Shown here in pieces: positions 1-64,000 of a DNA stretch of 64,000 nt (position 1 is its first letter; every line of letters begins with the position of its first letter). The stretch is taken from contig JABLUY010000115.1 in NCBI GenBank assembly GCA_013306675.1, positions 49,065-113,064 on the forward strand, in the 5' to 3' direction. The position numbers were made by a program, and so were the translations under genes. The notes beneath the pieces are model-generated. The model was not told where the DNA came from. It saw nothing but the letters and a program-made list of their open reading frames with translations, and ran no database searches. This DNA comes from Thraustochytrium sp. TN22. Taxonomy: Eukaryota > Sar > Bigyra > Thraustochytrida > Thraustochytriidae.

Positions 1-2889
1 AGAGAAGCGCGACGACCGCGAGGCCGGTGGTGGCGATGGCCAGCAGGACGGCGGGGCCAATGTGGTAGAGGGACTCGATGACGCGCTCGTCCCGCGACTT
101 GGAGGCGTCGCTGATGCCAAAGGTGAAGAGCACGTGCACGCAAAAGTCGGTGACGACCGAGATGGCCATGAGCATGTTCACGGCCGAGACGGCGTTCAAC
201 GAGATGTCCCAGAAGAGCGGGAGCGAGCCGACGATGCAGGCGAAGACCATGGCCTCCACGCAGGTGGCGATGAGGACCAAGATTGGGTGCACCAGGAGGA
301 TGGAGCTGATGATGACGACGGCCAGCACGGCGAGACCGAGGCTGGCGAGGGTCTCCCGAGTGATGATCGCAAGGAGGTCCGAGTTCATGAAGAACTCGGA
401 GTTGATAAAGGCGCTCTCGGCCAGCGGCGAGGAGCGCGGCAGGTCGTGCGCGGCGCGCAGGACGCGGATATCCGTGGCCGAGTCGCCGCCGATGGGGTAC
501 TGCCAGATGCGCGTGGCGGCGAGCGAGCCGTCCTCGTCGAACGCGAAGCAGTCCTCGAAGACGGGGACCTGCGCGATGAAGTCCACGAGGGCGAGCGAGA
601 AGCTGGCGCCGGTGATGAAGCCGTACTCGTTGGTCTGGTTCTGCCAGACCGGGTGCGCGGCTGCCCAAGCCACCATGCCGAGCTGCCAGTCCTTGCGGCC
701 CTTGGCCTGGTCCACGATGTCGGAGGCAAAGACCCGGTCGGCGAGCTCGCGGATCTGCAGCTGGACGGTGGCGTCCGAGTGGTCGACCTCGCCCTTGACG
801 TAGAGGTTCATCGGAGTGAAGCTGCCGAAGGAGTCGAAGTAGTCGTCCGCGACGTCAAACCAGTCCTGCAGGTAGCTCTCGTCCGACGCCAGCAGCCTGA
901 CCTCGAAGGTGTTGTCAATCTGAACAGCCTGCGACAGGCCGACGATCGCCATGACGCTAAAGACCACCAGGACGGTCACTTTGACACGCGGCTGCATGAG
1001 GTAGGGTGCGTACTTGTCGCGGAAGAAGAGCGCGAGGCGCGAGTCCGCGTCGGACGTCGTCGTGGTCGTCGGCTCTGCAGCCGTCTCCTCATCGGCGATC
1101 GAGGCCGCGGCGCGCATGCAGATGAGCGGGTCGCGGCGGCCGGCCTCTCGCCGGCGCACGTCCAGCACCAGGAGCGCCGGGAAGACCGTGAGGTGGGCAA
1201 CGTAAATGAGAAGCACCGAGACCGCGGCGTAGGCGCCGAACCACTGCATCGCCGGCAGGGAAGTGGACAGCGCGCACAAAAAGGCGAAGAAGTTCGTCCC
1301 GGACGCCACGGTGATGGCCAGACCCGAGTCGTAAATGGCCTCGTGGATGCGGTCCGGCAGCTCGTCCTCCTCCTTGGTGCGGTCAAAGGAGGCCACCACC
1401 ACGTAGGCGGCGTCAATGCCCGTGCCGAGGAGTGTGAGCGGCAAGACCTGGGTAAGCGAGGTCATTGGCAGCCCGCAGTAGGAGCAGAACCCGTAGGCCG
1501 CGCCGCTGGCGTAAAGAATGACCAGCACGTCGGTCGTCGCCACGAGCGCGCGGCCGCGCACGCTGTCGCAGGCCCTGCCCAGCGTCAGGCTTGCGAAGAT
1601 GATCATGGCGTTGTAAGCCAGCCCCATCAGATGCACCTCGCCAAAGACTGTAGCGGCCAGCTCCTCGTCGAGACTCTTCACCGTGTACACCGACACGCGG
1701 ATGGTGGACCGGGGCTTGGTCCCAATGTCGATGAGTGCGTCTTCGAAGGCTTCTAATTCATCGACGCTGCCGTCCGGCAGGATGGGCAGCAGGTTGTACG
1801 AGATGCGGATGGCCGGCGCACTCGCGAGCCCCGCCTCGGTCTCCGTGTATCGGCCGAACTGGATCTTGCGCTGCACCGACTCACCCGTCGGGTAGGTGTT
1901 TTGGGCGCAGACGGCCTGCACGATGGTGTCCGAGGTGGCGTTCGCGTCGAACAGGTCCATGTCAAAGAGCCAGAACTTGAGCGCGCCCGTCACATCGCAG
2001 CTGCCGGTGAAGTCCCTGGCGCAGAGCTCCTCAAAGCTGCTGCCGAGCGTCGCGGTGCGCGCCGCCATGACCTCGTCATGCACCTCGAGGGCTTCGCGCA
2101 GCATGTCCCGTGTCAGCACATTCGCGCCGCGGTCCAGCGCCGTGATAAAGAGCACCTCCGTGCGCGGGCTCTCGTCGAACTTTGACCGCGCGTACTGCAT
2201 GTTGAGCATCGCCTCCGAGTCCTGGTCCGCCCACAGCAGTTCGCCCTTGGTTTCGACCTTGAGCATTGCCAGACCCCCTAGAAACGGCAGCAGGCACACG
2301 AAGAACACCGCGATCGTCATCCACGGGTTCATTGCACACCGCCTTGACAGGGCCGCCAACGTCAAGCCCAGCTTCTTGCCCACCTCGCCCATCCCGTCCA
2401 GGTACCTGGCTGCCACGTCCTTGCCAAAGTACCTCTGCACCTTGCTGACCGGTAGCGCCTTGCCGACGCCCTCCTGTACCTTGCCGAAGCGCTCCTGCAT
2501 CTTGCTCGCCGCTTGCGAATTGCCGACGCGCTCCTGTACCTTGGCCCAGCGCTCCCTGCTCGCCGCTCGCGAATTGCCAACGCGCTCCTGTACCTTGGCC
2601 CAGCGCTCCTGCGCCTTGCTCGCCGCTTGCGAATTGCCGACGCGCTCCTGCAAGTGGCCAACGCGCTCCTGCACCTGCGCTTTGCTCATTGCCAGCATTG
2701 TACCAACGCGCTCTTGCGCCTTGCCAACGCGCTCCTGCGCCTTGCCGAAGCGCTCCTGCATCTGTGCCTTGGTCGGTGCCTGTATTTTACCCATGCTCTC
2801 CTGCACCTTGCCCAAGCGTTCCTGCACCCTGCTCTTTCCCTGCGTTGTGCGCATGCACTCTCGCTGTTCCTGCTGCTCCTGCTCCTGTC

Positions 2890-2930
<41 letters not shown>

Positions 2931-2962
2931 TGCTGCTGCAACGGCGGCGGCGAAGCGCCCAT
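1..2962 (-). CDS. Patched/RND-family polytopic membrane protein with polyQ and repeat-rich N-terminus (3' end off window)
   Basis: The frame is open from the ATG at 2962 to the left edge, giving about 987 codons with the C-terminus missing. Residues 1-8 are followed by 16 consecutive Gln, then about 120 residues of degenerate repeats built on QERVG, QAASK and QERWAKV, likely helical. The membrane part begins near residue 191 with MGEVGKKLGLTLAALSRR, followed by a hydrophobic helix and the WADQDSEAMLNM extracytoplasmic segment seen also in the next gene. The TM4-type motif LGTGIDAAYVV lies near 1420, and a second repeat half has SVVTDFCVHVLFTF. This two-half layout with sterol-sensing-like helices is typical of Patched/Dispatched-type RND proteins, which use ion gradients to move lipids or sterols; the substrate here is unknown. 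The second Asp of the GxxxDD pair is Ala, unlike in the neighbour. The start is uncertain: 2962 captures polyQ, and 2392 would give a canonical N-terminus. Confidence 0.85.
2400..2830 (-). repeat. In-frame degenerate coding repeat (QERVG/QAASK units) in Patched-like gene
   Basis: The plus strand repeatedly shows variants of gcgctcctg(t/c)accttg and cttgctcgccgcttgcg. Read on the minus strand they give QERVGNSQAASK, AQERWAKV and similar units. All length differences keep the frame, so the array is translated if the start at 2962 is used. Confidence 0.75.
2891..2938 (-). repeat. CAG trinucleotide run encoding polyglutamine
   Basis: Sixteen consecutive Gln codons on the minus strand (ctg triplets on plus, with one ttg) sit eight residues after the proposed start codon of the Patched-like gene. 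Such runs are prone to length variation. Confidence 0.85.
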
Positions 2963-4245
2963 CGTTTTCCTCGCCCTGCTTGCCTTCGGATTTCTTTTGG
3001 CGCGCCGTCGTGCCTCGCAGCTATCGTGACTACTTGTCCTCCGGCGAGCGCCCTCGCGCCCTCCGAGTCGCTTGCTGTTCAAGTTTTGCTTGAGCGAGCG
3101 AGCGAGTCCGTGAGCGAGCGCGCGAGCGAGACTGTGACTCGGAGCGAGCGAGACTGTGAGCGAGCGAGCGAGTGCCTGTGGCTGTGTCGCGCGCGCTTTG
3201 CCTTGAATGGACTCTCCGGTCGGCCAGAGAAGTGAGGGAGTGAACACCCCGAGTTAGAACGCCCACACTGGCATCGCCAAAAGCCACGTCGTCACACCTG
3301 CCGCCTGCCTGGCCCTGCCACCATCGCGCGTGGCACGGACTGCGAGCGCACTACCTCGGCTCTCTCCGCGCGCTCCGCTGGCGGCTGAAACTTGCTCCTG
3401 CGCCGCGAGAGGCTGCGCAAAAGAAAGCCTTGGCACCAGAGGCGCCGGTTTGCCGGTGATGGCCCGCGCCGTCGAGTGAATCGACTCGACTCCATGGTCG
3501 AAGCGTCGATCTCGAATCCCTCGATGTCGTACGCGCTCGAAAATGCGTCATTGTAGCGAGCGCACCTGCGCAGTGCGCTTTGCCATGCCCTGGCACTTGG
3601 ACTGGCAGTGCATGACTCGGACGGTGTGAATCCACTCGCTGAGAATCACCCACCCTCCCAAACCGCATGGGACAGCGCGTGCAGGGACGTCACGGTCTGC
3701 GAGTGAAGAGCGGGCAATGAGGGCTGGGCGAGGGAGGCCAATCGGATGAGAAAAACTGCCTTCACTCGCTCGCCACGGTCCGACTGCTTCGCTTCTCACT
3801 GCGCGGTGGCGCGCAAATAGCAAGGCGGTTCTGCACCGTGACCGAGGCGGCCGCACCGCCCCAGCCTGGGCCGTGTCGTTTACGACTGCGTGAGGCATGC
3901 GGCATGAAAATACAATCTCGCGGCGCAACTGCGCAAATGGCGGGTTTGCCGGCGTGTTTGCAGGTTAACACCTGCCCAGTCCGTGTGAACGCGCCATGGC
4001 AATCTCAATCCAGACAGGCTGTCGCGTCCGAGCAATCGGCTCGGCGCACGGAAACCCACAATCTCAGCCGCACGCCTGCCAGACAGTCTCGGCCGCACGC
4101 CAGCCGGACAAGCATCTCGTCTTCTTCACACCGCGACAAATGTACCTCACGAAGATGTAGCTCTTCCTAGCTCTGAGTATGAAGGTGACGTTTTTGACTC
4201 GTCCGAGTCTCAGGCGTCGAGAAAAAGCGCACACGAAAGCTGTCT
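2963..4245. other. Intergenic region, no supported gene
   Basis: This spans the 5' side of the first Patched-like gene and the 3' side of the second. It holds a GAGC-type simple repeat at about 3090-3170. The short open frames here show no recognisable motif or consistent coding character. Confidence 0.6.
3090..3172. repeat. GAGC tetranucleotide-type simple repeat
   Basis: Runs of gagcgagcgagcgag are interspersed with gactgtgactcgg spacers just upstream of the first Patched-like gene. Similar tetranucleotide runs occur in several intergenic regions of the window. Confidence 0.8.
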
Positions 4246-6825
4246 TTATCGTTTCGAAAAGGAGAGAACGACGGGTAGAAAGAAGAGGCTGAAGGCGCCG
4301 CCGAAGAGGCAGATGGACATGAAGCAATAAAAGAAGACGCGAAAGACTTCGCTGCCAGCAAATGCGAGCGGCGCGATGCCAATAAAAGTAGTGGAGACGG
4401 CAAGGAGAACGGACGGGCCGATGGTGAATAGCGTCTCGCGGACGCGGGCGTCGGAGGACAGGTGCGAGGGACGAGAGCGAAAGGCCGTGATGAGGTGAGC
4501 CACATAGTCGACAGTCAAGCCAATGGCCATGAGGAGGTTCACGCAGCTGATTGCGTTCAGTGGGATGTCCCAAAAGAGCGGGAGCGAGCCTAGGATGCAG
4601 GCAAACACCATGGCCACTACGACCACGCCGAGCAGGACCAGGGCAGGGTCCACGATGAGGACTGCCGTCACCAGCGTGATGGCCAAGAGCGCCCACGCGA
4701 GGCTAGAGACGGTCTCCTGCACGATGATGCGATACTGGTCGTAGGTAGGGAAGAGTGCGGAGCTGAGAAAGGCGTTGTTGGCCAGCGGAGATCCGGCCGT
4801 GACGCCTTCGGCCGCGCCAAGCAGTGCCACGCTCTTGCTCACCTCGCCGCCGGGCTGCTGGTAGAACCAGATGCGGCTGGCCTCGATGACGCTCGGATCC
4901 GCCACGTTGCGAGCGAAGCAGGACTCGAAGCTCGGCGCGTACGCGAGGAAGTCCGCCAGCGCCGGCGCAAAATGCTCGCCCGTCACAAAGCCGGTTGTAG
5001 GGGACCGCGTTGCGTTCCACACCTCATGCGCCGCGGCGAAGGCCGTCAGTGCCAGCTGCCAGTCCATGCGGTCCTTGCTGGCGTCCACGATCCTCTCGTC
5101 CGCATACACGAGGTCACTCAGCGTACGCACCTGCGTTTGCACGGTCTCATTCGCGAGGTCCGCGCCAACAACATACAAGCCGACTGGCGTGAAGCCCTCG
5201 ATGGACCCAAAGTACGCTTCGGACACGGCGTAGAAGTCTTGCAGATACGAGCTGTCCGGAGCGATGAGCCTAAAGTCGAAGTCGTTCCTGACGAGGGTCG
5301 CCTGCCACGCGCCCACGGTTGCCATAGCCAAAAAGAGAACCACGACAACCGCCTTGACGGCCGGTCGCAGGAGCATGTCGGCAAAAACATCCCGGAAGAA
5401 GATGCCGAGCCGGGAGGGACGCGCCGCGTCCGAGTCGGCGTCTGCCCCGTCTACCGCCACGGCTGCCGCCTCCGCCTTGACCGCCTCCACGGCGGCACTC
5501 GCGTCCGCGACGGCGGCACCGGCCCCACGGCGCACCTTGACGCACGGCAGCCAGTCCCGCCGCCGTGCAGCCTCGCGCTCCGCATCCAGCGCGAGCAGCG
5601 CCGGGAAGACGGTCACGTGCGCAATATACAAGAGAAGGACCGTCAGTGCCGCGTACTGGCCGAACCAGCGCAGCGCCGGCAGCCGCTGGCCCAGCGTCGC
5701 GACACCGAAGGCCAGCACGTCCGTCATGGATGTCACCGTAATGGAGAGACCGGCCTCATGCATGGCTTCGTGCATGCGCTCCGGAACCGCCTTGGCGGCG
5801 CTCGTCCTGTCGAATGCGGCGGCCAACACGATCGCATCATCGATGCCAATGGACACCACAATGAATGGCAGGACCTGCGCCAGCGTGTTGAACGGCACGC
5901 CGAGCAGCGCGATGAGTCCATAGGAGGCGGCCGTGGAGAGGAGGATGACGAGTAGCTCCGCCATCGCCAACAAGCCGCGCCCACGCATCGGATCGCATCC
6001 CTTGCCCAGGGTCATACTCGCGAAGGCCACCATGAGCACGTACGCGAGGCCCATCAGGGGTATGTCATGCATCACGGACCCACCAAGCTCCTCGTCCAGG
6101 CTCTTGGACGTGAACACGGCCACGTTCACATTCGCGCGCTCTTTGGTCCCGATCGCAATCACCTCGTCCTCCCACTCGCCTTGGTCGGCGCCCGCGGTCG
6201 TGCTGTTGACGCGGTACACGATTTGCAGCGCCTTGGCCTGCGCCAAGTTGTCTGGTGTCTCCGAATACACGCCGAAATCGATGCCGCGGTCCACCTTGCT
6301 GCCGTCCGGGTACCACTCCTCCGCGCACTTGGCCTGCACAGCCGCGTCCGAGGTCGCCTGCTGGACAAAGGTCGGCGTATCGAAGCTCCAGAATCGCAAG
6401 GGGCCGCCTAGCGAGCACCCCGTGCCAAAGGCATTCGACTCGCACACGTCTGCCAGCATCAGCCCGCGCGTCTTCGTCCTCACAGCGGCCACCTCCTCGT
6501 GGATGGCCAGTGTCTCGCGAAGCGCAGCGAGTGTCAGCACGTTGGCGCCCTCCTCTTTGGCCGTCACGAATAAGAAGCTCGTGGCGGGTGCGGGCGGGAA
6601 GCTAGCCTGCACATACCTTGCGTTTTGCATCGCGACTGAGTTCTGATCCACCCAGAGCCTGTTACCGTCCGTCACCTCCTTCAGCAGCCGCATGCACGCC
6701 CCTAAATGCACCGCAATTACGACAAAGGTCGCTAGCGTCGCTCTTGGCCGCGCCGCGCACGCGCCGGCCGTGGCCGCCAGGGTCGCCGCCAGCGCCCCAT
6801 TGAAGGCAGCGAGCCATCTTGCCAT
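4246..6825 (-). CDS. Patched/RND-family membrane protein, complete
   Basis: A single-exon frame of 859 residues, paralogous to the gene on its left in the same orientation. The N-terminal helix is followed by the extracytoplasmic segment LWVDQNSVAMQNARYV, matching the WADQDSEAMLNM region of the neighbour. A five-helix sterol-sensing-like block contains VSIGIDDAIVLAAAF near residue 326, keeping both Asp of the RND proton-relay pair. The second half repeats the topology, with a large extracellular loop and the helix AIGLTVDYVAHLITAF near residue 766. The protein ends LPVVLSFSKR. The family exports or redistributes sterols, lipids or lipidated ligands; no ligand can be named here. It lacks the polyQ and repeat extension of the paralogue, suggesting that the extension was gained after tandem duplication. 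The start at 6825 is the first ATG and fits a short cytoplasmic N-terminus. Confidence 0.9.
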   Translation of the reverse strand: MARWLAAFNGALAATLAATAGACAARPRATLATFVVIAVHLGACMRLLKEVTDGNRLWVDQNSVAMQNARYVQASFPPAPATSFLFVTAKEEGANVLTLAALRETLAIHEEVAAVRTKTRGLMLADVCESNAFGTGCSLGGPLRFWSFDTPTFVQQATSDAAVQAKCAEEWYPDGSKVDRGIDFGVYSETPDNLAQAKALQIVYRVNSTTAGADQGEWEDEVIAIGTKERANVNVAVFTSKSLDEELGGSVMHDIPLMGLAYVLMVAFASMTLGKGCDPMRGRGLLAMAELLVILLSTAASYGLIALLGVPFNTLAQVLPFIVVSIGIDDAIVLAAAFDRTSAAKAVPERMHEAMHEAGLSITVTSMTDVLAFGVATLGQRLPALRWFGQYAALTVLLLYIAHVTVFPALLALDAEREAARRRDWLPCVKVRRGAGAAVADASAAVEAVKAEAAAVAVDGADADSDAARPSRLGIFFRDVFADMLLRPAVKAVVVVLFLAMATVGAWQATLVRNDFDFRLIAPDSSYLQDFYAVSEAYFGSIEGFTPVGLYVVGADLANETVQTQVRTLSDLVYADERIVDASKDRMDWQLALTAFAAAHEVWNATRSPTTGFVTGEHFAPALADFLAYAPSFESCFARNVADPSVIEASRIWFYQQPGGEVSKSVALLGAAEGVTAGSPLANNAFLSSALFPTYDQYRIIVQETVSSLAWALLAITLVTAVLIVDPALVLLGVVVVAMVFACILGSLPLFWDIPLNAISCVNLLMAIGLTVDYVAHLITAFRSRPSHLSSDARVRETLFTIGPSVLLAVSTTFIGIAPLAFAGSEVFRVFFYCFMSICLFGGAFSLFFLPVVLSFSKR

Positions 6826-7554
6826 GGCTGATGAATTTCAACCTGGTTTGCTTGCCCGCACCTATACTCTGCCCCGGCTAGGCTAGTGGGCGCCCAATCC
6901 GCGTCGCCTAAGCCGCGGCGTCTTCTCTCAGTGGCTGCCACTGGCCGGATCGGCCGTGCCATCCGTGCCCGTGTCCGAGTTCGAGTTCAAGTCAGAACGA
7001 AGGTTCAACGGCTCTGCCAGCTTCTGCGGCATTGTTTCTACTAGCTGAACTCCGCGTCATGCCCACTGGCCTGACCTCGAGCTTGCTGCCTGTCCTAACA
7101 AGCCGGACCGCCCGCGCAAGCTTCGCTGGAATCGACTTGTGCTTGACTCGACCCGGAACTTGTGAAGAAGGCGACGGCCAGCGGCGGGCCCGGGCCGTGA
7201 GAGCCTGTTGAGTCGTGAGTGACCAGTGTCAGGCTCAGGCGCGGCGGCTCACTGGCAGTGCCAGTGGCACTGCAATACCAGGCCGCGACAGGTTGAGCGC
7301 GAGAGAGCACATCATACAGTGCACGTCGGCGCCAGTGGCCGTGCCTGAGCGCCTTGCCGAGGACCAGCACCGACTTGTCCAAACCACGTGGCCAGGCACG
7401 CAACGTCTGGTTGCAGTGCGAGAACAAGGCTTCGACCGCACGTGCTCTGAGGCTGCTTGCTTCTCGCGACACTGGTCTTGCGAGCAATGTTCTTGCAGAG
7501 CGGCAACGCCCGGTCGTGCGGCGAAGCAGGCGCGGCGCGCGGCCTGTCTGTACG
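6826..7554. other. Divergent intergenic region, likely promoters
   Basis: It lies between divergent starts (Patched-like gene on minus, Pus7-like gene on plus). No gene is supported. The frame of the Pus7-like gene stays open upstream to 7354, but that extension is low in complexity and resembles no family member. Confidence 0.5.
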
Positions 7555-9132
7555 ATGAGCTCGGCCGAGGCCCCGGCGGTAGCAGCGCCTCCGACCACGG
7601 GCAGCAGCAATGGCGGCGGCGGCGGCAGCAGCAGCAGCAGCACCACCACCAAGGCCACCACCACCAGAGCCACCGAAGCGACCAAGGCTGCGCTCGACGC
7701 TCGCGCGGAGCGAGCGGCGGCGAACCCGGAGGAGGCGGCACGCTTCGAGGCGCTGCGCGAAGCGTTCCGACTGGAGCGCTTGGCACTGGTGCGCGACACG
7801 GCGCTGCAGGGCGTGGGCGGCGAGCTCAAGGAGGAGCCCGCATACTTTAATGTGACGGAAATCCCATTCGCAGCGCAGGACGAGGAGAGCCCAAGGGACG
7901 GCGCTGCATCGGACGGCGCTGCATCGTACGCGTGGATTACGGTGACGCGGTCCGGCATGAACACCTTGGACGTGGCGCACCGCCTGGAGAAGCTCCTGGG
8001 GACGCGGCGCAACGCGATCGGATTCGCCGGCCTCAAGGACAAGCGGGCGACGTGCACGCAGACCTTTAGCGTGCCGCTGGAACCAGGCAGTTCGCTGGAG
8101 GACCTGGGGAAGCGCGTCGAGGCCGACTCGGGCTCACCCGCGCTGCAGCTCGTCGAGGTGCAGGCGGCCAAGAGCAAGCTGTACAAGGGTGGCCTGCGCG
8201 GCAACCGCTTCCGCATTCTCGTCACGCGGCTGGCCGTGAGTGCTGACGAAGCGGTCGACCGCGCGCGGCGCATTGCCGAGGACCTGCGCGACAAGGGCGT
8301 GGCGAATTACTTTGGCGAGCAGCGGCTTGGCTTCAAGGGACGAAGCGCCTTGACTGGGTACAAGGAGCTGCGCATGGCATCCGAGTACCTGGCGAGCATC
8401 GAGGAGGGCGAGGACGAGCACGAGCAGGCAGAGAAGAAGAAGAAGGGGGGGGAGGGGGAGGAAAAGGAGGAGGAGAAGGAGGAGGAGGAGGAGGAGGAGG
8501 CTGCGGCGGGGAGGAAGCGCAAGGGCTCCCGCAAGGGGTTTGCCAGCTTTTGTCGCCGTAATTCCAAGCGCAAGCGCTCGCACTCGCGGTCGCGTGGCGG
8601 CTTTGGCGGCGTCTTCAACCTCAACGCCTTTCAATCGGGTGTTTTCAACTGTATGCTGAGCGAGCGCGTTCGCAGCGGGACCTTCTCGCGAGACATGGTG
8701 GGCGACCACGTCATGCGGCAGATCGGCGGCGTCTCGCGCGTGGTGACAGACGACGCGAGTCTGCCTTCGGCGCACGACCGCGCCGAGGGTATCACTTTTG
8801 CTCTTCCGCTTCTTGGCGACCGCGTCGGCGCCATGTCGCAAGGCGAGCCGCAAGTTCTTGAGCGCCGCGTGCTCCAGGAGGTGTGGGACCTTCCGGACGA
8901 GGTGCTCTGGCTCTGCAGGCTGCAGTCCACCTTGCGGCCTGGGCGCATCAGCCTCGCGCAGGCCGATGTACACATTGAGAAAGTGTCTTCCGCCAAGGCC
9001 TATCTCGCCAAGGAGTTGCGCTGTGAGTCCGATGCAGAGGTTGCCGATGGTGAGGCGCTGCTCTTCACCTTTACGCTCCCCAAGGGCGCGTATGCGACCA
9101 GCCTGTTGCGTGAGTTTATGATGATACAATAA
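7555..9132 (+). CDS. PUS7: tRNA/RNA pseudouridine synthase, TruD/Pus7 family
   Basis: The product of 525 residues would convert uridine to pseudouridine in tRNA and possibly other RNAs. The diagnostic TruD motif GFAGLKDKRATCTQ is present, with the catalytic Asp at about residue 162. Other family segments are KLYKGGLRGNRFRILV, VANYFGEQRLGFKGR and FNLNAFQSGVFNCMLSERV. A Gly/Ser/Thr-rich leader (residues 10-40) precedes the domain. A highly charged insertion (Glu/Lys-rich, then Arg/Lys/Ser-rich, coded at about 8400-8600) interrupts the catalytic domain; the basic part may aid RNA binding or nuclear entry. I chose the ATG at 7555 because the upstream frame is low-complexity. The C-terminal FTLPKGAYATSLLREFM is typical of the family. 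Distinction between Pus7 and Pus7-like subtypes is not possible by eye. Confidence 0.9.
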   Translation: MSSAEAPAVAAPPTTGSSNGGGGGSSSSSTTTKATTTRATEATKAALDARAERAAANPEEAARFEALREAFRLERLALVRDTALQGVGGELKEEPAYFNVTEIPFAAQDEESPRDGAASDGAASYAWITVTRSGMNTLDVAHRLEKLLGTRRNAIGFAGLKDKRATCTQTFSVPLEPGSSLEDLGKRVEADSGSPALQLVEVQAAKSKLYKGGLRGNRFRILVTRLAVSADEAVDRARRIAEDLRDKGVANYFGEQRLGFKGRSALTGYKELRMASEYLASIEEGEDEHEQAEKKKKGGEGEEKEEEKEEEEEEEAAAGRKRKGSRKGFASFCRRNSKRKRSHSRSRGGFGGVFNLNAFQSGVFNCMLSERVRSGTFSRDMVGDHVMRQIGGVSRVVTDDASLPSAHDRAEGITFALPLLGDRVGAMSQGEPQVLERRVLQEVWDLPDEVLWLCRLQSTLRPGRISLAQADVHIEKVSSAKAYLAKELRCESDAEVADGEALLFTFTLPKGAYATSLLREFMMIQ

Positions 9133-9479
9133 ATGAGCCGGTTGACATGGTCACAGCGGCGCTCCTCGGTGCTTGATTCACTTGCGAAAGCCAAGTTCTT
9201 TTTGGATTTGAAAGTTAGCTGTGGCTCGTAGGGTACATTGGTAAGATGACGCTGCCCAGGTCCCGGATGGGCGTTGTCACGGACGCTCACCACTGCAGAG
9301 ATCGGTGTCACCATAGACGCTACCCAGATCGAGTCTCGAGTCGTCGCCGCCAGCCCATGCGGCGCACTGCATGTGACCTACAACAAAGTGGCCACGTGCT
9401 CCCACGTCCGCCCTGGAATGACGCACTCTTGTCCCTAACATACTGTTAGGTTTTCTCTGGCTGCTTCGCCGCTTCCTCG
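9133..9479. other. Convergent intergenic region
   Basis: A 347-bp space between the convergent 3' ends of the Pus7-like and exchanger genes. No gene or structured element was seen. Confidence 0.6.
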
Positions 9480-11849
9480 TCAGCAACCTTGCGACTGGCG
9501 CAGGAGGTCCTGGCCAAGAAAGACGACATAGAGGGCGAACATGGAGAGGCCGAGAGACTTGGTCATGCGCCATCGGTTGATGGCGATGGTGAAGATGACG
9601 GCGACGAGCATGAGGATGAGAATGATGACAGACCAGAACAGGTCGTCTCCGATGACCTCGACCGAATGGCCCATGATGACATTGAAGAGAAACCAAGGCA
9701 CGGGCAGACCGATGAGAATGTCGAAGATGTTGCTGCCGATGGAAGAGGAGACTGCCATGTCGCCAAAGCCCTGCCGTGCGACAATGACGCTGGTGATGAG
9801 GTCCGGGATGCTGGTGCCGGCAGCGAGAAAGGTGGTGCCCATGACGGAGGGCGGTACACCGATGGCGTCGCCCAGCAGGACCGCCGCAAAAACCATGACG
9901 TAGGAGTATGCGGCAATCCAGGTGATGCTGAGCCCCCACGTGAGTGGGTACCAATTCTTGCGGTGATCGCGGCGCACGTCGGGAATGGTGAGCCAGAGCG
10001 GGATGACGATGGGCGCCGTGATGATGAAAAGCAGCTTGCCCTTGAGAGAATCGGGCCACTCCAGCTCGAGCGGGCCGCCGTCTTCCTCGAGCTCGGCCAT
10101 CTCACTGATCACCTCCTGCCAGAGCATGGACTTGCGATACCAGCGGAGGAACTCCTCCTCGCTGATGCGGCCGTTGGCGTCAAGGTCAAACTCCGCGAGG
10201 GCTTTGTCGAGCACCTCGTCGGTGAGTGGCTCCCCGCCGCTGACCATGCGCTCCTTGTGCATGGTCTGAATGACGGCCGCAACCTCATCGCGGTCCAAGT
10301 GGAGGTCGCCGGAGGTGTCCATGATGCGAAAGTAGCGGTGTGCGTCGGCCATGACGCGCTGTTCGCTCTGTAAGTACCACTTTGTGAACGTCTCGAGGTC
10401 GATGCCTGCGTCAATTTCGGCACCGAGGTCGGTGAAAATATGCTTGACCTCGTCCAGCGTTGCTTCCCTCTTGGTGAGCATGGCCAGCACCTGCCTCATC
10501 TCCTCCGCCTCGATGCGGCCTGATAGGTTGAGGTCCAGGCGCTGAAATGTCTCCTTGACGTCGCCCTTGATGCCAGCAACGATCTGAAACTTGGCCTGGT
10601 CCAGAAGGTTGACCTCCTTGAACATGAGGTGCAGCACGCCGGAACGGAACTGGTCGTGGAAGAGGAAGGGACTCGACTGCCGGCGTGCCTTGTAGTGGTC
10701 CTCCGGGCCGTGGTGGACCACCGGTCGCGGGCTTCCGCTCGGGGCGTCCTTTGGCTGGTCGCCAGCGCCATCGGCGCCGCTCTTGCCGTCGTCACCGCCG
10801 AGGGCGGCGGCGGTGGTTGTCTTGGTCGGGTCTGGAGCGACCTGGCCCGCGCCGGGCGGCGCGCCCCGGCTGCACATGCGCGACAGAAAGCCGCCAACCC
10901 GGACCTGCAGGCGCGTATTGAACTTCATGATGAGCACGTAGCCCGCATACATGCCGAGCAGGAGCACGGCCTCCCAGGTTTGCACCTCGCTCTTGCCGGA
11001 GGACCCGTTCGCGTACAGCAGCGCCAGCACGCAAAGAGAGATGGCGTAGTACGAGGAGTCGCGCGCCAGCGGCCACCACGTGAGCGCCAGCACCTCCTTG
11101 GAGAACATGGCGCACATGCCAATTACGAAGAGCACGTTGAAGACGGCCGAACCCACGATCGTGCCGAAGCCCACGTTGCTCTTGGACAGAAAGGTGCCCA
11201 TCACAGACGTGAAGAGCTCCGGCGCGGACCCGCCCGCGGCCATGAGCGTGGCGCCGGCCACGTCGTTCGACATGTCGAAGCGCTCCACCATCACCTCCAG
11301 CGCTGGCACGAAGAACTCGTCGCATACCACCGCCAGACCCATGAAGGTGTACAGGAGGATCACCGAGTACAGGACGATGCCAGGTGCCTTGCACGGGTCC
11401 AGTGGCGGCAGCGGATACGAGGAGTAGTCCGTCGTGTCCACGAGGCAGGCATCCTCGCCGACGCTACGGAGGAAATCATTGTGTGCCAGCGTCGTCTCTC
11501 TGACGGCCGTGATTCGGGTTGCCACGTCCGGGAGCTCCGCTGCGCAGAACCTTGCAATGGGGAAGGCCTCGTTTGCGAGGTCTATCAGCGTGCTGTTTGA
11601 CACCAAAGAGCGCCTCTCTTCTCGTGGAAGGTCGTCTTTGGACCTGCTGAGGCTGCCCGCGGAGGTGGCCGAGAGTGCCGACGGGCCGGGGAGCTGGCCA
11701 TAGACAACGCCACGCGTGTACGCTACCGAGGCGCCCATGGCGCAGAAGGCGAGTGTTGCCACCGCCGCGCGCGCCTTGTGTCGCTCCGGCCGGGTCTTGC
11801 GTACAGCTCCTCGCCATGCTCGGTACCGCGCTGCTGACACGGACGTCAT
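9480..11849 (-). CDS. Na+/Ca2+(K+) exchanger with EF-hand regulatory loop
   Basis: The 789-residue protein is a cation/Ca2+ exchanger. The first alpha-repeat is GATLMAAGGSAPELFTSV near residue 200 and the second is GTTFLAAGTSIPDLITSV near residues 670-690, followed by SSSIGSNIFDILIGLPVPW. The acidic residue in each repeat (E in APELF, D in IPDLI) matches the NCKX (SLC24) pattern rather than NCX. The large central loop (about residues 320-600) carries three good EF-hand loops, DLNLSGRIEAEE, DTSGDLHLDRDE and DLDANGRISEEE, plus a degenerate one (IDAGIDLETFTKW). These would let cytosolic Ca2+ tune transport. An N-terminal hydrophobic segment (TLAFCAMGASVAYTRGVV) may be a signal anchor. I prefer the ATG at 11849 (MTSVSAARYRAW). 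The upstream in-frame extension to 12389 crosses GAGCACGC repeats and looks non-coding. Confidence 0.92.
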   Translation of the reverse strand: MTSVSAARYRAWRGAVRKTRPERHKARAAVATLAFCAMGASVAYTRGVVYGQLPGPSALSATSAGSLSRSKDDLPREERRSLVSNSTLIDLANEAFPIARFCAAELPDVATRITAVRETTLAHNDFLRSVGEDACLVDTTDYSSYPLPPLDPCKAPGIVLYSVILLYTFMGLAVVCDEFFVPALEVMVERFDMSNDVAGATLMAAGGSAPELFTSVMGTFLSKSNVGFGTIVGSAVFNVLFVIGMCAMFSKEVLALTWWPLARDSSYYAISLCVLALLYANGSSGKSEVQTWEAVLLLGMYAGYVLIMKFNTRLQVRVGGFLSRMCSRGAPPGAGQVAPDPTKTTTAAALGGDDGKSGADGAGDQPKDAPSGSPRPVVHHGPEDHYKARRQSSPFLFHDQFRSGVLHLMFKEVNLLDQAKFQIVAGIKGDVKETFQRLDLNLSGRIEAEEMRQVLAMLTKREATLDEVKHIFTDLGAEIDAGIDLETFTKWYLQSEQRVMADAHRYFRIMDTSGDLHLDRDEVAAVIQTMHKERMVSGGEPLTDEVLDKALAEFDLDANGRISEEEFLRWYRKSMLWQEVISEMAELEEDGGPLELEWPDSLKGKLLFIITAPIVIPLWLTIPDVRRDHRKNWYPLTWGLSITWIAAYSYVMVFAAVLLGDAIGVPPSVMGTTFLAAGTSIPDLITSVIVARQGFGDMAVSSSIGSNIFDILIGLPVPWFLFNVIMGHSVEVIGDDLFWSVIILILMLVAVIFTIAINRWRMTKSLGLSMFALYVVFLGQDLLRQSQGC

Positions 11850-13489
<1,640 letters not shown>

Positions 13490-14412
13490 TTTGATTCATT
13501 GGCCTCCTCTGCGACAACTTGCTCGCGGTTGCGCCTCCAAACTCGGCCTGCACCGCCAACAACTGCGCCAAACGCGGCGCTCACTGGAACTCTCCCTCAC
13601 GCACGTGTGCCAGTGGTCGGTCGGCGGTTTTACGCCACGCCGAGGCGCCTCGTGATCATGCGCTACATCTTCGTCTTCTTCTTCTTCTTCTTCAACGCCA
13701 GCGCCGTGATGCGGTACTCTACGAGGGCGTAAGCCAGCCAGCTTCTCGGCGAGCTCGCCGGGCAGGCAGGCAGGTGGACGCCCCTCTCTTGCTTCGCGCA
13801 GCAGCAAGGCGCTAAGCGCTAAGAAAACATACATTCATCGATCATCCCGCTCCACGTGCCAGCTTGGTCTCGAAGTGACCTCGGAGGGACGCTTGCGTTC
13901 TGTCCCTTTTCCTTTTGTCTGTTACTAACTGTTGGCCGGGAATCTGTCAGTGGTGTTCTGACAGTGAGTCCGAGTCAGTCAAGTTGCACCGCGACAGTTG
14001 CGGCACCGGGACTGCCAGTATTGGTTGCCAGCGGTCTGCTTGTGGGCTGCGCGCGGCCTGGCTGCGCGCGGCCTGGCTGCTGGGCGGCTTGCTGCGCGAC
14101 CTCCTGGGCGGTCTGCTGGGCGGCTGGAGAGTGCGGAGTGCTTGCAAAACCTTTCATCCACCGTCGTCGTCATCAAATCAACGTGATCCCCCCCAAAACA
14201 GAATCCATCAACTTTATCAAAACTCTCCTTGGTCGTCGTAATCATCTTCGTCATCTCGCGCGTGGCAGGAGTTAGCTTCTAAGCGCTAACAGGGCAGTCG
14301 GGAAAGCGCGCGCTCCTGCGCACGGCTGCGCGCTCCCCATGCCGCGCTCCCATGCCGCGCTCCCATGCAGCGCTCCCACGCCGGATTCCCGCGATGCAGC
14401 TTGCTCTCACTT
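13490..14412. other. Convergent intergenic region
   Basis: This is the 3' space between histone H4 and the Rab5 gene. It holds a short cttcttcttctt run near 13672-13693 and a gcggcctggctgcgc duplication near 14047-14085. No gene is supported. Confidence 0.55.
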
Positions 14413-15492
14413 TTAGCACGCGCAGGCATTGTCGTCGGCAGCGTCGCCAGAGATGTTGATGGCGTCGTTCTGCGCCGGCGTCGGCGCTGCACTCAAAAAC
14501 ACACCACAATCCCTCGTTCCTCGTCAGCCTCTCACGGAACTCCTCAAGGCACGTTCTGCGCGCGGCGGCAGACGCGCTTCGTGCGGTTGACTTACCAGCT
14601 CGGGGCAGCCGCTTCGCCACCGTCGCGAAGAGCTCCGTGACGTTGAAGTTGCTCTTTGCCTGGTCGCACGAACCCCATGTCAGCTCAAGCGCCCCTCCTC
14701 TGCTCGGGATTTGCGTTGTTGCGACCGTCAAGACGTACCGAGGTCTCGAGAAAGAGCAGGCCGTTCTCCGTGGCGTACGTCTGCGCCTCCTCCTCCTGCA
14801 CCTCGCGCTGCGAGCTCATATCCACCTTGTTGCCAGCAAGCGCGATGACCATCTCCGAGCTGCCGCTCTGCTGCAGCTCGGCCACCCAGGCCTTGGCGCG
14901 CTCGAATGACTGCTTCGACGTGATGTCGTACACTACGATGGCGGCCTTGGCACCGCGGTAATACTGCGTGCGTCAAGGGGTGAGCTCGATCCTGCTCCAG
15001 CCGCTCCCGAGGCATCGGCCGCGATTACGTACCATTGGCGCCAGGCTATGGTACCTCTCCTGGCCCGCCGTGTCCCAGATCTCGAATTTGATCGTGTTCC
15101 CATCCACGATCACGCTCTGCAGCACGAGCTCGTCCTCCTCGTCAGCTTCGTCGTCCGTCCGCGAGGTCGGCCACCAGGCCGCGCGCGCTGCCCAAGACGG
15201 CGCCGCCCGCCGAGGCCGCTTGCCGCGCGGGGCGGCGGGGCGGCGGCGGGCGGCGGCTGGCGACCGTGCGCCGCCTCGCGTGCGGCAGCTGCGGCGGCGG
15301 CGTCGTGGGCGGCGGCAGGCGGCCCGTTCAATGGCTTCCTCCCTCCATGTCGTGTCCACTCACCTGCGTCAAAAAGGCCGCGCCGATGGTGCTCTCCTGG
15401 TACTGCAAGAAGGTGCCGCGCGCGAACTGCAGCGCGATGCTCGACTTGCCCACCGCCGTCTCGCCCAGCAGCACCAGCTTGTACTGCGCCAT
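14413..15492 (-). CDS. RAB5: Rab5-family small GTPase, five exons
   Basis: I reconstructed the gene by splicing exons 15364-15492, 15033-15116, 14739-14963, 14596-14659 and 14413-14486. They join in frame into 191 residues. The product is a complete Ras-fold GTPase: P-loop GETAVGKSS, switch [13 protein letters not shown] (the TIGAAF effector signature of Rab5), switch [17 protein letters not shown] then [13 protein letters not shown], base-binding GNKVD and ETSAK. It ends DDNACAC, a CxC geranylgeranylation motif. Rab5 governs early-endosome fusion and endocytic sorting through effectors such as FYVE proteins; an FYVE-ankyrin-RING gene lies 3 kb away, which may be coincidence. Introns of 247, 69, 79 and 109 bp have GT-AG ends, and three of four carry CTGAC branch-like motifs. 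No single open frame covers the gene, so ORF-based annotation would miss it. Confidence 0.93.
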
Positions 15493-16012
15493 GGTCGCGG
15501 CCGGCTCGCTTGCTGCCGAGTCAAGTCGAGGAGGAGTTTTCCGTCTGCTGCTCAGCTCTGCTCCGAGTCAGTCTCAGTCAGTGAGTGAGGGCTGCTTCTG
15601 CGCAGCTCGCTCTGCGACGTCCGAGGCGAGCGCAAAAAGGCCAAGAGAGCAATCGCGCCCACGTGTTGCTTGCTTTGCTTGCTTGCTTGCTTGCTTGCTT
15701 GCGTGGCGCCAAGCTTGCTTGCGAGGCGGCAAGCGGCACGGTCCTGCTGGCGAAAAAAACTTTCGTGCTTTGACGACTCGGACTCGCAGCTGCACGTGCT
15801 GCTGTAGTTCCAGGGCCGCAGAACAGAGGCGAGAGCAGGAGGCCGAAAACGTGCTGGTGGGGTACCGGCGAGGCGTGCTTACCTCGGCCTCGTAGCGCAG
15901 CGCGAGATGGAAAGGTCCTCGGCGGCGCGTTTGCGTCTGCCAAGCCCGGCCAACGTGATCGCTCCAAGAGAAGAAACAGCGTGACAGCTGTGCTACAACA
16001 TCGGTGTTTTCA
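15493..16012. other. Intergenic region upstream of Rab5
   Basis: Between the Rab5 5' end and the 3' end of the first TPR gene. It contains a GCTT tetranucleotide run at about 15668-15712; nothing else is recognisable. Confidence 0.6.
15668..15712. repeat. GCTT tetranucleotide repeat
   Basis: A near-perfect run of gcttgcttgcttgcttgctt lies about 180 bp upstream of the Rab5 start codon. Confidence 0.85.
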
Positions 16013-18037
16013 TCAGGAAGCTGAAGCTGCTAGCCTTGCGACTTGCGCAGAGGACTCGCGCGTGAGCTCGTGTGTGTCGCCGAGTTGGCGTTGACGAGTC
16101 TCGAGCGATTGTGTTGCAAGCGCGACGTCGTGGCGCGCCTCGGCCAGCCAGTACTGCGTGGCCGCCGTGTCCAGGTGGTCGGCGCCCCACACTGCCTCCC
16201 GGACCTCAAGCGAGCGCTCCAGAGCGTCCTCGGCCTCCCCGAGACGCCGCAGACCCAAGAGCGCACGGCCCTGAGCGAGATAGGCGACGCCGAAGCGGGG
16301 CTGCCTCGCGTTCTCCTTGCCAAAGGTTTCGCTCAGGATGCTCAGCGAATCCTCCGCAGCGTCTAGCGCCTCGTCGTACTGCGCCATGTCCGAGAGGACC
16401 AGCGAGATGGAATAATCGGCGATGGCGACGAACTCGTGCCGATCGCCAAGCGCTTTTGCGTACACCTCCTTGACCTCGCGAAAGCACGAGAGCGCAGCCT
16501 CCAGGTCGCCCTTGGCCTGGAGGGCCCGCGCAATCTCGTGCATTGCCATGGCTGTCTTGGCGTGCTGGTCGCCAAAGGTCTCCTTGTAAAAGGCCAAGGC
16601 CTCCTCGTACTGCGCCAGCGCCGCATCATGCTGCCCTTGGATCTGCAGCAACTGGCCGATGCGGACGCGTGTGACCGCCACCTCGCCGTTGAAGGGACCA
16701 AGCGTTTTCAGCTTGATGGCCAGCGACTCTCGAAAGAGCCGGAGTGCCTCCTCGTGGCGGCCCCGCAAAAGGAGGATGCCGGCCATGTTGTGCACGGAGG
16801 CCGCCGCCTCGGCGCTCTCCGGGCCAAGCACCTCGTTCTTGATGTCCACCGCCTGCTGCAGCACGTCCAGGGCCTCGTCGTAGAGCCCCTGGTCCTTGAG
16901 CAGCCAGCCCACGTTGTGCAGGAGGCTGGCCACACCGAGCGTGCGGCCCTCGGCTTGCACCCGCGCCGCCACGACGCGCTGCGCGGTCTCCATGAGCCAA
17001 ACGCGCAGCTGCGCGAGAACCACGCCGTTGAGTTCACGGAAGCCGTCCTCCAACGAGCCGACGGCCTCCTCGATCATGCGGCGGTCCTCCGGCACGTGGC
17101 AGTCGGCCTTGGCGAGATCAAAGGAGGCGAGCGCGTTCGTGATGGCGGCCGGCGTCTCGGCCATCATGACATGGATGAAGCGCTCGTCCTGGTCCGGCGT
17201 AAAGACCAGCTCCAGCGGCTGCTTGCACTTGACCGCGCCATACACCTCCCACACGCACCACATGCGCGTCAGCGGCGCCGGGTTGTCCCACTTGTCGAAG
17301 AAGATGAGGCGCTCCTCGAAGCGCTCAATGGCCGCATGCAGCCCGTGCGTGAGCAGCTCGTACCGCTGCTGGTAGATTTCGGGCGCCACGCCGTCTCGGT
17401 TGGTCAGCTTGGGCTGGTTGGCGCAGAAGATGTCCAGCCACACATAGGTGCGTGCCAGGTCGCGCCCCTGCGCGCCGTAGTGCGCGGCGATGGCCTCCAC
17501 CAGGTCGCCGAAGCGGCACATGCGCGCCTGGCTCACAAAGGCGCCGTGGAACGGCTTCCCCACGAGGCTCTCGTCTCTCTCCAGCAGCCGCTCCAGGTAG
17601 AAGCAGCTCTCCGGCATGGTCTCGGGGAGAATGGCGTGCTCGCAGACGTCCTCGATGCTCCAGTCTGCGCGCGCCTTGCGCTCGGCCTGGTCCACCTCGA
17701 AGCGCACAAGCCCGTCCACGCGCGCCGCACGGCCCTCGAGGTACTCGCAGTCCTCGTCGCCGTCACATTCCTCCGCGTCGCCGTCCTGCACGGCCACGGT
17801 GCTGCCTGCCTTGGCCTTGTCCACGTCTTCGGAAAGCACGTACAGCTGCACGCCGGCGGCGAGTCGTCCGTCCTGCACGTCTTGCCAGATCTCCTGCAGT
17901 GCCTGCACGCTGAGCCCGCGGTACCACACGATGTCGTTGCTCAGGTCGTCGTCCTCGGCGGCGTTGGTGGCGTTCGGCGTCTTGGTCTTCTTGCGCCATG
18001 CGCGCCGCCGGAGGCCCCGACCCAGCGACGCGAGCAT
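16013..18037 (-). CDS. TPR (kinesin-light-chain-like) protein with TIR/HET-like N-terminal module, paralogue 1
   Basis: I take the start at 18037 (MLASLGRGLRRRAWRKK), giving 674 residues and a polybasic N-terminus like that of paralogue 2; the upstream frame to 18313 is repeat-derived. Order: a small N-terminal domain (LSVQALQEIWQDVQDGRLAAG), then a conserved module with FVSQARMCRFGDLVEAI, TYVWLDIFCANQP (near residue 199), LIFFDKWDNPAPLTRMWCVWE (near 250) and LELVFTPDQDERF. From about residue 360 to the end are TPRs of the kinesin-light-chain type (YDEALDVLQQAVDIKNEVLG and similar). The module's pattern of hydrophobic strands with W-D-x-F-C-x-N-Q and W-x-x-P-x-x-L-x-R-x-W-C-x-W-E resembles TIR- and HET-like folds; that assignment is inference. 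TPRs normally bind peptide partners. Function is unknown. Two divergent paralogues lie at 48962 and 57565. Confidence 0.88.
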   Translation of the reverse strand: MLASLGRGLRRRAWRKKTKTPNATNAAEDDDLSNDIVWYRGLSVQALQEIWQDVQDGRLAAGVQLYVLSEDVDKAKAGSTVAVQDGDAEECDGDEDCEYLEGRAARVDGLVRFEVDQAERKARADWSIEDVCEHAILPETMPESCFYLERLLERDESLVGKPFHGAFVSQARMCRFGDLVEAIAAHYGAQGRDLARTYVWLDIFCANQPKLTNRDGVAPEIYQQRYELLTHGLHAAIERFEERLIFFDKWDNPAPLTRMWCVWEVYGAVKCKQPLELVFTPDQDERFIHVMMAETPAAITNALASFDLAKADCHVPEDRRMIEEAVGSLEDGFRELNGVVLAQLRVWLMETAQRVVAARVQAEGRTLGVASLLHNVGWLLKDQGLYDEALDVLQQAVDIKNEVLGPESAEAAASVHNMAGILLLRGRHEEALRLFRESLAIKLKTLGPFNGEVAVTRVRIGQLLQIQGQHDAALAQYEEALAFYKETFGDQHAKTAMAMHEIARALQAKGDLEAALSCFREVKEVYAKALGDRHEFVAIADYSISLVLSDMAQYDEALDAAEDSLSILSETFGKENARQPRFGVAYLAQGRALLGLRRLGEAEDALERSLEVREAVWGADHLDTAATQYWLAEARHDVALATQSLETRQRQLGDTHELTRESSAQVARLAASAS

Positions 18038-18641
18038 CCTGCGCAGGCGACTTGGACGCGGGGCAGGGCAGGCCTGGGCGGGCTTGCCGCCGCGCCGCCG
18101 GACTTGACGCAGCCGCGGCAGGCAGGCAGGCAGTCTGAGGCAGGCAGGCAGTCTGAGGCTTGCTTGGGCTTCGTGCAAGAAGTGGCGCGCTCGTTCTCCC
18201 GACTGCGCGTGCCACTGTGCACAGCTCCGGCTTCCGAGCTTGGAGTGACGTCGACCTCGGTTTCTTGATTTCATGCTCGGACGCGGGCTCAGACGTGCCG
18301 CGGGCGTGGACATGGACGCAAATTCGGATGGCTACGGATCGGAGCAGTGCATGTTGTATCTCTCTGGTCATATGCAGTGGCCGGTGCGCTGGTTGGCTGC
18401 CGTGAATGGCGGCCTCGTCGTGGCACAACTTGAATGCGCTGCTTTGAGATGGTCTCTTGTTCATGTTTTGAGATGGTTTCTTGTCCTCGTCGTGGCAGCA
18501 TTGAGGTCTTTTTTGTCATCTTCGCTGATGGTCATTGGATTGTGGAGAGTGGTGCTCCGGGTTCCATTGCCCAAGTTGAACTACATCACAAGATTGCTTA
18601 GCCTACATCTCAGGATTGCTTGCATCTCCCAGAGAAGACTG
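18038..18641. other. Intergenic region with GGCA repeats
   Basis: Between the FYVE-ankyrin-RING gene and the first TPR gene, both minus strand. It holds a GGCAGGCAGTCTGAGG repeat at about 18116-18160. The frame of the TPR gene stays open through it to 18313, but as repeat-derived sequence. Confidence 0.5.
18116..18160. repeat. GGCA tetranucleotide repeat
   Basis: Tandem ggcaggcaggcagtctgaggc units upstream of the first TPR gene. The same GGCA motif recurs in the UBE2C leader. Confidence 0.75.
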
Positions 18642-19727
18642 TCAGAGGGCCGGCGCGCTGGCCTCGCCGGCCGACACAACGTTGGTGACGCCAACGACGA
18701 CAGAGCTGCAGACGGGGCAGGAGCTGCCGCGGAGCGCGGCGGCGCACGGCTCACAGGCGCAGGCGTGGCCGCAAGAGTCGAAAAAGGAGGCCACGGGGCG
18801 GTCGTTGCACACGACGCAGCTGGAGCTCTCGAGCGGGCGCGCCTCGGCCAGGTCGGGCGCACTCGAGGATCGCACGCTCGAATACGAGGGCGGCGGCACA
18901 GAGGCTGGGCGGTGCGCATCCGAGGGCCGCGGCGCGTCGAGAAGCGCGGTGAGGTCCTCGATCTGACGCAGGGCGGCCACGAGGCAGGCGCGCAGGGCCC
19001 CCACGTCCGAGAGCGCGTCGACCGGGGCGGGCGAGGGCCGCAGCAGGAGCAGGCGCAGAACGTCCAGGTGGCGGCCTTGCGCGGCCAGCGCGAGTGGCGT
19101 GAGCCCGTCGACGTTGCTCACGTCGGCGCGGCAGCCCTGCGCCAGCAGCCACTCGACGCAGGGCACGGAGCCGGCGCGCGCGGCGCAGTGCAGCGCGAAG
19201 CTGCCGTCCTCGGCCGGCCCGGGCAGCGGGAGGTCCAGGTGCAGGCGTCGCGACGCGCAGGCAGCGCGGACGCGCCGCAGGTCGCCCTGCGTCAGCGCGT
19301 CGCGCAGCTCCTTGGCGCCGTCATCGCACGACCTGCACACGCGCAGCTCCCACTCGTGGCGCGTGTTGTACGCCTCCGGCACCGCGGCGGCCGGCCACGT
19401 CTGCTGCGAGCACGCCCCGCACACGAGGCGGCCGCAGTTGCGGCAGTGGTGCCGCCTCCGCACGAGCGTGAAGACGCTCTGGCACAGCTCGCAGTCGCCG
19501 CGGCTCGCGTCCGGCGTCGGCTGCGGCGCCGTCGCGGGCGCTGGGCCCGCGGTCGTCGGCGGAGGGGGCGGGGGTGTCGCCCTCGGGCCCGAGCTCCTCG
19601 TGCTCCTGCTCTCCGCGACCACCGTCACCACCGCGCCGCACGGGCACCGCACGCTGCGCGTGGCGCCCGCCGGCGCCTCCAGCGCCGCGCAGCACGCCTG
19701 GCACCTCAGCAGCAGCGGCGGCGGCAT
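18642..19727 (-). CDS. FYVE-type zinc finger, ankyrin and RING protein
   Basis: The 361-residue product has, in order: an N-terminal Cys-rich segment (RCQACCAALEAPAGATRSVRC then CPCGAVV) that resembles LSD1-type zinc ribbons; a Pro-rich linker; an FYVE-like finger with CELCQSVF, RRRHHCRNCGR and CGACS (about residues 78-135); ankyrin repeats (SFALHCAARAGSVPCVEWLL, GLTPLALAAQGRHLDVLRLL); and a C-terminal C3HC4 RING (CVVCNDRPVASFFDSCGHA then CEPCAAALRGSSCPVC), of the short type seen in IAP-like E3 ligases. The basic RRHHCRNCG patch is the PI3P-binding signature of FYVE fingers, but the WxxD element is absent, so lipid specificity is uncertain. A role as an endosome-associated ubiquitin ligase is a reasonable inference. 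No introns. The ATG at 19727 directly precedes the first Cys cluster. Confidence 0.85.
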   Translation of the reverse strand: MPPPLLLRCQACCAALEAPAGATRSVRCPCGAVVTVVAESRSTRSSGPRATPPPPPPTTAGPAPATAPQPTPDASRGDCELCQSVFTLVRRRHHCRNCGRLVCGACSQQTWPAAAVPEAYNTRHEWELRVCRSCDDGAKELRDALTQGDLRRVRAACASRRLHLDLPLPGPAEDGSFALHCAARAGSVPCVEWLLAQGCRADVSNVDGLTPLALAAQGRHLDVLRLLLLRPSPAPVDALSDVGALRACLVAALRQIEDLTALLDAPRPSDAHRPASVPPPSYSSVRSSSAPDLAEARPLESSSCVVCNDRPVASFFDSCGHACACEPCAAALRGSSCPVCSSVVVGVTNVVSAGEASAPAL

Positions 19728-20666
19728 CGCGAGCTTGGGTTTTGGGCTTGGTTGCGACTCTTTGGTTGCGACTCTGGACGCATCATTTGCCTCGGACTCG
19801 GAGCGCGCTCAGCGAAGCTCGGACGAGGCAAGAAGCAATACAGCTGCGGCCGTGCGACACACGGCGACGTCAAGTTGCCTGGCTGGCTAGTGGCCGGCAC
19901 TGGCCCGGCAAGTGGTGCCACGGACTTTGTAAAAGGTCAAGAGCAGGCAAGCTTGGAGAGAGCCTGCCTGAAGTCTTCCGCCCTTGCGGTGCGCGCTTGC
20001 CATCACTCGCTCGTCTTGGCTGGACTTGGTGGCACAGGCCGCGCCGCGAGATGACAAGGACCCGTGACATGCACGTGCCGGTGGGCTGGGTTGAGGTTGC
20101 TGCGATGCCGGCCATTCAAGTTCTCAGAATCACTTCAAGTTGGTGTTGGTTGGTTGGCCGGGTCGCCGTCGCCGGCACGTGCCGTGGTTCCAGGCGAGAT
20201 GCTCAAACGACAAGCAAGGCCAACGACCACACTGTAGCACGCCAAAACGACGACTAGGCCTGCACAGCAGCACACCCGCCAGGCACGGGGACCGTTCAAG
20301 CCCGCCGCTCTCTCACGGCTCGCATCGCTAGCGCGGCGCTTTGATCGCTGTTCGGGTGCTCGGCAGTTTCGGAGAGGCAGACTGCGCAACCCGGCGCTGC
20401 GCGGCGCGCCTGCTTATCAGAGGCGCAGTGGGCGCCCCCCAAGCAACGGCATTTTCTCTTGCAGTGATCGGCGCGCAAGTCCTGCGGGCACTCAACGACC
20501 GCGGAGTCCGGCAGCTTGGCGCGGGCTGGGACGCGCGATGCGTTGGGCGGGGTGCCGAGCTCGGCGAGTTCACGCGCTCGGCGGGCAGATCCGAGGCCGG
20601 CCTGCAGCAAATCCGGATCGAGAGGAGCGTGCAGGCAGGCAGGACGCAGGCACGCGCGTTTGCAAG

Positions 20667-20702
<36 letters not shown>

Positions 20703-20782
20703 CAAGCAGGCAAGCAGGCAGGCAGGCAGGCGCACGAGAAGCAAGACTTGGCTAGAAAAGCAGCAAACAGAAGAGCCTGGAG
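19728..20782. other. Divergent intergenic region, promoters and UBE2C leader
   Basis: This 1-kb space separates divergent starts of the FYVE-ankyrin-RING gene (minus) and UBE2C (plus). It contains a GGCA run at 20665-20732 in the presumed UBE2C leader. No gene is supported. Confidence 0.55.
20665..20732. repeat. GGCA tetranucleotide repeat upstream of UBE2C
   Basis: About sixteen units of ggca with a few gcaa interruptions end roughly 50 bp before the UBE2C start codon, so the repeat is probably transcribed as part of its 5' leader. Confidence 0.85.
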
Positions 20783-21292
20783 ATGGCGACCGCAGCGGTT
20801 AGCGAGGGTGCGCGTGGCGGGCGCACGACTATTGCGAGCGGCGAGTCCGTGACGAAGCGGCTGCAGCAGGAGCTCATGCAGCTCATGCGCGATGGCGATC
20901 CGAACGCGACGGCCTTCCCGGATGGCGATAACCTCTTCAGCTGGTCCGGCAACATCACCGGCGCGCCTGAGACCGTGTATGAGGGGCTCAGCTATCGCTT
21001 GCACATCTCCTTCCCGTCCAACTATCCGTACGCGGCCCCGACGATCCGCTTCACCACGCCCTGCTTCCACCCGAACGTGGACGCGCATGGCAACATCTGC
21101 CTTGACATTCTCAAGGAGAAGTGGTCTGCCACCTATTCGGTCAGCACCATCCTCACGTCGCTGCGTAGCCTGCTCTCGGACCCCAACAACGACAGCCCGC
21201 TCAACGGCGTCGCGGCGCAGCTCTGGGACAACCAGGAGGAGTACAAGCGCGTGCTGCTCAAGAAGTACAACGAGGATGTCAAGTCAAAGTAA
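20783..21292 (+). CDS. UBE2C: Ubiquitin-conjugating enzyme E2 C (APC/C E2)
   Basis: The 169-residue product is a class I-like E2 with a short N-terminal extension. Segments match UBE2C/UbcH10/Vihar closely: VTKRLQQELMQLM, DNLFSWSGNITG, SFPSNYPYAAPTIRFTTPC, FHPNVDAHGNICLDILKEKW and SLLSDPNNDSPLN. The catalytic Cys is residue 106 in NICLDILKEKWSA, and the HPN motif is intact. UBE2C primes ubiquitin chains on anaphase-promoting-complex substrates such as cyclin B and securin, driving mitotic exit. No introns. The ATG at 20783 yields the family's usual flexible N-terminus (ATAAVSEGARGG). Assignment to UBE2C rather than other E2s rests on the KRLQQELM and ILKEKWSA signatures. Confidence 0.95.
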   Translation: MATAAVSEGARGGRTTIASGESVTKRLQQELMQLMRDGDPNATAFPDGDNLFSWSGNITGAPETVYEGLSYRLHISFPSNYPYAAPTIRFTTPCFHPNVDAHGNICLDILKEKWSATYSVSTILTSLRSLLSDPNNDSPLNGVAAQLWDNQEEYKRVLLKKYNEDVKSK

Positions 21293-22194
21293 AACGAGTG
21301 GGGAAAAGCGCAAGACCATTGGCTTCTCTCGGCACTGTATAGACCGGCCTACTGCAACCACCAGCCCCCGATTCGCTTCGCAGTCGTGTAGACCTCGAAC
21401 CTAATTCTGATCTGGTCCCGTGTTTTGCTTCTATGATGGTGGTGCCCGCCGATTCGCTTCGCAGTCGTGTAGACCTCGAACCTAAATTTGATCTGGTCCC
21501 GTGTTTTGCTTTTATGATGGTGGTGCCCGCCGATTCGCTTCGCAGTCGTGTAGACCTCGAACCTAATTTTGATCTGGTCCCGTGTTTTGCTTTTATGATG
21601 GTGGTGCCCGCCGATTCGCTTCGCAGTCGTGTAGACCTCGAACCTAATTTTGATCTGGTCCCGTGTTTTGCTTTTATGAAGGTGGTGCCCGCCGATTCGC
21701 TTCGCAGTCGTGTAGACCTCGAACCTGATTTTGATCTGGTCCCGTGTTTTGCTTTTATGATGATGGTGGTGCCCGCCGATTCGCTTCGCAGTCGTGTAGA
21801 CCTCGACCCTAATTTTGATCTGGTCCCGTGTTTTGCTTCTATGATGATGGTGGTGCCCGGCACCCCACCTCGTTTGGCGCGGATCGCTATGCTGCTTGAA
21901 CTGCCAGGCGAACGATGTTGCTCAAGGACAACAACAAGGACGTCAAGTATGTCGCTCAAGGTCGGCGAGCATGCGTGCCAAGTGTGAGAAACAGTGGTTG
22001 TGCCACGGCGTCCCTTCCCTTTGCGTTTCGCACTGTCCTTCTCCAAGCTCCTCTTCGCAATCGTGTTGTTTCGTTTCGATTGTTTGTTGGTCCTTTTTTT
22101 TTCAAGCAGGTGGTCGCTCACAGCTGGCCTCTGGGGTCTCATCTCATGATCCTGCCCAACCCGTCAGACAGGCGCCGAGACTCGCACAAGACCT
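21293..22194. other. Convergent intergenic region holding a minisatellite
   Basis: The space between the 3' ends of UBE2C and PheRS is dominated by the 81-bp tandem repeat at 21370-21860. The remaining 330 bp is unremarkable. Confidence 0.7.
21370..21860. repeat. 81-bp minisatellite, six copies
   Basis: The anchor gattcgcttcgcagtcgtg starts at 21370, 21451, 21532, 21613, 21694 and 21778, so the period is 81 bp with one 84-bp unit carrying an extra gat. A partial seventh end follows. All size changes are multiples of three, and both strands remain open: 27-residue units such as VVPADSLRSRVDLEP on plus and TRLRSESAGTTIIKAKHG on minus. Whether either frame is translated is unknown; no start, splice or family evidence supports it. 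Confidence 0.95.
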
Positions 22195-23433
22195 TCATCG
22201 CAGCTCAACGTTGAGCTGCTCCGCACTGGACGCGCGAATGACCTCCTGAATCTGGTCAATCTCCTCGTTGGTGAGACTGCGGTCCATGTGGCGAAAAGTG
22301 ATGCGGAAGCAGTTGCTCACACGCTTGGTCTTGGGGTGCGTGAACTCGTCGATGAGCTCCACGCGCTCGATGAGGTCGCCGCCGATCTCCCGCACGACCT
22401 CGAAGAAGTCGTTCTCGTGAAAGTTGTCCGGGATCCAGAAGCTAATGTCCTTGAGGCACGCCGGGTACTTGCTGTACGGCTTGAACGTGGTGATCTGGCC
22501 GTCGGCAAACTGCTCAATAAAGCGCTGGTCTTCGGTCCAGAAGAGGCGAATGTCCGGGATCTGGAAGAGCACCATGGCCAGGCGCTCGAGGCCGAGCCCA
22601 AAGGCCCATGCGCGGCGGTGGCCCAGGCCGCAGTTGCGCAGAATGTCCTGATGAACGACGCCCGAGCCGAGCACCTCGAGCCACTCGCCGTTGAACCAGA
22701 TCTCCAGCTCCATGCTGGGCTCTGTGAAGGGAAAGTAGGCCTCCACCCAGCGCATCTCCACCTCGCCGAAGACGTCGCTCACCATGCCCTCGAGCGCCGC
22801 CTTGAGGCTCGCCTCGGCCGCCTCCACCGAGACCTGCTCCGCGCCCTCGGCCTGCGGCATCACGTACATGCCCTCCATCTGGTGGAAGACCGGGTAGTGG
22901 CTCTGGTCGATCTCGTCGCGCCGGTACACGTCACCCGCCACCAAGAAGGCCTCGTGCCCGTCGCGCAGCAGGTGCGTCTGGTGCGCGCTCGTGTGCGTGC
23001 GCAGGCAGTGCTCCTTGTCCAGGTAGTACGTGTCCGAAGGCCGCCGGCTCACGTGGTCCGCCGGGATGAGCAGCTCGTCGAAGCACGCCTGCGTCGTGCA
23101 GACCGGGTGCAGGTCATCGAACTTGGCAAACGCCAGCTCGCCGCGCGCCGCGCTAAAGCGCCGGTCGAACGAGTCGTAGATGAGCTGCTTCACGATCTGC
23201 AGCGGGTGGTTCGGCCTGTGCAGCAGCGCGCGCCCCACGTGCCGCGCCACCGTCGGCGTGATGTTGTTCGACGGGTCCTCCTTGCGAACCAGCGCCTCCG
23301 CGCTCAGGCCCTCGTCCGTGCGCGTCGGCCCCGCCGCGCTCCACGCCGCCGCCGACCTGTGCAGCCCGCGCTGCCACGCCGCGCGCGAGGCCACCACCCG
23401 CGCCCCGAGGCCCGCGGACACCGCCGCCAGCAT
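22195..23433 (-). CDS. FARS2: Phenylalanyl-tRNA synthetase, mitochondrial (monomeric)
   Basis: The 412-residue product charges mitochondrial tRNA-Phe. I start at 23433 (MLAAVSAGLGARVVASRAAW), which gives an Arg/Ala-rich, acid-free mitochondrial targeting peptide; the frame is open to 23724 but upstream sequence looks untranslated. Class II motifs are present: HTSAHQTHLLRDG, motif 2 around GDVYRRDEIDQSHYPVFHQ, and motif 3 GLGLERLAMVLFQIPDIR. The C-terminal FDX-ACB anticodon-binding domain is recognisable in YSKYPACLKDISFWIP, FFEVVREIGGDLIERVELID and CFRITFRHMDRSLTNEEI. Single-chain architecture with a C-terminal FDX-ACB distinguishes the organellar enzyme from the cytosolic alpha/beta tetramer. 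Length is close to the roughly 450 residues of animal FARS2. No introns. Confidence 0.96.
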   Translation of the reverse strand: MLAAVSAGLGARVVASRAAWQRGLHRSAAAWSAAGPTRTDEGLSAEALVRKEDPSNNITPTVARHVGRALLHRPNHPLQIVKQLIYDSFDRRFSAARGELAFAKFDDLHPVCTTQACFDELLIPADHVSRRPSDTYYLDKEHCLRTHTSAHQTHLLRDGHEAFLVAGDVYRRDEIDQSHYPVFHQMEGMYVMPQAEGAEQVSVEAAEASLKAALEGMVSDVFGEVEMRWVEAYFPFTEPSMELEIWFNGEWLEVLGSGVVHQDILRNCGLGHRRAWAFGLGLERLAMVLFQIPDIRLFWTEDQRFIEQFADGQITTFKPYSKYPACLKDISFWIPDNFHENDFFEVVREIGGDLIERVELIDEFTHPKTKRVSNCFRITFRHMDRSLTNEEIDQIQEVIRASSAEQLNVELR

Positions 23434-23839
23434 GGTGCCGCGCGCCGAGACACGCCGCCACGCCACGCGGCGCCAGGGGGATCTGTGCCTCGCGACGCAG
23501 GCAGCCGCGCCGCGCCCTGCGTCGCCTGCGGAGCGAGCGCAACCTGACTTTGATTGCAACTTCACTGACGCGAGATGCGCTGCGCAGCAGTGAGCGCCGC
23601 GAATGAATGCGCCCCTTGATAGGCCCGTTCGACTCGGAGGAAAGGTAGGCAAGCAAGGCCGGCCGGGGCAAGCGTGGCAAGCATTGCCAAGCAAGCCATG
23701 ACTGACGGTGACGGTCATCACCACTGCAGCCAGCCGGTGCTCGCTTGCGTTGCCATACTCTCAACAGGGTTCTTTTTTAGAAGGTTGTTATTTGCAGGAG
23801 GACGCGCCGGAGGACGCGCAGGGCCGCACCGGGGATCGA
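23434..23839. other. Intergenic region between PheRS and an ankyrin gene
   Basis: The 5' flank of PheRS and the 3' flank of the four-exon ankyrin gene, both minus strand. Nothing else is recognisable. Confidence 0.6.
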
Positions 23840-24809
23840 TCAGTCGTCGCAGCAGATGACGCCCGTCTCGCTCTTTCGCAACCACTTGATGGCGCGGAGG
23901 CCCGTGCCGGCCGCGAAGTTGGTCTCGGCGCCGTTGATGATGAACGCGCTGCTCTCTGCGTGGTGCGGGTGGGTGCGGCGTTAGTCCTTTTGCTGGAGCT
24001 GTGAGCAACTGCGCGGAGCCGAACGGCGGACGTACCTTTCTTGGCCGAGCTGCGCTTCGTCTCCTCGTGCGTTCGCTCGTCCGCAGACTTGGCCTCCTCT
24101 TCGTCGCCTGCCTTGGCTTCGGGCGCGAAGCGCGGGTCGTCGTCCTCGTCCGTGAGCAGGCGACGCCAATCGAGGGGCGTGCGACCGTCAGCGTCTACGG
24201 CTGACGCGTCGACCCCGGCAGAGGCAATGAGCCAGTCTCCCAGCTCAAGGTGCTCCATACAAAAGGCGTAGTGCGCGCAGTTCTGGCCCTCATTGTCCTG
24301 CGTCGTCCGCACTCAAGAGATTGCGTTGTTAGCCGTCACGTTCTCCGTGCGGGTGGCACGCAAGTGGCACCTACCGTGATTCCCACGTCTGCGCCGGCGT
24401 GCACGAGGTAGCGAGCCAGGTCCTCACTGCCCTCGGAGCATGCCTGCATTAGCGCGCTGCGACCCTCGCTGTCCTGCTCGTTAATATCGGCGCCGGCGTC
24501 CAGGAGCACGCGCGTGGATCCGACATTGCCGGCCAGCACCGCGCAGTGCAGCACGCCAGGCGAGCCGTCCTCCCTGCACAGAAACTCCTTCTTGCGCAAG
24601 AATCCTGGCAGCTCCGCGGCCACCAGCTGCGCCAACTTCTCCTCGTCCCTGACGGCCTTGTGCAGCTGTGTTTCACCAAGCATTTCCCAGTTAGTCACTC
24701 TGTCGGTCCGTCTGTCTGTCTGTCTCCCCTCCCGCCTCGCCCGTGGCGGTCGCTGCTGCGCGCGTCGCCCGCCTCGCGAACCACGTACCGGCGTGCCGCC
24801 AGAGGCCAT
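23840..24809 (-). CDS. Ankyrin-repeat protein, four exons
   Basis: Exons 24789-24809, 24375-24665, 24036-24297 and 23840-23955 splice in frame to 229 residues. The short first exon MASGGTP joins LHKAVRDEEKLAQLV, restoring the canonical ankyrin TPLHKAV. Further repeats are VLHCAVLAGNVGSTRVLLD, ALMQACSEGSEDLARYLV and NCAHYAFCMEHLELGDWLI, then DADGRTPLDW. A charged linker (about residues 155-190) leads to a C-terminal tail, GTGLRAIKWLRKSETGV then ICCDD, not recognised. Introns of 123, 77 and 80 bp start GTACG or GTAGG, end CAG, and each has a CTAAC branch motif 20-35 bases before the acceptor. Ankyrin repeats mediate protein binding; no partner can be named. It starts about 450 bp from the divergent IQ-motif gene. 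Confidence is high for the gene and good for exact joins. Confidence 0.85.
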
Positions 24810-25262
24810 CTCGCCCGAGGCCTCGCGCGGCCTCGCCGCGCGGCGAGCCGTCGCCCCGCCGCCGGCCGTGATCTGATTGACTCCGAGCGCCGCCGTCGCG
24901 AACCCCGAACAGCCTGAGAGAGTCCAACCAAGGGTCCGCGCCGCCTCGCCGCGAGCGAGCTGAGCGGCGAACGGAATTCCAACCACAGGGCGGCGCCACT
25001 CGGCTCCCAGTACCCACAGTGCGGCCGCGCCGGGCGCAATCACAAGATGGCGCACACACTGCTGTACGCGCCGCGCAGCTGGCCGAAGAAAGGCGAACCA
25101 CCGCACTCGCAGTCAGCGCGTGCCCGCCTTGCCACGCGTGGCAGCGGAGCGCCTCGGCGCATGGGGTTGGCTCGGCCGCGCGACGGCTTGCCCAGCTAAC
25201 GAGGCGAGCGAACCGCATCGCCCGCCTGCAGAGGCGTGCATGGCATGCATGCGCGCGGCGGC
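24810..25262. other. Divergent intergenic region
   Basis: Probable shared promoter region between the ankyrin gene (minus) and the IQ-motif gene (plus). No gene is supported; open frames here are extensions of neighbours. Confidence 0.5.
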
Positions 25263-26771
25263 ATGGGGTGCCTGGGCGGCTTCGCGCCGCTCGCGTCCTG
25301 CCGCCGCGGCACGGCCGTGGGCGCCGACGGCGACGGGGTCGCCGCGGACGGCGTCCTGGACGGCCATGGCGCCACGAGCACTACGAAAAGAGGCCTGCTG
25401 GCGCGCTTCGGCAAGCGCGCGCGTGCCTTGGCGGACAAGGTTGGCCAGGGCGTGGGCGCCCTGCGCGAGCTGGGCGAGGCTGTCGGCAAGAAGATCGCCG
25501 GCGCCAAGCTCTTCGGCGCGCGCGTCCGCAAGTTCAAGACGCTCTTCGGCCGCGACAAGGACCGCGCCGCCATCGAGCGCGCGCGACTGCAAGCGAAGGA
25601 GCTGCGCACCGACCACGATCTCCTCGACATGGAGTTTCTCGCGCGCCAGGTCGCGCGCGCCGCCGTCATGCGTGCCGACTTCTTCGTCGACAAGACCATC
25701 CGAGACCGCATGGACTATTTGCGCCGCATGCGCGAGGCCGAGGAGCGCCGACTCGCCTGGGAGCGCGCTCTGCACGAAGCTCGCGGCCGCCTCAGCGCGC
25801 TCTACGCGCGCGACCTCGTCGACCAACTCAATGCATGGGCGCTGACCGAGGGCGTGCGCCGCGTCATCGCCTGGCGGGCGCATCAAGAGTATCTGCGCCA
25901 GCGCCACGCACGCGTGCTCGCCGGTCTCGCGCGCTTTGCGCGCCGCCTCGAGCTGCGCCGCCGTGGCGCCGTCTACGCGCGCGTCGCACTGATGCGCATC
26001 ACGCTCCGCGAGGTATTCACATGGCACGACCAGCGCCAAGAGGCAGCCGTCGTCGTGCAGTGCGCCTTTCGTGTGCTCCAGGCGCGCCGCCTCTTCCTCA
26101 TGGCCTACATCAGCCGCGAGGCCGACCTCCTCGAGCTCGAGCAGGACGACGTATGGCGCAAGTGGGCCGCGCGCCTCGCACGCGCCGTTCGCAGCATCGC
26201 TCACGTCGAGACCGACGCCCACCGCCAGCTGCGACGCCGCGTCTGGGCCCGCACAGACTTCTCCCGCGCCCTGGCGGAGCGCCACTTTTTGCGCTACGGC
26301 CTCGGCGCCCCGCAGCGCGACCCGCCCGCCGTCACCTCCTTCCGGCGCCCGTGCGACGGCTCCGTCGCGCTCCGCCTGCCCGACACCCAGGCTTCGCGCA
26401 TTGTGGCGCCCATCGGCGACGACACGCCCGAGGCTCAACGCCTCAACTGGATCGGCGTCCCCGTCGCCGTCGCCGCAAATGACAATCCGCGCTCGCGAGA
26501 CGCCTTCAGCCTCATTTACATGCCCCTCCCCGCTCACCTCCTGGGCGCCTCCCTCAAGGACGCCCGCGGTCGCCTCAAGGCCCAGCAGGACCTGTCCGCG
26601 CTCAAAGCCGCCGTCCTGCGCCCCAACCAGCACATCCAGCCCGCCCCAGACCCCGCCACCGACTGGTACGAGGCTGAGCAAGATCGCCTCTGGGGCCACG
26701 TCTCGCTCCTCGCCGATTTCGATGACCGGACGGCCGACGAGCGCCTCTTGCTCTCAAATAATGACCTCTAA
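25263..26771 (+). CDS. IQ-motif protein with putative N-terminal lipidation
   Basis: I do not recognise the family. From the ATG at 25263 the product is 502 residues beginning MGCLGGFAPLASC, where Gly2-Cys3 fits N-myristoylation and palmitoylation; upstream ATGs at 25236 and 25245 would hide this. The middle is strongly helical and basic, with Arg/Glu/Lys-rich stretches (about residues 60-330) such as FFVDKTIRDRMDYLRRMREAEERR. One IQ-like calmodulin-binding motif, AAVVVQCAFRVLQARRLFLM, is followed by further helices. The C-terminal third is less charged and has the compact segment VALRLPDTQASRIVAPIGD. No transmembrane segment or enzyme motif was seen. Coding character is convincing because the frame is long, lacks low-complexity breaks and ends cleanly. 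A membrane-tethered, calmodulin-regulated or flagellar scaffold is possible but speculative. Confidence 0.75.
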   Translation: MGCLGGFAPLASCRRGTAVGADGDGVAADGVLDGHGATSTTKRGLLARFGKRARALADKVGQGVGALRELGEAVGKKIAGAKLFGARVRKFKTLFGRDKDRAAIERARLQAKELRTDHDLLDMEFLARQVARAAVMRADFFVDKTIRDRMDYLRRMREAEERRLAWERALHEARGRLSALYARDLVDQLNAWALTEGVRRVIAWRAHQEYLRQRHARVLAGLARFARRLELRRRGAVYARVALMRITLREVFTWHDQRQEAAVVVQCAFRVLQARRLFLMAYISREADLLELEQDDVWRKWAARLARAVRSIAHVETDAHRQLRRRVWARTDFSRALAERHFLRYGLGAPQRDPPAVTSFRRPCDGSVALRLPDTQASRIVAPIGDDTPEAQRLNWIGVPVAVAANDNPRSRDAFSLIYMPLPAHLLGASLKDARGRLKAQQDLSALKAAVLRPNQHIQPAPDPATDWYEAEQDRLWGHVSLLADFDDRTADERLLLSNNDL

Positions 26772-27268
26772 CTTAATCCGCGAAAACTCGGAAGAGCCGT
26801 ATACGCGCCTGCACGCTGAACTGGCCGGCTCCTTCTTCAAGTTGATCAAGCAGTGGCAGTGGCAGTCACGGCGTCACGTCGTTCATCACGGTCATCAAGG
26901 TCACGGTGCAATGTGGCCTTCTGATGATCAGTCACCGGTGATTAGGCCTGTTGTCATTTGCACTTCGAGTCTCTCTTCTGGCTCTGTCAGAGTCCGACCT
27001 GAGCCTCGTGTCGGCTCGCCAAGGCCAGCAATCTCGTGCCAGCTAAGAAGGAATCGCCCAGGTCCAGCACACGCCGACCTTGCACCCGAAACAGAGCTCA
27101 CGAGTAGATACTGGTGCTGTGGCGTGCTGACGCTCCTGTGTGACGTCCCGGACGCCGTGCACTCTGCCAACCGTGCTCTGCGGTGCGTGACAGGCGCGGG
27201 ACAGGCGAAAGCTCAACGTGCACGAGTTGCAAGGCGCCAGGGACAGGCTAAAGTCGCAAGTGCGGAAA
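26772..27268. other. Intergenic region, no supported gene
   Basis: Between the IQ-motif gene and the membrane-anchored SAM-like gene, both plus strand. No recognisable exon or element was seen, although an upstream exon of the next gene cannot be excluded. Confidence 0.5.
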
Positions 27269-29029
27269 ATGCCGATCCCTGCGCAGGTTTCGCTGGTCCT
27301 TGTGGAAGGCATGGTGTACTGGTTCTGGACCTGGATCAAGGACTCAGACGCGCAGCCGAGCGTCAACAGCGTCCTGCAGAAGCCCACAGTCTCCGAGTCG
27401 GCCGAACAAAGCCCTAGCACGACGCACGTGAAAACGGTCGCAGCCGGGTTTCTCCGCTGGTTAGGGCACACAGAGACGCGTCCCCCTGCAAACGTCTTCG
27501 TGGTCCCCCAAGCCAGGTCAAACGTCACGCAGCTCGTGAGAAGAACGTCCAAAGTGGCGAAGCCGGCCGCGGCAAGGTTTTTGCACTGGCTGAGCCATTC
27601 GGAGATGCCAACGCTCGCGGACGTGTTGCTGGCGGAGCCCTCCAGTGCCGACATATTGCCGTTCGTGGAACCGAAGGAAAAGCCACCGCAGCCTGTGGAC
27701 GAGAGCAGTGTCATCCAGGCCCTGGACACCCTCATCCTGGTCTTGAGTGCGGCCAACCTTTGCATGCTCATCCTGATTTTCCTCGAGCTGCTCAAGCACG
27801 GCCCGCCCCTGATCTTGAGTCTGCAGTCTGCCTCGCAGCCGTATATTGTCGGTGCAGGACATTGGGCTTCGCGAGCTCTCGCCGGGCCGACGCGCGGCCG
27901 TTTTCCTAACGCTCTTGTTAAGCTCAAGGCGTCGGCGGGCTCCGTGACGACGAACCTTTCGGGCGCTCTCACAAACCTCTTCTGCACGGCCCTCCAGACT
28001 CTTTGCAAAAGTGATCTCGTGCCTCTTTTGCGGAACGAGGGCCTGGGATGGGACACCTGGTATTTAGTCCGTATGCTCGTTGCTGAAAAAATCACGAGCG
28101 TCGAGAAGCTGGCGCGCCTGCACGCGGTAAAAAAGGCGCGTATCGAGGGCGAGCTCCGCCAAACCGTCAGGAAGGCATTCCGCATGCTTTGGGGCGAAGC
28201 CCAGGTGCGTTATTGCTGCACCACAAGAGAGCACCTTTTGCTGTGCATGCCCCGCGTTCGTGTACTCAAGTCTTCGCTCACTGGACTCCCCGTAGACAAG
28301 TACGTGGCGAGAATCTTCAAGCACGTCGTGGATTCTGATCCACCCGCAAGCCTGGACGAGATGAGGGAATGGACGGAGCATGCGCGTGATGCGCAGAATG
28401 GCTTCGCACGACTCGATAATGATGTCATGGCAGCCGAAGAGGCAAGAAATGGCGGCAAGGAGACTGGGGCTGTCGTCAGCGCCCTCGAAAAGCACCGCGA
28501 CCGGAAGGAGGACGAGTACACCACCGCCGTGCGTGAGATTCTCGACCTCGATCGGGAACCGAGAGTTCATGCTCTGGCTACGAGACTATGGCCCTCCGTC
28601 AAGGTGTTAGGCAAGTACGCGAGGGCGCATGGGGAGCTCGTGGGAGAGTATGCGAGACACTTCTGCGTTTGTCGGTGCGTCCTTGGTGACGCACTCGAAC
28701 AAATGGATTCGCACTTGGAGACCAAATCGCGGGAATCTGCGAAGAGGGTCTCTGAATGGCTACAGAGAGCTGCTGCAGCCTGCAGCGACGAGGCTCAGGT
28801 CAAAGCAATGGAGGAGCTTTCAAGGGCAAAATCGGACCTAGTCGAGATGGAGCCTGAGCTGGAGGAGCTCATGGGCGAATTGAAGCAGAGTCGCGTCCGG
28901 CGCGACCAAGCCATCCACAAGGCCGCCGCATTTCTTGTCAAGTACGCGGACACGGTCATGAGCCCGATTCTGGACGTCAGGAAGGACATCGTTAGAAAAT
29001 ACGGCAGGGCATCGCTCCACCGCATCTGA
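27269..29029 (+). CDS. Membrane-anchored SAM-like protein, kinase/E3-less paralogue of the next gene
   Basis: From the first ATG (27269) the protein has 586 residues. The N-terminal third has hydrophobic segments, notably LILVLSAANLCMLILIFLEL near residues 155-175, likely a membrane anchor. Then come a SAM-like helical domain (LVRMLVAEKITSVEKLARL) and a long helical region. The second half aligns collinearly with the next gene: both have DKYVARIF, VVSALE/VLSALV, VKVLGKYARAH and DQAIHKAAAFLVKYA / DKAVAKAAAYLVVYA. It stops where the other continues into the kinase-like and RING parts. It therefore looks like a tandem duplicate lacking the catalytic C-terminus, or an ancestral form before fusion. 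Ankyrin repeats, present in the neighbour, are not evident here. Function is unknown; a partner or regulator of its neighbour is an inference. Confidence 0.8.
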   Translation: MPIPAQVSLVLVEGMVYWFWTWIKDSDAQPSVNSVLQKPTVSESAEQSPSTTHVKTVAAGFLRWLGHTETRPPANVFVVPQARSNVTQLVRRTSKVAKPAAARFLHWLSHSEMPTLADVLLAEPSSADILPFVEPKEKPPQPVDESSVIQALDTLILVLSAANLCMLILIFLELLKHGPPLILSLQSASQPYIVGAGHWASRALAGPTRGRFPNALVKLKASAGSVTTNLSGALTNLFCTALQTLCKSDLVPLLRNEGLGWDTWYLVRMLVAEKITSVEKLARLHAVKKARIEGELRQTVRKAFRMLWGEAQVRYCCTTREHLLLCMPRVRVLKSSLTGLPVDKYVARIFKHVVDSDPPASLDEMREWTEHARDAQNGFARLDNDVMAAEEARNGGKETGAVVSALEKHRDRKEDEYTTAVREILDLDREPRVHALATRLWPSVKVLGKYARAHGELVGEYARHFCVCRCVLGDALEQMDSHLETKSRESAKRVSEWLQRAAAACSDEAQVKAMEELSRAKSDLVEMEPELEELMGELKQSRVRRDQAIHKAAAFLVKYADTVMSPILDVRKDIVRKYGRASLHRI

Positions 29030-29460
29030 CAATTCCTCCGACAAATGACCACGGACCAGTGCACCCGTCCAGCTTCAGCACTCCCTGTCAAGATTTCTTT
29101 CGCCCGAGAACAGGTCTATTCGGGAATCACACGTGATGAGCCCATTCTTGCTGCGCTCCCTCGCTCCAATGTCGATTGCCACGGCTCCGCGCCGGCGCGC
29201 CAGACTCGTGCACTCAGCTGCGCTGCGCAAGCGACGTGCAGCAGCGCCGGAGCTTGCACTGGTGCAGGCAGGCCACGCGCCCCCAGGGCGCCCAAGCCGA
29301 GGACGGCCCGCGTCCGGGCAGGCGCTTGGGTCTTGGTGCTGATTGCATCAGGCCACACGTGCCGCCGTGGCCGGCGCAAGCGCAGGCAGGCAGACCCCTG
29401 TGCTCGTAGGCTACAGCTACTCGAGGGGGATCGGGACGCAGAGCGCGCGGGACCCGCGTC
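29030..29460. other. Short intergenic region in tandem pair
   Basis: 431 bp between the two tandem paralogues. Only short Arg/Ala-rich open frames are present and no gene is supported. Confidence 0.6.
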
Positions 29461-32400
29461 ATGTCCTGGTTGTTCTCTTCGCGCGAGGTCGTGGCCCCCA
29501 TGGTGATGCCGCCGCCACCTGAGGTTGAGGATGGCGAGGATTTGGATGGTCTCGTTGTGGCGTTCCTCTCCATCCTCGTCACATTCCTCACCTACAAAGT
29601 TCTCAAGTGTGTTGCTCGTGCCGCCGCGTGGGGCACGGCTGCCCTTTTCTGGCACGCCTCCGTTGGCGTGCTCAATGCGCTCAGTCGGACTCCACTCGTG
29701 CTCGCCTGCAAGGAGGGACACGTGGAGATCGTCCAGCGGCTCCTGGAGGATGGCGCGGATTGCAATGCCAGGGACGTGAGCCGGCGCACCGCCTTCATGT
29801 ACGCAATCGACGTGCCTACAAAGGTCGAATCGTCCCTGGAGATGATCAAGCTGTGCTGGATTTATGGGGCCAATCTCGACATCCGCGACGTTTGGGGCAT
29901 GTCGCCACTCGACATTGCGCGCAAACGGGGCGCGGTGAGCGTGTACAAGCTCCTGGAGTTTCTGAGCGTGAGCGACCTCGTACCCTTCCTCCTCGCAGAG
30001 GCCTGGGTCACGCGGCAAGTGATACTGGAACTCTTCGCTCGTGACATCACCAGCATCGAGGAGCTGGCGAGTCTCAGCGCGGATCAACTCGCACGGATCG
30101 AAGCCGAGGTCCTCCCGTCGGGGAAGTACGGCTTAAGTGCGACCTGGCGAGAAGCCCGGCTGCATAACCGGTGCGAGACAGCAGCGCGCGTTGCGCGGTC
30201 AATTTCATGTGTTTCTGCACTCCGTTCTTCGCTCACGCGGATTTCGAACTGGCGGCCCTTGGACAAGTATGTGGCAAGAATCTTCGAAGATTTCGAAAAG
30301 GCTGACACGCACAGAAGCCTGGACAGGGCGAGGAATGCCATCCAGCACGCGGGCCTTGCGCAGGAACATCTCGACCAACTTCAAGAACAGATTAGGGCAG
30401 CCACGGAGGCTGCAGCACGCAGCAACGAGCCAGACGTCACGGTTTTGAGCGCCCTCGTAGCCGCACGCGACCAAGCGCGAGAGACCTGCATTGCGGCTTT
30501 GCGCGAGGTCCTCCAGCTCGATCCGCGCTCGGTTGGGCATGCCCTGGCACAGACAATCTGGCCGGAAGTCAAGGTTTTGGGCAAGTACGCGAGGGCGCAT
30601 CAGGAGACTGTGGAGGAGCATGATCTGAGCTTCGACGCGTGCAAGGCTCTCCTCACCGACGCGCTCGGCAAGATGAAGAAGTTTTCGGACATCAAACGAG
30701 AGCTCCCGGGTCTCGTTCGGGTCACCCTACAAGAGGCTGCGACAGCATGCGGCACGCACTTCACACTCATGGCGGACCACGCGACAGCCTCCGACGCGTC
30801 CCACGATCAAGTCGTGGCGAATGTGACGGTGATGGTTGACCTACATGCGCGCCTGATGGAGCAGAAGGCCGCATTGGAAGACCTCATCCTCAACGATGCG
30901 TCCAAGCGCCTCCGCATCGATCGCGACAAGGCAGTTGCCAAGGCCGCCGCATACCTTGTCGTGTACGCGGAGAGGGTCGCAGGCGCTATCCTGGACGACA
31001 GTAAGGACGCGACTGCAGCGGCTGAGCTCAGGCTGCCCATTCTTTTGGAGGGTCGGGAGCGGCCCGACACGTCAGCGCTGGAGCAACTCTTGCAGAGCGA
31101 TTTGAAGAGGCGTCAAGAGAAGGAGTCGCTGGAGCTCCAACTAAGGCATGCGCAAGAATCTGCAGCGCATGGAGGCGCAAATCCGAACGACAATCCTACT
31201 GTAAAGAGGCTGCAGCGGAAGATCGACGCCATCGGCTTGAACGAAATCCAACGCGAGACCATCCAGCTGCGGAAAAGGATAATCGAGCTCGCAGATGCTC
31301 ATTACCCAGAGCTGCTGCAAGACGCCAGCTGGCGCCGCAGGATTGGCTTGCCCGGCGAGTCGGCAGTCGATGTGAGCAAGCTGGGCATCTGGGTGGGCAG
31401 CGCGAGCGCGGCCGACTTCAGGAACCTGCAGGTCTTGGCCGCAAACAACAGCAAGGAAGTGCGCAAGGTGCGCAACCAGGCGGGCGATGAACTCGTGCTG
31501 AAACGATACTACCTGGGCGGCCAGGCCCAGGTAAGGCGATTCTATCGTCAAGCTGCGGCCCTCAAGAAGATCGACAGCGCACATATCGTGCGCGTGGACG
31601 GCGTCTTTGAGGAGGCCGACTGGGGCTACCTGTTGATGCCGTTCTACAAGGCTGGCGACCTGGACGCATGGATCAAGGCCAACCCGCACGCTGACGTCGA
31701 GACACGCAAGCGTATCGCAATTGGCATCTTTTCTGGAGTGCGGGACCTGCACCGGCTGCACCACGTGCACTGCGATCTCAAGCCGGGCAACATCCTGCTC
31801 GCGCCAGGGCTCTTCCCCGTCATTGGCGACTTCGAGGGCGTTCGAGACATCAACACCACCCTCACCGCCCCTGTCCTGGCCACGATGCGGTACGCCGCGC
31901 CCGAGCTCCTGGGTGCAGCCGTCGAAGACCGGCCCAAGGTCGGCCCGCAAGTGGACATGTTCGCCTTGGGCGTCCTCCTCGGAGAACTCTTTCCTGAACC
32001 GCCTGCTCTCGTCGCGGACCTCGCTGCAAAGCTCAAGTCCCGCGACCCATCGAAACGCCCATCTGCTCAGGACGTGCTTGACGGTCCTGCATTCGGAATG
32101 GAGACCGTGCCGACTTCGCTCTGCGCGATCTGCATCGACAGCGAACCCACTGCACGTGGCGTGGCATGCGGCAGTGGGCACTTTGTCTGCGGTGCCTGCC
32201 TTAGCCGGGCGGTGGAGATGGCGGCGGACCCGCAGGTGAACAGCGTGCAGGTCACTCGCGATGGCGGGCTGCAGTGCATGGCTGAAAACTGCGACCACGT
32301 CATTGCTGGGTCAAAGGTCGCGCCGCGCGTGACCGAAGCAGCATACGACGCCATGATGCGCGTTGTGCGCGAGCACCTGGAACGCAACGCAGCCGCGCAG

Positions 32401-32862
32401 CTTGACGCCGAGGTGCAACGCCGTGTCCAGGCCGCGCTGCAGGCGAGGCACCGCGACAGATCCGTGCAGCTTCATCTTGAGGCAATCAGAGATAAGATCC
32501 TCTGCGTCTCGTGCCCTCGGTGTGCCCAGGTCTTTGTCGACTTCGATGGCTGCTGCGCCCTAAGGTGCAGTAATCCTGTGTGTCCGCACTACTTTTGCGC
32601 GTGGTGCCTCGAGGGCGCGGGGAAAACGAGCGACGAAGCTCATCGTCACGTCGCCTACTGCAACCAGAAGCCTCGAGGCGCCGACCGTTATTATGGCGAC
32701 CACGACGCTGTGCGCCGGAACTGGGCACGTATTCGAGCCCGCCGTCTCGCGGACTACGTACGCAAAGAGCTGCGGTCGGGAGATCTCCGCGTCGCGGTGT
32801 ACAAGGCGCTGCGACCGCTCCTCACGAGCGACATTGTTGGCGAAGGCTTTCAGCTTCCATGA
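29461..32862 (+). CDS. Ankyrin, SAM-like, kinase-like and RBR-type E3 fusion protein, membrane-anchored
   Basis: A single-exon 1133-residue protein. A hydrophobic anchor (GLVVAFLSILVTFLTYKVL) lies near residues 28-48. Ankyrin repeats span about 75-165 (TPLVLACKEGHVEIVQRLL), followed by a SAM-like helical domain (LVPFLLAEAWVTRQVILEL) and about 400 residues of coiled helix. A protein-kinase-like domain runs about 640-880: putative ATP-site Lys681 in ELVLKRYYL, HCDLKPGN at 770-777 (HRD changed to HCD), DFE at 790-792 instead of DFG, and YAAPELL as APE. Catalytic Asp772 and Asn777 remain, so activity is possible but the DFG Gly is lost. The C-terminus has a RING-like CAICIDSEP cluster from about 888 and a RING2-like CPRCAQVF then DGCCALRCSN and CPHYFCAWCLE from about 1017. 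The Cys after DG aligns with the RBR catalytic Cys. It may couple ligand or membrane sensing to ubiquitination; this is inference. Confidence 0.85.
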   Translation: MSWLFSSREVVAPMVMPPPPEVEDGEDLDGLVVAFLSILVTFLTYKVLKCVARAAAWGTAALFWHASVGVLNALSRTPLVLACKEGHVEIVQRLLEDGADCNARDVSRRTAFMYAIDVPTKVESSLEMIKLCWIYGANLDIRDVWGMSPLDIARKRGAVSVYKLLEFLSVSDLVPFLLAEAWVTRQVILELFARDITSIEELASLSADQLARIEAEVLPSGKYGLSATWREARLHNRCETAARVARSISCVSALRSSLTRISNWRPLDKYVARIFEDFEKADTHRSLDRARNAIQHAGLAQEHLDQLQEQIRAATEAAARSNEPDVTVLSALVAARDQARETCIAALREVLQLDPRSVGHALAQTIWPEVKVLGKYARAHQETVEEHDLSFDACKALLTDALGKMKKFSDIKRELPGLVRVTLQEAATACGTHFTLMADHATASDASHDQVVANVTVMVDLHARLMEQKAALEDLILNDASKRLRIDRDKAVAKAAAYLVVYAERVAGAILDDSKDATAAAELRLPILLEGRERPDTSALEQLLQSDLKRRQEKESLELQLRHAQESAAHGGANPNDNPTVKRLQRKIDAIGLNEIQRETIQLRKRIIELADAHYPELLQDASWRRRIGLPGESAVDVSKLGIWVGSASAADFRNLQVLAANNSKEVRKVRNQAGDELVLKRYYLGGQAQVRRFYRQAAALKKIDSAHIVRVDGVFEEADWGYLLMPFYKAGDLDAWIKANPHADVETRKRIAIGIFSGVRDLHRLHHVHCDLKPGNILLAPGLFPVIGDFEGVRDINTTLTAPVLATMRYAAPELLGAAVEDRPKVGPQVDMFALGVLLGELFPEPPALVADLAAKLKSRDPSKRPSAQDVLDGPAFGMETVPTSLCAICIDSEPTARGVACGSGHFVCGACLSRAVEMAADPQVNSVQVTRDGGLQCMAENCDHVIAGSKVAPRVTEAAYDAMMRVVREHLERNAAAQLDAEVQRRVQAALQARHRDRSVQLHLEAIRDKILCVSCPRCAQVFVDFDGCCALRCSNPVCPHYFCAWCLEGAGKTSDEAHRHVAYCNQKPRGADRYYGDHDAVRRNWARIRARRLADYVRKELRSGDLRVAVYKALRPLLTSDIVGEGFQLP

Positions 32863-35128
32863 GAATGCAGCAAGAAGTGGTGTACGCGCTCGTTGCACAA
32901 GGTCTGTGGTTCCGCGTAGCCGAGAAGGGTGACGATATCAATCTTAAGTTCTTGGCGACTGAGCCCAGAAGGGCGAACTCAAAGTAGCGACTCAAATGAT
33001 GGGACCATTAATTAAAAAGTGTCGAGCTTCAGAACTTGCTCTCGTCCTGCGAGATGCAGGTCGCCTGTGGCCCTGAAAAGATGCTCTCTTGCCGCCATCA
33101 GCACTGCCAATGCGGCAAGCTTCTGTACAGTCCCTCGCAAGACTCCTGACCCCATTCAATTGCGACAAGAGGCCCCGAACAAGCTCATGTGCGGCATCCG
33201 AGCACGCCGTTGTCGACGAAGCATTGCAGAAAAGCCGAATGCAGGCGAAAATCGAGTTCACGCGTGCGAGGCGCTGCAACTACTTTGAGACAAAGTCGCG
33301 GCGCCGTTAGCGAGGAGCTTGAGTTGCCGAGACGGCGCAGAGATTGTCTTTTTCGTTGAGGCTACTTGGCAATGCCAAGTCATGTCTGATGTGCAAAAAT
33401 CGTCTTGGGAGACTCAAGTGCATCTGAGTCTCGCCCGGGGAGCGGGTTAGCTGGCTCTCGTCCAGCTTGTGATCCGTGCGGGACCGTGGTTCGCACGGGT
33501 CCTCCCACCGCTCTGCGTGAGATTCTCGCGGGAACGCCAACTCCATGCGTCTCCAAGCGACTCCATCTCGCTGGCATCCCGAGTGAGTTCCATGTACGTT
33601 CGCGGCAGGAACCCTGTGCCCGCGGAGGCGAGCCCTCCGAGATCACTGGCGGTGCGATCAGATGCGATCGGATATGATCAGGCTGGTTCTGTTTGTGAGC
33701 TGACACTGGGTTCCGCGCGAGTTCGCGTGACTCTAAGGCTAACGGGAGCGGCGTCCATCAGTGCAACTTGAAGAAAGAGCGGCTGGCGAGCCGGGCCGAT
33801 GCTCGTGCGCTGCGGCAGCAGCAGCAGCAGACCCGCAACACGCATCGCCAAGCAGGTAAGGAAGAAAGAGACATGAGACGACTGGGCGGGCGGGCGGGCG
33901 AGTGGGTGGGCAGGCAGGCAGCTTCGAGGTGCCTGCTTGTTCCCCCGCAGGCCTGCCCGCCCGCCTAAAGGGGTGGTCGCTGGCACGATAGGGAGGCGAC
34001 GATGGAATGGCGCCGCATGTGCTCCGCCTGGCCACGGCCCGTCAGGCCATTGCCAGTGCGTAAGCAGTCTTTGCAGGTTGCTCGGTGCGGGAATGTCTGC
34101 ACTAAGATCACAGGCTGCGCAACAAAAAATGTAAAAAAAGAAATCGTTGCGCGCCAGGTGGCTTACGTCCTACATTCCTCTGTGAGATGTACGCATCAAA
34201 GAGATGTACGCATCCCAGAGATCCGCAGGCTGCGCATTCCATTGCCAGCTAGATGCGTGAGCTCCAGCCCGCCGAGTCTACCCAAGAAGATAGTGCTGCA
34301 CCACACTTCCGTTCTGTCAGCGTTGAGACCGGTACGGGCCGAGCTCCACTGTTCAGGACGGGAGGGAGTGGTTCGAGACGTGCGGCGCTCCATTTGGCGC
34401 CCTCTGTGTCAGAGCCCAGAACGGCTGCTGCGTGTAGCGAGGCTTCCGTGCGTCACTGCACGGCCGGCCATCGCTTCCGCAGTCGACCCCATACCCCAAG
34501 CAAACACGCAATAACCAAATTTTCCCTTTTTCCTCTCCGCTCTTCTTGCTGCAGCACACGCTTACAGTCCCGTATACTCGAGAGCGGTGAAGCGAGTTCC
34601 TTGCTGCTGCGGCGCCCTCTGCCAGCGCCCCCTGCGATCCCCAGCGAGCGCTCACAGTCAGCTCCTCGGCCTCGGTCCTCGGCCTCGGTCCTCCTCAGCT
34701 CCTCCGGCCATCGCAGGCTGCCCGAGTCATCATTCGTGGGGCCCGAAGCGGGCCGAAGCGACCCGGTGGCGGACTTCACTGATTTTTATCAATTGACAAC
34801 GTCAGCCTGGCTCGAGTTGAAGTCGCCGCTCGGCGAGCCGCAGTGCGCGCTCTGCGGCCACCCGGCGCGGCGGCGCACACCGGTCTCAACGGTAAACGCG
34901 GCGCAATGCGCGTCAAAGCCCAAGAGCGCGCCCCGCTCGCGCGCCTCCGCCCCGGCCTCGATCAACCCGAGTCTGGCCGCGCGCCGACGGCGCCGGGCGC
35001 GTGCGGCGCGGCCGCGCGGGCAAGGCCCTTCCGGCGAGCGCAAGCCGGGTCGGAGCGCGCGCGGCGCGGGGGCGGGCGGGCGGCGCGCGTGCTCGCGGCT
35101 CGCGGCGCGGTGCCGCGTTTGAAAATCC
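32863..35128. other. Long intergenic region, no supported gene
   Basis: About 2.3 kb between the kinase-RBR gene and dynein. It is less GC-rich in its left half (32900-34600) than the flanking genes. Open frames on both strands show no family motif, steady codon bias or splice-joined domain. A gcagcagcagcag run lies near 33813 and a cgggcgggcgggcg run near 33887. The dynein promoter presumably lies at the right end. Confidence 0.55.
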
Positions 35129-38100
35129 ATGGCGGAGCACGGCGAGCAGGGCGGCGCGCGGTCGCCGGGCGCGCGCAGAGACCTCGTGTCGCCGGGCGCG
35201 CAGCGCGATGCGCAGCGAGGCATCATGAGCGAGGCGCTGGCCGTGGACCCGGGCCTCGTGGAGGAGCAGCGGCTGTACGAGGGCAAGGACGAGCGCGAGG
35301 TGCGGTCGCCGACGAGCCCCGTGCAAATGTCGCCCAAGACGTCGGGCTTCCGCGCCGCGCCGCCTGGCGTGGTGCCGCTGCGCGGGCGCGCGAGCCTGTG
35401 GTCGGGCGACAGCAAGGGCGATGCGCGCGACGAGACGTCCATCTTGGCGCGCGCCAGCGAGCCCAAGGTGCAGGTGCCGCACCGGCCGCAGCCCGGTCGC
35501 GCGCCGCGCCGCGTCGAGGTGGAGCGCCTCAAGAAGGTCTACGCGGCCTGGGACTTGGAGCAGCTGCTGCGCGAGCGCCGGCCGGAGCTGGCGTCCGCTG
35601 CTAGCGTGCGTGACGGGCATCAGTTGCCGCTGTACCCGTTCGACGACGAGGAGTTCGAGGAGCGCACGCTGGAGGCCTGGATCAAGGTGGGCAGCGACCC
35701 GGTGACGGGCGACTTTGTCGGCCTGCCCGCCAAGGCGCGCACTGACGAGGGAGCTTGGGCGCCCTGCGTCGTGCGCTCCTGGGTGCCGGACAATGGCGGC
35801 GTCCTCGAGGTGGAGTGGGCGCAGCCCTCGTCCGCCTCGGCGCCGCGTGCGAGCCGCTCGCGCCTCGAGGTGTACCTGCTGGCGGAGTCCCCGGTGCGCT
35901 TCGCGGACCGCGTAGCCAGCGCGCATCGGCGTCGTGACGAGGCCATGGTCCTGCTGCAGTACAACCTGACGCTGGACTCGATGCCCATCGAGGGCATTGC
36001 GACGCTCGACGACCAGCAGACCAAGCGCATCGAGCACAAACTCGTGTCGTCCGCCAAGCTTTCGGACTTGAGTCGCAACGACGCCAAGCTGCTCAAGGAG
36101 GTGCGCGCGTCCTACGCGAGCGCCATGAACAAGGTGGTCTTTGGCGGCACGCTGGACCGTGTGGCGCGCGGGCACGCCGGCGACGAGGGCAGCACGCCGC
36201 TGCACTCAGCCGACGGCATGCTGGCCAGCCTGCTGCGGGACTTTTTGCCGCACGCCGACCTTCTTCGCACCCGGCCTGACGGCTCGGAGGTGCAGGCACT
36301 CGCGGGGCGCACGTCAGAGCAGACGGCGGCCGCGAGGCAGCGGCGCCAGGCGGCCGCGGCGGACTTCGCTGAGAAGCTGCAGGAGTTCAGCTTCAAGTCG
36401 CTGTACACACAGGACGGTGTCATGGGCGCGTTGGAGACCATCAGCATCGAGTGCGTCAAGGTGCTCCAGTACCATCTGTTCAATACGACTGTGGCCAAGA
36501 GCGTCAAACTGGAGGAGTTCCAAAACCTCCAGACCACCGCGACGACCAACACGGTGGCCTTCATCAAGGGCAAGTGGACCATGGCTGTGAAGAACATCGT
36601 CCGTGCCAGCTTCAAGGATGTCGGCAAGGGCTGGTTCAACCTTCGCGAGAGCAGCATCGAGGTGTATAACTTCAGCAAGCTCAAGCGGTTCTTCGTGCTG
36701 GTCAACTGCATGATGCAGGACTCCATGCGCTTCATGACGGTCCACTCGCTCAAGGACTACGTCCACTTTCTGCGCCGCTCCGCGGACGCGCGCATCGACG
36801 TCAAGTCGGCCACCGAGGTCCTCATTCAGTACGAGCACTCCGTTCGGGACGCCGAGGTGCGGCAGGGGCCGCTCTTCGCGCTGGAGCTCGTCGTGGAGGA
36901 GCGCCAGGCCGCCGCCGCTCCTGCGGCCGGTGCCGGCGCTGCTGGAGACGATGCGCTCGCCGCGCGCGATTCGACCAAGTCGAGCGCACGGAGCGGCGCC
37001 GCGCCAGAGGACGACGCTGGCAGCAATGCCGACCAGGCCGAGGGCCAGGAAGACGGCGCCGGCGCCGCTGAGGACGATGAGGCCGCCGCGGCCGCGGCCG
37101 CCGCCGCCGAGGCTGCCGCCGCCGCTGCGGACGACAACCTCGGCAAGTACGTCATCAAGTACAACTTTGACCCGGCCGTCTTCCTCAAGGTCCCGGTGCA
37201 GCTCTTCTTCAAGGCATTGGCGGCCCTGCAGCACATCCCGCGCGTGGAGAAGCAGGTCATGGACAAGCTGTTTTGGCCGGACGAGCCGCTCGTGCGCGCC
37301 GTGAGCCAGCACGAGGGCTGGGTCCAGGACCTGGCAGCCCAGATCGAGGCGTCCATGGCCCGCGCCGTCGACCCGCTCCAGACCTATCTGAGCCAATACG
37401 ACCAGCACCTGGAGTTTCTCAACTTCGAGGTGGAGGATTTCATGAGCGAGGTGGAAAAGTCATGCCGCGACGGCGGCGAGGAAGAGGAAGATGACGATGA
37501 TGGCGGTGGCGGCGGTGGCGAGGGCGCCCCGAAGAAGCGGCCCGCCATGCTGGACCCAAAGAAGATCAAGGCGCTCATCGACAAGCACACCGCCGCCAAG
37601 GAGGAGGTCGGCGAGGTGATCCCCCAGATCATCAGCGTGGGCATCTTCTCCGTCTCGTGCGGGTCGCTGCGCCGCATGCTGCAGGACAAGCACCAGGAGC
37701 TCGTGGACCGGCTCAAGACGCTCCTGGCGACGCGCACCGCCGAGGTGGGCAACTACATCCTCGAGCAGTACAACGAGATCCGGCGCGAGATCGAAAAGCC
37801 CGTGGAGAACATCGAGGAGCTCACGGCGGTGCAGCAGTTCATGGAGCAGGCACCCGCCAAGGTGCGCGCGCTCGAGGCGGACGCGCGCAAGATTTTCAAC
37901 AAGATCGCAGTCCTCGACACGTACTGGTACCAGTTCAAGAAGCAGGACGACATCGACCTGCCGTGGTGCATCTTTGGCGGTCCAAAGGCGGTGGCGGAGA
38001 CGCTCGAAAAGGCCGAGGCGCGCAACGAGGTGACCAAGGTGGCGTACCAGGAGCAGCAGACCGAAGAGCAGGAGGCCTTCACCTACACGCTGTCACAGCT

Positions 38101-41100
38101 GGAGCAGGACATTGAAGGTCTTGCGCAGTTCTCGGACCTGGGGCGCATCACCATGATCGCCAAGCGCGTGCACGACCTGCGCGCGCGGCTGAACCAGGCC
38201 GAGGAGGACGCGCGCCGCTTCAACTCGCGCGAGCTGCTCTTCGAGCAGGACCTGACCAACTACGATGCCGTCACGGAGATGAACAAGGAGTTCGAGCCGT
38301 ACGAGACGCTCTGGCTGTCGGCGGACGCCTGGCTCAAGAACAGCAAGGTGTGGACCGAGAAGAAGTTTGTCGACCTCGACGCAGAGGAGATGGAGCAGCA
38401 GGTCTACGACTACCACCGCAACCTGATCCGGTCCGTCAAGTACTTCGAGAAGAAGGAGCTCCCGGACATCGTGGCCACCGCCGAGGACGTCAAGGCGCAG
38501 GTTGAGGTCTTCAAGCCGGTTGTCCCCCTCGTCATCTCGCTGCGCAACCCAGGCATGCGCGAGCGCCACTGGAAGGCGGTCAATGCCAAGCTCGGCTACA
38601 CGACGACGCTGGCGCTGGACCCGGACGACCCGGGCTTCACGCTCGACCGCCTCATGTCCGACGACCTCGGCCTGCTCAAGGACGCCAGCAAGGCCGACAT
38701 GATCACCAAGGCCGGCGAGGTCGCCGGCAAGGAGTTTCAGATCGAGGTCGCCCTGGACAAGATGGAGCGCGAGTGGAGCGGCGTCAACCTCGACATCGCA
38801 CCCTACAAGGAGACGGGAACCTACGTGCTGCGTGGCTTCGACGAGCTCCAGGCGCTGCTGGACGAGCACGTCACCATGACGCAGGCCATGATGTTCAGCG
38901 CCTTCAAGGGCCCCTTCGAGGAGCGCATCGAGAAGTGGAATCACACGCTCAGCGTTGTCAGCGACGTCCTCGACGAGTGGGTCGGCGTGCAGCGCAACTG
39001 GCTCTACCTGCAGCCCATCTTCGACTCGCCCGACATCAACAAGCAGCTTCCCACGGAAGGCAAGCGCTTCGCGACTGTCGACAAGAACTGGCGCCAGACG
39101 CTTGGGGCGGCCTTTGAGAAGCCCACGGCCATCAAGTTCTGCGCCAGCGAGGCGCTCCTTGACCGCTGGATCGAGTCCAACAAGTTCCTCGACATGGTGT
39201 CCAAGGGCCTCAGCGACTACCTGGAGACCAAGCGCTCGGGCTTTGCCCGTTTCTACTTCCTCTCCAACGAGGAGCTGCTCGAGATTCTCTCGCAGACCAA
39301 GGACCCGACCATGGTACAGCCGCATCTCAAGAAGTGCTTCGAGGGTATCAAGCGCGTGCACTTCGACGACAACCAGGTCATCACCGACATGTTCTCCTCC
39401 GAGGGCGAGCAGGTCAAGCTGGCCGTAGACATCGACCCGGCCGGCCGCAACGTCGAGGACTGGATGACCATGCTCGATGACACCATGAAGCAGTCCGTCA
39501 AGGAGGTGCTCTACGCGTCCATGCTCGAGTACGTGGAGATTCCGCGTACCGCGTGGATCCAAAAGGTCGCCGGCCAGTGCGCCATCAACGGCTCGCAGTT
39601 CCACTGGACGCGCGAGATCGAGGAGGGCATGGACGCGCGCGGCGCCGACGGCGTGCAGGAGTGCTTTGAGCAGCAGGTGCGCCAGATCTCGGACATGGTC
39701 GACCTCGTGCGCGACCCGAATCTCAAGCGCATGGCGCGCATCACGCTCTCGGCGCTCACCGTCATTGATGTGCACGCGCGCGACGTCACCGAGAAGCTCG
39801 CCAAGGAGCGCGTCAGCAGCAAGGAGGAGTTCCTCTGGATCTCGCAGATGCGTTTCTACTGGGAGGACGGCGAGGCGCTCGAGGGCGACATGCGCGTCAT
39901 GATGGTCTCTTCGCGCCGCCCCTATGGCTACGAGTACCTGGGCAACTCCTTCCGCCTCGTCATTACGCCGCTCACCGACAAGTGCTACCTCACGCTCATG
40001 GGCGCCCTGCAGATGACCCTGGGCGGCGCGCCGGCCGGTCCCGCCGGCACCGGCAAGACTGAGACCACCAAGGATCTCGCCAAGGCGCTCGCCAAGCAGT
40101 GCGTCGTCTTCAACTGCTCCGACGGTCTCGACTACCTGGCCATGGGCAAGTTCTTCAAGGGTCTCGGCAGCTGCGGCGCCTGGGCGTGCTTCGACGAGTT
40201 CAACCGCATCGACGTCGAGGTGCTCTCCGTGGTGGCGCAGCAGATCATGACGCTGCAGCACGCCGCCAAGGCCGGCCTGGACCGCATCGAGTTCGAGGGA
40301 ACCATGATCAACATGAACGACCAGTTCGCCGTCTACATTACCATGAACCCGGGTTACGCCGGCCGCACGGAGCTGCCCGACAACCTCAAGGCGCTCTTCC
40401 GCCCCGTCGCCATGATGGTGCCCGACTACGCGCTCATCGGCGAGATCATGCTCTACTCCTTCGGCTACGCCAAGGCGCGCATCTGCGCGAAGAAGATGGT
40501 GGCCACCTTCCAGCTCTGCTCCGAGCAGCTCTCCAGCCAGGACCACTACGATTACGGCATGCGCGCCGTCAAGACCACCATCGTGGCGGCCGGTAACCTC
40601 AAGGCGGCCGAGCCCGACGCCGAGGAGGAGGTCCTCCTCCTGCGCGCGCTGCAGGACGTCAACTTGCCCAAGTTCCTCAGCCACGACCTCCCGCTCTTCA
40701 AGGGCATCATCTCGGACCTCTTCCCGGGCCGCAAGCGCCCGGACATCGACTACGGTCAGCTGCTCAAGTGCCTCAAGATCACCGCCGAGCAGATGCTCCT
40801 GCAACCCGTGCCGTTCTTCATGCAAAAGTGCATCCAGCTCTACGAGACCATCGTCGTGCGCCACGGCCTCATGCTCGTGGGCCCCACGGGCGGCGGCAAG
40901 TCGCGCAATGTGGAGTGCCTCGACGAGACGCTCTGCCTGCTCAAGCGCCGCGGCATCGAGGGCTTCGCGTTCGAGAACATCGTTCGCCACACGGTCAACC
41001 CCAAGTCCATCACCATGGGCCAGCTCTACGGCGAGTTCGACCCCAACACGCACGAGTGGCAGGACGGTATTCTTGCCTTCCTCGTGCGCGAGTGCGCCAA

Positions 41101-44100
41101 GAGCACGACGCCGGACCGCAAGTGGGTCATGTTCGACGGCCCCGTGGACGCCATCTGGATTGAGAACATGAACACTGTGCTCGACGACAACAAGAAGCTC
41201 TGCCTGAACTCGGGCGAGATCGTGGCGCTCAGCCCGGAGATGACCATGATGTTCGAGGTCGAGGACCTCGAGGTCGCCTCGCCCGCCACCGTGAGCCGCG
41301 TCGGCATCGTCTACATGGAGCCGCATTCGCTCGGGCTGGAGCCCGTGCAGCGCAGCTGGCTCGAGACGCTGCCCGAGGCGACGCGCACGCCGGAGTTTGT
41401 CACCAAGCTGCAGACGCTCTTCGACCGGTATGTCAAGAGCCTCATTTGGTTCCTGCGGCGCAACTTCAAGGAGCCCGTGCCGACGTGCGACAACGCGCTC
41501 AACGCGAGCCTGCTCAAGTGCCTGGACTGCTACTTTGCGCCGTTCCGCGCGCGCGAGGGCGGCGAGCCCATCTCCAAGGCCAAGGTCAAGGAGCTGCTGG
41601 AGGACCTGGAGCCCACCTTTCTCTTCTGCGCCGTCTGGTCGCTCTGCTGCACGGTGGACCGCGAGGGCCGCGAGCGCTTCGACCAGTACATGCGCAACCT
41701 GATGTCGGCGCACAACTCCGCGTACTGCTTCCCGGAGGCGACCGACGACGGCACGCCGCTGAGCATTTACGACTTTGTGTGGGCTGTCCCCGTCGCGGTG
41801 CAGGACGCCTATGCGGCAGATGACGGTGGCAAGCCGCCGCCGCGCAAGCGCTGGACGCGCTGGATGGAGACCATCAAACCCTTCGTGTGCGACCCGGAGC
41901 TCAGCTTCCACGAGACCATCGTGCCGACGCGCGACTCCATCTGCTACACGTACCTGATCGACATTTTGCTGCGCAACGGCAAGCACCTCCTCATGACGGG
42001 CCCCACCGGCACGGGCAAGACGGTCAACATCAGCAAGCACATCAGCACGGGCCTGCCGGCGAACTTCATTCCGCTGCCGCTCACTTTCTCCGCGCAGACC
42101 AGCGCGAATCAGACGCAGGACCTCATCGACAGCAAGTGCGAGAAGCGCCGAAAGGGCGTCTTTGGCCCGCCCGCCGGCAAGCAGTACATCATCTTCATCG
42201 ACGACCTCAACATGCCCAAGCGTGAGGAGTACTTTGCGCAGCCGCCCATCGAGATCATCCGCCAGTGGTTCACCTATGGCGGCTGGTACGACCGCAAGGC
42301 GCTCGTCTTCCGCAAGCTCATCGACATCACCATGTGCGGCGCTATGGGTCCGCCTGGCGGCGGCCGCAACCCGGTTACCGCGCGCCTCATCCGCCACTAC
42401 ATGGTCATCAACTACACCGAGATGGACAACGCCGCTATGCAGGTCATCTACGAGACCATCGTGTCGGCCTTTGTCAAGTCGAACCAGCTCGACGCCGGCT
42501 TCGCGAGCCTCGGCCCGCTGCTCGTGCGGTCCACGATCGAGATCTTCCAGACCATCTGCAAGGAGCTCCTGCCCACACCCGCCAAGTCTCACTACACCTA
42601 CAACCTGCGCGACGTCGGAAAGGTCTTCCAGGGCGTGCTCATGGTCAACGCCAAGGCGCTCAGCACGCGCGACGACATGATTCGCCTTTGGGTGCACGAG
42701 AGCCGCCGCGTCTTCGGCGATCGCCTCATCAATAACGAGGACCGCGCCTGGTTCGACAACCAGCTCGGCGAGCACATCGCGGCGCGCATGGACTCCTCGC
42801 TGGAGCAGATTCTCGGCACCGACAGCGAGCACCTGCTCTTTTGCGACTTCCTTGTCCCGGGTGAGTCCTCGTACGAGCACGTCAAGGACACGCCTGGGCT
42901 TATCCCGCTTGTGGAGGAGTACCTGGTGGACTACAACGCCGAGTCCAAGCAGCCCATGAACCTGGTCATGTTCATGGACGCGATCACGCACATTTGCCGC
43001 GTGACGCGCGTCCTCCGGCAGCCCCTGGGCAACGTGTTGCTGCTGGGCGTGGGCGGCTCCGGTCGCCAGAGTCTCACCAAGATGTCCTCCTTCATCTGCG
43101 ACTACGCGCTGTACCAGGTGGAGATCTCCAAGGGATACGGCATGTCGGAGTGGCGCGACGACGTCAAGACGGCGCTGCTCAAGGCCGGCATCGAGGACAA
43201 GCAGGTGGCCTTTCTCTTTGTCGACACGCAAATCATCGACGAACAGATGCTCGAGGACATCAACGGCATCCTCAACAGCGGCGATGTGCCGAACCTGTAC
43301 GCACCCGAGGACATGGAGTCCATCATGAGCACGTGCAAGATCGACTGTACCAAGAAGCGCCTGCCGCCGACCAAGATCAACATCTTCGCACAGTACCTGC
43401 TGCGCGTCAAGCGCAACATCCACATGTGCCTGTGCATGAGCCCGTCGCCCATCTTCCGCGAGCGCCTGCGCATGTTCCCGGCGCTGGTGAACTGCTGCGC
43501 GATTGACTGGTTCTCGGAGTGGCCGGACGAGGCGCTGCGCAGTGTCGGCATGGGCATCATGCAGGAGGTGGACCTCAAGCTGGGCGACCACCTGAACAAC
43601 ATCGTGGAGCTCTTCAAGGTCTTTCACCAAGGCGTGGCCAAGGCGAGCGCGGACTACTTCAACTCGCTGCGCCGTTACAACTACGTCACGCCGACCTCGT
43701 ACCTGGAGCTGCTCAACACCTTCAAGGTGGTCCTGCAGAAGAAGCGCGTCGAGGTGGGCGGCCTCGTGCAGCGCCTGCAGGTGGGTCTCGACAAGCTGCT
43801 GAGCACCTCGTCCATGGTGGCGGACCTGCAAAAGGAGCTCACCGCGATGCAGCCCAACCTGGTCAAGACGCAGGCCGAGGTGGAAGCCATGATCAAGAAG
43901 ATCGCCGTCGACAAGGAGGGCGCCAAGGAGACCATGGAGGTGGTTGCGCGCGAGGAGGCCGAGGCGCAGGACAAGGCCGCCAAGACCAAGGAGATCGCGG
44001 ATGACGCGCAGCGCGACCTGGACGAGGCGCTGCCGGCGCTCGACCAGGCCGTGGCCTGCCTGAACAAGCTGAAAAAATCCGACCTGGACGAGGTCAAGTC

Positions 44101-47100
44101 GCTCGGCAAGCCGCCGCACGGTGTCAAGCTCACCATGGAGGCGGCCTGCATCATGTTCGGCGTCAAGCCCGTCATGGTCAAGGACCCGGCCAACATGGGC
44201 GCCAAGGTCAAGGACTACTGGGGCGCGGCAAAGAGCTCGCTGCTGGCCAACGCGAACCAGCTGCTGCAGGACCTCATGTCCTTCGATAAGGACAACATCT
44301 CGGAGAAGACCATTGAGCAGATCACCGCGTACATTGACATGCCCGAGTTCACGCCGGCCGAGATCGAAAAGGCCAGCAAGGCCTGCACGGCCATTTGCAT
44401 GTGGGTGCGCGCCATGTACAAGTACCACAACGTGGCCAAGGCCGTGGAGCCCAAGAAGGCGCTCCTGGCCGAGGCGCAGGCTGAGCTGGACTTGACGATG
44501 AGCTCGCTCAACGACGCACGCGCGCGCCTCAAGGGCGTGCAGGACCAGATCGCTGCGCTCGAGGCGGACTTTGAAAAGTCCAACGCCAAGAAGCAGCAGC
44601 TCGAGAACGACGTGGAGCAGTGCGCGGCGCGCCTGGAGCGCGCGCAGAAGCTCATTGGCGGTCTCGGCGGCGAGCGCGATCGCTGGACGCAGAGCATTGA
44701 GCAGCTCAACATCGACTACGTCAACCTGATTGGCGACGTGCTCATCTCGAGTGGCTGCATCGCCTACCTGGGCCCCTTCACGTCCAACTACCGCGAGGAG
44801 CTCACGGCGGAGTGGCTCGGCGAGGTGCAGCGCCTGGAGATCCCGCACACCGCCGGCGTCGACATTGTGCAGACGCTGGGCGACCCGGTCACGATCCGCT
44901 CCTGGAACGTCGCCGGCCTGCCCTCCGACATGCACTCCGTGCAGAACGGCATCATCATGAGCGAGGCGCGACGCTGGCCGCTGCTCATCGACCCGCAGAC
45001 GCAGGCGAACCGCTACATCAAGAACATGGGCCGCGACCGCGGCAACGCGCCCAACGGCATCGAGGTCGTCAAGCAGAGCGATAAGAACCTGCTGCGCGTG
45101 CTGGAGAACGGCGTGCGCTTCGGCAAGTGGGTGCTCATGGAGAACGTGGGCGAGAAGCTGGATGCCGCGCTGGAGCCCGTGCTGCAGCAGCTCACCTTCA
45201 AGCAGGGCTCGCAGGTCATGATGCGCCTGGGCGACTCCACCATCCCGTACAATGACAACTTCCGCTTCTTCATGACTTCCAAGCTGCCCAACCCGCACTA
45301 CCCGCCCGAAGTCTCCGTCAAGGTGAGCCTACTCAACTTTAGCATTACGCCGCAGGGCTTGGAGGACCAGCTTCTGGGCGTTGTCATGGTGAACGAGCTG
45401 CCGGAGAAGGAGGAGAAGAAGAACGCGCTCGTGGTCAACAATGCGCGCATGGCCAAGGAGCTCAAGGACATTGAGGACACCATCCTCTACATGCTGAGCA
45501 ACTCGCAGGGCAACATTCTCGACGACCAGGAGCTCATCGAGACGCTGGCCACCAGCAAGGTCACCTCGAACGAGATCAACAAGCAGGTCGAGGAGGCCAA
45601 GGAGACCGAGAAGGAGCTCGATGCGGAGCGCGAGAGCTACCGGCCGGTCGCCTTCCGTGGGTCGCTGCTCTTCTTTACCATCTCGGAGCTGCGCAACATC
45701 GACCCCATGTACGAGTACTCGCTGCAGTTCTTTGTGCAGCTCTTCTCGCAGGGCATCCTCAAGTCGGAGCACCCGGAGGACCCGGCGGACGTGCCGGAGC
45801 GCATCCGCCTGCTCAACAACTACTTCACGTACTCGCTGTACCAGAACATTTGCCGCAGCCTGTTTGAGAAGCACAAGCTGCTCTTCTCCTTCTCGCTCGT
45901 CATCAAGGTGCTGCAGGGCGACAACCGCGTGGACCCGGTCGCGTGGCGCTTTCTGCTGAGCGGCCAGGCGCCCTCGAAGGTGCGCGACTGCCCGCTGCGC
46001 GAGTCCCCGCCCGGCGGCTGGGTTACCGACAAGATCTGGTCCGAGGTCGTCAGCCTCACGGAGGGCCTGGAGAACTTTGAGGGCTTCGCGCAGCGCTTCT
46101 TGGACCACATCGACGACTGGAAGCGCATCTTCGACTCCGAGACCGCGCACAACGACCGCCTGCCCGAGGACTACAGCGACCGCCTCTCCATGCTCGAGAA
46201 GCTCTGCGTGATTCGCTGCATCCGCCCGGACAAGATCGTGGAGGCCGTGCAGATCTTCGTCTCGGCGCACTTTGGCCAGCGCTTCATCGAACCGCCGCCC
46301 TTCGAGATCGACGCCTGCTACAAGGATTCCACCGTCATCACGCCGCTCATCTTCGTGCTCACCAGCGGCAGTGACCCGACCAAGGACTTCTTGCTCTTTG
46401 CCGAGGCGCAGAACCGCAAGGTGAATGCCATCTCGCTCGGCCAGGGCCAGGGCCCGCTCGCGGAGGCGCTCATTGAGCAGGGCGCGGCGCGCGGTAACTG
46501 GGTGCTCCTGCAGAACTGCCATCTTGCGAGCAGCTGGATGCCCAAACTGGAGCAGATCTGCGAGAACCTCGACCCGGACGAGCTGCACAAGGACTTCCGC
46601 CTCTGGCTCACCTCGATGCCCTCGAAGATTTTCCCGGTCTCCGTGCTTCAGAACGGCATCAAGCTCACCAAGGAGCCGCCCAGCGGTCTGCGCGCCAACC
46701 TCAAGCAGGCCTACTTCAACCTTGACGACGACGAGCTCTCCGTGACCAACAAGCCGCACGTGTTCCGCAAGCTGCTCTTCGGCCTCTGCTTCTTCCACGC
46801 GCTCATCCAGGAGCGCCGCAAGTTCGGCCCGCTCGGCTGGAACGTGCCGTACGAGTTCAACGATACCGACCTCGACATTAGCCGCGCACAGCTCGAGCTC
46901 TACCTTGACAAGTACGACGATCCGCCGTACCCGGTGCTGCGCACGCTGACCGCCATCATCAACTACGGCGGCCGCGTCACCGATGCCATCGACATCCGCA
47001 CCATCGACGTCATCCTCAGCCAGTTCTACAATCCAGAGGTCCTCCACGAAGGCTACAAGTTCTCCGCGAGCGGCATCTATCACACCGTCGCGTTCGAGGA

Positions 47101-48169
47101 GGACTTTCAGAATGGCTACCTTGGCTACGTCGACCAGCTGCCCGTCAACTCCGAGCCCGAGGTCTTTGGCCTGCACGAGAACGCCAACATTTCGTACGCC
47201 ATGCAGGAGACCATCGACCTCTTCGACACGCTCATGCTGCTGCAGCCGCGCTCCGGCGGCTCCAGCGGGTCCGCCTCGCGTGAGGACATCGTCACCAACC
47301 TCGCCAAGGACATCTTGAAGATGCTGCCGCCGCTCGACTTCGACATTGAGGCCATCCAGATGGCCTACCCGACGCGCTACGATGAGTCCATGAACACAGT
47401 GCTGGTCCAGGAGGTGAGCCGCTACCAGCGTCTGCTCACCGTCGTGCGCGAGTCGCTGCCGGCGCTCATCAAGGCGCTCGCCGGTCTGGTCGTGCTCTCC
47501 AGCGAGCTGGACCAGATGGCGAACGCAATCTTCGCGTCCAAGGTGCCCACGCCGTGGGAGAGCGTCGCTTACCCGAGTCTCAAGCCGCTCATGCCCTGGG
47601 TCAAGGACCTCTGCGAGCGTATCGCCTTCCTGCGCGCCTGGGTGGACGACGGCATCCCGCCCGTCTACTGGGTCTCTGGCTTCTTCTTCCCGCAGGCCTT
47701 CTTCACCGGCCAGCTCCAGAACTTCGCCCGGAAGCTGCAGATCTCCATCGATACCACCTCCTTCAAGCAGGCCTACCTGCGCGAGCTCGAGACCGAGATC
47801 ACCCAGGGCCCTGAGCACGGCGCCTACATTTACGGCCTCTTCCTCGAGGGCGCACGGTGGGACAAGGACCGCCACCACCTCGCGCCCTCCGAGCCCAAGG
47901 TGCTCTACACGCGGATGCCCGTCATCCACTTCGTCCCGGAGCAGGACGCCAAGCCCCTCACTGAGAACGTCTACCGCACGCCCGTCTACAAGATCCTCTC
48001 GCGCCGCGGTACGCTCTCCACGACGGGCCACTCCACCAACTTCGTCATGTGGATTGCCGTGCCCACCGATCACAACCCGGACTTTGAGATCATCAACGTC
48101 CGCGGCGACTCGGACCGCTCCGATCTCATTCAGGCCGGCGTCGCCTGCTTTTGCTCCCTCAAGTTTTAG
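35129..48169 (+). CDS. Axonemal dynein heavy chain
   Basis: One uninterrupted frame of 4346 residues encodes a complete dynein motor. The N-terminal tail includes a DDEEFEERTLEAW segment and a small domain (WAPCVVRSWVPDN) that recall DNAH1-type inner-arm chains; subtype is tentative. Ala/Glu-rich and Gly-rich low-complexity insertions lie near residues 590-670 and 785-810. The linker leads to six AAA units. Walker A motifs are GPAGTGKT (AAA1, residue 1637), GPTGGGKS (AAA2, 1918), GPTGTGKT (AAA3, 2291) and GVGGSGRQ (AAA4, 2640). Walker B-like FDEFNRI in AAA1 is intact. Two coiled-coil stalk arms flank a microtubule-binding domain at about residues 2900-3190. The C-terminal domain ends NVRGDSDRSDLIQAGVACF. 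It powers ciliary/flagellar bending by ATP hydrolysis in the axoneme. The absence of introns in 13 kb and the start at the first ATG are notable. Confidence 0.97.
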   Translation: MAEHGEQGGARSPGARRDLVSPGAQRDAQRGIMSEALAVDPGLVEEQRLYEGKDEREVRSPTSPVQMSPKTSGFRAAPPGVVPLRGRASLWSGDSKGDARDETSILARASEPKVQVPHRPQPGRAPRRVEVERLKKVYAAWDLEQLLRERRPELASAASVRDGHQLPLYPFDDEEFEERTLEAWIKVGSDPVTGDFVGLPAKARTDEGAWAPCVVRSWVPDNGGVLEVEWAQPSSASAPRASRSRLEVYLLAESPVRFADRVASAHRRRDEAMVLLQYNLTLDSMPIEGIATLDDQQTKRIEHKLVSSAKLSDLSRNDAKLLKEVRASYASAMNKVVFGGTLDRVARGHAGDEGSTPLHSADGMLASLLRDFLPHADLLRTRPDGSEVQALAGRTSEQTAAARQRRQAAAADFAEKLQEFSFKSLYTQDGVMGALETISIECVKVLQYHLFNTTVAKSVKLEEFQNLQTTATTNTVAFIKGKWTMAVKNIVRASFKDVGKGWFNLRESSIEVYNFSKLKRFFVLVNCMMQDSMRFMTVHSLKDYVHFLRRSADARIDVKSATEVLIQYEHSVRDAEVRQGPLFALELVVEERQAAAAPAAGAGAAGDDALAARDSTKSSARSGAAPEDDAGSNADQAEGQEDGAGAAEDDEAAAAAAAAAEAAAAAADDNLGKYVIKYNFDPAVFLKVPVQLFFKALAALQHIPRVEKQVMDKLFWPDEPLVRAVSQHEGWVQDLAAQIEASMARAVDPLQTYLSQYDQHLEFLNFEVEDFMSEVEKSCRDGGEEEEDDDDGGGGGGEGAPKKRPAMLDPKKIKALIDKHTAAKEEVGEVIPQIISVGIFSVSCGSLRRMLQDKHQELVDRLKTLLATRTAEVGNYILEQYNEIRREIEKPVENIEELTAVQQFMEQAPAKVRALEADARKIFNKIAVLDTYWYQFKKQDDIDLPWCIFGGPKAVAETLEKAEARNEVTKVAYQEQQTEEQEAFTYTLSQLEQDIEGLAQFSDLGRITMIAKRVHDLRARLNQAEEDARRFNSRELLFEQDLTNYDAVTEMNKEFEPYETLWLSADAWLKNSKVWTEKKFVDLDAEEMEQQVYDYHRNLIRSVKYFEKKELPDIVATAEDVKAQVEVFKPVVPLVISLRNPGMRERHWKAVNAKLGYTTTLALDPDDPGFTLDRLMSDDLGLLKDASKADMITKAGEVAGKEFQIEVALDKMEREWSGVNLDIAPYKETGTYVLRGFDELQALLDEHVTMTQAMMFSAFKGPFEERIEKWNHTLSVVSDVLDEWVGVQRNWLYLQPIFDSPDINKQLPTEGKRFATVDKNWRQTLGAAFEKPTAIKFCASEALLDRWIESNKFLDMVSKGLSDYLETKRSGFARFYFLSNEELLEILSQTKDPTMVQPHLKKCFEGIKRVHFDDNQVITDMFSSEGEQVKLAVDIDPAGRNVEDWMTMLDDTMKQSVKEVLYASMLEYVEIPRTAWIQKVAGQCAINGSQFHWTREIEEGMDARGADGVQECFEQQVRQISDMVDLVRDPNLKRMARITLSALTVIDVHARDVTEKLAKERVSSKEEFLWISQMRFYWEDGEALEGDMRVMMVSSRRPYGYEYLGNSFRLVITPLTDKCYLTLMGALQMTLGGAPAGPAGTGKTETTKDLAKALAKQCVVFNCSDGLDYLAMGKFFKGLGSCGAWACFDEFNRIDVEVLSVVAQQIMTLQHAAKAGLDRIEFEGTMINMNDQFAVYITMNPGYAGRTELPDNLKALFRPVAMMVPDYALIGEIMLYSFGYAKARICAKKMVATFQLCSEQLSSQDHYDYGMRAVKTTIVAAGNLKAAEPDAEEEVLLLRALQDVNLPKFLSHDLPLFKGIISDLFPGRKRPDIDYGQLLKCLKITAEQMLLQPVPFFMQKCIQLYETIVVRHGLMLVGPTGGGKSRNVECLDETLCLLKRRGIEGFAFENIVRHTVNPKSITMGQLYGEFDPNTHEWQDGILAFLVRECAKSTTPDRKWVMFDGPVDAIWIENMNTVLDDNKKLCLNSGEIVALSPEMTMMFEVEDLEVASPATVSRVGIVYMEPHSLGLEPVQRSWLETLPEATRTPEFVTKLQTLFDRYVKSLIWFLRRNFKEPVPTCDNALNASLLKCLDCYFAPFRAREGGEPISKAKVKELLEDLEPTFLFCAVWSLCCTVDREGRERFDQYMRNLMSAHNSAYCFPEATDDGTPLSIYDFVWAVPVAVQDAYAADDGGKPPPRKRWTRWMETIKPFVCDPELSFHETIVPTRDSICYTYLIDILLRNGKHLLMTGPTGTGKTVNISKHISTGLPANFIPLPLTFSAQTSANQTQDLIDSKCEKRRKGVFGPPAGKQYIIFIDDLNMPKREEYFAQPPIEIIRQWFTYGGWYDRKALVFRKLIDITMCGAMGPPGGGRNPVTARLIRHYMVINYTEMDNAAMQVIYETIVSAFVKSNQLDAGFASLGPLLVRSTIEIFQTICKELLPTPAKSHYTYNLRDVGKVFQGVLMVNAKALSTRDDMIRLWVHESRRVFGDRLINNEDRAWFDNQLGEHIAARMDSSLEQILGTDSEHLLFCDFLVPGESSYEHVKDTPGLIPLVEEYLVDYNAESKQPMNLVMFMDAITHICRVTRVLRQPLGNVLLLGVGGSGRQSLTKMSSFICDYALYQVEISKGYGMSEWRDDVKTALLKAGIEDKQVAFLFVDTQIIDEQMLEDINGILNSGDVPNLYAPEDMESIMSTCKIDCTKKRLPPTKINIFAQYLLRVKRNIHMCLCMSPSPIFRERLRMFPALVNCCAIDWFSEWPDEALRSVGMGIMQEVDLKLGDHLNNIVELFKVFHQGVAKASADYFNSLRRYNYVTPTSYLELLNTFKVVLQKKRVEVGGLVQRLQVGLDKLLSTSSMVADLQKELTAMQPNLVKTQAEVEAMIKKIAVDKEGAKETMEVVAREEAEAQDKAAKTKEIADDAQRDLDEALPALDQAVACLNKLKKSDLDEVKSLGKPPHGVKLTMEAACIMFGVKPVMVKDPANMGAKVKDYWGAAKSSLLANANQLLQDLMSFDKDNISEKTIEQITAYIDMPEFTPAEIEKASKACTAICMWVRAMYKYHNVAKAVEPKKALLAEAQAELDLTMSSLNDARARLKGVQDQIAALEADFEKSNAKKQQLENDVEQCAARLERAQKLIGGLGGERDRWTQSIEQLNIDYVNLIGDVLISSGCIAYLGPFTSNYREELTAEWLGEVQRLEIPHTAGVDIVQTLGDPVTIRSWNVAGLPSDMHSVQNGIIMSEARRWPLLIDPQTQANRYIKNMGRDRGNAPNGIEVVKQSDKNLLRVLENGVRFGKWVLMENVGEKLDAALEPVLQQLTFKQGSQVMMRLGDSTIPYNDNFRFFMTSKLPNPHYPPEVSVKVSLLNFSITPQGLEDQLLGVVMVNELPEKEEKKNALVVNNARMAKELKDIEDTILYMLSNSQGNILDDQELIETLATSKVTSNEINKQVEEAKETEKELDAERESYRPVAFRGSLLFFTISELRNIDPMYEYSLQFFVQLFSQGILKSEHPEDPADVPERIRLLNNYFTYSLYQNICRSLFEKHKLLFSFSLVIKVLQGDNRVDPVAWRFLLSGQAPSKVRDCPLRESPPGGWVTDKIWSEVVSLTEGLENFEGFAQRFLDHIDDWKRIFDSETAHNDRLPEDYSDRLSMLEKLCVIRCIRPDKIVEAVQIFVSAHFGQRFIEPPPFEIDACYKDSTVITPLIFVLTSGSDPTKDFLLFAEAQNRKVNAISLGQGQGPLAEALIEQGAARGNWVLLQNCHLASSWMPKLEQICENLDPDELHKDFRLWLTSMPSKIFPVSVLQNGIKLTKEPPSGLRANLKQAYFNLDDDELSVTNKPHVFRKLLFGLCFFHALIQERRKFGPLGWNVPYEFNDTDLDISRAQLELYLDKYDDPPYPVLRTLTAIINYGGRVTDAIDIRTIDVILSQFYNPEVLHEGYKFSASGIYHTVAFEEDFQNGYLGYVDQLPVNSEPEVFGLHENANISYAMQETIDLFDTLMLLQPRSGGSSGSASREDIVTNLAKDILKMLPPLDFDIEAIQMAYPTRYDESMNTVLVQEVSRYQRLLTVVRESLPALIKALAGLVVLSSELDQMANAIFASKVPTPWESVAYPSLKPLMPWVKDLCERIAFLRAWVDDGIPPVYWVSGFFFPQAFFTGQLQNFARKLQISIDTTSFKQAYLRELETEITQGPEHGAYIYGLFLEGARWDKDRHHLAPSEPKVLYTRMPVIHFVPEQDAKPLTENVYRTPVYKILSRRGTLSTTGHSTNFVMWIAVPTDHNPDFEIINVRGDSDRSDLIQAGVACFCSLKF

Positions 48170-48894
48170 TGGCTGCTGGCTTGGTTGTGCAGTCACACCA
48201 ACCAGAGTCGAAGCCAAGAACCCTCCTTTTGTCGAAGCCAAAGAATTTCACGAACCCACGCCTCCGCTAACTTGTCCAAGTCGGAGCACGTGCCTCCGCG
48301 CAAGTCGAGCAAACACTGCGCGTGCCACGCCGCCGCTCAGGCTGGCTTGGCGGCGTTGGCGCGGCCGGTCTGCGGAGCACCAGCAAGCCCACGAGCACGG
48401 CCCTTCAGGCCGGCAGCGCGCAGGGCGGCGGCCTCGCAAACAAGCTCGAGCGGCGCGGCTTGCAGCGCGACGACGACGCAGCCGCGGCCGTCTCGCCGCG
48501 GCCGTCTCGCCTCGATGGGACGAGCACTCAGCACGCAGCCAGCACTTTGAGAGCCTTGAGAGCGGCGCAGAGCGGCGCAGAGCGGCTTGGCCCGTCCGGT
48601 TCTCGCGTTCAACGCGTTGACGACAGCAGGCCAGGCGTCGCCCAGCGTCGCCCAGGGGCCAGCGCGTGTTCCAGTTCGCGGCCGCTGCTCTCGCGCGCGC
48701 GGCACGGCAGAACCGGAAGCTCGCTCGCCGCTCGCGCTCCGGGTCGCCGCGCGCGGGCGTGCTCTGCCGCAGGCGCCGCGCGCCCCGGCGTCTTCTCTGA
48801 GGCACGCGCTGGCGCGCCTCCACACAGAGAACGGGCAGCGCGGCGCGGCGGCCACGGGCGGCAGGGCGCGGGCGTGCGCTCGATCGAGGCCAGC

Positions 48895-48943
<49 letters not shown>

Positions 48944-48961
48944 ACCACCACCACCAGGAAA
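48170..48961. other. Intergenic region and 5' leader of TPR paralogue 2
   Basis: It contains a copy of the cagagtcgaagccaag repeat at 48203-48256 and an AGC run just before the TPR start. The TPR frame is open upstream to 48587, but only as Arg/Ala-rich low complexity. Confidence 0.55.
48898..48942. repeat. AGC trinucleotide run upstream of TPR paralogue 2
   Basis: About fourteen consecutive agc units followed by caccaccaccacc end roughly 10 bp before the chosen start codon. In the downstream gene's frame they would read poly-Ala then poly-Thr, so I treat them as leader. Confidence 0.85.
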
Positions 48962-50962
48962 ATGAGGCTGGCGTCGAGCGTGCGCAGGAGCCTCGGCAGG
49001 CTGAGCAGGCGCGGCAGCGGCAAGGGCGAGGCGTACCAGGCCGAGCAGCGGCGCATCGTCGACTACCGCAGCATCAGCCTGCGCGCGCTGCAGATGGTGC
49101 TCACGGGCGTTGCGGACGGCTGGCTCGCGGAGGACGTCGTGCTGGTCGTGGCGACGCGCGACCTCAGCGGAGGCGTCGAAAAAGGGGCCACGCTGCGGCT
49201 CGTGGCCGAGCTTGGCGACGACCGCGTCCAAGTGAGAGGCGCTTATGTGGGCAAAGATCTCAACGTATTGCTGGGCCAGGACGTGGTACTCAAGCCGCGC
49301 GAGGAGTGGTCCACAGAGGACATCGCCGAGCACGTGGTCATGCCTCGTGCGCTCCGAATGGACAACGACGAGGCCTTCTACCTGAACGCGGTCCCGCCCG
49401 CGGCCGTCGGCGAGCGGTTTCAGGGCACCTTCGTGAGCCAGGCGCGGCGCTGCCGCTTCGCAGACCTCGTCGGGGCGCTGGGGAAACACTTTGACGACCA
49501 GAACCCGCGGGAGGTCTTCGTGTGGCTCGACCTCTTCTGCGCCAACCAGCCGCTGCTGACCAGCAGGGACCGGCCTGCTCCCGAGACGGCGAGGCTGCGC
49601 GAGCGCATCCTGACGGAGGGCCTCCACGAGGCCATCACGCGCTTCGACAGCGCGGTGATCTTCCTGGACCGCTGGGACGAGCCCGCGCCGCTGCAGCGCG
49701 CATGGTGCGTCTGGGAGATGTACGGCGCCGTCCACAGCCGCCGCCCGTTTCACGTCATCTACGCGCCCGGCGAGGAGGAGCGCTTCATCGAGACGCTTCT
49801 GGAGAAGCCAAGCAACATCGCCACCATCATGGCCCGCAACATGGACATGCGCAACGCGCAGTGCTGGAAGGCCGAAGACAAGGCCATGATCGACGCCGCC
49901 GTGAACGACAAGCTCCCGGACGGATACACCACGCTGAACGCGGAGGTGCAGGGCCGCCAGCGCGACTGGCTGACCGGCATCGCGCGCGGCACGATCGACG
50001 AGACCCGGCGCCAAGGCGGCGACATGCTCCAGATGGGACGAGTGCTTGCGCAAGTCGGGTTCTTGGTGGGTGAGCAAGCCGACTACGAAGGCGCCTTGCA
50101 GTGCTATCGCGAGGCCATGGATATTTTCAAGGACAACCTCGGGCCGCGGCATCCTGAGGTGGGGACCACGCTCGTCGGCATGGGGAGCGTGTACTGGAAC
50201 CAGGGCCGCTACGAGGAGGCGCTGCGGTGCTACGAGGAAAGCTTGTCGATTTGGCAAGAAGCCCTCGGGCCGCGGCATCCTTCAGTGGCGACCACGCTCA
50301 ACAACATGGGGTTGGTGCACAATGCCCAGGGCCGCTACGAGGAGGCGCTGCGGTGCTACGAGGAAAGTTTGTCGATCAGCAGAGAAGCCCTCGGGCCGCG
50401 GCATCCTGACGTGGCGACCACGCTCAACAACATGGGTACAGTGCACAAGGCCCAGGGCCGCTACGAGGAGGCGCTGCGGTGCTACGAGGAAAGTTTGTCG
50501 ATCAGCAGAGAAGCCCTCGGGCCGCGGCATCCTGACGTGGCGACCACGCTCAACAACATGGGTACAGTGCACAAGGCCCAGGGCCGCTACGAGGAGGCGC
50601 TGCGGTGCTACGAGGAAGGTTTGTCGATCAGCAGAGAAGCCCTCGGGCCGCGGCATCCTGACGTGGCGACCACGCTCAACAACATGGGTACAGTGCACAA
50701 GGCCCAGGGCCGCTACGAGGAGGCGCTGCGGTGCTACGAGGAAAGTTTGTCGATCAGCAGAGAAGCCCTCGGGCCGCGGCATCCTGGCGTGGCGGCCACG
50801 CTCTGGAACATTGCCGAGCTGCATTGCGAGCGCAAGGCATGGAGGACCGCGCTTCTGCTCCTGGAGGAAGCTGAGAGCATCTACTTGGAGTCGCTCGGCG
50901 CGGGCCACCCACGCACGCAGAATCTACAGGGATGGCTTCGCCGTTGCCGCGAGAACCTGTAG
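48962..50962 (+). CDS. TPR (kinesin-light-chain-like) protein with TIR/HET-like N-terminal module, paralogue 2
   Basis: From the ATG at 48962 (MRLASSVRRSLGRLSRRG) the product has 666 residues. This start gives a polybasic N-terminus matching paralogue 1. Order: N-terminal domain (ISLRALQMVLTGVADGWLAED), conserved module with TFVSQARRCRFADLVGAL, VFVWLDLFCANQPLLTS, AVIFLDRWDEPAPLQRAWCVWE and FHVIYAPGEEERF, a helical linker, then TPRs. From 50204 five 42-residue TPR units are nearly identical (GRYEEALRCYEESLSISREA then LGPRHPDVATTLNNMG). The last repeat decays into LWNIAELHCERKAW. The module is far better conserved with paralogue 1 than with paralogue 3. Near-identity of the repeats implies recent expansion or gene conversion. 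Likely a scaffold or sensor; partner and function are unknown. Confidence 0.9.
   Translation: MRLASSVRRSLGRLSRRGSGKGEAYQAEQRRIVDYRSISLRALQMVLTGVADGWLAEDVVLVVATRDLSGGVEKGATLRLVAELGDDRVQVRGAYVGKDLNVLLGQDVVLKPREEWSTEDIAEHVVMPRALRMDNDEAFYLNAVPPAAVGERFQGTFVSQARRCRFADLVGALGKHFDDQNPREVFVWLDLFCANQPLLTSRDRPAPETARLRERILTEGLHEAITRFDSAVIFLDRWDEPAPLQRAWCVWEMYGAVHSRRPFHVIYAPGEEERFIETLLEKPSNIATIMARNMDMRNAQCWKAEDKAMIDAAVNDKLPDGYTTLNAEVQGRQRDWLTGIARGTIDETRRQGGDMLQMGRVLAQVGFLVGEQADYEGALQCYREAMDIFKDNLGPRHPEVGTTLVGMGSVYWNQGRYEEALRCYEESLSIWQEALGPRHPSVATTLNNMGLVHNAQGRYEEALRCYEESLSISREALGPRHPDVATTLNNMGTVHKAQGRYEEALRCYEESLSISREALGPRHPDVATTLNNMGTVHKAQGRYEEALRCYEEGLSISREALGPRHPDVATTLNNMGTVHKAQGRYEEALRCYEESLSISREALGPRHPGVAATLWNIAELHCERKAWRTALLLLEEAESIYLESLGAGHPRTQNLQGWLRRCRENL
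50204..50810 (+). repeat. 126-bp coding tandem repeat (TPR units)
   Basis: The block ggccgctacgaggaggcgct recurs every 126 bp from 50204 (50204, 50330, 50456, 50582, 50708). The three central units are virtually identical at DNA level; single changes turn Glu-Ser into Glu-Gly in one copy. Each unit encodes one 42-residue TPR. Confidence 0.95.
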
Positions 50963-51169
50963 CAGAAGAACCATATTCTTATCAAACGCATCGCCATCCT
51001 TCTCGCTTGCCGCCCGGCGAGCATGTAGGCAGCTGGCCCAATCGCCGGGGTGCTCTCGCTTGCCAGCGCCGCCCAGCGTATACGCGCCCAAGGCTAAGGT
51101 CAGAGGTGCCTGCTTGTTGCATGCACGCCAGCCAAGGCCGTCAGCCCGGGGCGGAAGGCAGCGTTGAGT

Positions 51170-51840
51170 CTGCGCTGCGGTGGCGCGCTTTGCCTAGCTC
51201 CGGCGGCTCGCGCGCACCAGCTCCGGCGGCTCGCTTTGGTGCGCGCGAGACCAAGGTCTGCGAGGCGCCTGCTTGGCAAGTCGAGGCCGCGCTGTACTTA
51301 CGCCGCGCTGGGCGCGCCGACTCCGCTTTTGCTTGCCGGGCAGCTCAGCGAGGCTTGCTCTCTTGCCAAGCAGCGTTGCGACCGCGCTGCGGAGGCGCCT
51401 CGGTTGGTGCGCTCTGCGTGCTTCTGGTTGCCTGCGCTGGCGAGGGAGGGGTCGAGGTCGCCCAGGCCCCGTGCTTGGGTGCGCCGTCTCGCGCCGACTC
51501 CGCTTGCGATGCCTGGCCGACGGGGAGGGTGGGCGAATGGCGTCTTGGAGACCGCCTTGCGCAGACGCGTCGATTGGTGCGCTTTGCTTGGCTCTGGCTA
51601 CCTGCGCTGACGAGGGACTCGGAGAGCTGGAGGTCGCCCGTGGTGTGCTTTGACCGAGGCGAGCAGGCGCGATGCGCCGTGTCGCGCCTCTTCTACCTGC
51701 TCGCCAGCCAGGCACACAGGACGCCGCGCAAGGCAGAGCTGACCACGCTGCGGAGGCACGGCGTCGATGGGTGTGCTCTGCCTGCTTCTAGCTGGCTGTA
51801 GTGGCGAGGGAGAGCCTGAGGTCCGCGGGCGCCTGCTTTG
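51170..51840. repeat. Degenerate long-period tandem repeat
   Basis: Three related blocks near 51400, 51570 and 51765 share the order: ggtgcgctctgc-like, then cttctggttgcctgcg-like, then gcgaggga, then gaggtc. Fainter copies lie at 51170-51260. Spacing is about 170-190 bp and the copies are well diverged. Confidence 0.6.
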
Positions 51841-51843
51841 TCA

Positions 51844-51943
51844 CAGAGTCGAAGCCAAGCATTTCACGAACCTCTTTGGTATTGTCACACTGGCAGAGTC
51901 GAAGCCAAGCATTTCACGAACCTCTTTGCTATTGTCACACACA
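51844..51943. repeat. 50-bp direct repeat, two copies
   Basis: Two units starting cagagtcgaagccaagcatt at 51844 and 51894 run through tttcacgaacctcttt and attgtcacac. Related, more diverged units (cagagtcgaagccaag; gtcgaagccaaagaatttc) lie at 48203-48256 on the far side of the TPR gene. Confidence 0.85.
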
Positions 51944-52105
51944 CATCTTTACACACCTTGAAGAGGCGAGAAACCAAGCGTCTCCCAACCTGCCTGCCTG
52001 CCTGCCAGGGCTCGTGTGCCACAGACTGCATCGTGAAGCACACTCCAGCGTAGGTCCGCACTCCAGCTCAGCGCAGCTCAGCACAGCCTATTGCTCATTC
52101 ATGAG

Positions 52106-53269
52106 TCAACCCCGCAAAGCAGGAGCAGCAGCAAAGGCAGCGAGCGCGGCAAGCAAAACAGCACCCGAACGCAACGCAGGGGCTGCCGGAGCGGAGGGCG
52201 CCTCGGTCGTCTCCAACGGCGGCGGCTCCGTCCGGTAGCCAGCCGACGCCGAGTAGGTTCCGACAGCGTACGCGAGCTCGGCGCCGCCGACGCCGCAAAT
52301 GTTGTCAACCTGCAGCGCGTTGATGTTACCCAGCACGCCGTCGTTGATGAGACCTGCCACATAGCTGTTGACGCGTGAGACGTCGGAGTCCTCCAAGATG
52401 CTCGAGGTCACGGCCAGCGTGACAATGTCATAGGAGTCGTACTGCCAATGCCCATTCTGGAAGGTGATCTCGTCCACCTCGAAGCTGATGTTGGTCGTCT
52501 GCACCAGGTGCTCGCGCAGCTGGTCAAACGGCAGGCTGTCCTCGGGGTCGTCCGGGCGGCGGCAGCTGGCGCTCTCGACGCGGCAGCCGATGGACTCGTT
52601 GTAGTTCTGGTTGTAGCAGTTGCCGTCCACGGCGAGCGCGGAGCCGCCGCCGCTCAGCGCGCCCATCTCGCGCGCGCCCGTCACTGTCAGGTTGTTGAGC
52701 AGCGAGCAGTCCTCCAGGAAGGCGATGCCAGCGTCCGCCAGGACCTCCGCCATCTTGGCCTCGCAGTTTGACCCGAAGCAATAGAACATGCCGAGAACCA
52801 CAAGCTCGCTCGGGTTCTCCGCGCTCCACGCCAGCACGTCGTCCAGCGCCACGCGCAGCGTCACGTTGATGCCCGCAACGTTGTGGTGCATCACGAGACG
52901 GTCGTTGTACGACTGCGGCCGCACCACGAGCGACCGCGCGCCGCAGTCGAGCTGCTCGCGAAAGGTCCCGATCTGGTTCTTGCCCGCGTTCACCAGCACC
53001 TCCTCCAGGTCCAACCCCGGGATGGAGCCCGCCAGGCTCTGCACCGTCTCCGCATCCTCGTGCGTCTGCACCACGAAGACCGTGTTCCTGTTCATGTACC
53101 CTGTGCCTGCGTTATGTGTCGCCACCATCGGCCACTGCTTGAGGAGCACGTCGCCAAGCTCCACGCCTTGCACCAGCTCGCGCCGTGCAGGCACCGCCGC
53201 CGCGGTGGTTGTTGCCGCCGCCGCGGCGGCGACCATCGCCAGCGCGAGCACCGTCGCTCGGTTCATCAT
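52106..53269 (-). CDS. Secreted/GPI-type phospholipase-C-like phosphodiesterase
   Basis: The 387-residue product starts at 53269 with a signal peptide (MMNRATVLALAMVAAAAAA). It ends with a small-residue segment and a hydrophobic tail (GAVLLAALAAFAAAPAL), the layout of a GPI-anchor signal, so it probably sits on the outer face of the cell. The body resembles PI-PLC X-like TIM-barrel phosphodiesterases: WPMVATHNAGTGYM near the N-terminus, QLDCGARSLVVRPQSYND, RLVMHHNVAG and ENPSELVVLGMFYCFG. The two His in ATHN and MHHN are at the expected places for acid-base catalysis. Several Cys suggest disulfides, and N-glycosylation sequons such as NVT and NLT are present. The substrate (phosphoinositide, sphingolipid or glycan-phospholipid) is not determinable. 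No introns. The frame is open upstream to 53383 but the signal peptide fixes the start. Confidence 0.82.
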   Translation of the reverse strand: MMNRATVLALAMVAAAAAATTTAAAVPARRELVQGVELGDVLLKQWPMVATHNAGTGYMNRNTVFVVQTHEDAETVQSLAGSIPGLDLEEVLVNAGKNQIGTFREQLDCGARSLVVRPQSYNDRLVMHHNVAGINVTLRVALDDVLAWSAENPSELVVLGMFYCFGSNCEAKMAEVLADAGIAFLEDCSLLNNLTVTGAREMGALSGGGSALAVDGNCYNQNYNESIGCRVESASCRRPDDPEDSLPFDQLREHLVQTTNISFEVDEITFQNGHWQYDSYDIVTLAVTSSILEDSDVSRVNSYVAGLINDGVLGNINALQVDNICGVGGAELAYAVGTYSASAGYRTEPPPLETTEAPSAPAAPALRSGAVLLAALAAFAAAPALRG

Positions 53270-54665
53270 CTCGACACAGCCGTCAGCGCACGTCAGCACG
53301 CAGCAGCGCGGCTCTTGCAGGTCTGCTCGTGCTGCCTGAGATGAGATGACGAGGGAGAGTCTCACGGTGGATTGTCGTAACAAGGTTGCCCGATGAGATT
53401 CTGGGACCGTCGTGCGCTGTGTGACCGCCTGGCCGTGCGCCGCCAGCCGGTCCTCGTGGGCGTGGCCGCGAAGCCGGCCCGGCGGCTCGGCCGACGGAGC
53501 CGATGCGTCGCGCCGCCGAGGCGCAGCTGCTGCCGCCGGCGCACAGCCTGCCGGTGGGGCACGCCCGCGTCGGCGGGCCTGGGCAGGAGGCCGCGGGAGG
53601 CCGGGTCGGTCAATTCTGCGGCGTACTTCTACTAACTAGCCCTGGCTAGCCAGCCACTGGCAGGTCATCAGCCTGCCGCAAAAGGTCCCCCCCGCGCGGT
53701 CTGGGTCGTGCGCGCCTTGCCATGGCCACGGACAGGACTGCCCCTGCTCACCTCTGCCCGCGAGGTCGTGCTTTCGTGCTCTCGCCGAAGCGAAGCACTG
53801 CAAGCGAAGCGCTTTGCTTTTTGTTGCGGCCTTGATCGCTGCGCTGTGCTGTACGTGTGAAAACCGCTGTGGCCGTGTAGCGCGCCCGGCCTTGGTGCGA
53901 AGCGGACGGCATCGACGGCGAGCTGCAGCGGGCACGTAGCGCAAGAGGAGATCATGAGGCTCTTCGCGCAGCCAGGAGGGTCGCACAGAGTCTGCAAACC
54001 TTTCTTCTGCGGCTTCTGCGCGCGACGACGCACGCCTTGAGCACGCACACCCCCAGGAGGCCTCGGACCCAAATGCCTCTTGCTGGCTCTGAGGCTCCGT
54101 TCTCCAAAAAACAAACAGCAAAGGCGTAGCTGGCTAGATCGCTGGCTACGCCTGGCCTTGCTTCGCGCCGCCCGCGCCCGCCCGCTCTTTTCGAGGCGCT
54201 CACGCTCGAAGTAGTCGTGGCCAGCGCAGCGCCGCAACCCCGGCGGCGGCCCGTGCAGGGGCCGCAAGCCGCTCTCCGGCGGCCGCAAGTGGATAGTTTC
54301 GGCTGGGCAAGTGGGCGCCAGGCGCGCGCAAGTGGGGCTTCGCGCGCCGCAAGCGCGGCGAGCCAGCGCCACGCGCGCGGACCGATCGCGAAGCGTTCCG
54401 CTAGGGATCCGCGCGGCGGCGCCGGTCCCGCTCGGACGCGCGGCAGTCGCGATCCGCCCGCGCCGCCAGCGCCGCCGGCCCGACGCGAGCAGAGCAGCCG
54501 CTCGACCGCACGCCGCAGCGCCGCCGCGCGCCCGCGCCGCCCCGCGCCCGCGCCGCCGCCGCGCGTGGCCAGAACGGGCGCCGGCCGTTTGCGGACGTCG
54601 ACGAGGACGAGGAGAAGGGCGCCACGTACGAGGAGGAGGAGGAGGACAGGGAGGAGCAGCGCGCC
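53270..54665. other. Divergent intergenic region, possible missed upstream exon
   Basis: The region between the PLC-like gene (minus) and the next plus-strand gene has no independent gene. From 54405 to 54665 the frame of the downstream gene is open and reads an acidic stretch (DVDEDEEKGATYEEEEEDRE) that looks coding but has no ATG. Confidence 0.5.
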
Positions 54666-55973
54666 ATGGCCGCCCAGGAGGGCAGGGCGGCGAGAGCCGC
54701 GCGCGATGAGGACTTCCTGGGGCAGATCGAGCTGACGCAGCAGCCGGAGCCCGTGTTTTACAAGGACGAGGGCGGGCAGAAGTGGTACTACCTCTTCGTG
54801 TTCTTCGTGGTGCGCGGGATGCCGACGCCGGCGCTCAAGCACGCATATGACCGCGCGGCGGACGGCCGACGGCGCATCGCCATCGACTGCACGCTGCTGT
54901 ACGACGGCACGCTGGACGAGGTGGCCGACCAGAGCATCCTGCACCTGCTGGGCAGCTCGCGCGAGGACGGCGAGGTCTCGGACGGCACGCCCGAGTTCGA
55001 CGTGAGCAAGGGGACCGGCAGCGTCCGGTACCGCATCAACAAGGTGAGCCTGCGCAAGGACAACCAGGGCTTCCGGCTCAAGCTCGCCCTGCGTGGCCTG
55101 GAGGGCATCGTCAAGCCGGTCATCACCGAGGCCACGCAAGTCTTCTCCAAGCGCAAGCGCCTGCGCAAGGAGCACCGCGACCCGGAGCAGCACCAGCGCA
55201 GCAAGGTCGAGGTCATGGCGCGAAAGCGCAACGAGGAGGTCGAGCGCAAGCTGGCGCGCGACGCCATGCAGTCCACGCCGCTCATCCACCGCGTGCTCAG
55301 CGACCCGCAGTTCGTCAAGGTGCCCGAGTACCCGGAGATGCGCCAAACCGCCGACGAGAGGGCCAGCCCTTACGACGACGCCACCAGCGACGACATGATG
55401 GCCGGCCGCACGCGCCACAAGCGCATGCGTACCGCCGACGACGCTTCAGACACGGCCGGGGAGCTCAACGCGCCGCTGCCGCCCGCCGTCCATGCCGGCG
55501 CCGGTGCTGCGCCGGGGGAGGTAGACCACCTGCGGAAGCGCGTAGTCGACCTCGAGCAGCGCGTATCGGGCCTCGAGACGCAGCTCCTCGACCTGGTCCA
55601 TTTGCTGCAGGGCTCGCTCCCCTCGTACACGCCCGACGCAGACGGCGGCGTGGAGGTGCCCGCGGCGGACGATGCCAACGGCGCGGGCGGGAGGGACCCG
55701 GCGCCGCCTGGCATCCTCAAGACCGGCGATGAAAGCCTCATTCGCCCGGCGCACTCCCTCGGCCTCTCTTTCGGCAACGTCTTTAGCAATGTGATTCGGA
55801 CGCTCTCGGGCTCCAGCGGCCGTCATCAGCAGCTCTCCGCCTCCCCGGCTGGCGGTGATCACCCCTTTATCAACGCCGACCACAGCCTCGGTCTGCTGCC
55901 CTACCAGTCTACGGCCGCCGCCGGGCCCCCTGTGCCCGCCAAGCGCGCTCCTTCCAAGCGTGCTCGCCGCTAA
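54666..55973 (+). CDS. Unrecognised protein with nuclear-localisation-like motifs and coiled coil
   Basis: The 435-residue product from the ATG at 54666 is not in a family I can name. Residues 15-165 look like a compact beta-rich domain: GQKWYYLFVFFVVRGM, RIAIDCTLLYDGTL, SILHLLG, VRYRINKVSLRKDNQGFRLK. A basic stretch (FSKRKRLRKEHRD) follows, then a charged linker and a 30-residue coiled coil (VDHLRKRVVDLEQRVSGLET). The C-terminal third is Gly/Pro/Ser-rich with LGLSFGNVFSNVIRTLSG and ends KRAPSKRARR. Two Lys/Arg clusters suggest nuclear localisation. A beta-sandwich transcription-factor-like domain is a guess only. The frame is open upstream to 54405 and carries an acidic segment, so the true N-terminus may lie in an unseen upstream exon. 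Confidence 0.72.
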   Translation: MAAQEGRAARAARDEDFLGQIELTQQPEPVFYKDEGGQKWYYLFVFFVVRGMPTPALKHAYDRAADGRRRIAIDCTLLYDGTLDEVADQSILHLLGSSREDGEVSDGTPEFDVSKGTGSVRYRINKVSLRKDNQGFRLKLALRGLEGIVKPVITEATQVFSKRKRLRKEHRDPEQHQRSKVEVMARKRNEEVERKLARDAMQSTPLIHRVLSDPQFVKVPEYPEMRQTADERASPYDDATSDDMMAGRTRHKRMRTADDASDTAGELNAPLPPAVHAGAGAAPGEVDHLRKRVVDLEQRVSGLETQLLDLVHLLQGSLPSYTPDADGGVEVPAADDANGAGGRDPAPPGILKTGDESLIRPAHSLGLSFGNVFSNVIRTLSGSSGRHQQLSASPAGGDHPFINADHSLGLLPYQSTAAAGPPVPAKRAPSKRARR

Positions 55974-56033
55974 TTTATAGGCCGCCAGTAGTAGGACTGC
56001 CGCTCTTCGCCGAGCCGAACGAGCCTTCACTTC

Positions 56034-56058
56034 AGAGAGAGAGAGAGAGAGAGAGAGA
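56034..56058. repeat. GA dinucleotide run
   Basis: Twelve or so consecutive ag units lie about 60 bp after the stop codon of the unrecognised nuclear-like protein. Confidence 0.85.
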
Positions 56059-56596
56059 CGACGAGACAGCAGCACAAGACAAGCTTGCCCCTGACGATGA
56101 TCACTATCACCTTTCCTTACTACCAGTAGTTCCGTAGTAGAACCGACTTTGATTGCCATTGTTCACTGCAAGTTCTCGTGAAGTCGGCGTAACGTTAGTA
56201 GTGAAGCACTGCCACCGTGACCACCTGCGAGCCCGCGGCCTTCCAGGGCACAAGCTTCAGCTCGCGCCCCCACCCCACGACCAGCTCCTGCGAATTTGCG
56301 ACGCCCTGGCCACGCACGCCCCCGCCTCCAGTGCCGCCAGCAGAAGCCGAGGCGAGCCTCGCGCTGCGAGCGGGTCCTGCCGCGCGCCCGTCCGCCTTTG
56401 TCCTCGCAGTGATGCGCGCGGCCCGGCCGTCCGCTCGCCCGGCAATGCGCGATCCTCCGCCCCTGCCCGGCCGGCGAGTCTCGGCAAGACACAGGGCCAC
56501 GCGCCCCGCCAGGATTCGCGCGCGGCCACGCGCCCACTTCCGCCCCCGCTCGCTGCGCTGCCCGATTTGGGACTCTCGCCTCGAGCCTTCCGCGCT

Positions 56597-56605
56597 CGAC
56601 CTCGA

Positions 56606-56672
<67 letters not shown>
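56597..56672. repeat. CTCGTC/CTCGTG hexanucleotide repeat
   Basis: Runs of ctcgtcctcgtc pass into ctcgtgctcgtg in the upstream flank of TPR paralogue 3. Confidence 0.85.
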
Positions 56673-56673
<1 letters not shown>

Positions 56674-57564
56674 AGGTCGCGGTCGGCGGCAAGCTGCCGC
56701 GGCCTCCGCCGGCGGGAACTAGCTCTCGCTGCTAACAACAACTGCTCGCTGGCTGCGCGGCGCCAGCGGCCGGGCGCCACCCTCGAGACGCAACGGGTGG
56801 CGCGGGCCGCCGCTGCATCTTCTGCGGCTCGTGGCTCGCGGCGCCGGCGCGCCTCGCTCGCCGCCGCCGGCTCGGGTCTCCTGCCGCGGCTCCTCACGTT
56901 GGGACTAGAGCACGGCGCCTGCGCAAGTCTGCGCATGGCATCATTGGCATGCAAGCAGCCTGCACCCGTGCAGCGAGCGCACCGTGAAGCAAAGCTCGCG
57001 AACCGCAGGCAAGGGCTCCGCCCGCGGCCGCGCGTGGGAAATCGATCAAGCACGGCTCGGGCCGCGGCGGCCCGCGGGCGACTCTCCGCAGGCTGCTTTG
57101 TTTTCCTCCTTCCTCGCCTTGCTTCGCTTTGCGTTGCTCTTGCATTGCTCTTGCAGTGCCGCTTGACGTCGTCGTCTCCTCTCACTGCGAATCTGCCCGG
57201 CGCGAGCCACCCTGCCGGCAGCCGCCGCCGCCAGCCACGCCACCCCGGCAGGCCCGCCGCCGACCGCGCCGCCCACCACGCCACGCCCCACGCGAGCGAG
57301 CAAAGCCGCTCGCCGAGCTGCTCGCGCGCGCCTCGGCTCTCAGCGCCGCGGCGAGCGCGGCGACCGGCGGCTGCACGTGCCGGAGCCCGTGCACGTGCTC
57401 GCGGTGCTGCTGTCACAGGCCGCAGGCGCGCGGGGCGTGTGCAAGGGGGGCGGCGGCGACGGGCCGACGCGGCGCGGCGCGGACGCGTGTGCAACGAGCG
57501 AGCAGGAGGAGGCGCCTGCGCGGCGGCAGCAAATCGCGTTCGGGCGCGGCGCGCCGTGCTCGCC

Positions 57565-59763
57565 ATGGGCAACGCGGCGTCGGGCGTGGAGGCGCCCCTG
57601 GTGAGCGTCAAGAGCAGCCTGCGAGACCCGGCGGAGGAGGAGGAGGTCGCGGACAGGTCGCTGGACGAGGAGGCGCAGCACGGCGAGGAGGATGACCTCG
57701 GGACGGAGCCGCGCGGGTCCGTCTCGTCGTTCTCGTCCAAGAGCCGCACGTCGTGGCGCACGAGCTTCTCCAGCAGGCAGCGGTCCAGGAGCAAGGCCGC
57801 CTCGGTGGGCGCGTCCGCGTCCGGGTCGGCGGACTCGGCGGCGCAGAAGCTGCGCAGCGTGGGCAGCAGCCTGAAGCGGCTGAGCCTGGGCCAGCGCAAC
57901 AGCGACGGCCTCAGCTCGGAGTGGGTGCGGTACTCGGGCGTCCAGGTCAGCACGCTCATCGACCTGTGGAAGGACGTCGCCGAGGGCCGCCTCGCCGAAA
58001 ATGTCGAGCTCCTGGTGGCGGTCCAGCCGCTCGGCGGCGGCAAGGTGCCGGCCGGCGCCACGGTGAGCCTCGTGGCGCGCGGCGCCAGCGACCTGACCGT
58101 GCAGTGCCCCTGGCGCACGTCCGGCGAGGCGGTGCGCGCGCCGGCCGCCGCCGTGGAGACCAAACCACGCGAGGCGTGGACGCTCGGCGACGTCTGCCGC
58201 TTCCTGGTCATGCCGCTCACGGCGAGCGACCCGGCGCGGCCCTTCTTTCTGGACTGGCTCGCGTCCGAGGCCGTCGGGCGGTCCTGCGAGGGCGTCTTCG
58301 TGAGCACCGCGCACGAGGTGCGCATGGACGACCTCGCGGCGTCCCTGGCCGCCTACTGCAGCGAGGTAAGCGTGCCGCGCTCGCGCACGTACGTGTGGCT
58401 GGACGCCTTCTCCACGAACCACAGCAAGGCGGTCGGCCGCAAGGCCGGCACGCTGCGCCTGCAGCGCAACAACGGCCTCATCAAGAACCTCGTGCCGGCG
58501 CTGCGCCGCTTCGACTCGACCGCGCTCGTGCTGGATTCCTGGGAGGACCCCGCGGTGCTCAGGAGCGCCTGGGTCGTCTGGGAGCTCTACGCCGGCGCCG
58601 TGGGCGGCCGACCGCTGCACCTGCTCTTCTCCGGCGATCAGCAGCTGTCCACGGCGGAGTGGCTGGACCAGGAGAAGGGCCTCGCCCTGCTGCACGCCGC
58701 CAACAACCTCGAGCTGTCCTCGCTCCAGTGCGAAAACGAGAACGACCTCGGCATGCTGCTCGACAGCATGAACAAGGTGCGCGGCGGCTTCGCGGCCGTC
58801 AAGCGCTCCGCGGCTGCGCGCATCAAGCGCTGGCTGATGCAGAACATCGAACAGAGCGTGCGCGACCTGCGCAGCGAGACGCTCGACACCAACCAGGACG
58901 AGGAGTTCGCCTACATGCTGGCCAACGCCGGCCGCTTCCTGCGCCAGGTCAACGAGTACCACAACGCACTCAACTACTTCCGCATCAGCCGCCAGGTCTA
59001 CAAGCGGACGCGCGGCACCTCGGACCGCAACTACGGCGCCGCCTGCAACTCCATGGCCTGCGTGCTGCGCCAGCTCGGCAAGTACGACGAGGCGCTCGGC
59101 CTCTTCGAGGAAGACCTGGCCGTCGTCAAGGCCTGCTTCGGCGAGCGCGATCCGGAGGTTGCGCGCGTTCTCAACAACATCGCGAACTGCTTCGCCGAGC
59201 AGGGCGACTTCCCGGAGGCCATTCGCCTCACGTCCGAGGCGCTCTCCATTTTGCGTGACGCCTACGGCGACGACAACGCCGACGTTGCCGAGACCATGCA
59301 AAACATGGCCATCATGTACCTGCGCCAGAATGAGTTCGACTCCGCACTCCAGTACTATCAGGACACGCTCGGCATCCTCATGCGCCTCTCGGGCGAGTCG
59401 CACCCGGACGTCGCCGACCTTCACGTCAAGATCGCCGGCATCCACCTCCGCACCGAAGACATCGAGCTCGCGCTCGCCTCACTCGAGCAGGCGCTCGCGC
59501 TCCGCCGCAAGTACCTCGGGGACCGCCACCCCATGGTGGCCAAGACGCTCGTCACCATGGCCAAGGTCCACGAGCAGGTCAATGACATGCGCACCGCCGT
59601 CGCGCTCGCCGAGGAGGCCGTGGGCATTTACGACGAGACGCTTGGCCCGCACGACATTGCCTCGCAAAAGGCGCACCGCTACTTTAAGCACCTCTCCAGC
59701 ACCGCCACGCGGGCCACCAACAAGGCCAACATGAAGCACTACATGAAGCAGCAGAAGGCTTGA
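57565..59763 (+). CDS. TPR (kinesin-light-chain-like) protein with TIR/HET-like module and myristoylation signal, paralogue 3
   Basis: The ATG at 57565 yields MGNAASGVEAPLVSVK, a strong N-myristoylation signal, and 732 residues. A Ser/Arg-rich linker precedes the shared N-terminal domain (VSTLIDLWKDVAEGRLAENV). The conserved module follows: GVFVSTAHEVRMDDLAASL, TYVWLDAFSTNHSKAV, ALVLDSWEDPAVLRSAWVVWE and LHLLFSGDQQL. Compared with paralogues 1 and 2, the Cys of DIFCANQ is Ser and the Gln is His, and the WCVWE Cys is Val, so the potential active or metal-binding residues differ. The C-terminal half has about six KLC-type TPRs (YDEALGLFEEDLAVVKACFG, FPEAIRLTSEALSILRDAYG and others), more diverged than those of paralogue 2. 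Lipidation predicts membrane tethering. It may be a membrane-bound sensor or scaffold; this is inference. Confidence 0.88.
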   Translation: MGNAASGVEAPLVSVKSSLRDPAEEEEVADRSLDEEAQHGEEDDLGTEPRGSVSSFSSKSRTSWRTSFSSRQRSRSKAASVGASASGSADSAAQKLRSVGSSLKRLSLGQRNSDGLSSEWVRYSGVQVSTLIDLWKDVAEGRLAENVELLVAVQPLGGGKVPAGATVSLVARGASDLTVQCPWRTSGEAVRAPAAAVETKPREAWTLGDVCRFLVMPLTASDPARPFFLDWLASEAVGRSCEGVFVSTAHEVRMDDLAASLAAYCSEVSVPRSRTYVWLDAFSTNHSKAVGRKAGTLRLQRNNGLIKNLVPALRRFDSTALVLDSWEDPAVLRSAWVVWELYAGAVGGRPLHLLFSGDQQLSTAEWLDQEKGLALLHAANNLELSSLQCENENDLGMLLDSMNKVRGGFAAVKRSAAARIKRWLMQNIEQSVRDLRSETLDTNQDEEFAYMLANAGRFLRQVNEYHNALNYFRISRQVYKRTRGTSDRNYGAACNSMACVLRQLGKYDEALGLFEEDLAVVKACFGERDPEVARVLNNIANCFAEQGDFPEAIRLTSEALSILRDAYGDDNADVAETMQNMAIMYLRQNEFDSALQYYQDTLGILMRLSGESHPDVADLHVKIAGIHLRTEDIELALASLEQALALRRKYLGDRHPMVAKTLVTMAKVHEQVNDMRTAVALAEEAVGIYDETLGPHDIASQKAHRYFKHLSSTATRATNKANMKHYMKQQKA

Positions 59764-60124
59764 GGCTCCAAAGCAAGCACCCGAATGGCCCCGAGCACGC
59801 ACACCACACATGCAGGCGCGCCGTCTCCTTTGCGCCCGCGGAGAGCAAGCTCACCACCGCACACTACTACACTTTGTTTCCATCCTGATTCTGATCCTTA
59901 TTTTTACTTCCAAACAGTCACTCTGCGCGGGCTCTTCTTTGGCCTACAGCATGGCGTCCGGCCGCATCGGGTGGTCAGCGATGGCAGCCGTGAGTCTGAG
60001 TCTGCGCAACCTTTGCGGTCCTCCAGCGCCAGCTCCACGATGCCGTGCCCGGGACAACCCACACGAAGTGCGCTGCGCGCGTGTGTGGCCGGCGACGCGC
60101 TCTTGGGCGGACATGCCCAACCTA
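59764..60124. other. Intergenic region, no supported gene
   Basis: 3' flank of TPR paralogue 3. AT content is higher around 59880-59910. No recognisable element was seen. Confidence 0.55.
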
Positions 60125-60650
60125 TCACAGGTTTTTTAGCACCGAGATGAGCGGCGTCACGCAAATGCCACCGCCAGAAGCACGTGCGGAAACGTACGGA
60201 CCGTCCGCGCGCGAGCGGGGTACCGTGCGCCGCAGGCCGGTGGTCGCGCGGTTCGCCTCCATCAGCAGCTTTCGCGTGTGGTTCCCGGCGGCCTTAGGCT
60301 GCACCTCCAGAACGGGCTTCTGCGCCTCCTGCGGCAAGCTTCGCGTGGAATTTAAGAACATGTGCTGGCCCGCGGCGTACGTTCGAAATCGGTACTGCAC
60401 GCGCACCTCGTCGCCCGGCAGCGGGTCGACCGTGTGCGCCGTCATCGGGAGAGCCCCAGTGCGAACTGCATGAGAAGGTCCATCCCGTGCAGCGCCGCCG
60501 ACGCCGCACTGTACACGACGAAGACCTCCGAGTGCTCGCACCCGAACACGAAAAAGCCTACAAAGGCGTTGTGCGCCAGGCGAAACGCGTTGCAGAGGTT
60601 TCGGCGTGCCATGTCCCGCAAGGTCAGGGCGATCAAGCCAGAACTCCAGC
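60125..60650 (-). pseudogene. Possible broken or mis-spliced gene, unrecognised
   Basis: On the minus strand two adjacent frames look coding but do not join. One reads TLRDMARRNLCNAFRLAHNAF then HSEVFVVYSAASAALHGMD and stops at about 60442. A second, shifted by one base, continues with MTAHTVDPLPGDEVRVQYRF, LNSTRSLPQEAQKPVLEV and TPLISVLKNL to a stop at 60125. A third fragment (KYRDGLISLEFW) lies just upstream in another frame. No intron with GT-AG ends and a CTRAC branch site could be placed to unite them. This is either a decayed gene with frameshifts, a gene with unusual short introns, or an assembly indel. No family was recognised. Confidence 0.3.
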
Positions 60651-61056
60651 GAGATGAGCCCGTCTCGGTACTTGGGCCGTAGCCGCCTTACATGATGCTC
60701 CTGACGTCACTGTATGAAGTCCAACAGGAAGCAGGTCTGCCGGTGCTGCTCATAGGACTTGCTCAGGCAGGCTGCCGTCGCGCTTCCGAGCCATCGCGAA
60801 CTATCGCGGCGGCGCGGGACATGGCGTGCGACCTACTCTGCGCGAAGGACGTGCCTCAACGCGCCCTGTCAACCAACACAGGCAAGGTTGAAGGCTCGCT
60901 CGAGCCGCTCGAGCGCCAGCGTTCTCGAGGTCTGTCGAGCGACATTTGCAGACAGCTGTTGCATGCACGAGATCGTGAGCAGTGAGCACCAGGGGCAAGC
61001 GTCAAGAATTCACACCAACAAAGCAAACAAAATGATTTTCTGATGACTTCGCCTTC
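60651..61056. other. Intergenic region, no supported gene
   Basis: 3' flank of the ROCO-TIR gene. Nothing recognisable was seen. Confidence 0.5.
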
Positions 61057-64000
61057 TCACGCAGAGGCTCCATCACCATCTTGGATGGCTACGCGGATGC
61101 GGTCAGCAAGGCGATCGATCTCCGCATCCGACGGGGGACTCGAGAGGACGCGGGTAAAGAGTGGGTTGCCGCCCCAGCTGAAACCGAAGCGGCCGGTCCA
61201 CGTGCTCGTGTCGGCCAGGGCTTCCTCGAGCACACACGGTACCATGCGGGCCTGCTTGTGCTGCTGTCGGATGAACGCGAACTCGTCACGGCAGTTGTCG
61301 TCCTGCTCCCTGGGCGTGTTGACCTTGGACACGTACTCGCGCGTCACGAAGATCACGCTCGCCGCGGACTTTTCGATGCCCTTCGCCATGGCCTCCATCA
61401 CGTCGCCCTGCACCTCGTTCTCGTCGAGCCAGCACGTGATGCCGTGTCGGGAGGTGAGAAGCCGCGCAATCTGCTTCACGCGGCCGTGCGTCGCGCCGTT
61501 AGCGCCCCAGGCATGCGAGAGGAAGACGTCATACGACGTGTTGGCGCCCCCCGTGGCGGTCGCCTCCTGCAAGCCCGTGGCCTGGTCGAAGTCGTTCACG
61601 AAGGCGCTAAAGGCATCGAGTGGAAGGATGCTCGAAGCCAAGGTTCGCACCTCGGGACGCTGAGGCCCAAGCACCGCGAGGTTGGCCGCATATGTGCAAG
61701 AGCCGGGCTCTGCCGTGCCGTTCGAGCTCAGGACGAGCGTTGGCGACAGCTTGCCCTTCATGAAGGAGGAATCAACCTCGCGAAGCCGGCTCTGGAGAAG
61801 CTGGGTCTGGCGCGCCAGCCGCGTCGCTCCGCCCACTTTAGTAAAGTGCAGCGACATACGCGTCTCGGTCACCTCGATGAAGGTCTTGACGCCACCAAAG
61901 ACGATGATCGCGGCGTCCGCAAACACCTCGAGCACGTGGACGAGGTCCGGGAACGCCAGCACAAGGCTCGCTAAGAAACGCTGGAAGATGCCCTTGGGGA
62001 GCACGGCGAAGTCGATGTAGGCCAGCGAACCACCCGCCGAGTCCGATGCCGCCTCCAGGCGCTTCTCGGCACCCGCTTCGCGCAGGAGGCTGGGTACCAA
62101 AAGGGCCCCGTCCCCATCCTCGGGCCACGGGCTCGGGCCCGCCAGCAGCGTCTCCTTCATGAGGTCCACAAAGTAGTCCACGGGCTCCCCGCGCCAGAGC
62201 CAGTTCAGGAGAGCGCGACTCGCCACGCCGCGCCGATCCCATTCCACAAGGGCGCGCTGCAGGTCCCGGGGCAGACTCTTGCGATGCTTGAGCTTCTTGC
62301 GATGCGCTTTCATGTGCGCGGGGTCGCATATGACGCGGGATAGGTTGCTCAGTAGCCACTGTGGGCGGAGCACCACGATGCCGCGCAGAGCCTCCGTGTT
62401 GGTGAGGTGCACGAGGACGCCGAGCTCGTGCATGTAAGCGAGCATCTCCGTGACCTCGTCCTCAAGGAGACCGCAAACGTCGCGCCCCAAGGCCTGCACC
62501 TGCTCCAGCGACATGTAGTCCGCGTCGGCCTGCAGCAGCTTGTCGAGGCAGAAGGACCACCGCAGCGGCACGGCCTTGTTTGTGAAGCTGCGGCCCAGCA
62601 CGGCACTTTCCATCGCTCTACGCAGGGCATCAACACGGCGCTTGGCCTCGCGCTCGATCGCATCGATCTCGGCCAGTTCCGCTTGCGCCGCCCAGGAGTA
62701 CCCAAAGAAACCGGGCCGAGGCCTCGCCAGGCGGCGCCCCACGTTGTTAATGGGGAAGAACGAGAGCTCCTCCGAGCTGTTGAGCACGAAGGATACCTCG
62801 CCCGCCAGCTCATCGAGCAAGCTCGTCTCCAGCACCGTGTCAATCTCAGCGTGCTGTCTCGCGGACGGAACCTGGTCCAGAAAAGTGCCCACGAGCACAA
62901 CGTCGACGCCCGAAGCGTGCAGCTGGATCGAGTCCAACCAGAACCGGAGCGTCGCGAGCGCTGCCTCGCGCGTCTTGAGCTGGGCGAACGCAGCTTGGCT
63001 GAGCTTGCCCTGGAAGATCTCCTTTCCCAGCACCTCGCGCATGTCAAAAACGAGCACGTAGATGCCGTACCGCGTCAAAAAAAGGTGGTGGAGCGCGTAG
63101 AAGACCTCCTGGCCACCGTAGTCCCAGATGGTGAAGCTTACCTCCTCGTCCACTTTGCGGCCTTGAGTTTGCACATGCGTCCGCGCGACGGGGTCGTAGG
63201 CCCTCGCCACGTCCTCCTCCTCCACAACCACGGCAGGGGTCGCAGACCGAGGCGCGGGCGGCGGATCCGAGGAGGCTTGCAGCGAGACACGCGGCTTTAA
63301 CGAGGCAGGTTGTGGGACTCGCATCCTCACGCTCCGCGGCCTGTAGCTTTTCTTGATGAGCTGCTCGCTCAGTGTCGCCAAGTCTAGGCCACGTTGCGCC
63401 ACCCAGTCTCGCGTCCGCGTCATGGTGAGGTCGACCCCAATCGTCGAGTCGTGCGCGAGAACAACCTTCTGGTCAAGGAGCGTGCGGATCGTCGACGACT
63501 TCCCCGAGCCGCCCTGACCGACCACCATGGCCTTGGCGCGGCCCCATCGGACCTTTTCGCCGCTCTGAAGTGCCTGGACAGCACCCGCACCGAAGGCAAC
63601 AGCCTCCTCCTTGACGACCTCGAGGCGATCGCCGATCCTGGCCGTGATTGCAGCCGAAACGTTCGCGAAACTGAGCGACGTCAGCCTGCACTTGCCGCTT
63701 TCAAGCGCTCGCGCCAGCGCTTCTGCGCCCGCGGAGCCGATGCTCTTATTATAGGAAAGGCTGCGTTTTAGCAAGGCAAGTCGTTAGCTTCACATTATCC
63801 TCCAGGCCAGGCCAGGCGTGCCTGCAAGTATCGTCCAAGAGCCCGCTGGCTGGCTGCTGCGAACCAGGCCTGCCGTTGCTGGCGGCTGGTCGAGCCTATG
63901 CGAATCATAGAGATGGATTGCTGGACCGTGCTTTCAGAGGCTGCTGGACGGGAGAAGGAAACGAGGAACTCACTCCAGCGTCGTCAGCGTGCACTGGCCG
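61057..64000 (-). CDS. LRR-Roc-COR-TIR (ROCO) protein, 5' end off window
   Basis: Two exons are visible: 63974 to the right edge and 61057-63760, separated by a 213-bp intron with GTGAGT donor, GCTAAC branch motif and CAG acceptor. The join reads CTLTTLDLSYNKSIGSAGAEAL, a ribonuclease-inhibitor-type leucine-rich repeat, so more LRRs must lie beyond the edge. After it come a Roc GTPase domain (P-loop GQGGSGKSS at 63493-63519, an insertion of about 90 residues before IWDYGGQEVFYALHHLFL, G4-like VGTFLDQ), a COR domain with YMHELGVLVHLTN and GIVVLRPQWLL, and a beta-rich linker. The C-terminus is a TIR domain (61057 to about 61548): TSYDVFLSHAWG, ITCWLDENEVQGDVMEAMA, ASVIFVTREYVSKV. ROCO proteins are GTP-regulated signalling scaffolds, while TIR domains self-associate or cleave NAD+. 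Usual ROCO partners are kinases; TIR suggests defence or death signalling (inference). Confidence 0.9.

Follow-up and report, generated by a model that had tools for sequence, protein, structure and literature searches.

The window (the whole stretch of DNA analysed, 64,000 nucleotides) carries at 29461-32862 on the forward strand an uninterrupted ORF, running from ATG to TGA, with an upstream in-frame stop at 29407 and codon-position GC values of 0.675/0.442/0.733. The window and the counts of paralogues were taken from an assembly of 37.9 Mb in 453 contigs. The following features were recognized:

27218..29029, +, 603-aa ORF just upstream, a tandem copy that corresponds to aa 164-517 alone (paralogue, 41% identity)
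29461..32862, +, whole ORF, 1133 aa plus stop, in the order ankyrin repeats, middle region, kinase, RING1, helix, Rcat (ORF list, Pfam)
29539..29616, +, hydrophobic segment that may anchor the protein in a membrane, aa 27-52 (Kyte-Doolittle 19-residue mean, KD19, <=2.1)
29653..29955, +, about three ankyrin repeats, aa 65-165 (Pfam Ank 1.6e-11, Ank_2 3.1e-10)
29956..31260, +, family-specific middle region, aa 166-600, helical by eye (no Pfam family)
31402..32070, +, protein-kinase domain, aa 648-870 (Pfam, Foldseek, alignments)
31828..31836, +, DFE in place of DFG, aa 790-792; DFD or DLD in relatives (alignments)
32122..32301, +, RING1, aa 888-947
32326..32502, +, helical linker at the place of the IBR, aa 956-1014 (linker Cys count, model)
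32503..32670, +, RING2/Rcat-like domain, aa 1015-1070 (profile, alignment, fold match)
32551..32553, +, Cys1031, predicted ubiquitin-accepting residue, first Cys of DGCC (conserved 17/17; HHARI/Parkin catalytic column)
32698..32859, +, C-terminal helical extension, aa 1080-1133 (modelled helices)

Gene structure and N-terminal half

The preliminary description of this locus had proposed one polypeptide with ankyrin repeats, a kinase-like fold and a RING2-like end, and this was borne out by the uninterrupted ORF and by the recurrence of the fusion in paralogues and in a second genus. A gene-model or assembly error that merged distinct genes would be a conceivable alternative, given that the database protein P0001 resembles two copies joined by gene prediction. 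However, the frame runs without a break here as well as in three paralogues, and the domain order is kept in these paralogues and in three intact proteins of the thraustochytrid Hondaea, so that an ORF-calling artefact was ruled out and the chance of such an error is close to nil. The NCBIfam scan of the protein returned kinase and ankyrin matches far under the cut-offs, plus two weak others, and a search of the window with a 12-base CPxC-type DNA pattern was uninformative (3 matches vs 1.98 expected). Elsewhere in the window, a dynein heavy chain ORF of 4346 aa (35129-48169) is uninterrupted, therefore indicating a eukaryote with few introns in this region. An 859-aa ORF carrying a sterol-sensing/Patched domain (4246-6825) and a 766-aa ORF made of tetratricopeptide repeats (16013-18313) lie on the reverse strand.

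The membrane anchor of the preliminary description corresponds to the possible segment at aa 27-52 (KD19 2.1), but it is not a family-wide trait: the C399 paralogue also has such a stretch (KD19 1.94), and none with KD19 >=1.6 was seen in the two C161 paralogues and three Hondaea proteins checked. The structure model covers only aa 586-600 of the middle region. The upstream ORF, in which a Pfam scan gave no ankyrin, kinase or RING matches, has a strong hydrophobic stretch (KD19 2.64) and is possibly a truncated or regulatory partner.

An atypical kinase domain and its relatives

The kinase region matched Pfam Pkinase over aa 667-844 (2.2e-26, 93.3 bits vs a cut-off of 31.7), and both the structure model and its Foldseek matches showed a kinase fold, as had been anticipated. 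The motifs were located at K681, HCD 770-772, K774, N777, DFE 790-792 and APE 813-815. Thus, the VAIK Lys (K681), the catalytic-loop Asp and Asn (D772, N777) and the metal Asp (D790) are all present, in agreement, for the first three, with the preliminary description, which had also correctly noted the changes of HRD to HCD and of DFG to DFE, both of which were read in the alignment. Its list of departures was nevertheless incomplete, since the alignments showed that the Gly-rich loop, whose site reads VLAANNSKEVRKV, and the αC Glu, replaced by Q697, are lost together with the DFG Gly. The window protein therefore has the fold of a kinase but lacks several of the catalytic motifs.

In the kinase alignment, K681, D772, K774, N777 and D790 were kept in 10/10 rows. 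Row coordinates for the sequence comparisons were placed by hand. The αC Glu is Gln across the thraustochytrid branch of the fusion kinases, and Glu in P0004, P0126, P0129 and P0012. HCD occurred in 26 of 118 motif occurrences among the other kinases found, and being so common it was rejected as a mark of a dead kinase. An acidic third DFx residue was seen in only one of these 118, that of P0012; the set includes three readings classed as "other" (two DMV, one DFN) that are mis-parsed DFG and two unparsed ones. Of the eight database fusion proteins, a count that includes P0001 and P0124, seven have DFD and one DLD, and the three kinase-bearing paralogues and the Hondaea proteins carry DFD where the window has DFE. 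The other kinases of the same genome (13 readable of 14 fetched) have HRD or YRD and, in all cases, DFG.

For a tree of 35 kinase domains, 11 database kinases chosen by hand and the 13 own-genome kinases (L028, in which no motif showed, was left out) were combined with P0012 and the 10 fusion kinases, and the fusion kinases grouped with P0012 at 100/99. Alignments and tree thus place the window kinase in a supported clade with DFD, DLD or DFE. The fusion kinases alone did not form one group because P0012 falls inside them in this tree (fork support 94/93; P0126 stands on a long branch); the fusion label needs two changes on the tree, and a single change sufficed in 0% of 200 bootstrap trees. 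A single fusion event followed by a later loss would be possible on these sequences. The kinase of P0012 itself, with its HCD and DFD motifs, is fused to the catalytic domain of a PARP, and the Pfam scan of this protein revealed no RING module.

The cysteine-rich module: RING1, helical linker and Rcat

The first RING-like cluster claimed for the C-terminus was recovered as RING1-type ligands C888, C891, C903, H907, C910, C913, C939 and C944. The alignment comprised 17 module sequences; P0130 was excluded for its IBR, P0001 and P0124 for a RING2 that is broken or incomplete, and so was the third, partial copy on C161. In this alignment, C888, C891, C903, C910 and C939 were present in 17/17, and H907, C913 and C944 in 16/17. 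A profile built from 13 members (P0003, P0004, P0126 and P0128 left out) had RNF4 at the top of its match list, and RING1 with its following helix matched the RING1s of RBR ligases (VIA list). In ordinary RINGs, the last ligand is often followed by Arg or Lys; this position is basic in only 2 of the 17 module sequences. Helices were modelled at aa 959-996 and 1000-1014 of the linker, which spans 64-79 aa with 0-3 Cys in all 17 sequences, too few for the C6HC pattern described for the IBR (PMC2904391); none of the 17 therefore contains an IBR.

The ligands of the second cluster are of RING2 type (C1018, C1021, C1031, C1036, C1041, C1046, C1049, H1061/H1063 and C1067). Seven of these positions (C1018, C1031, C1036, C1046, C1049, H1063, C1067) were conserved in 17/17 and H1061 in 16/17; C1021 is Cys in 13, the other four sequences showing a C-P-x-x-G-H form. 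The spacing C-x2-C-x9-C-x4-C equals that of the two canonical RING2s of the same genome. In searches against the PDB, the profile of this cluster ranked the RING2s of HHARI and Parkin first, and among the matches listed for a model of the cluster alone (50 rows) only RBR entries appeared, the structural match to RBR RING2 being weak. The module's RING2 profile gave 78 bits with P0130 and 20-21 bits with the two canonical RING2s vs <=3.0 with three IBRs, ruling out that the second cluster is an IBR. The possibility that the Cys clusters were unrelated zinc fingers was likewise not borne out, the last cluster being RING2-like by profile and, more weakly, by fold. The preliminary alignment of the DGCC Cys with the RBR catalytic Cys held as well: in the column of Cys1031, HHARI RING2 has Cys in entry 1wd2 and Ser in 2m9y. 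The residue after the invariant DG-Cys varies (C, F, L or T). A catalytic His at Cys+2 is common, not universal, in RBRs; here this usual His is absent, replaced by Ala in 16/17 and Val in 1/17. Pfam gave only a value of 0.32 with IBR_1 on the Cys-rich end, the module pieces of the window falling below its thresholds, and residues 652-771 of RNF216 (also known as TRIAD3) aligned weakly to model residues 117-242.

Alignments, profiles and models together show a C-terminus of RBR type composed of RING1, no IBR, a long RING1 helix leading into a pre-RING2 helix, and an Rcat with a predicted catalytic Cys. The proposal of an RBR-type E3 thus stood for RING1 and for RING2 with its Cys in the catalytic column, but not for the IBR or the Cys+2 His. 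As the IBR between RING1 and RING2 is missing, the protein is not classed among the RBRs proper, though it is RBR-like in its working parts.

The module recurs within and beyond this genome. The C399 paralogue is near full-length (52% over aa 60-1133); two tandem C161 paralogues, with ankyrin matches of their own, match its kinase and C-terminal part at 44% and 42% and adjoin the partial third copy (C161:16045-16416), which retains RING2 and the C-terminal part; and the Cys module also occurs, unaccompanied by a kinase motif, in the ORFs of C22 (803 aa) and C166 (635 aa). Three database searches limited by candidate length returned 154, 9 and 4 proteins; of the 154, the best 120 were listed, mainly plain kinases. 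Among the matches listed, the closest to the kinase and C-terminal part came from Hondaea fermentalgiana (42-46% identity), pointing to another thraustochytrid as the probable source of the window, the Hondaea ankyrin-kinase-module proteins being P0002, P0003 and P0121; P0001 and P0124 are broken or partial in the module. Moreover, the module was found on LRR-kinase proteins (P0004, EukProt; P0126, JGI set), on SF1-type helicases (P0122 of Spongospora, P0125), on the RRM protein P0123 and on PDZ proteins: P0127, a relative of the C166 ORF, has PF00595 (PDZ), and P0128 is named as a PDZ protein. P0129 (945 aa) combines a ubiquitin-like domain, a DFD kinase and an IBR-less RING1-Rcat. None of the source names shown for the homologues ("protein kinase, putative", "ankyrin repeat and protein kinase domain-containing protein 1", "nephrocystin-3" and others) mentions a ligase. 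A scan with the Rcat alignment produced 24 viral-contig and 128 genome-contig pattern matches, none confirmed by tblastn, and a viral or prokaryotic origin was set aside on this test, a weak one because the query was only 64 aa.

P0130 has RING1, a Pfam IBR (3.9e-7) and the same type of RING2, and therefore ties the module to true RBRs. It also has KH domains of DEAH11 type, may be akin to the Helicase/Plant I RBRs and showed no kinase in the Pfam scan. Searching the genome with it returned 7 places, all of them the module loci named above, one being a partial copy, vs two clear IBR-bearing genes (C293 and C411, over the IBR-family cut-off); both counts are lower bounds, since the searches ignored introns. 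Separately, an AAA ATPase on C325 (L015, 1426-3006), PEX6-like by eye, ends in C-P-K-C...G-G-C-N-D-M-V-C, like the start of an RBR RING2, with a Pfam IBR_1 score of 28.1 bits, barely above the cut-off of 27. Most simply, the module would be an RBR that has lost its IBR.

Proposed function, alternatives and known systems

On sequence and model evidence, the protein is probably a Cys-relay E3 of the RING/HECT-hybrid type from which the IBR has been removed, with the atypical kinase as a regulator in cis and the ankyrin repeats as a substrate or location sensor. E2~Ub would dock on RING1 via the hydrophobic residue of C-A-I-C, and ubiquitin would move to Cys1031 and then to an ankyrin-held substrate or to the protein itself. 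In RBRs, the RING1-IBR interface binds an activating ubiquitin (PMC9834252); this input should be gone with the IBR, and another form of control is therefore expected. The role of this input may have passed to the kinase or to the sensor domains: the kinase, adjoining RING1 in the chain, could be the cis switch, either phosphorylating the module, the substrate or ubiquitin, or acting as an ATP-sensing pseudokinase.

Were RING1 simply to activate E2~Ub for direct transfer, with the RING2-like part as a structural zinc domain, the protein would be a plain RING ligase. This appears unlikely: the top rank of RNF4, the missing catalytic His and the existence of KEEP ON GOING (KEG), a RING-type protein with kinase and ankyrin repeats (PMC5385374), speak for it, but Cys1031 is invariant, unlike residue 1021, a zinc site at which just 13 sequences have Cys, the counterpart of Cys1031 in HHARI and Parkin is described as zinc-free (PMC3305615), RING1 and its helix match RBR RING1s, and a basic residue rarely follows the last RING1 ligand. 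It is more doubtful still that the Cys module is a mere protein-binding zinc scaffold and the kinase the working part, since the profile and fold matches go to E3 domains and Cys1031 does not vary, even if the module pieces of the window remain below Pfam thresholds. Regarding the kinase, phosphate transfer is judged about even from its sequence. WNG kinases are active enzymes. A dead pseudokinase serving as an ATP-binding or dimerising ligase scaffold, which would be compatible with the Cys-relay explanation, falls somewhat short of an even chance: it is suggested by the loss of the Gly-rich loop, αC Glu and DFG Gly in the thraustochytrid branch and countered by the five residues conserved in every row, by the αC Glu of P0004, P0126, P0129 and P0012, by the occurrence of DFD in MNKs (PMC7215568) and by WNG kinases without a Gly-rich loop (PMC6442604).

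In published descriptions of RBR ligases, RING1, IBR and RING2 form a fixed trio (PMC3305615, PMC2904391). A recurrent natural family without an IBR would help to tell whether the IBR serves the Cys relay or only allosteric control by ubiquitin, and its kinase would offer a system for testing phosphorylation-gated Cys-relay ligases within one molecule. Among the matches listed from one open-access library, titles and abstract openings held no IBR-less family of such kind, and this family may not yet be in print. A bolder picture, quite unlikely as a whole, would be a PINK1-Parkin-like circuit in one chain: an acidic-DFx kinase clade, joined in several eukaryote lineages to the IBR-less Cys-relay ligase, would activate this ligase in cis through phosphorylation of ubiquitin, the ubiquitin-like domain (in P0129) or the module, which would be a self-standing E3 class swapping its sensors (ankyrin, LRR, PDZ, RRM, SF1 helicase).

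Compared with known systems, the window protein shares RING1, the RING1 helix, RING2 with its catalytic Cys and, weakly, the C-terminal helices with the RBR E3s RNF216, HHARI, Parkin and HOIL-1, and differs from them by the missing IBR, the Ala at the usual catalytic His and its own conserved H-x-H-V-x-x-C end. P0130 has the same RING2 type but, unlike the module, keeps the IBR and has no kinase. MNK1 and MNK2 have an ordinary HRD and Gly-loop, unlike the window kinase. They share with the DFD relatives of the window kinase the change of DFG to DFD (PMC7215568). PINK1 activates an RBR ligase, Parkin (PMC6276879), but these are two proteins, Parkin having RING0 and an IBR; like that setting, P0129 also holds a ubiquitin-like domain. 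In the domain order of KEG, a plant E3, the RING comes first. KEG is the nearest known design, and like the window protein it unites a RING with a kinase domain and ankyrin repeats in a single polypeptide; they differ in RING type and may differ in the HERC2-like repeats of KEG, a family absent from the Pfam scan of the window protein, which weak repeats could escape. KEG also shows that turnover of the ligase itself can be influenced by a kinase domain on the RING-bearing polypeptide (PMC5385374).
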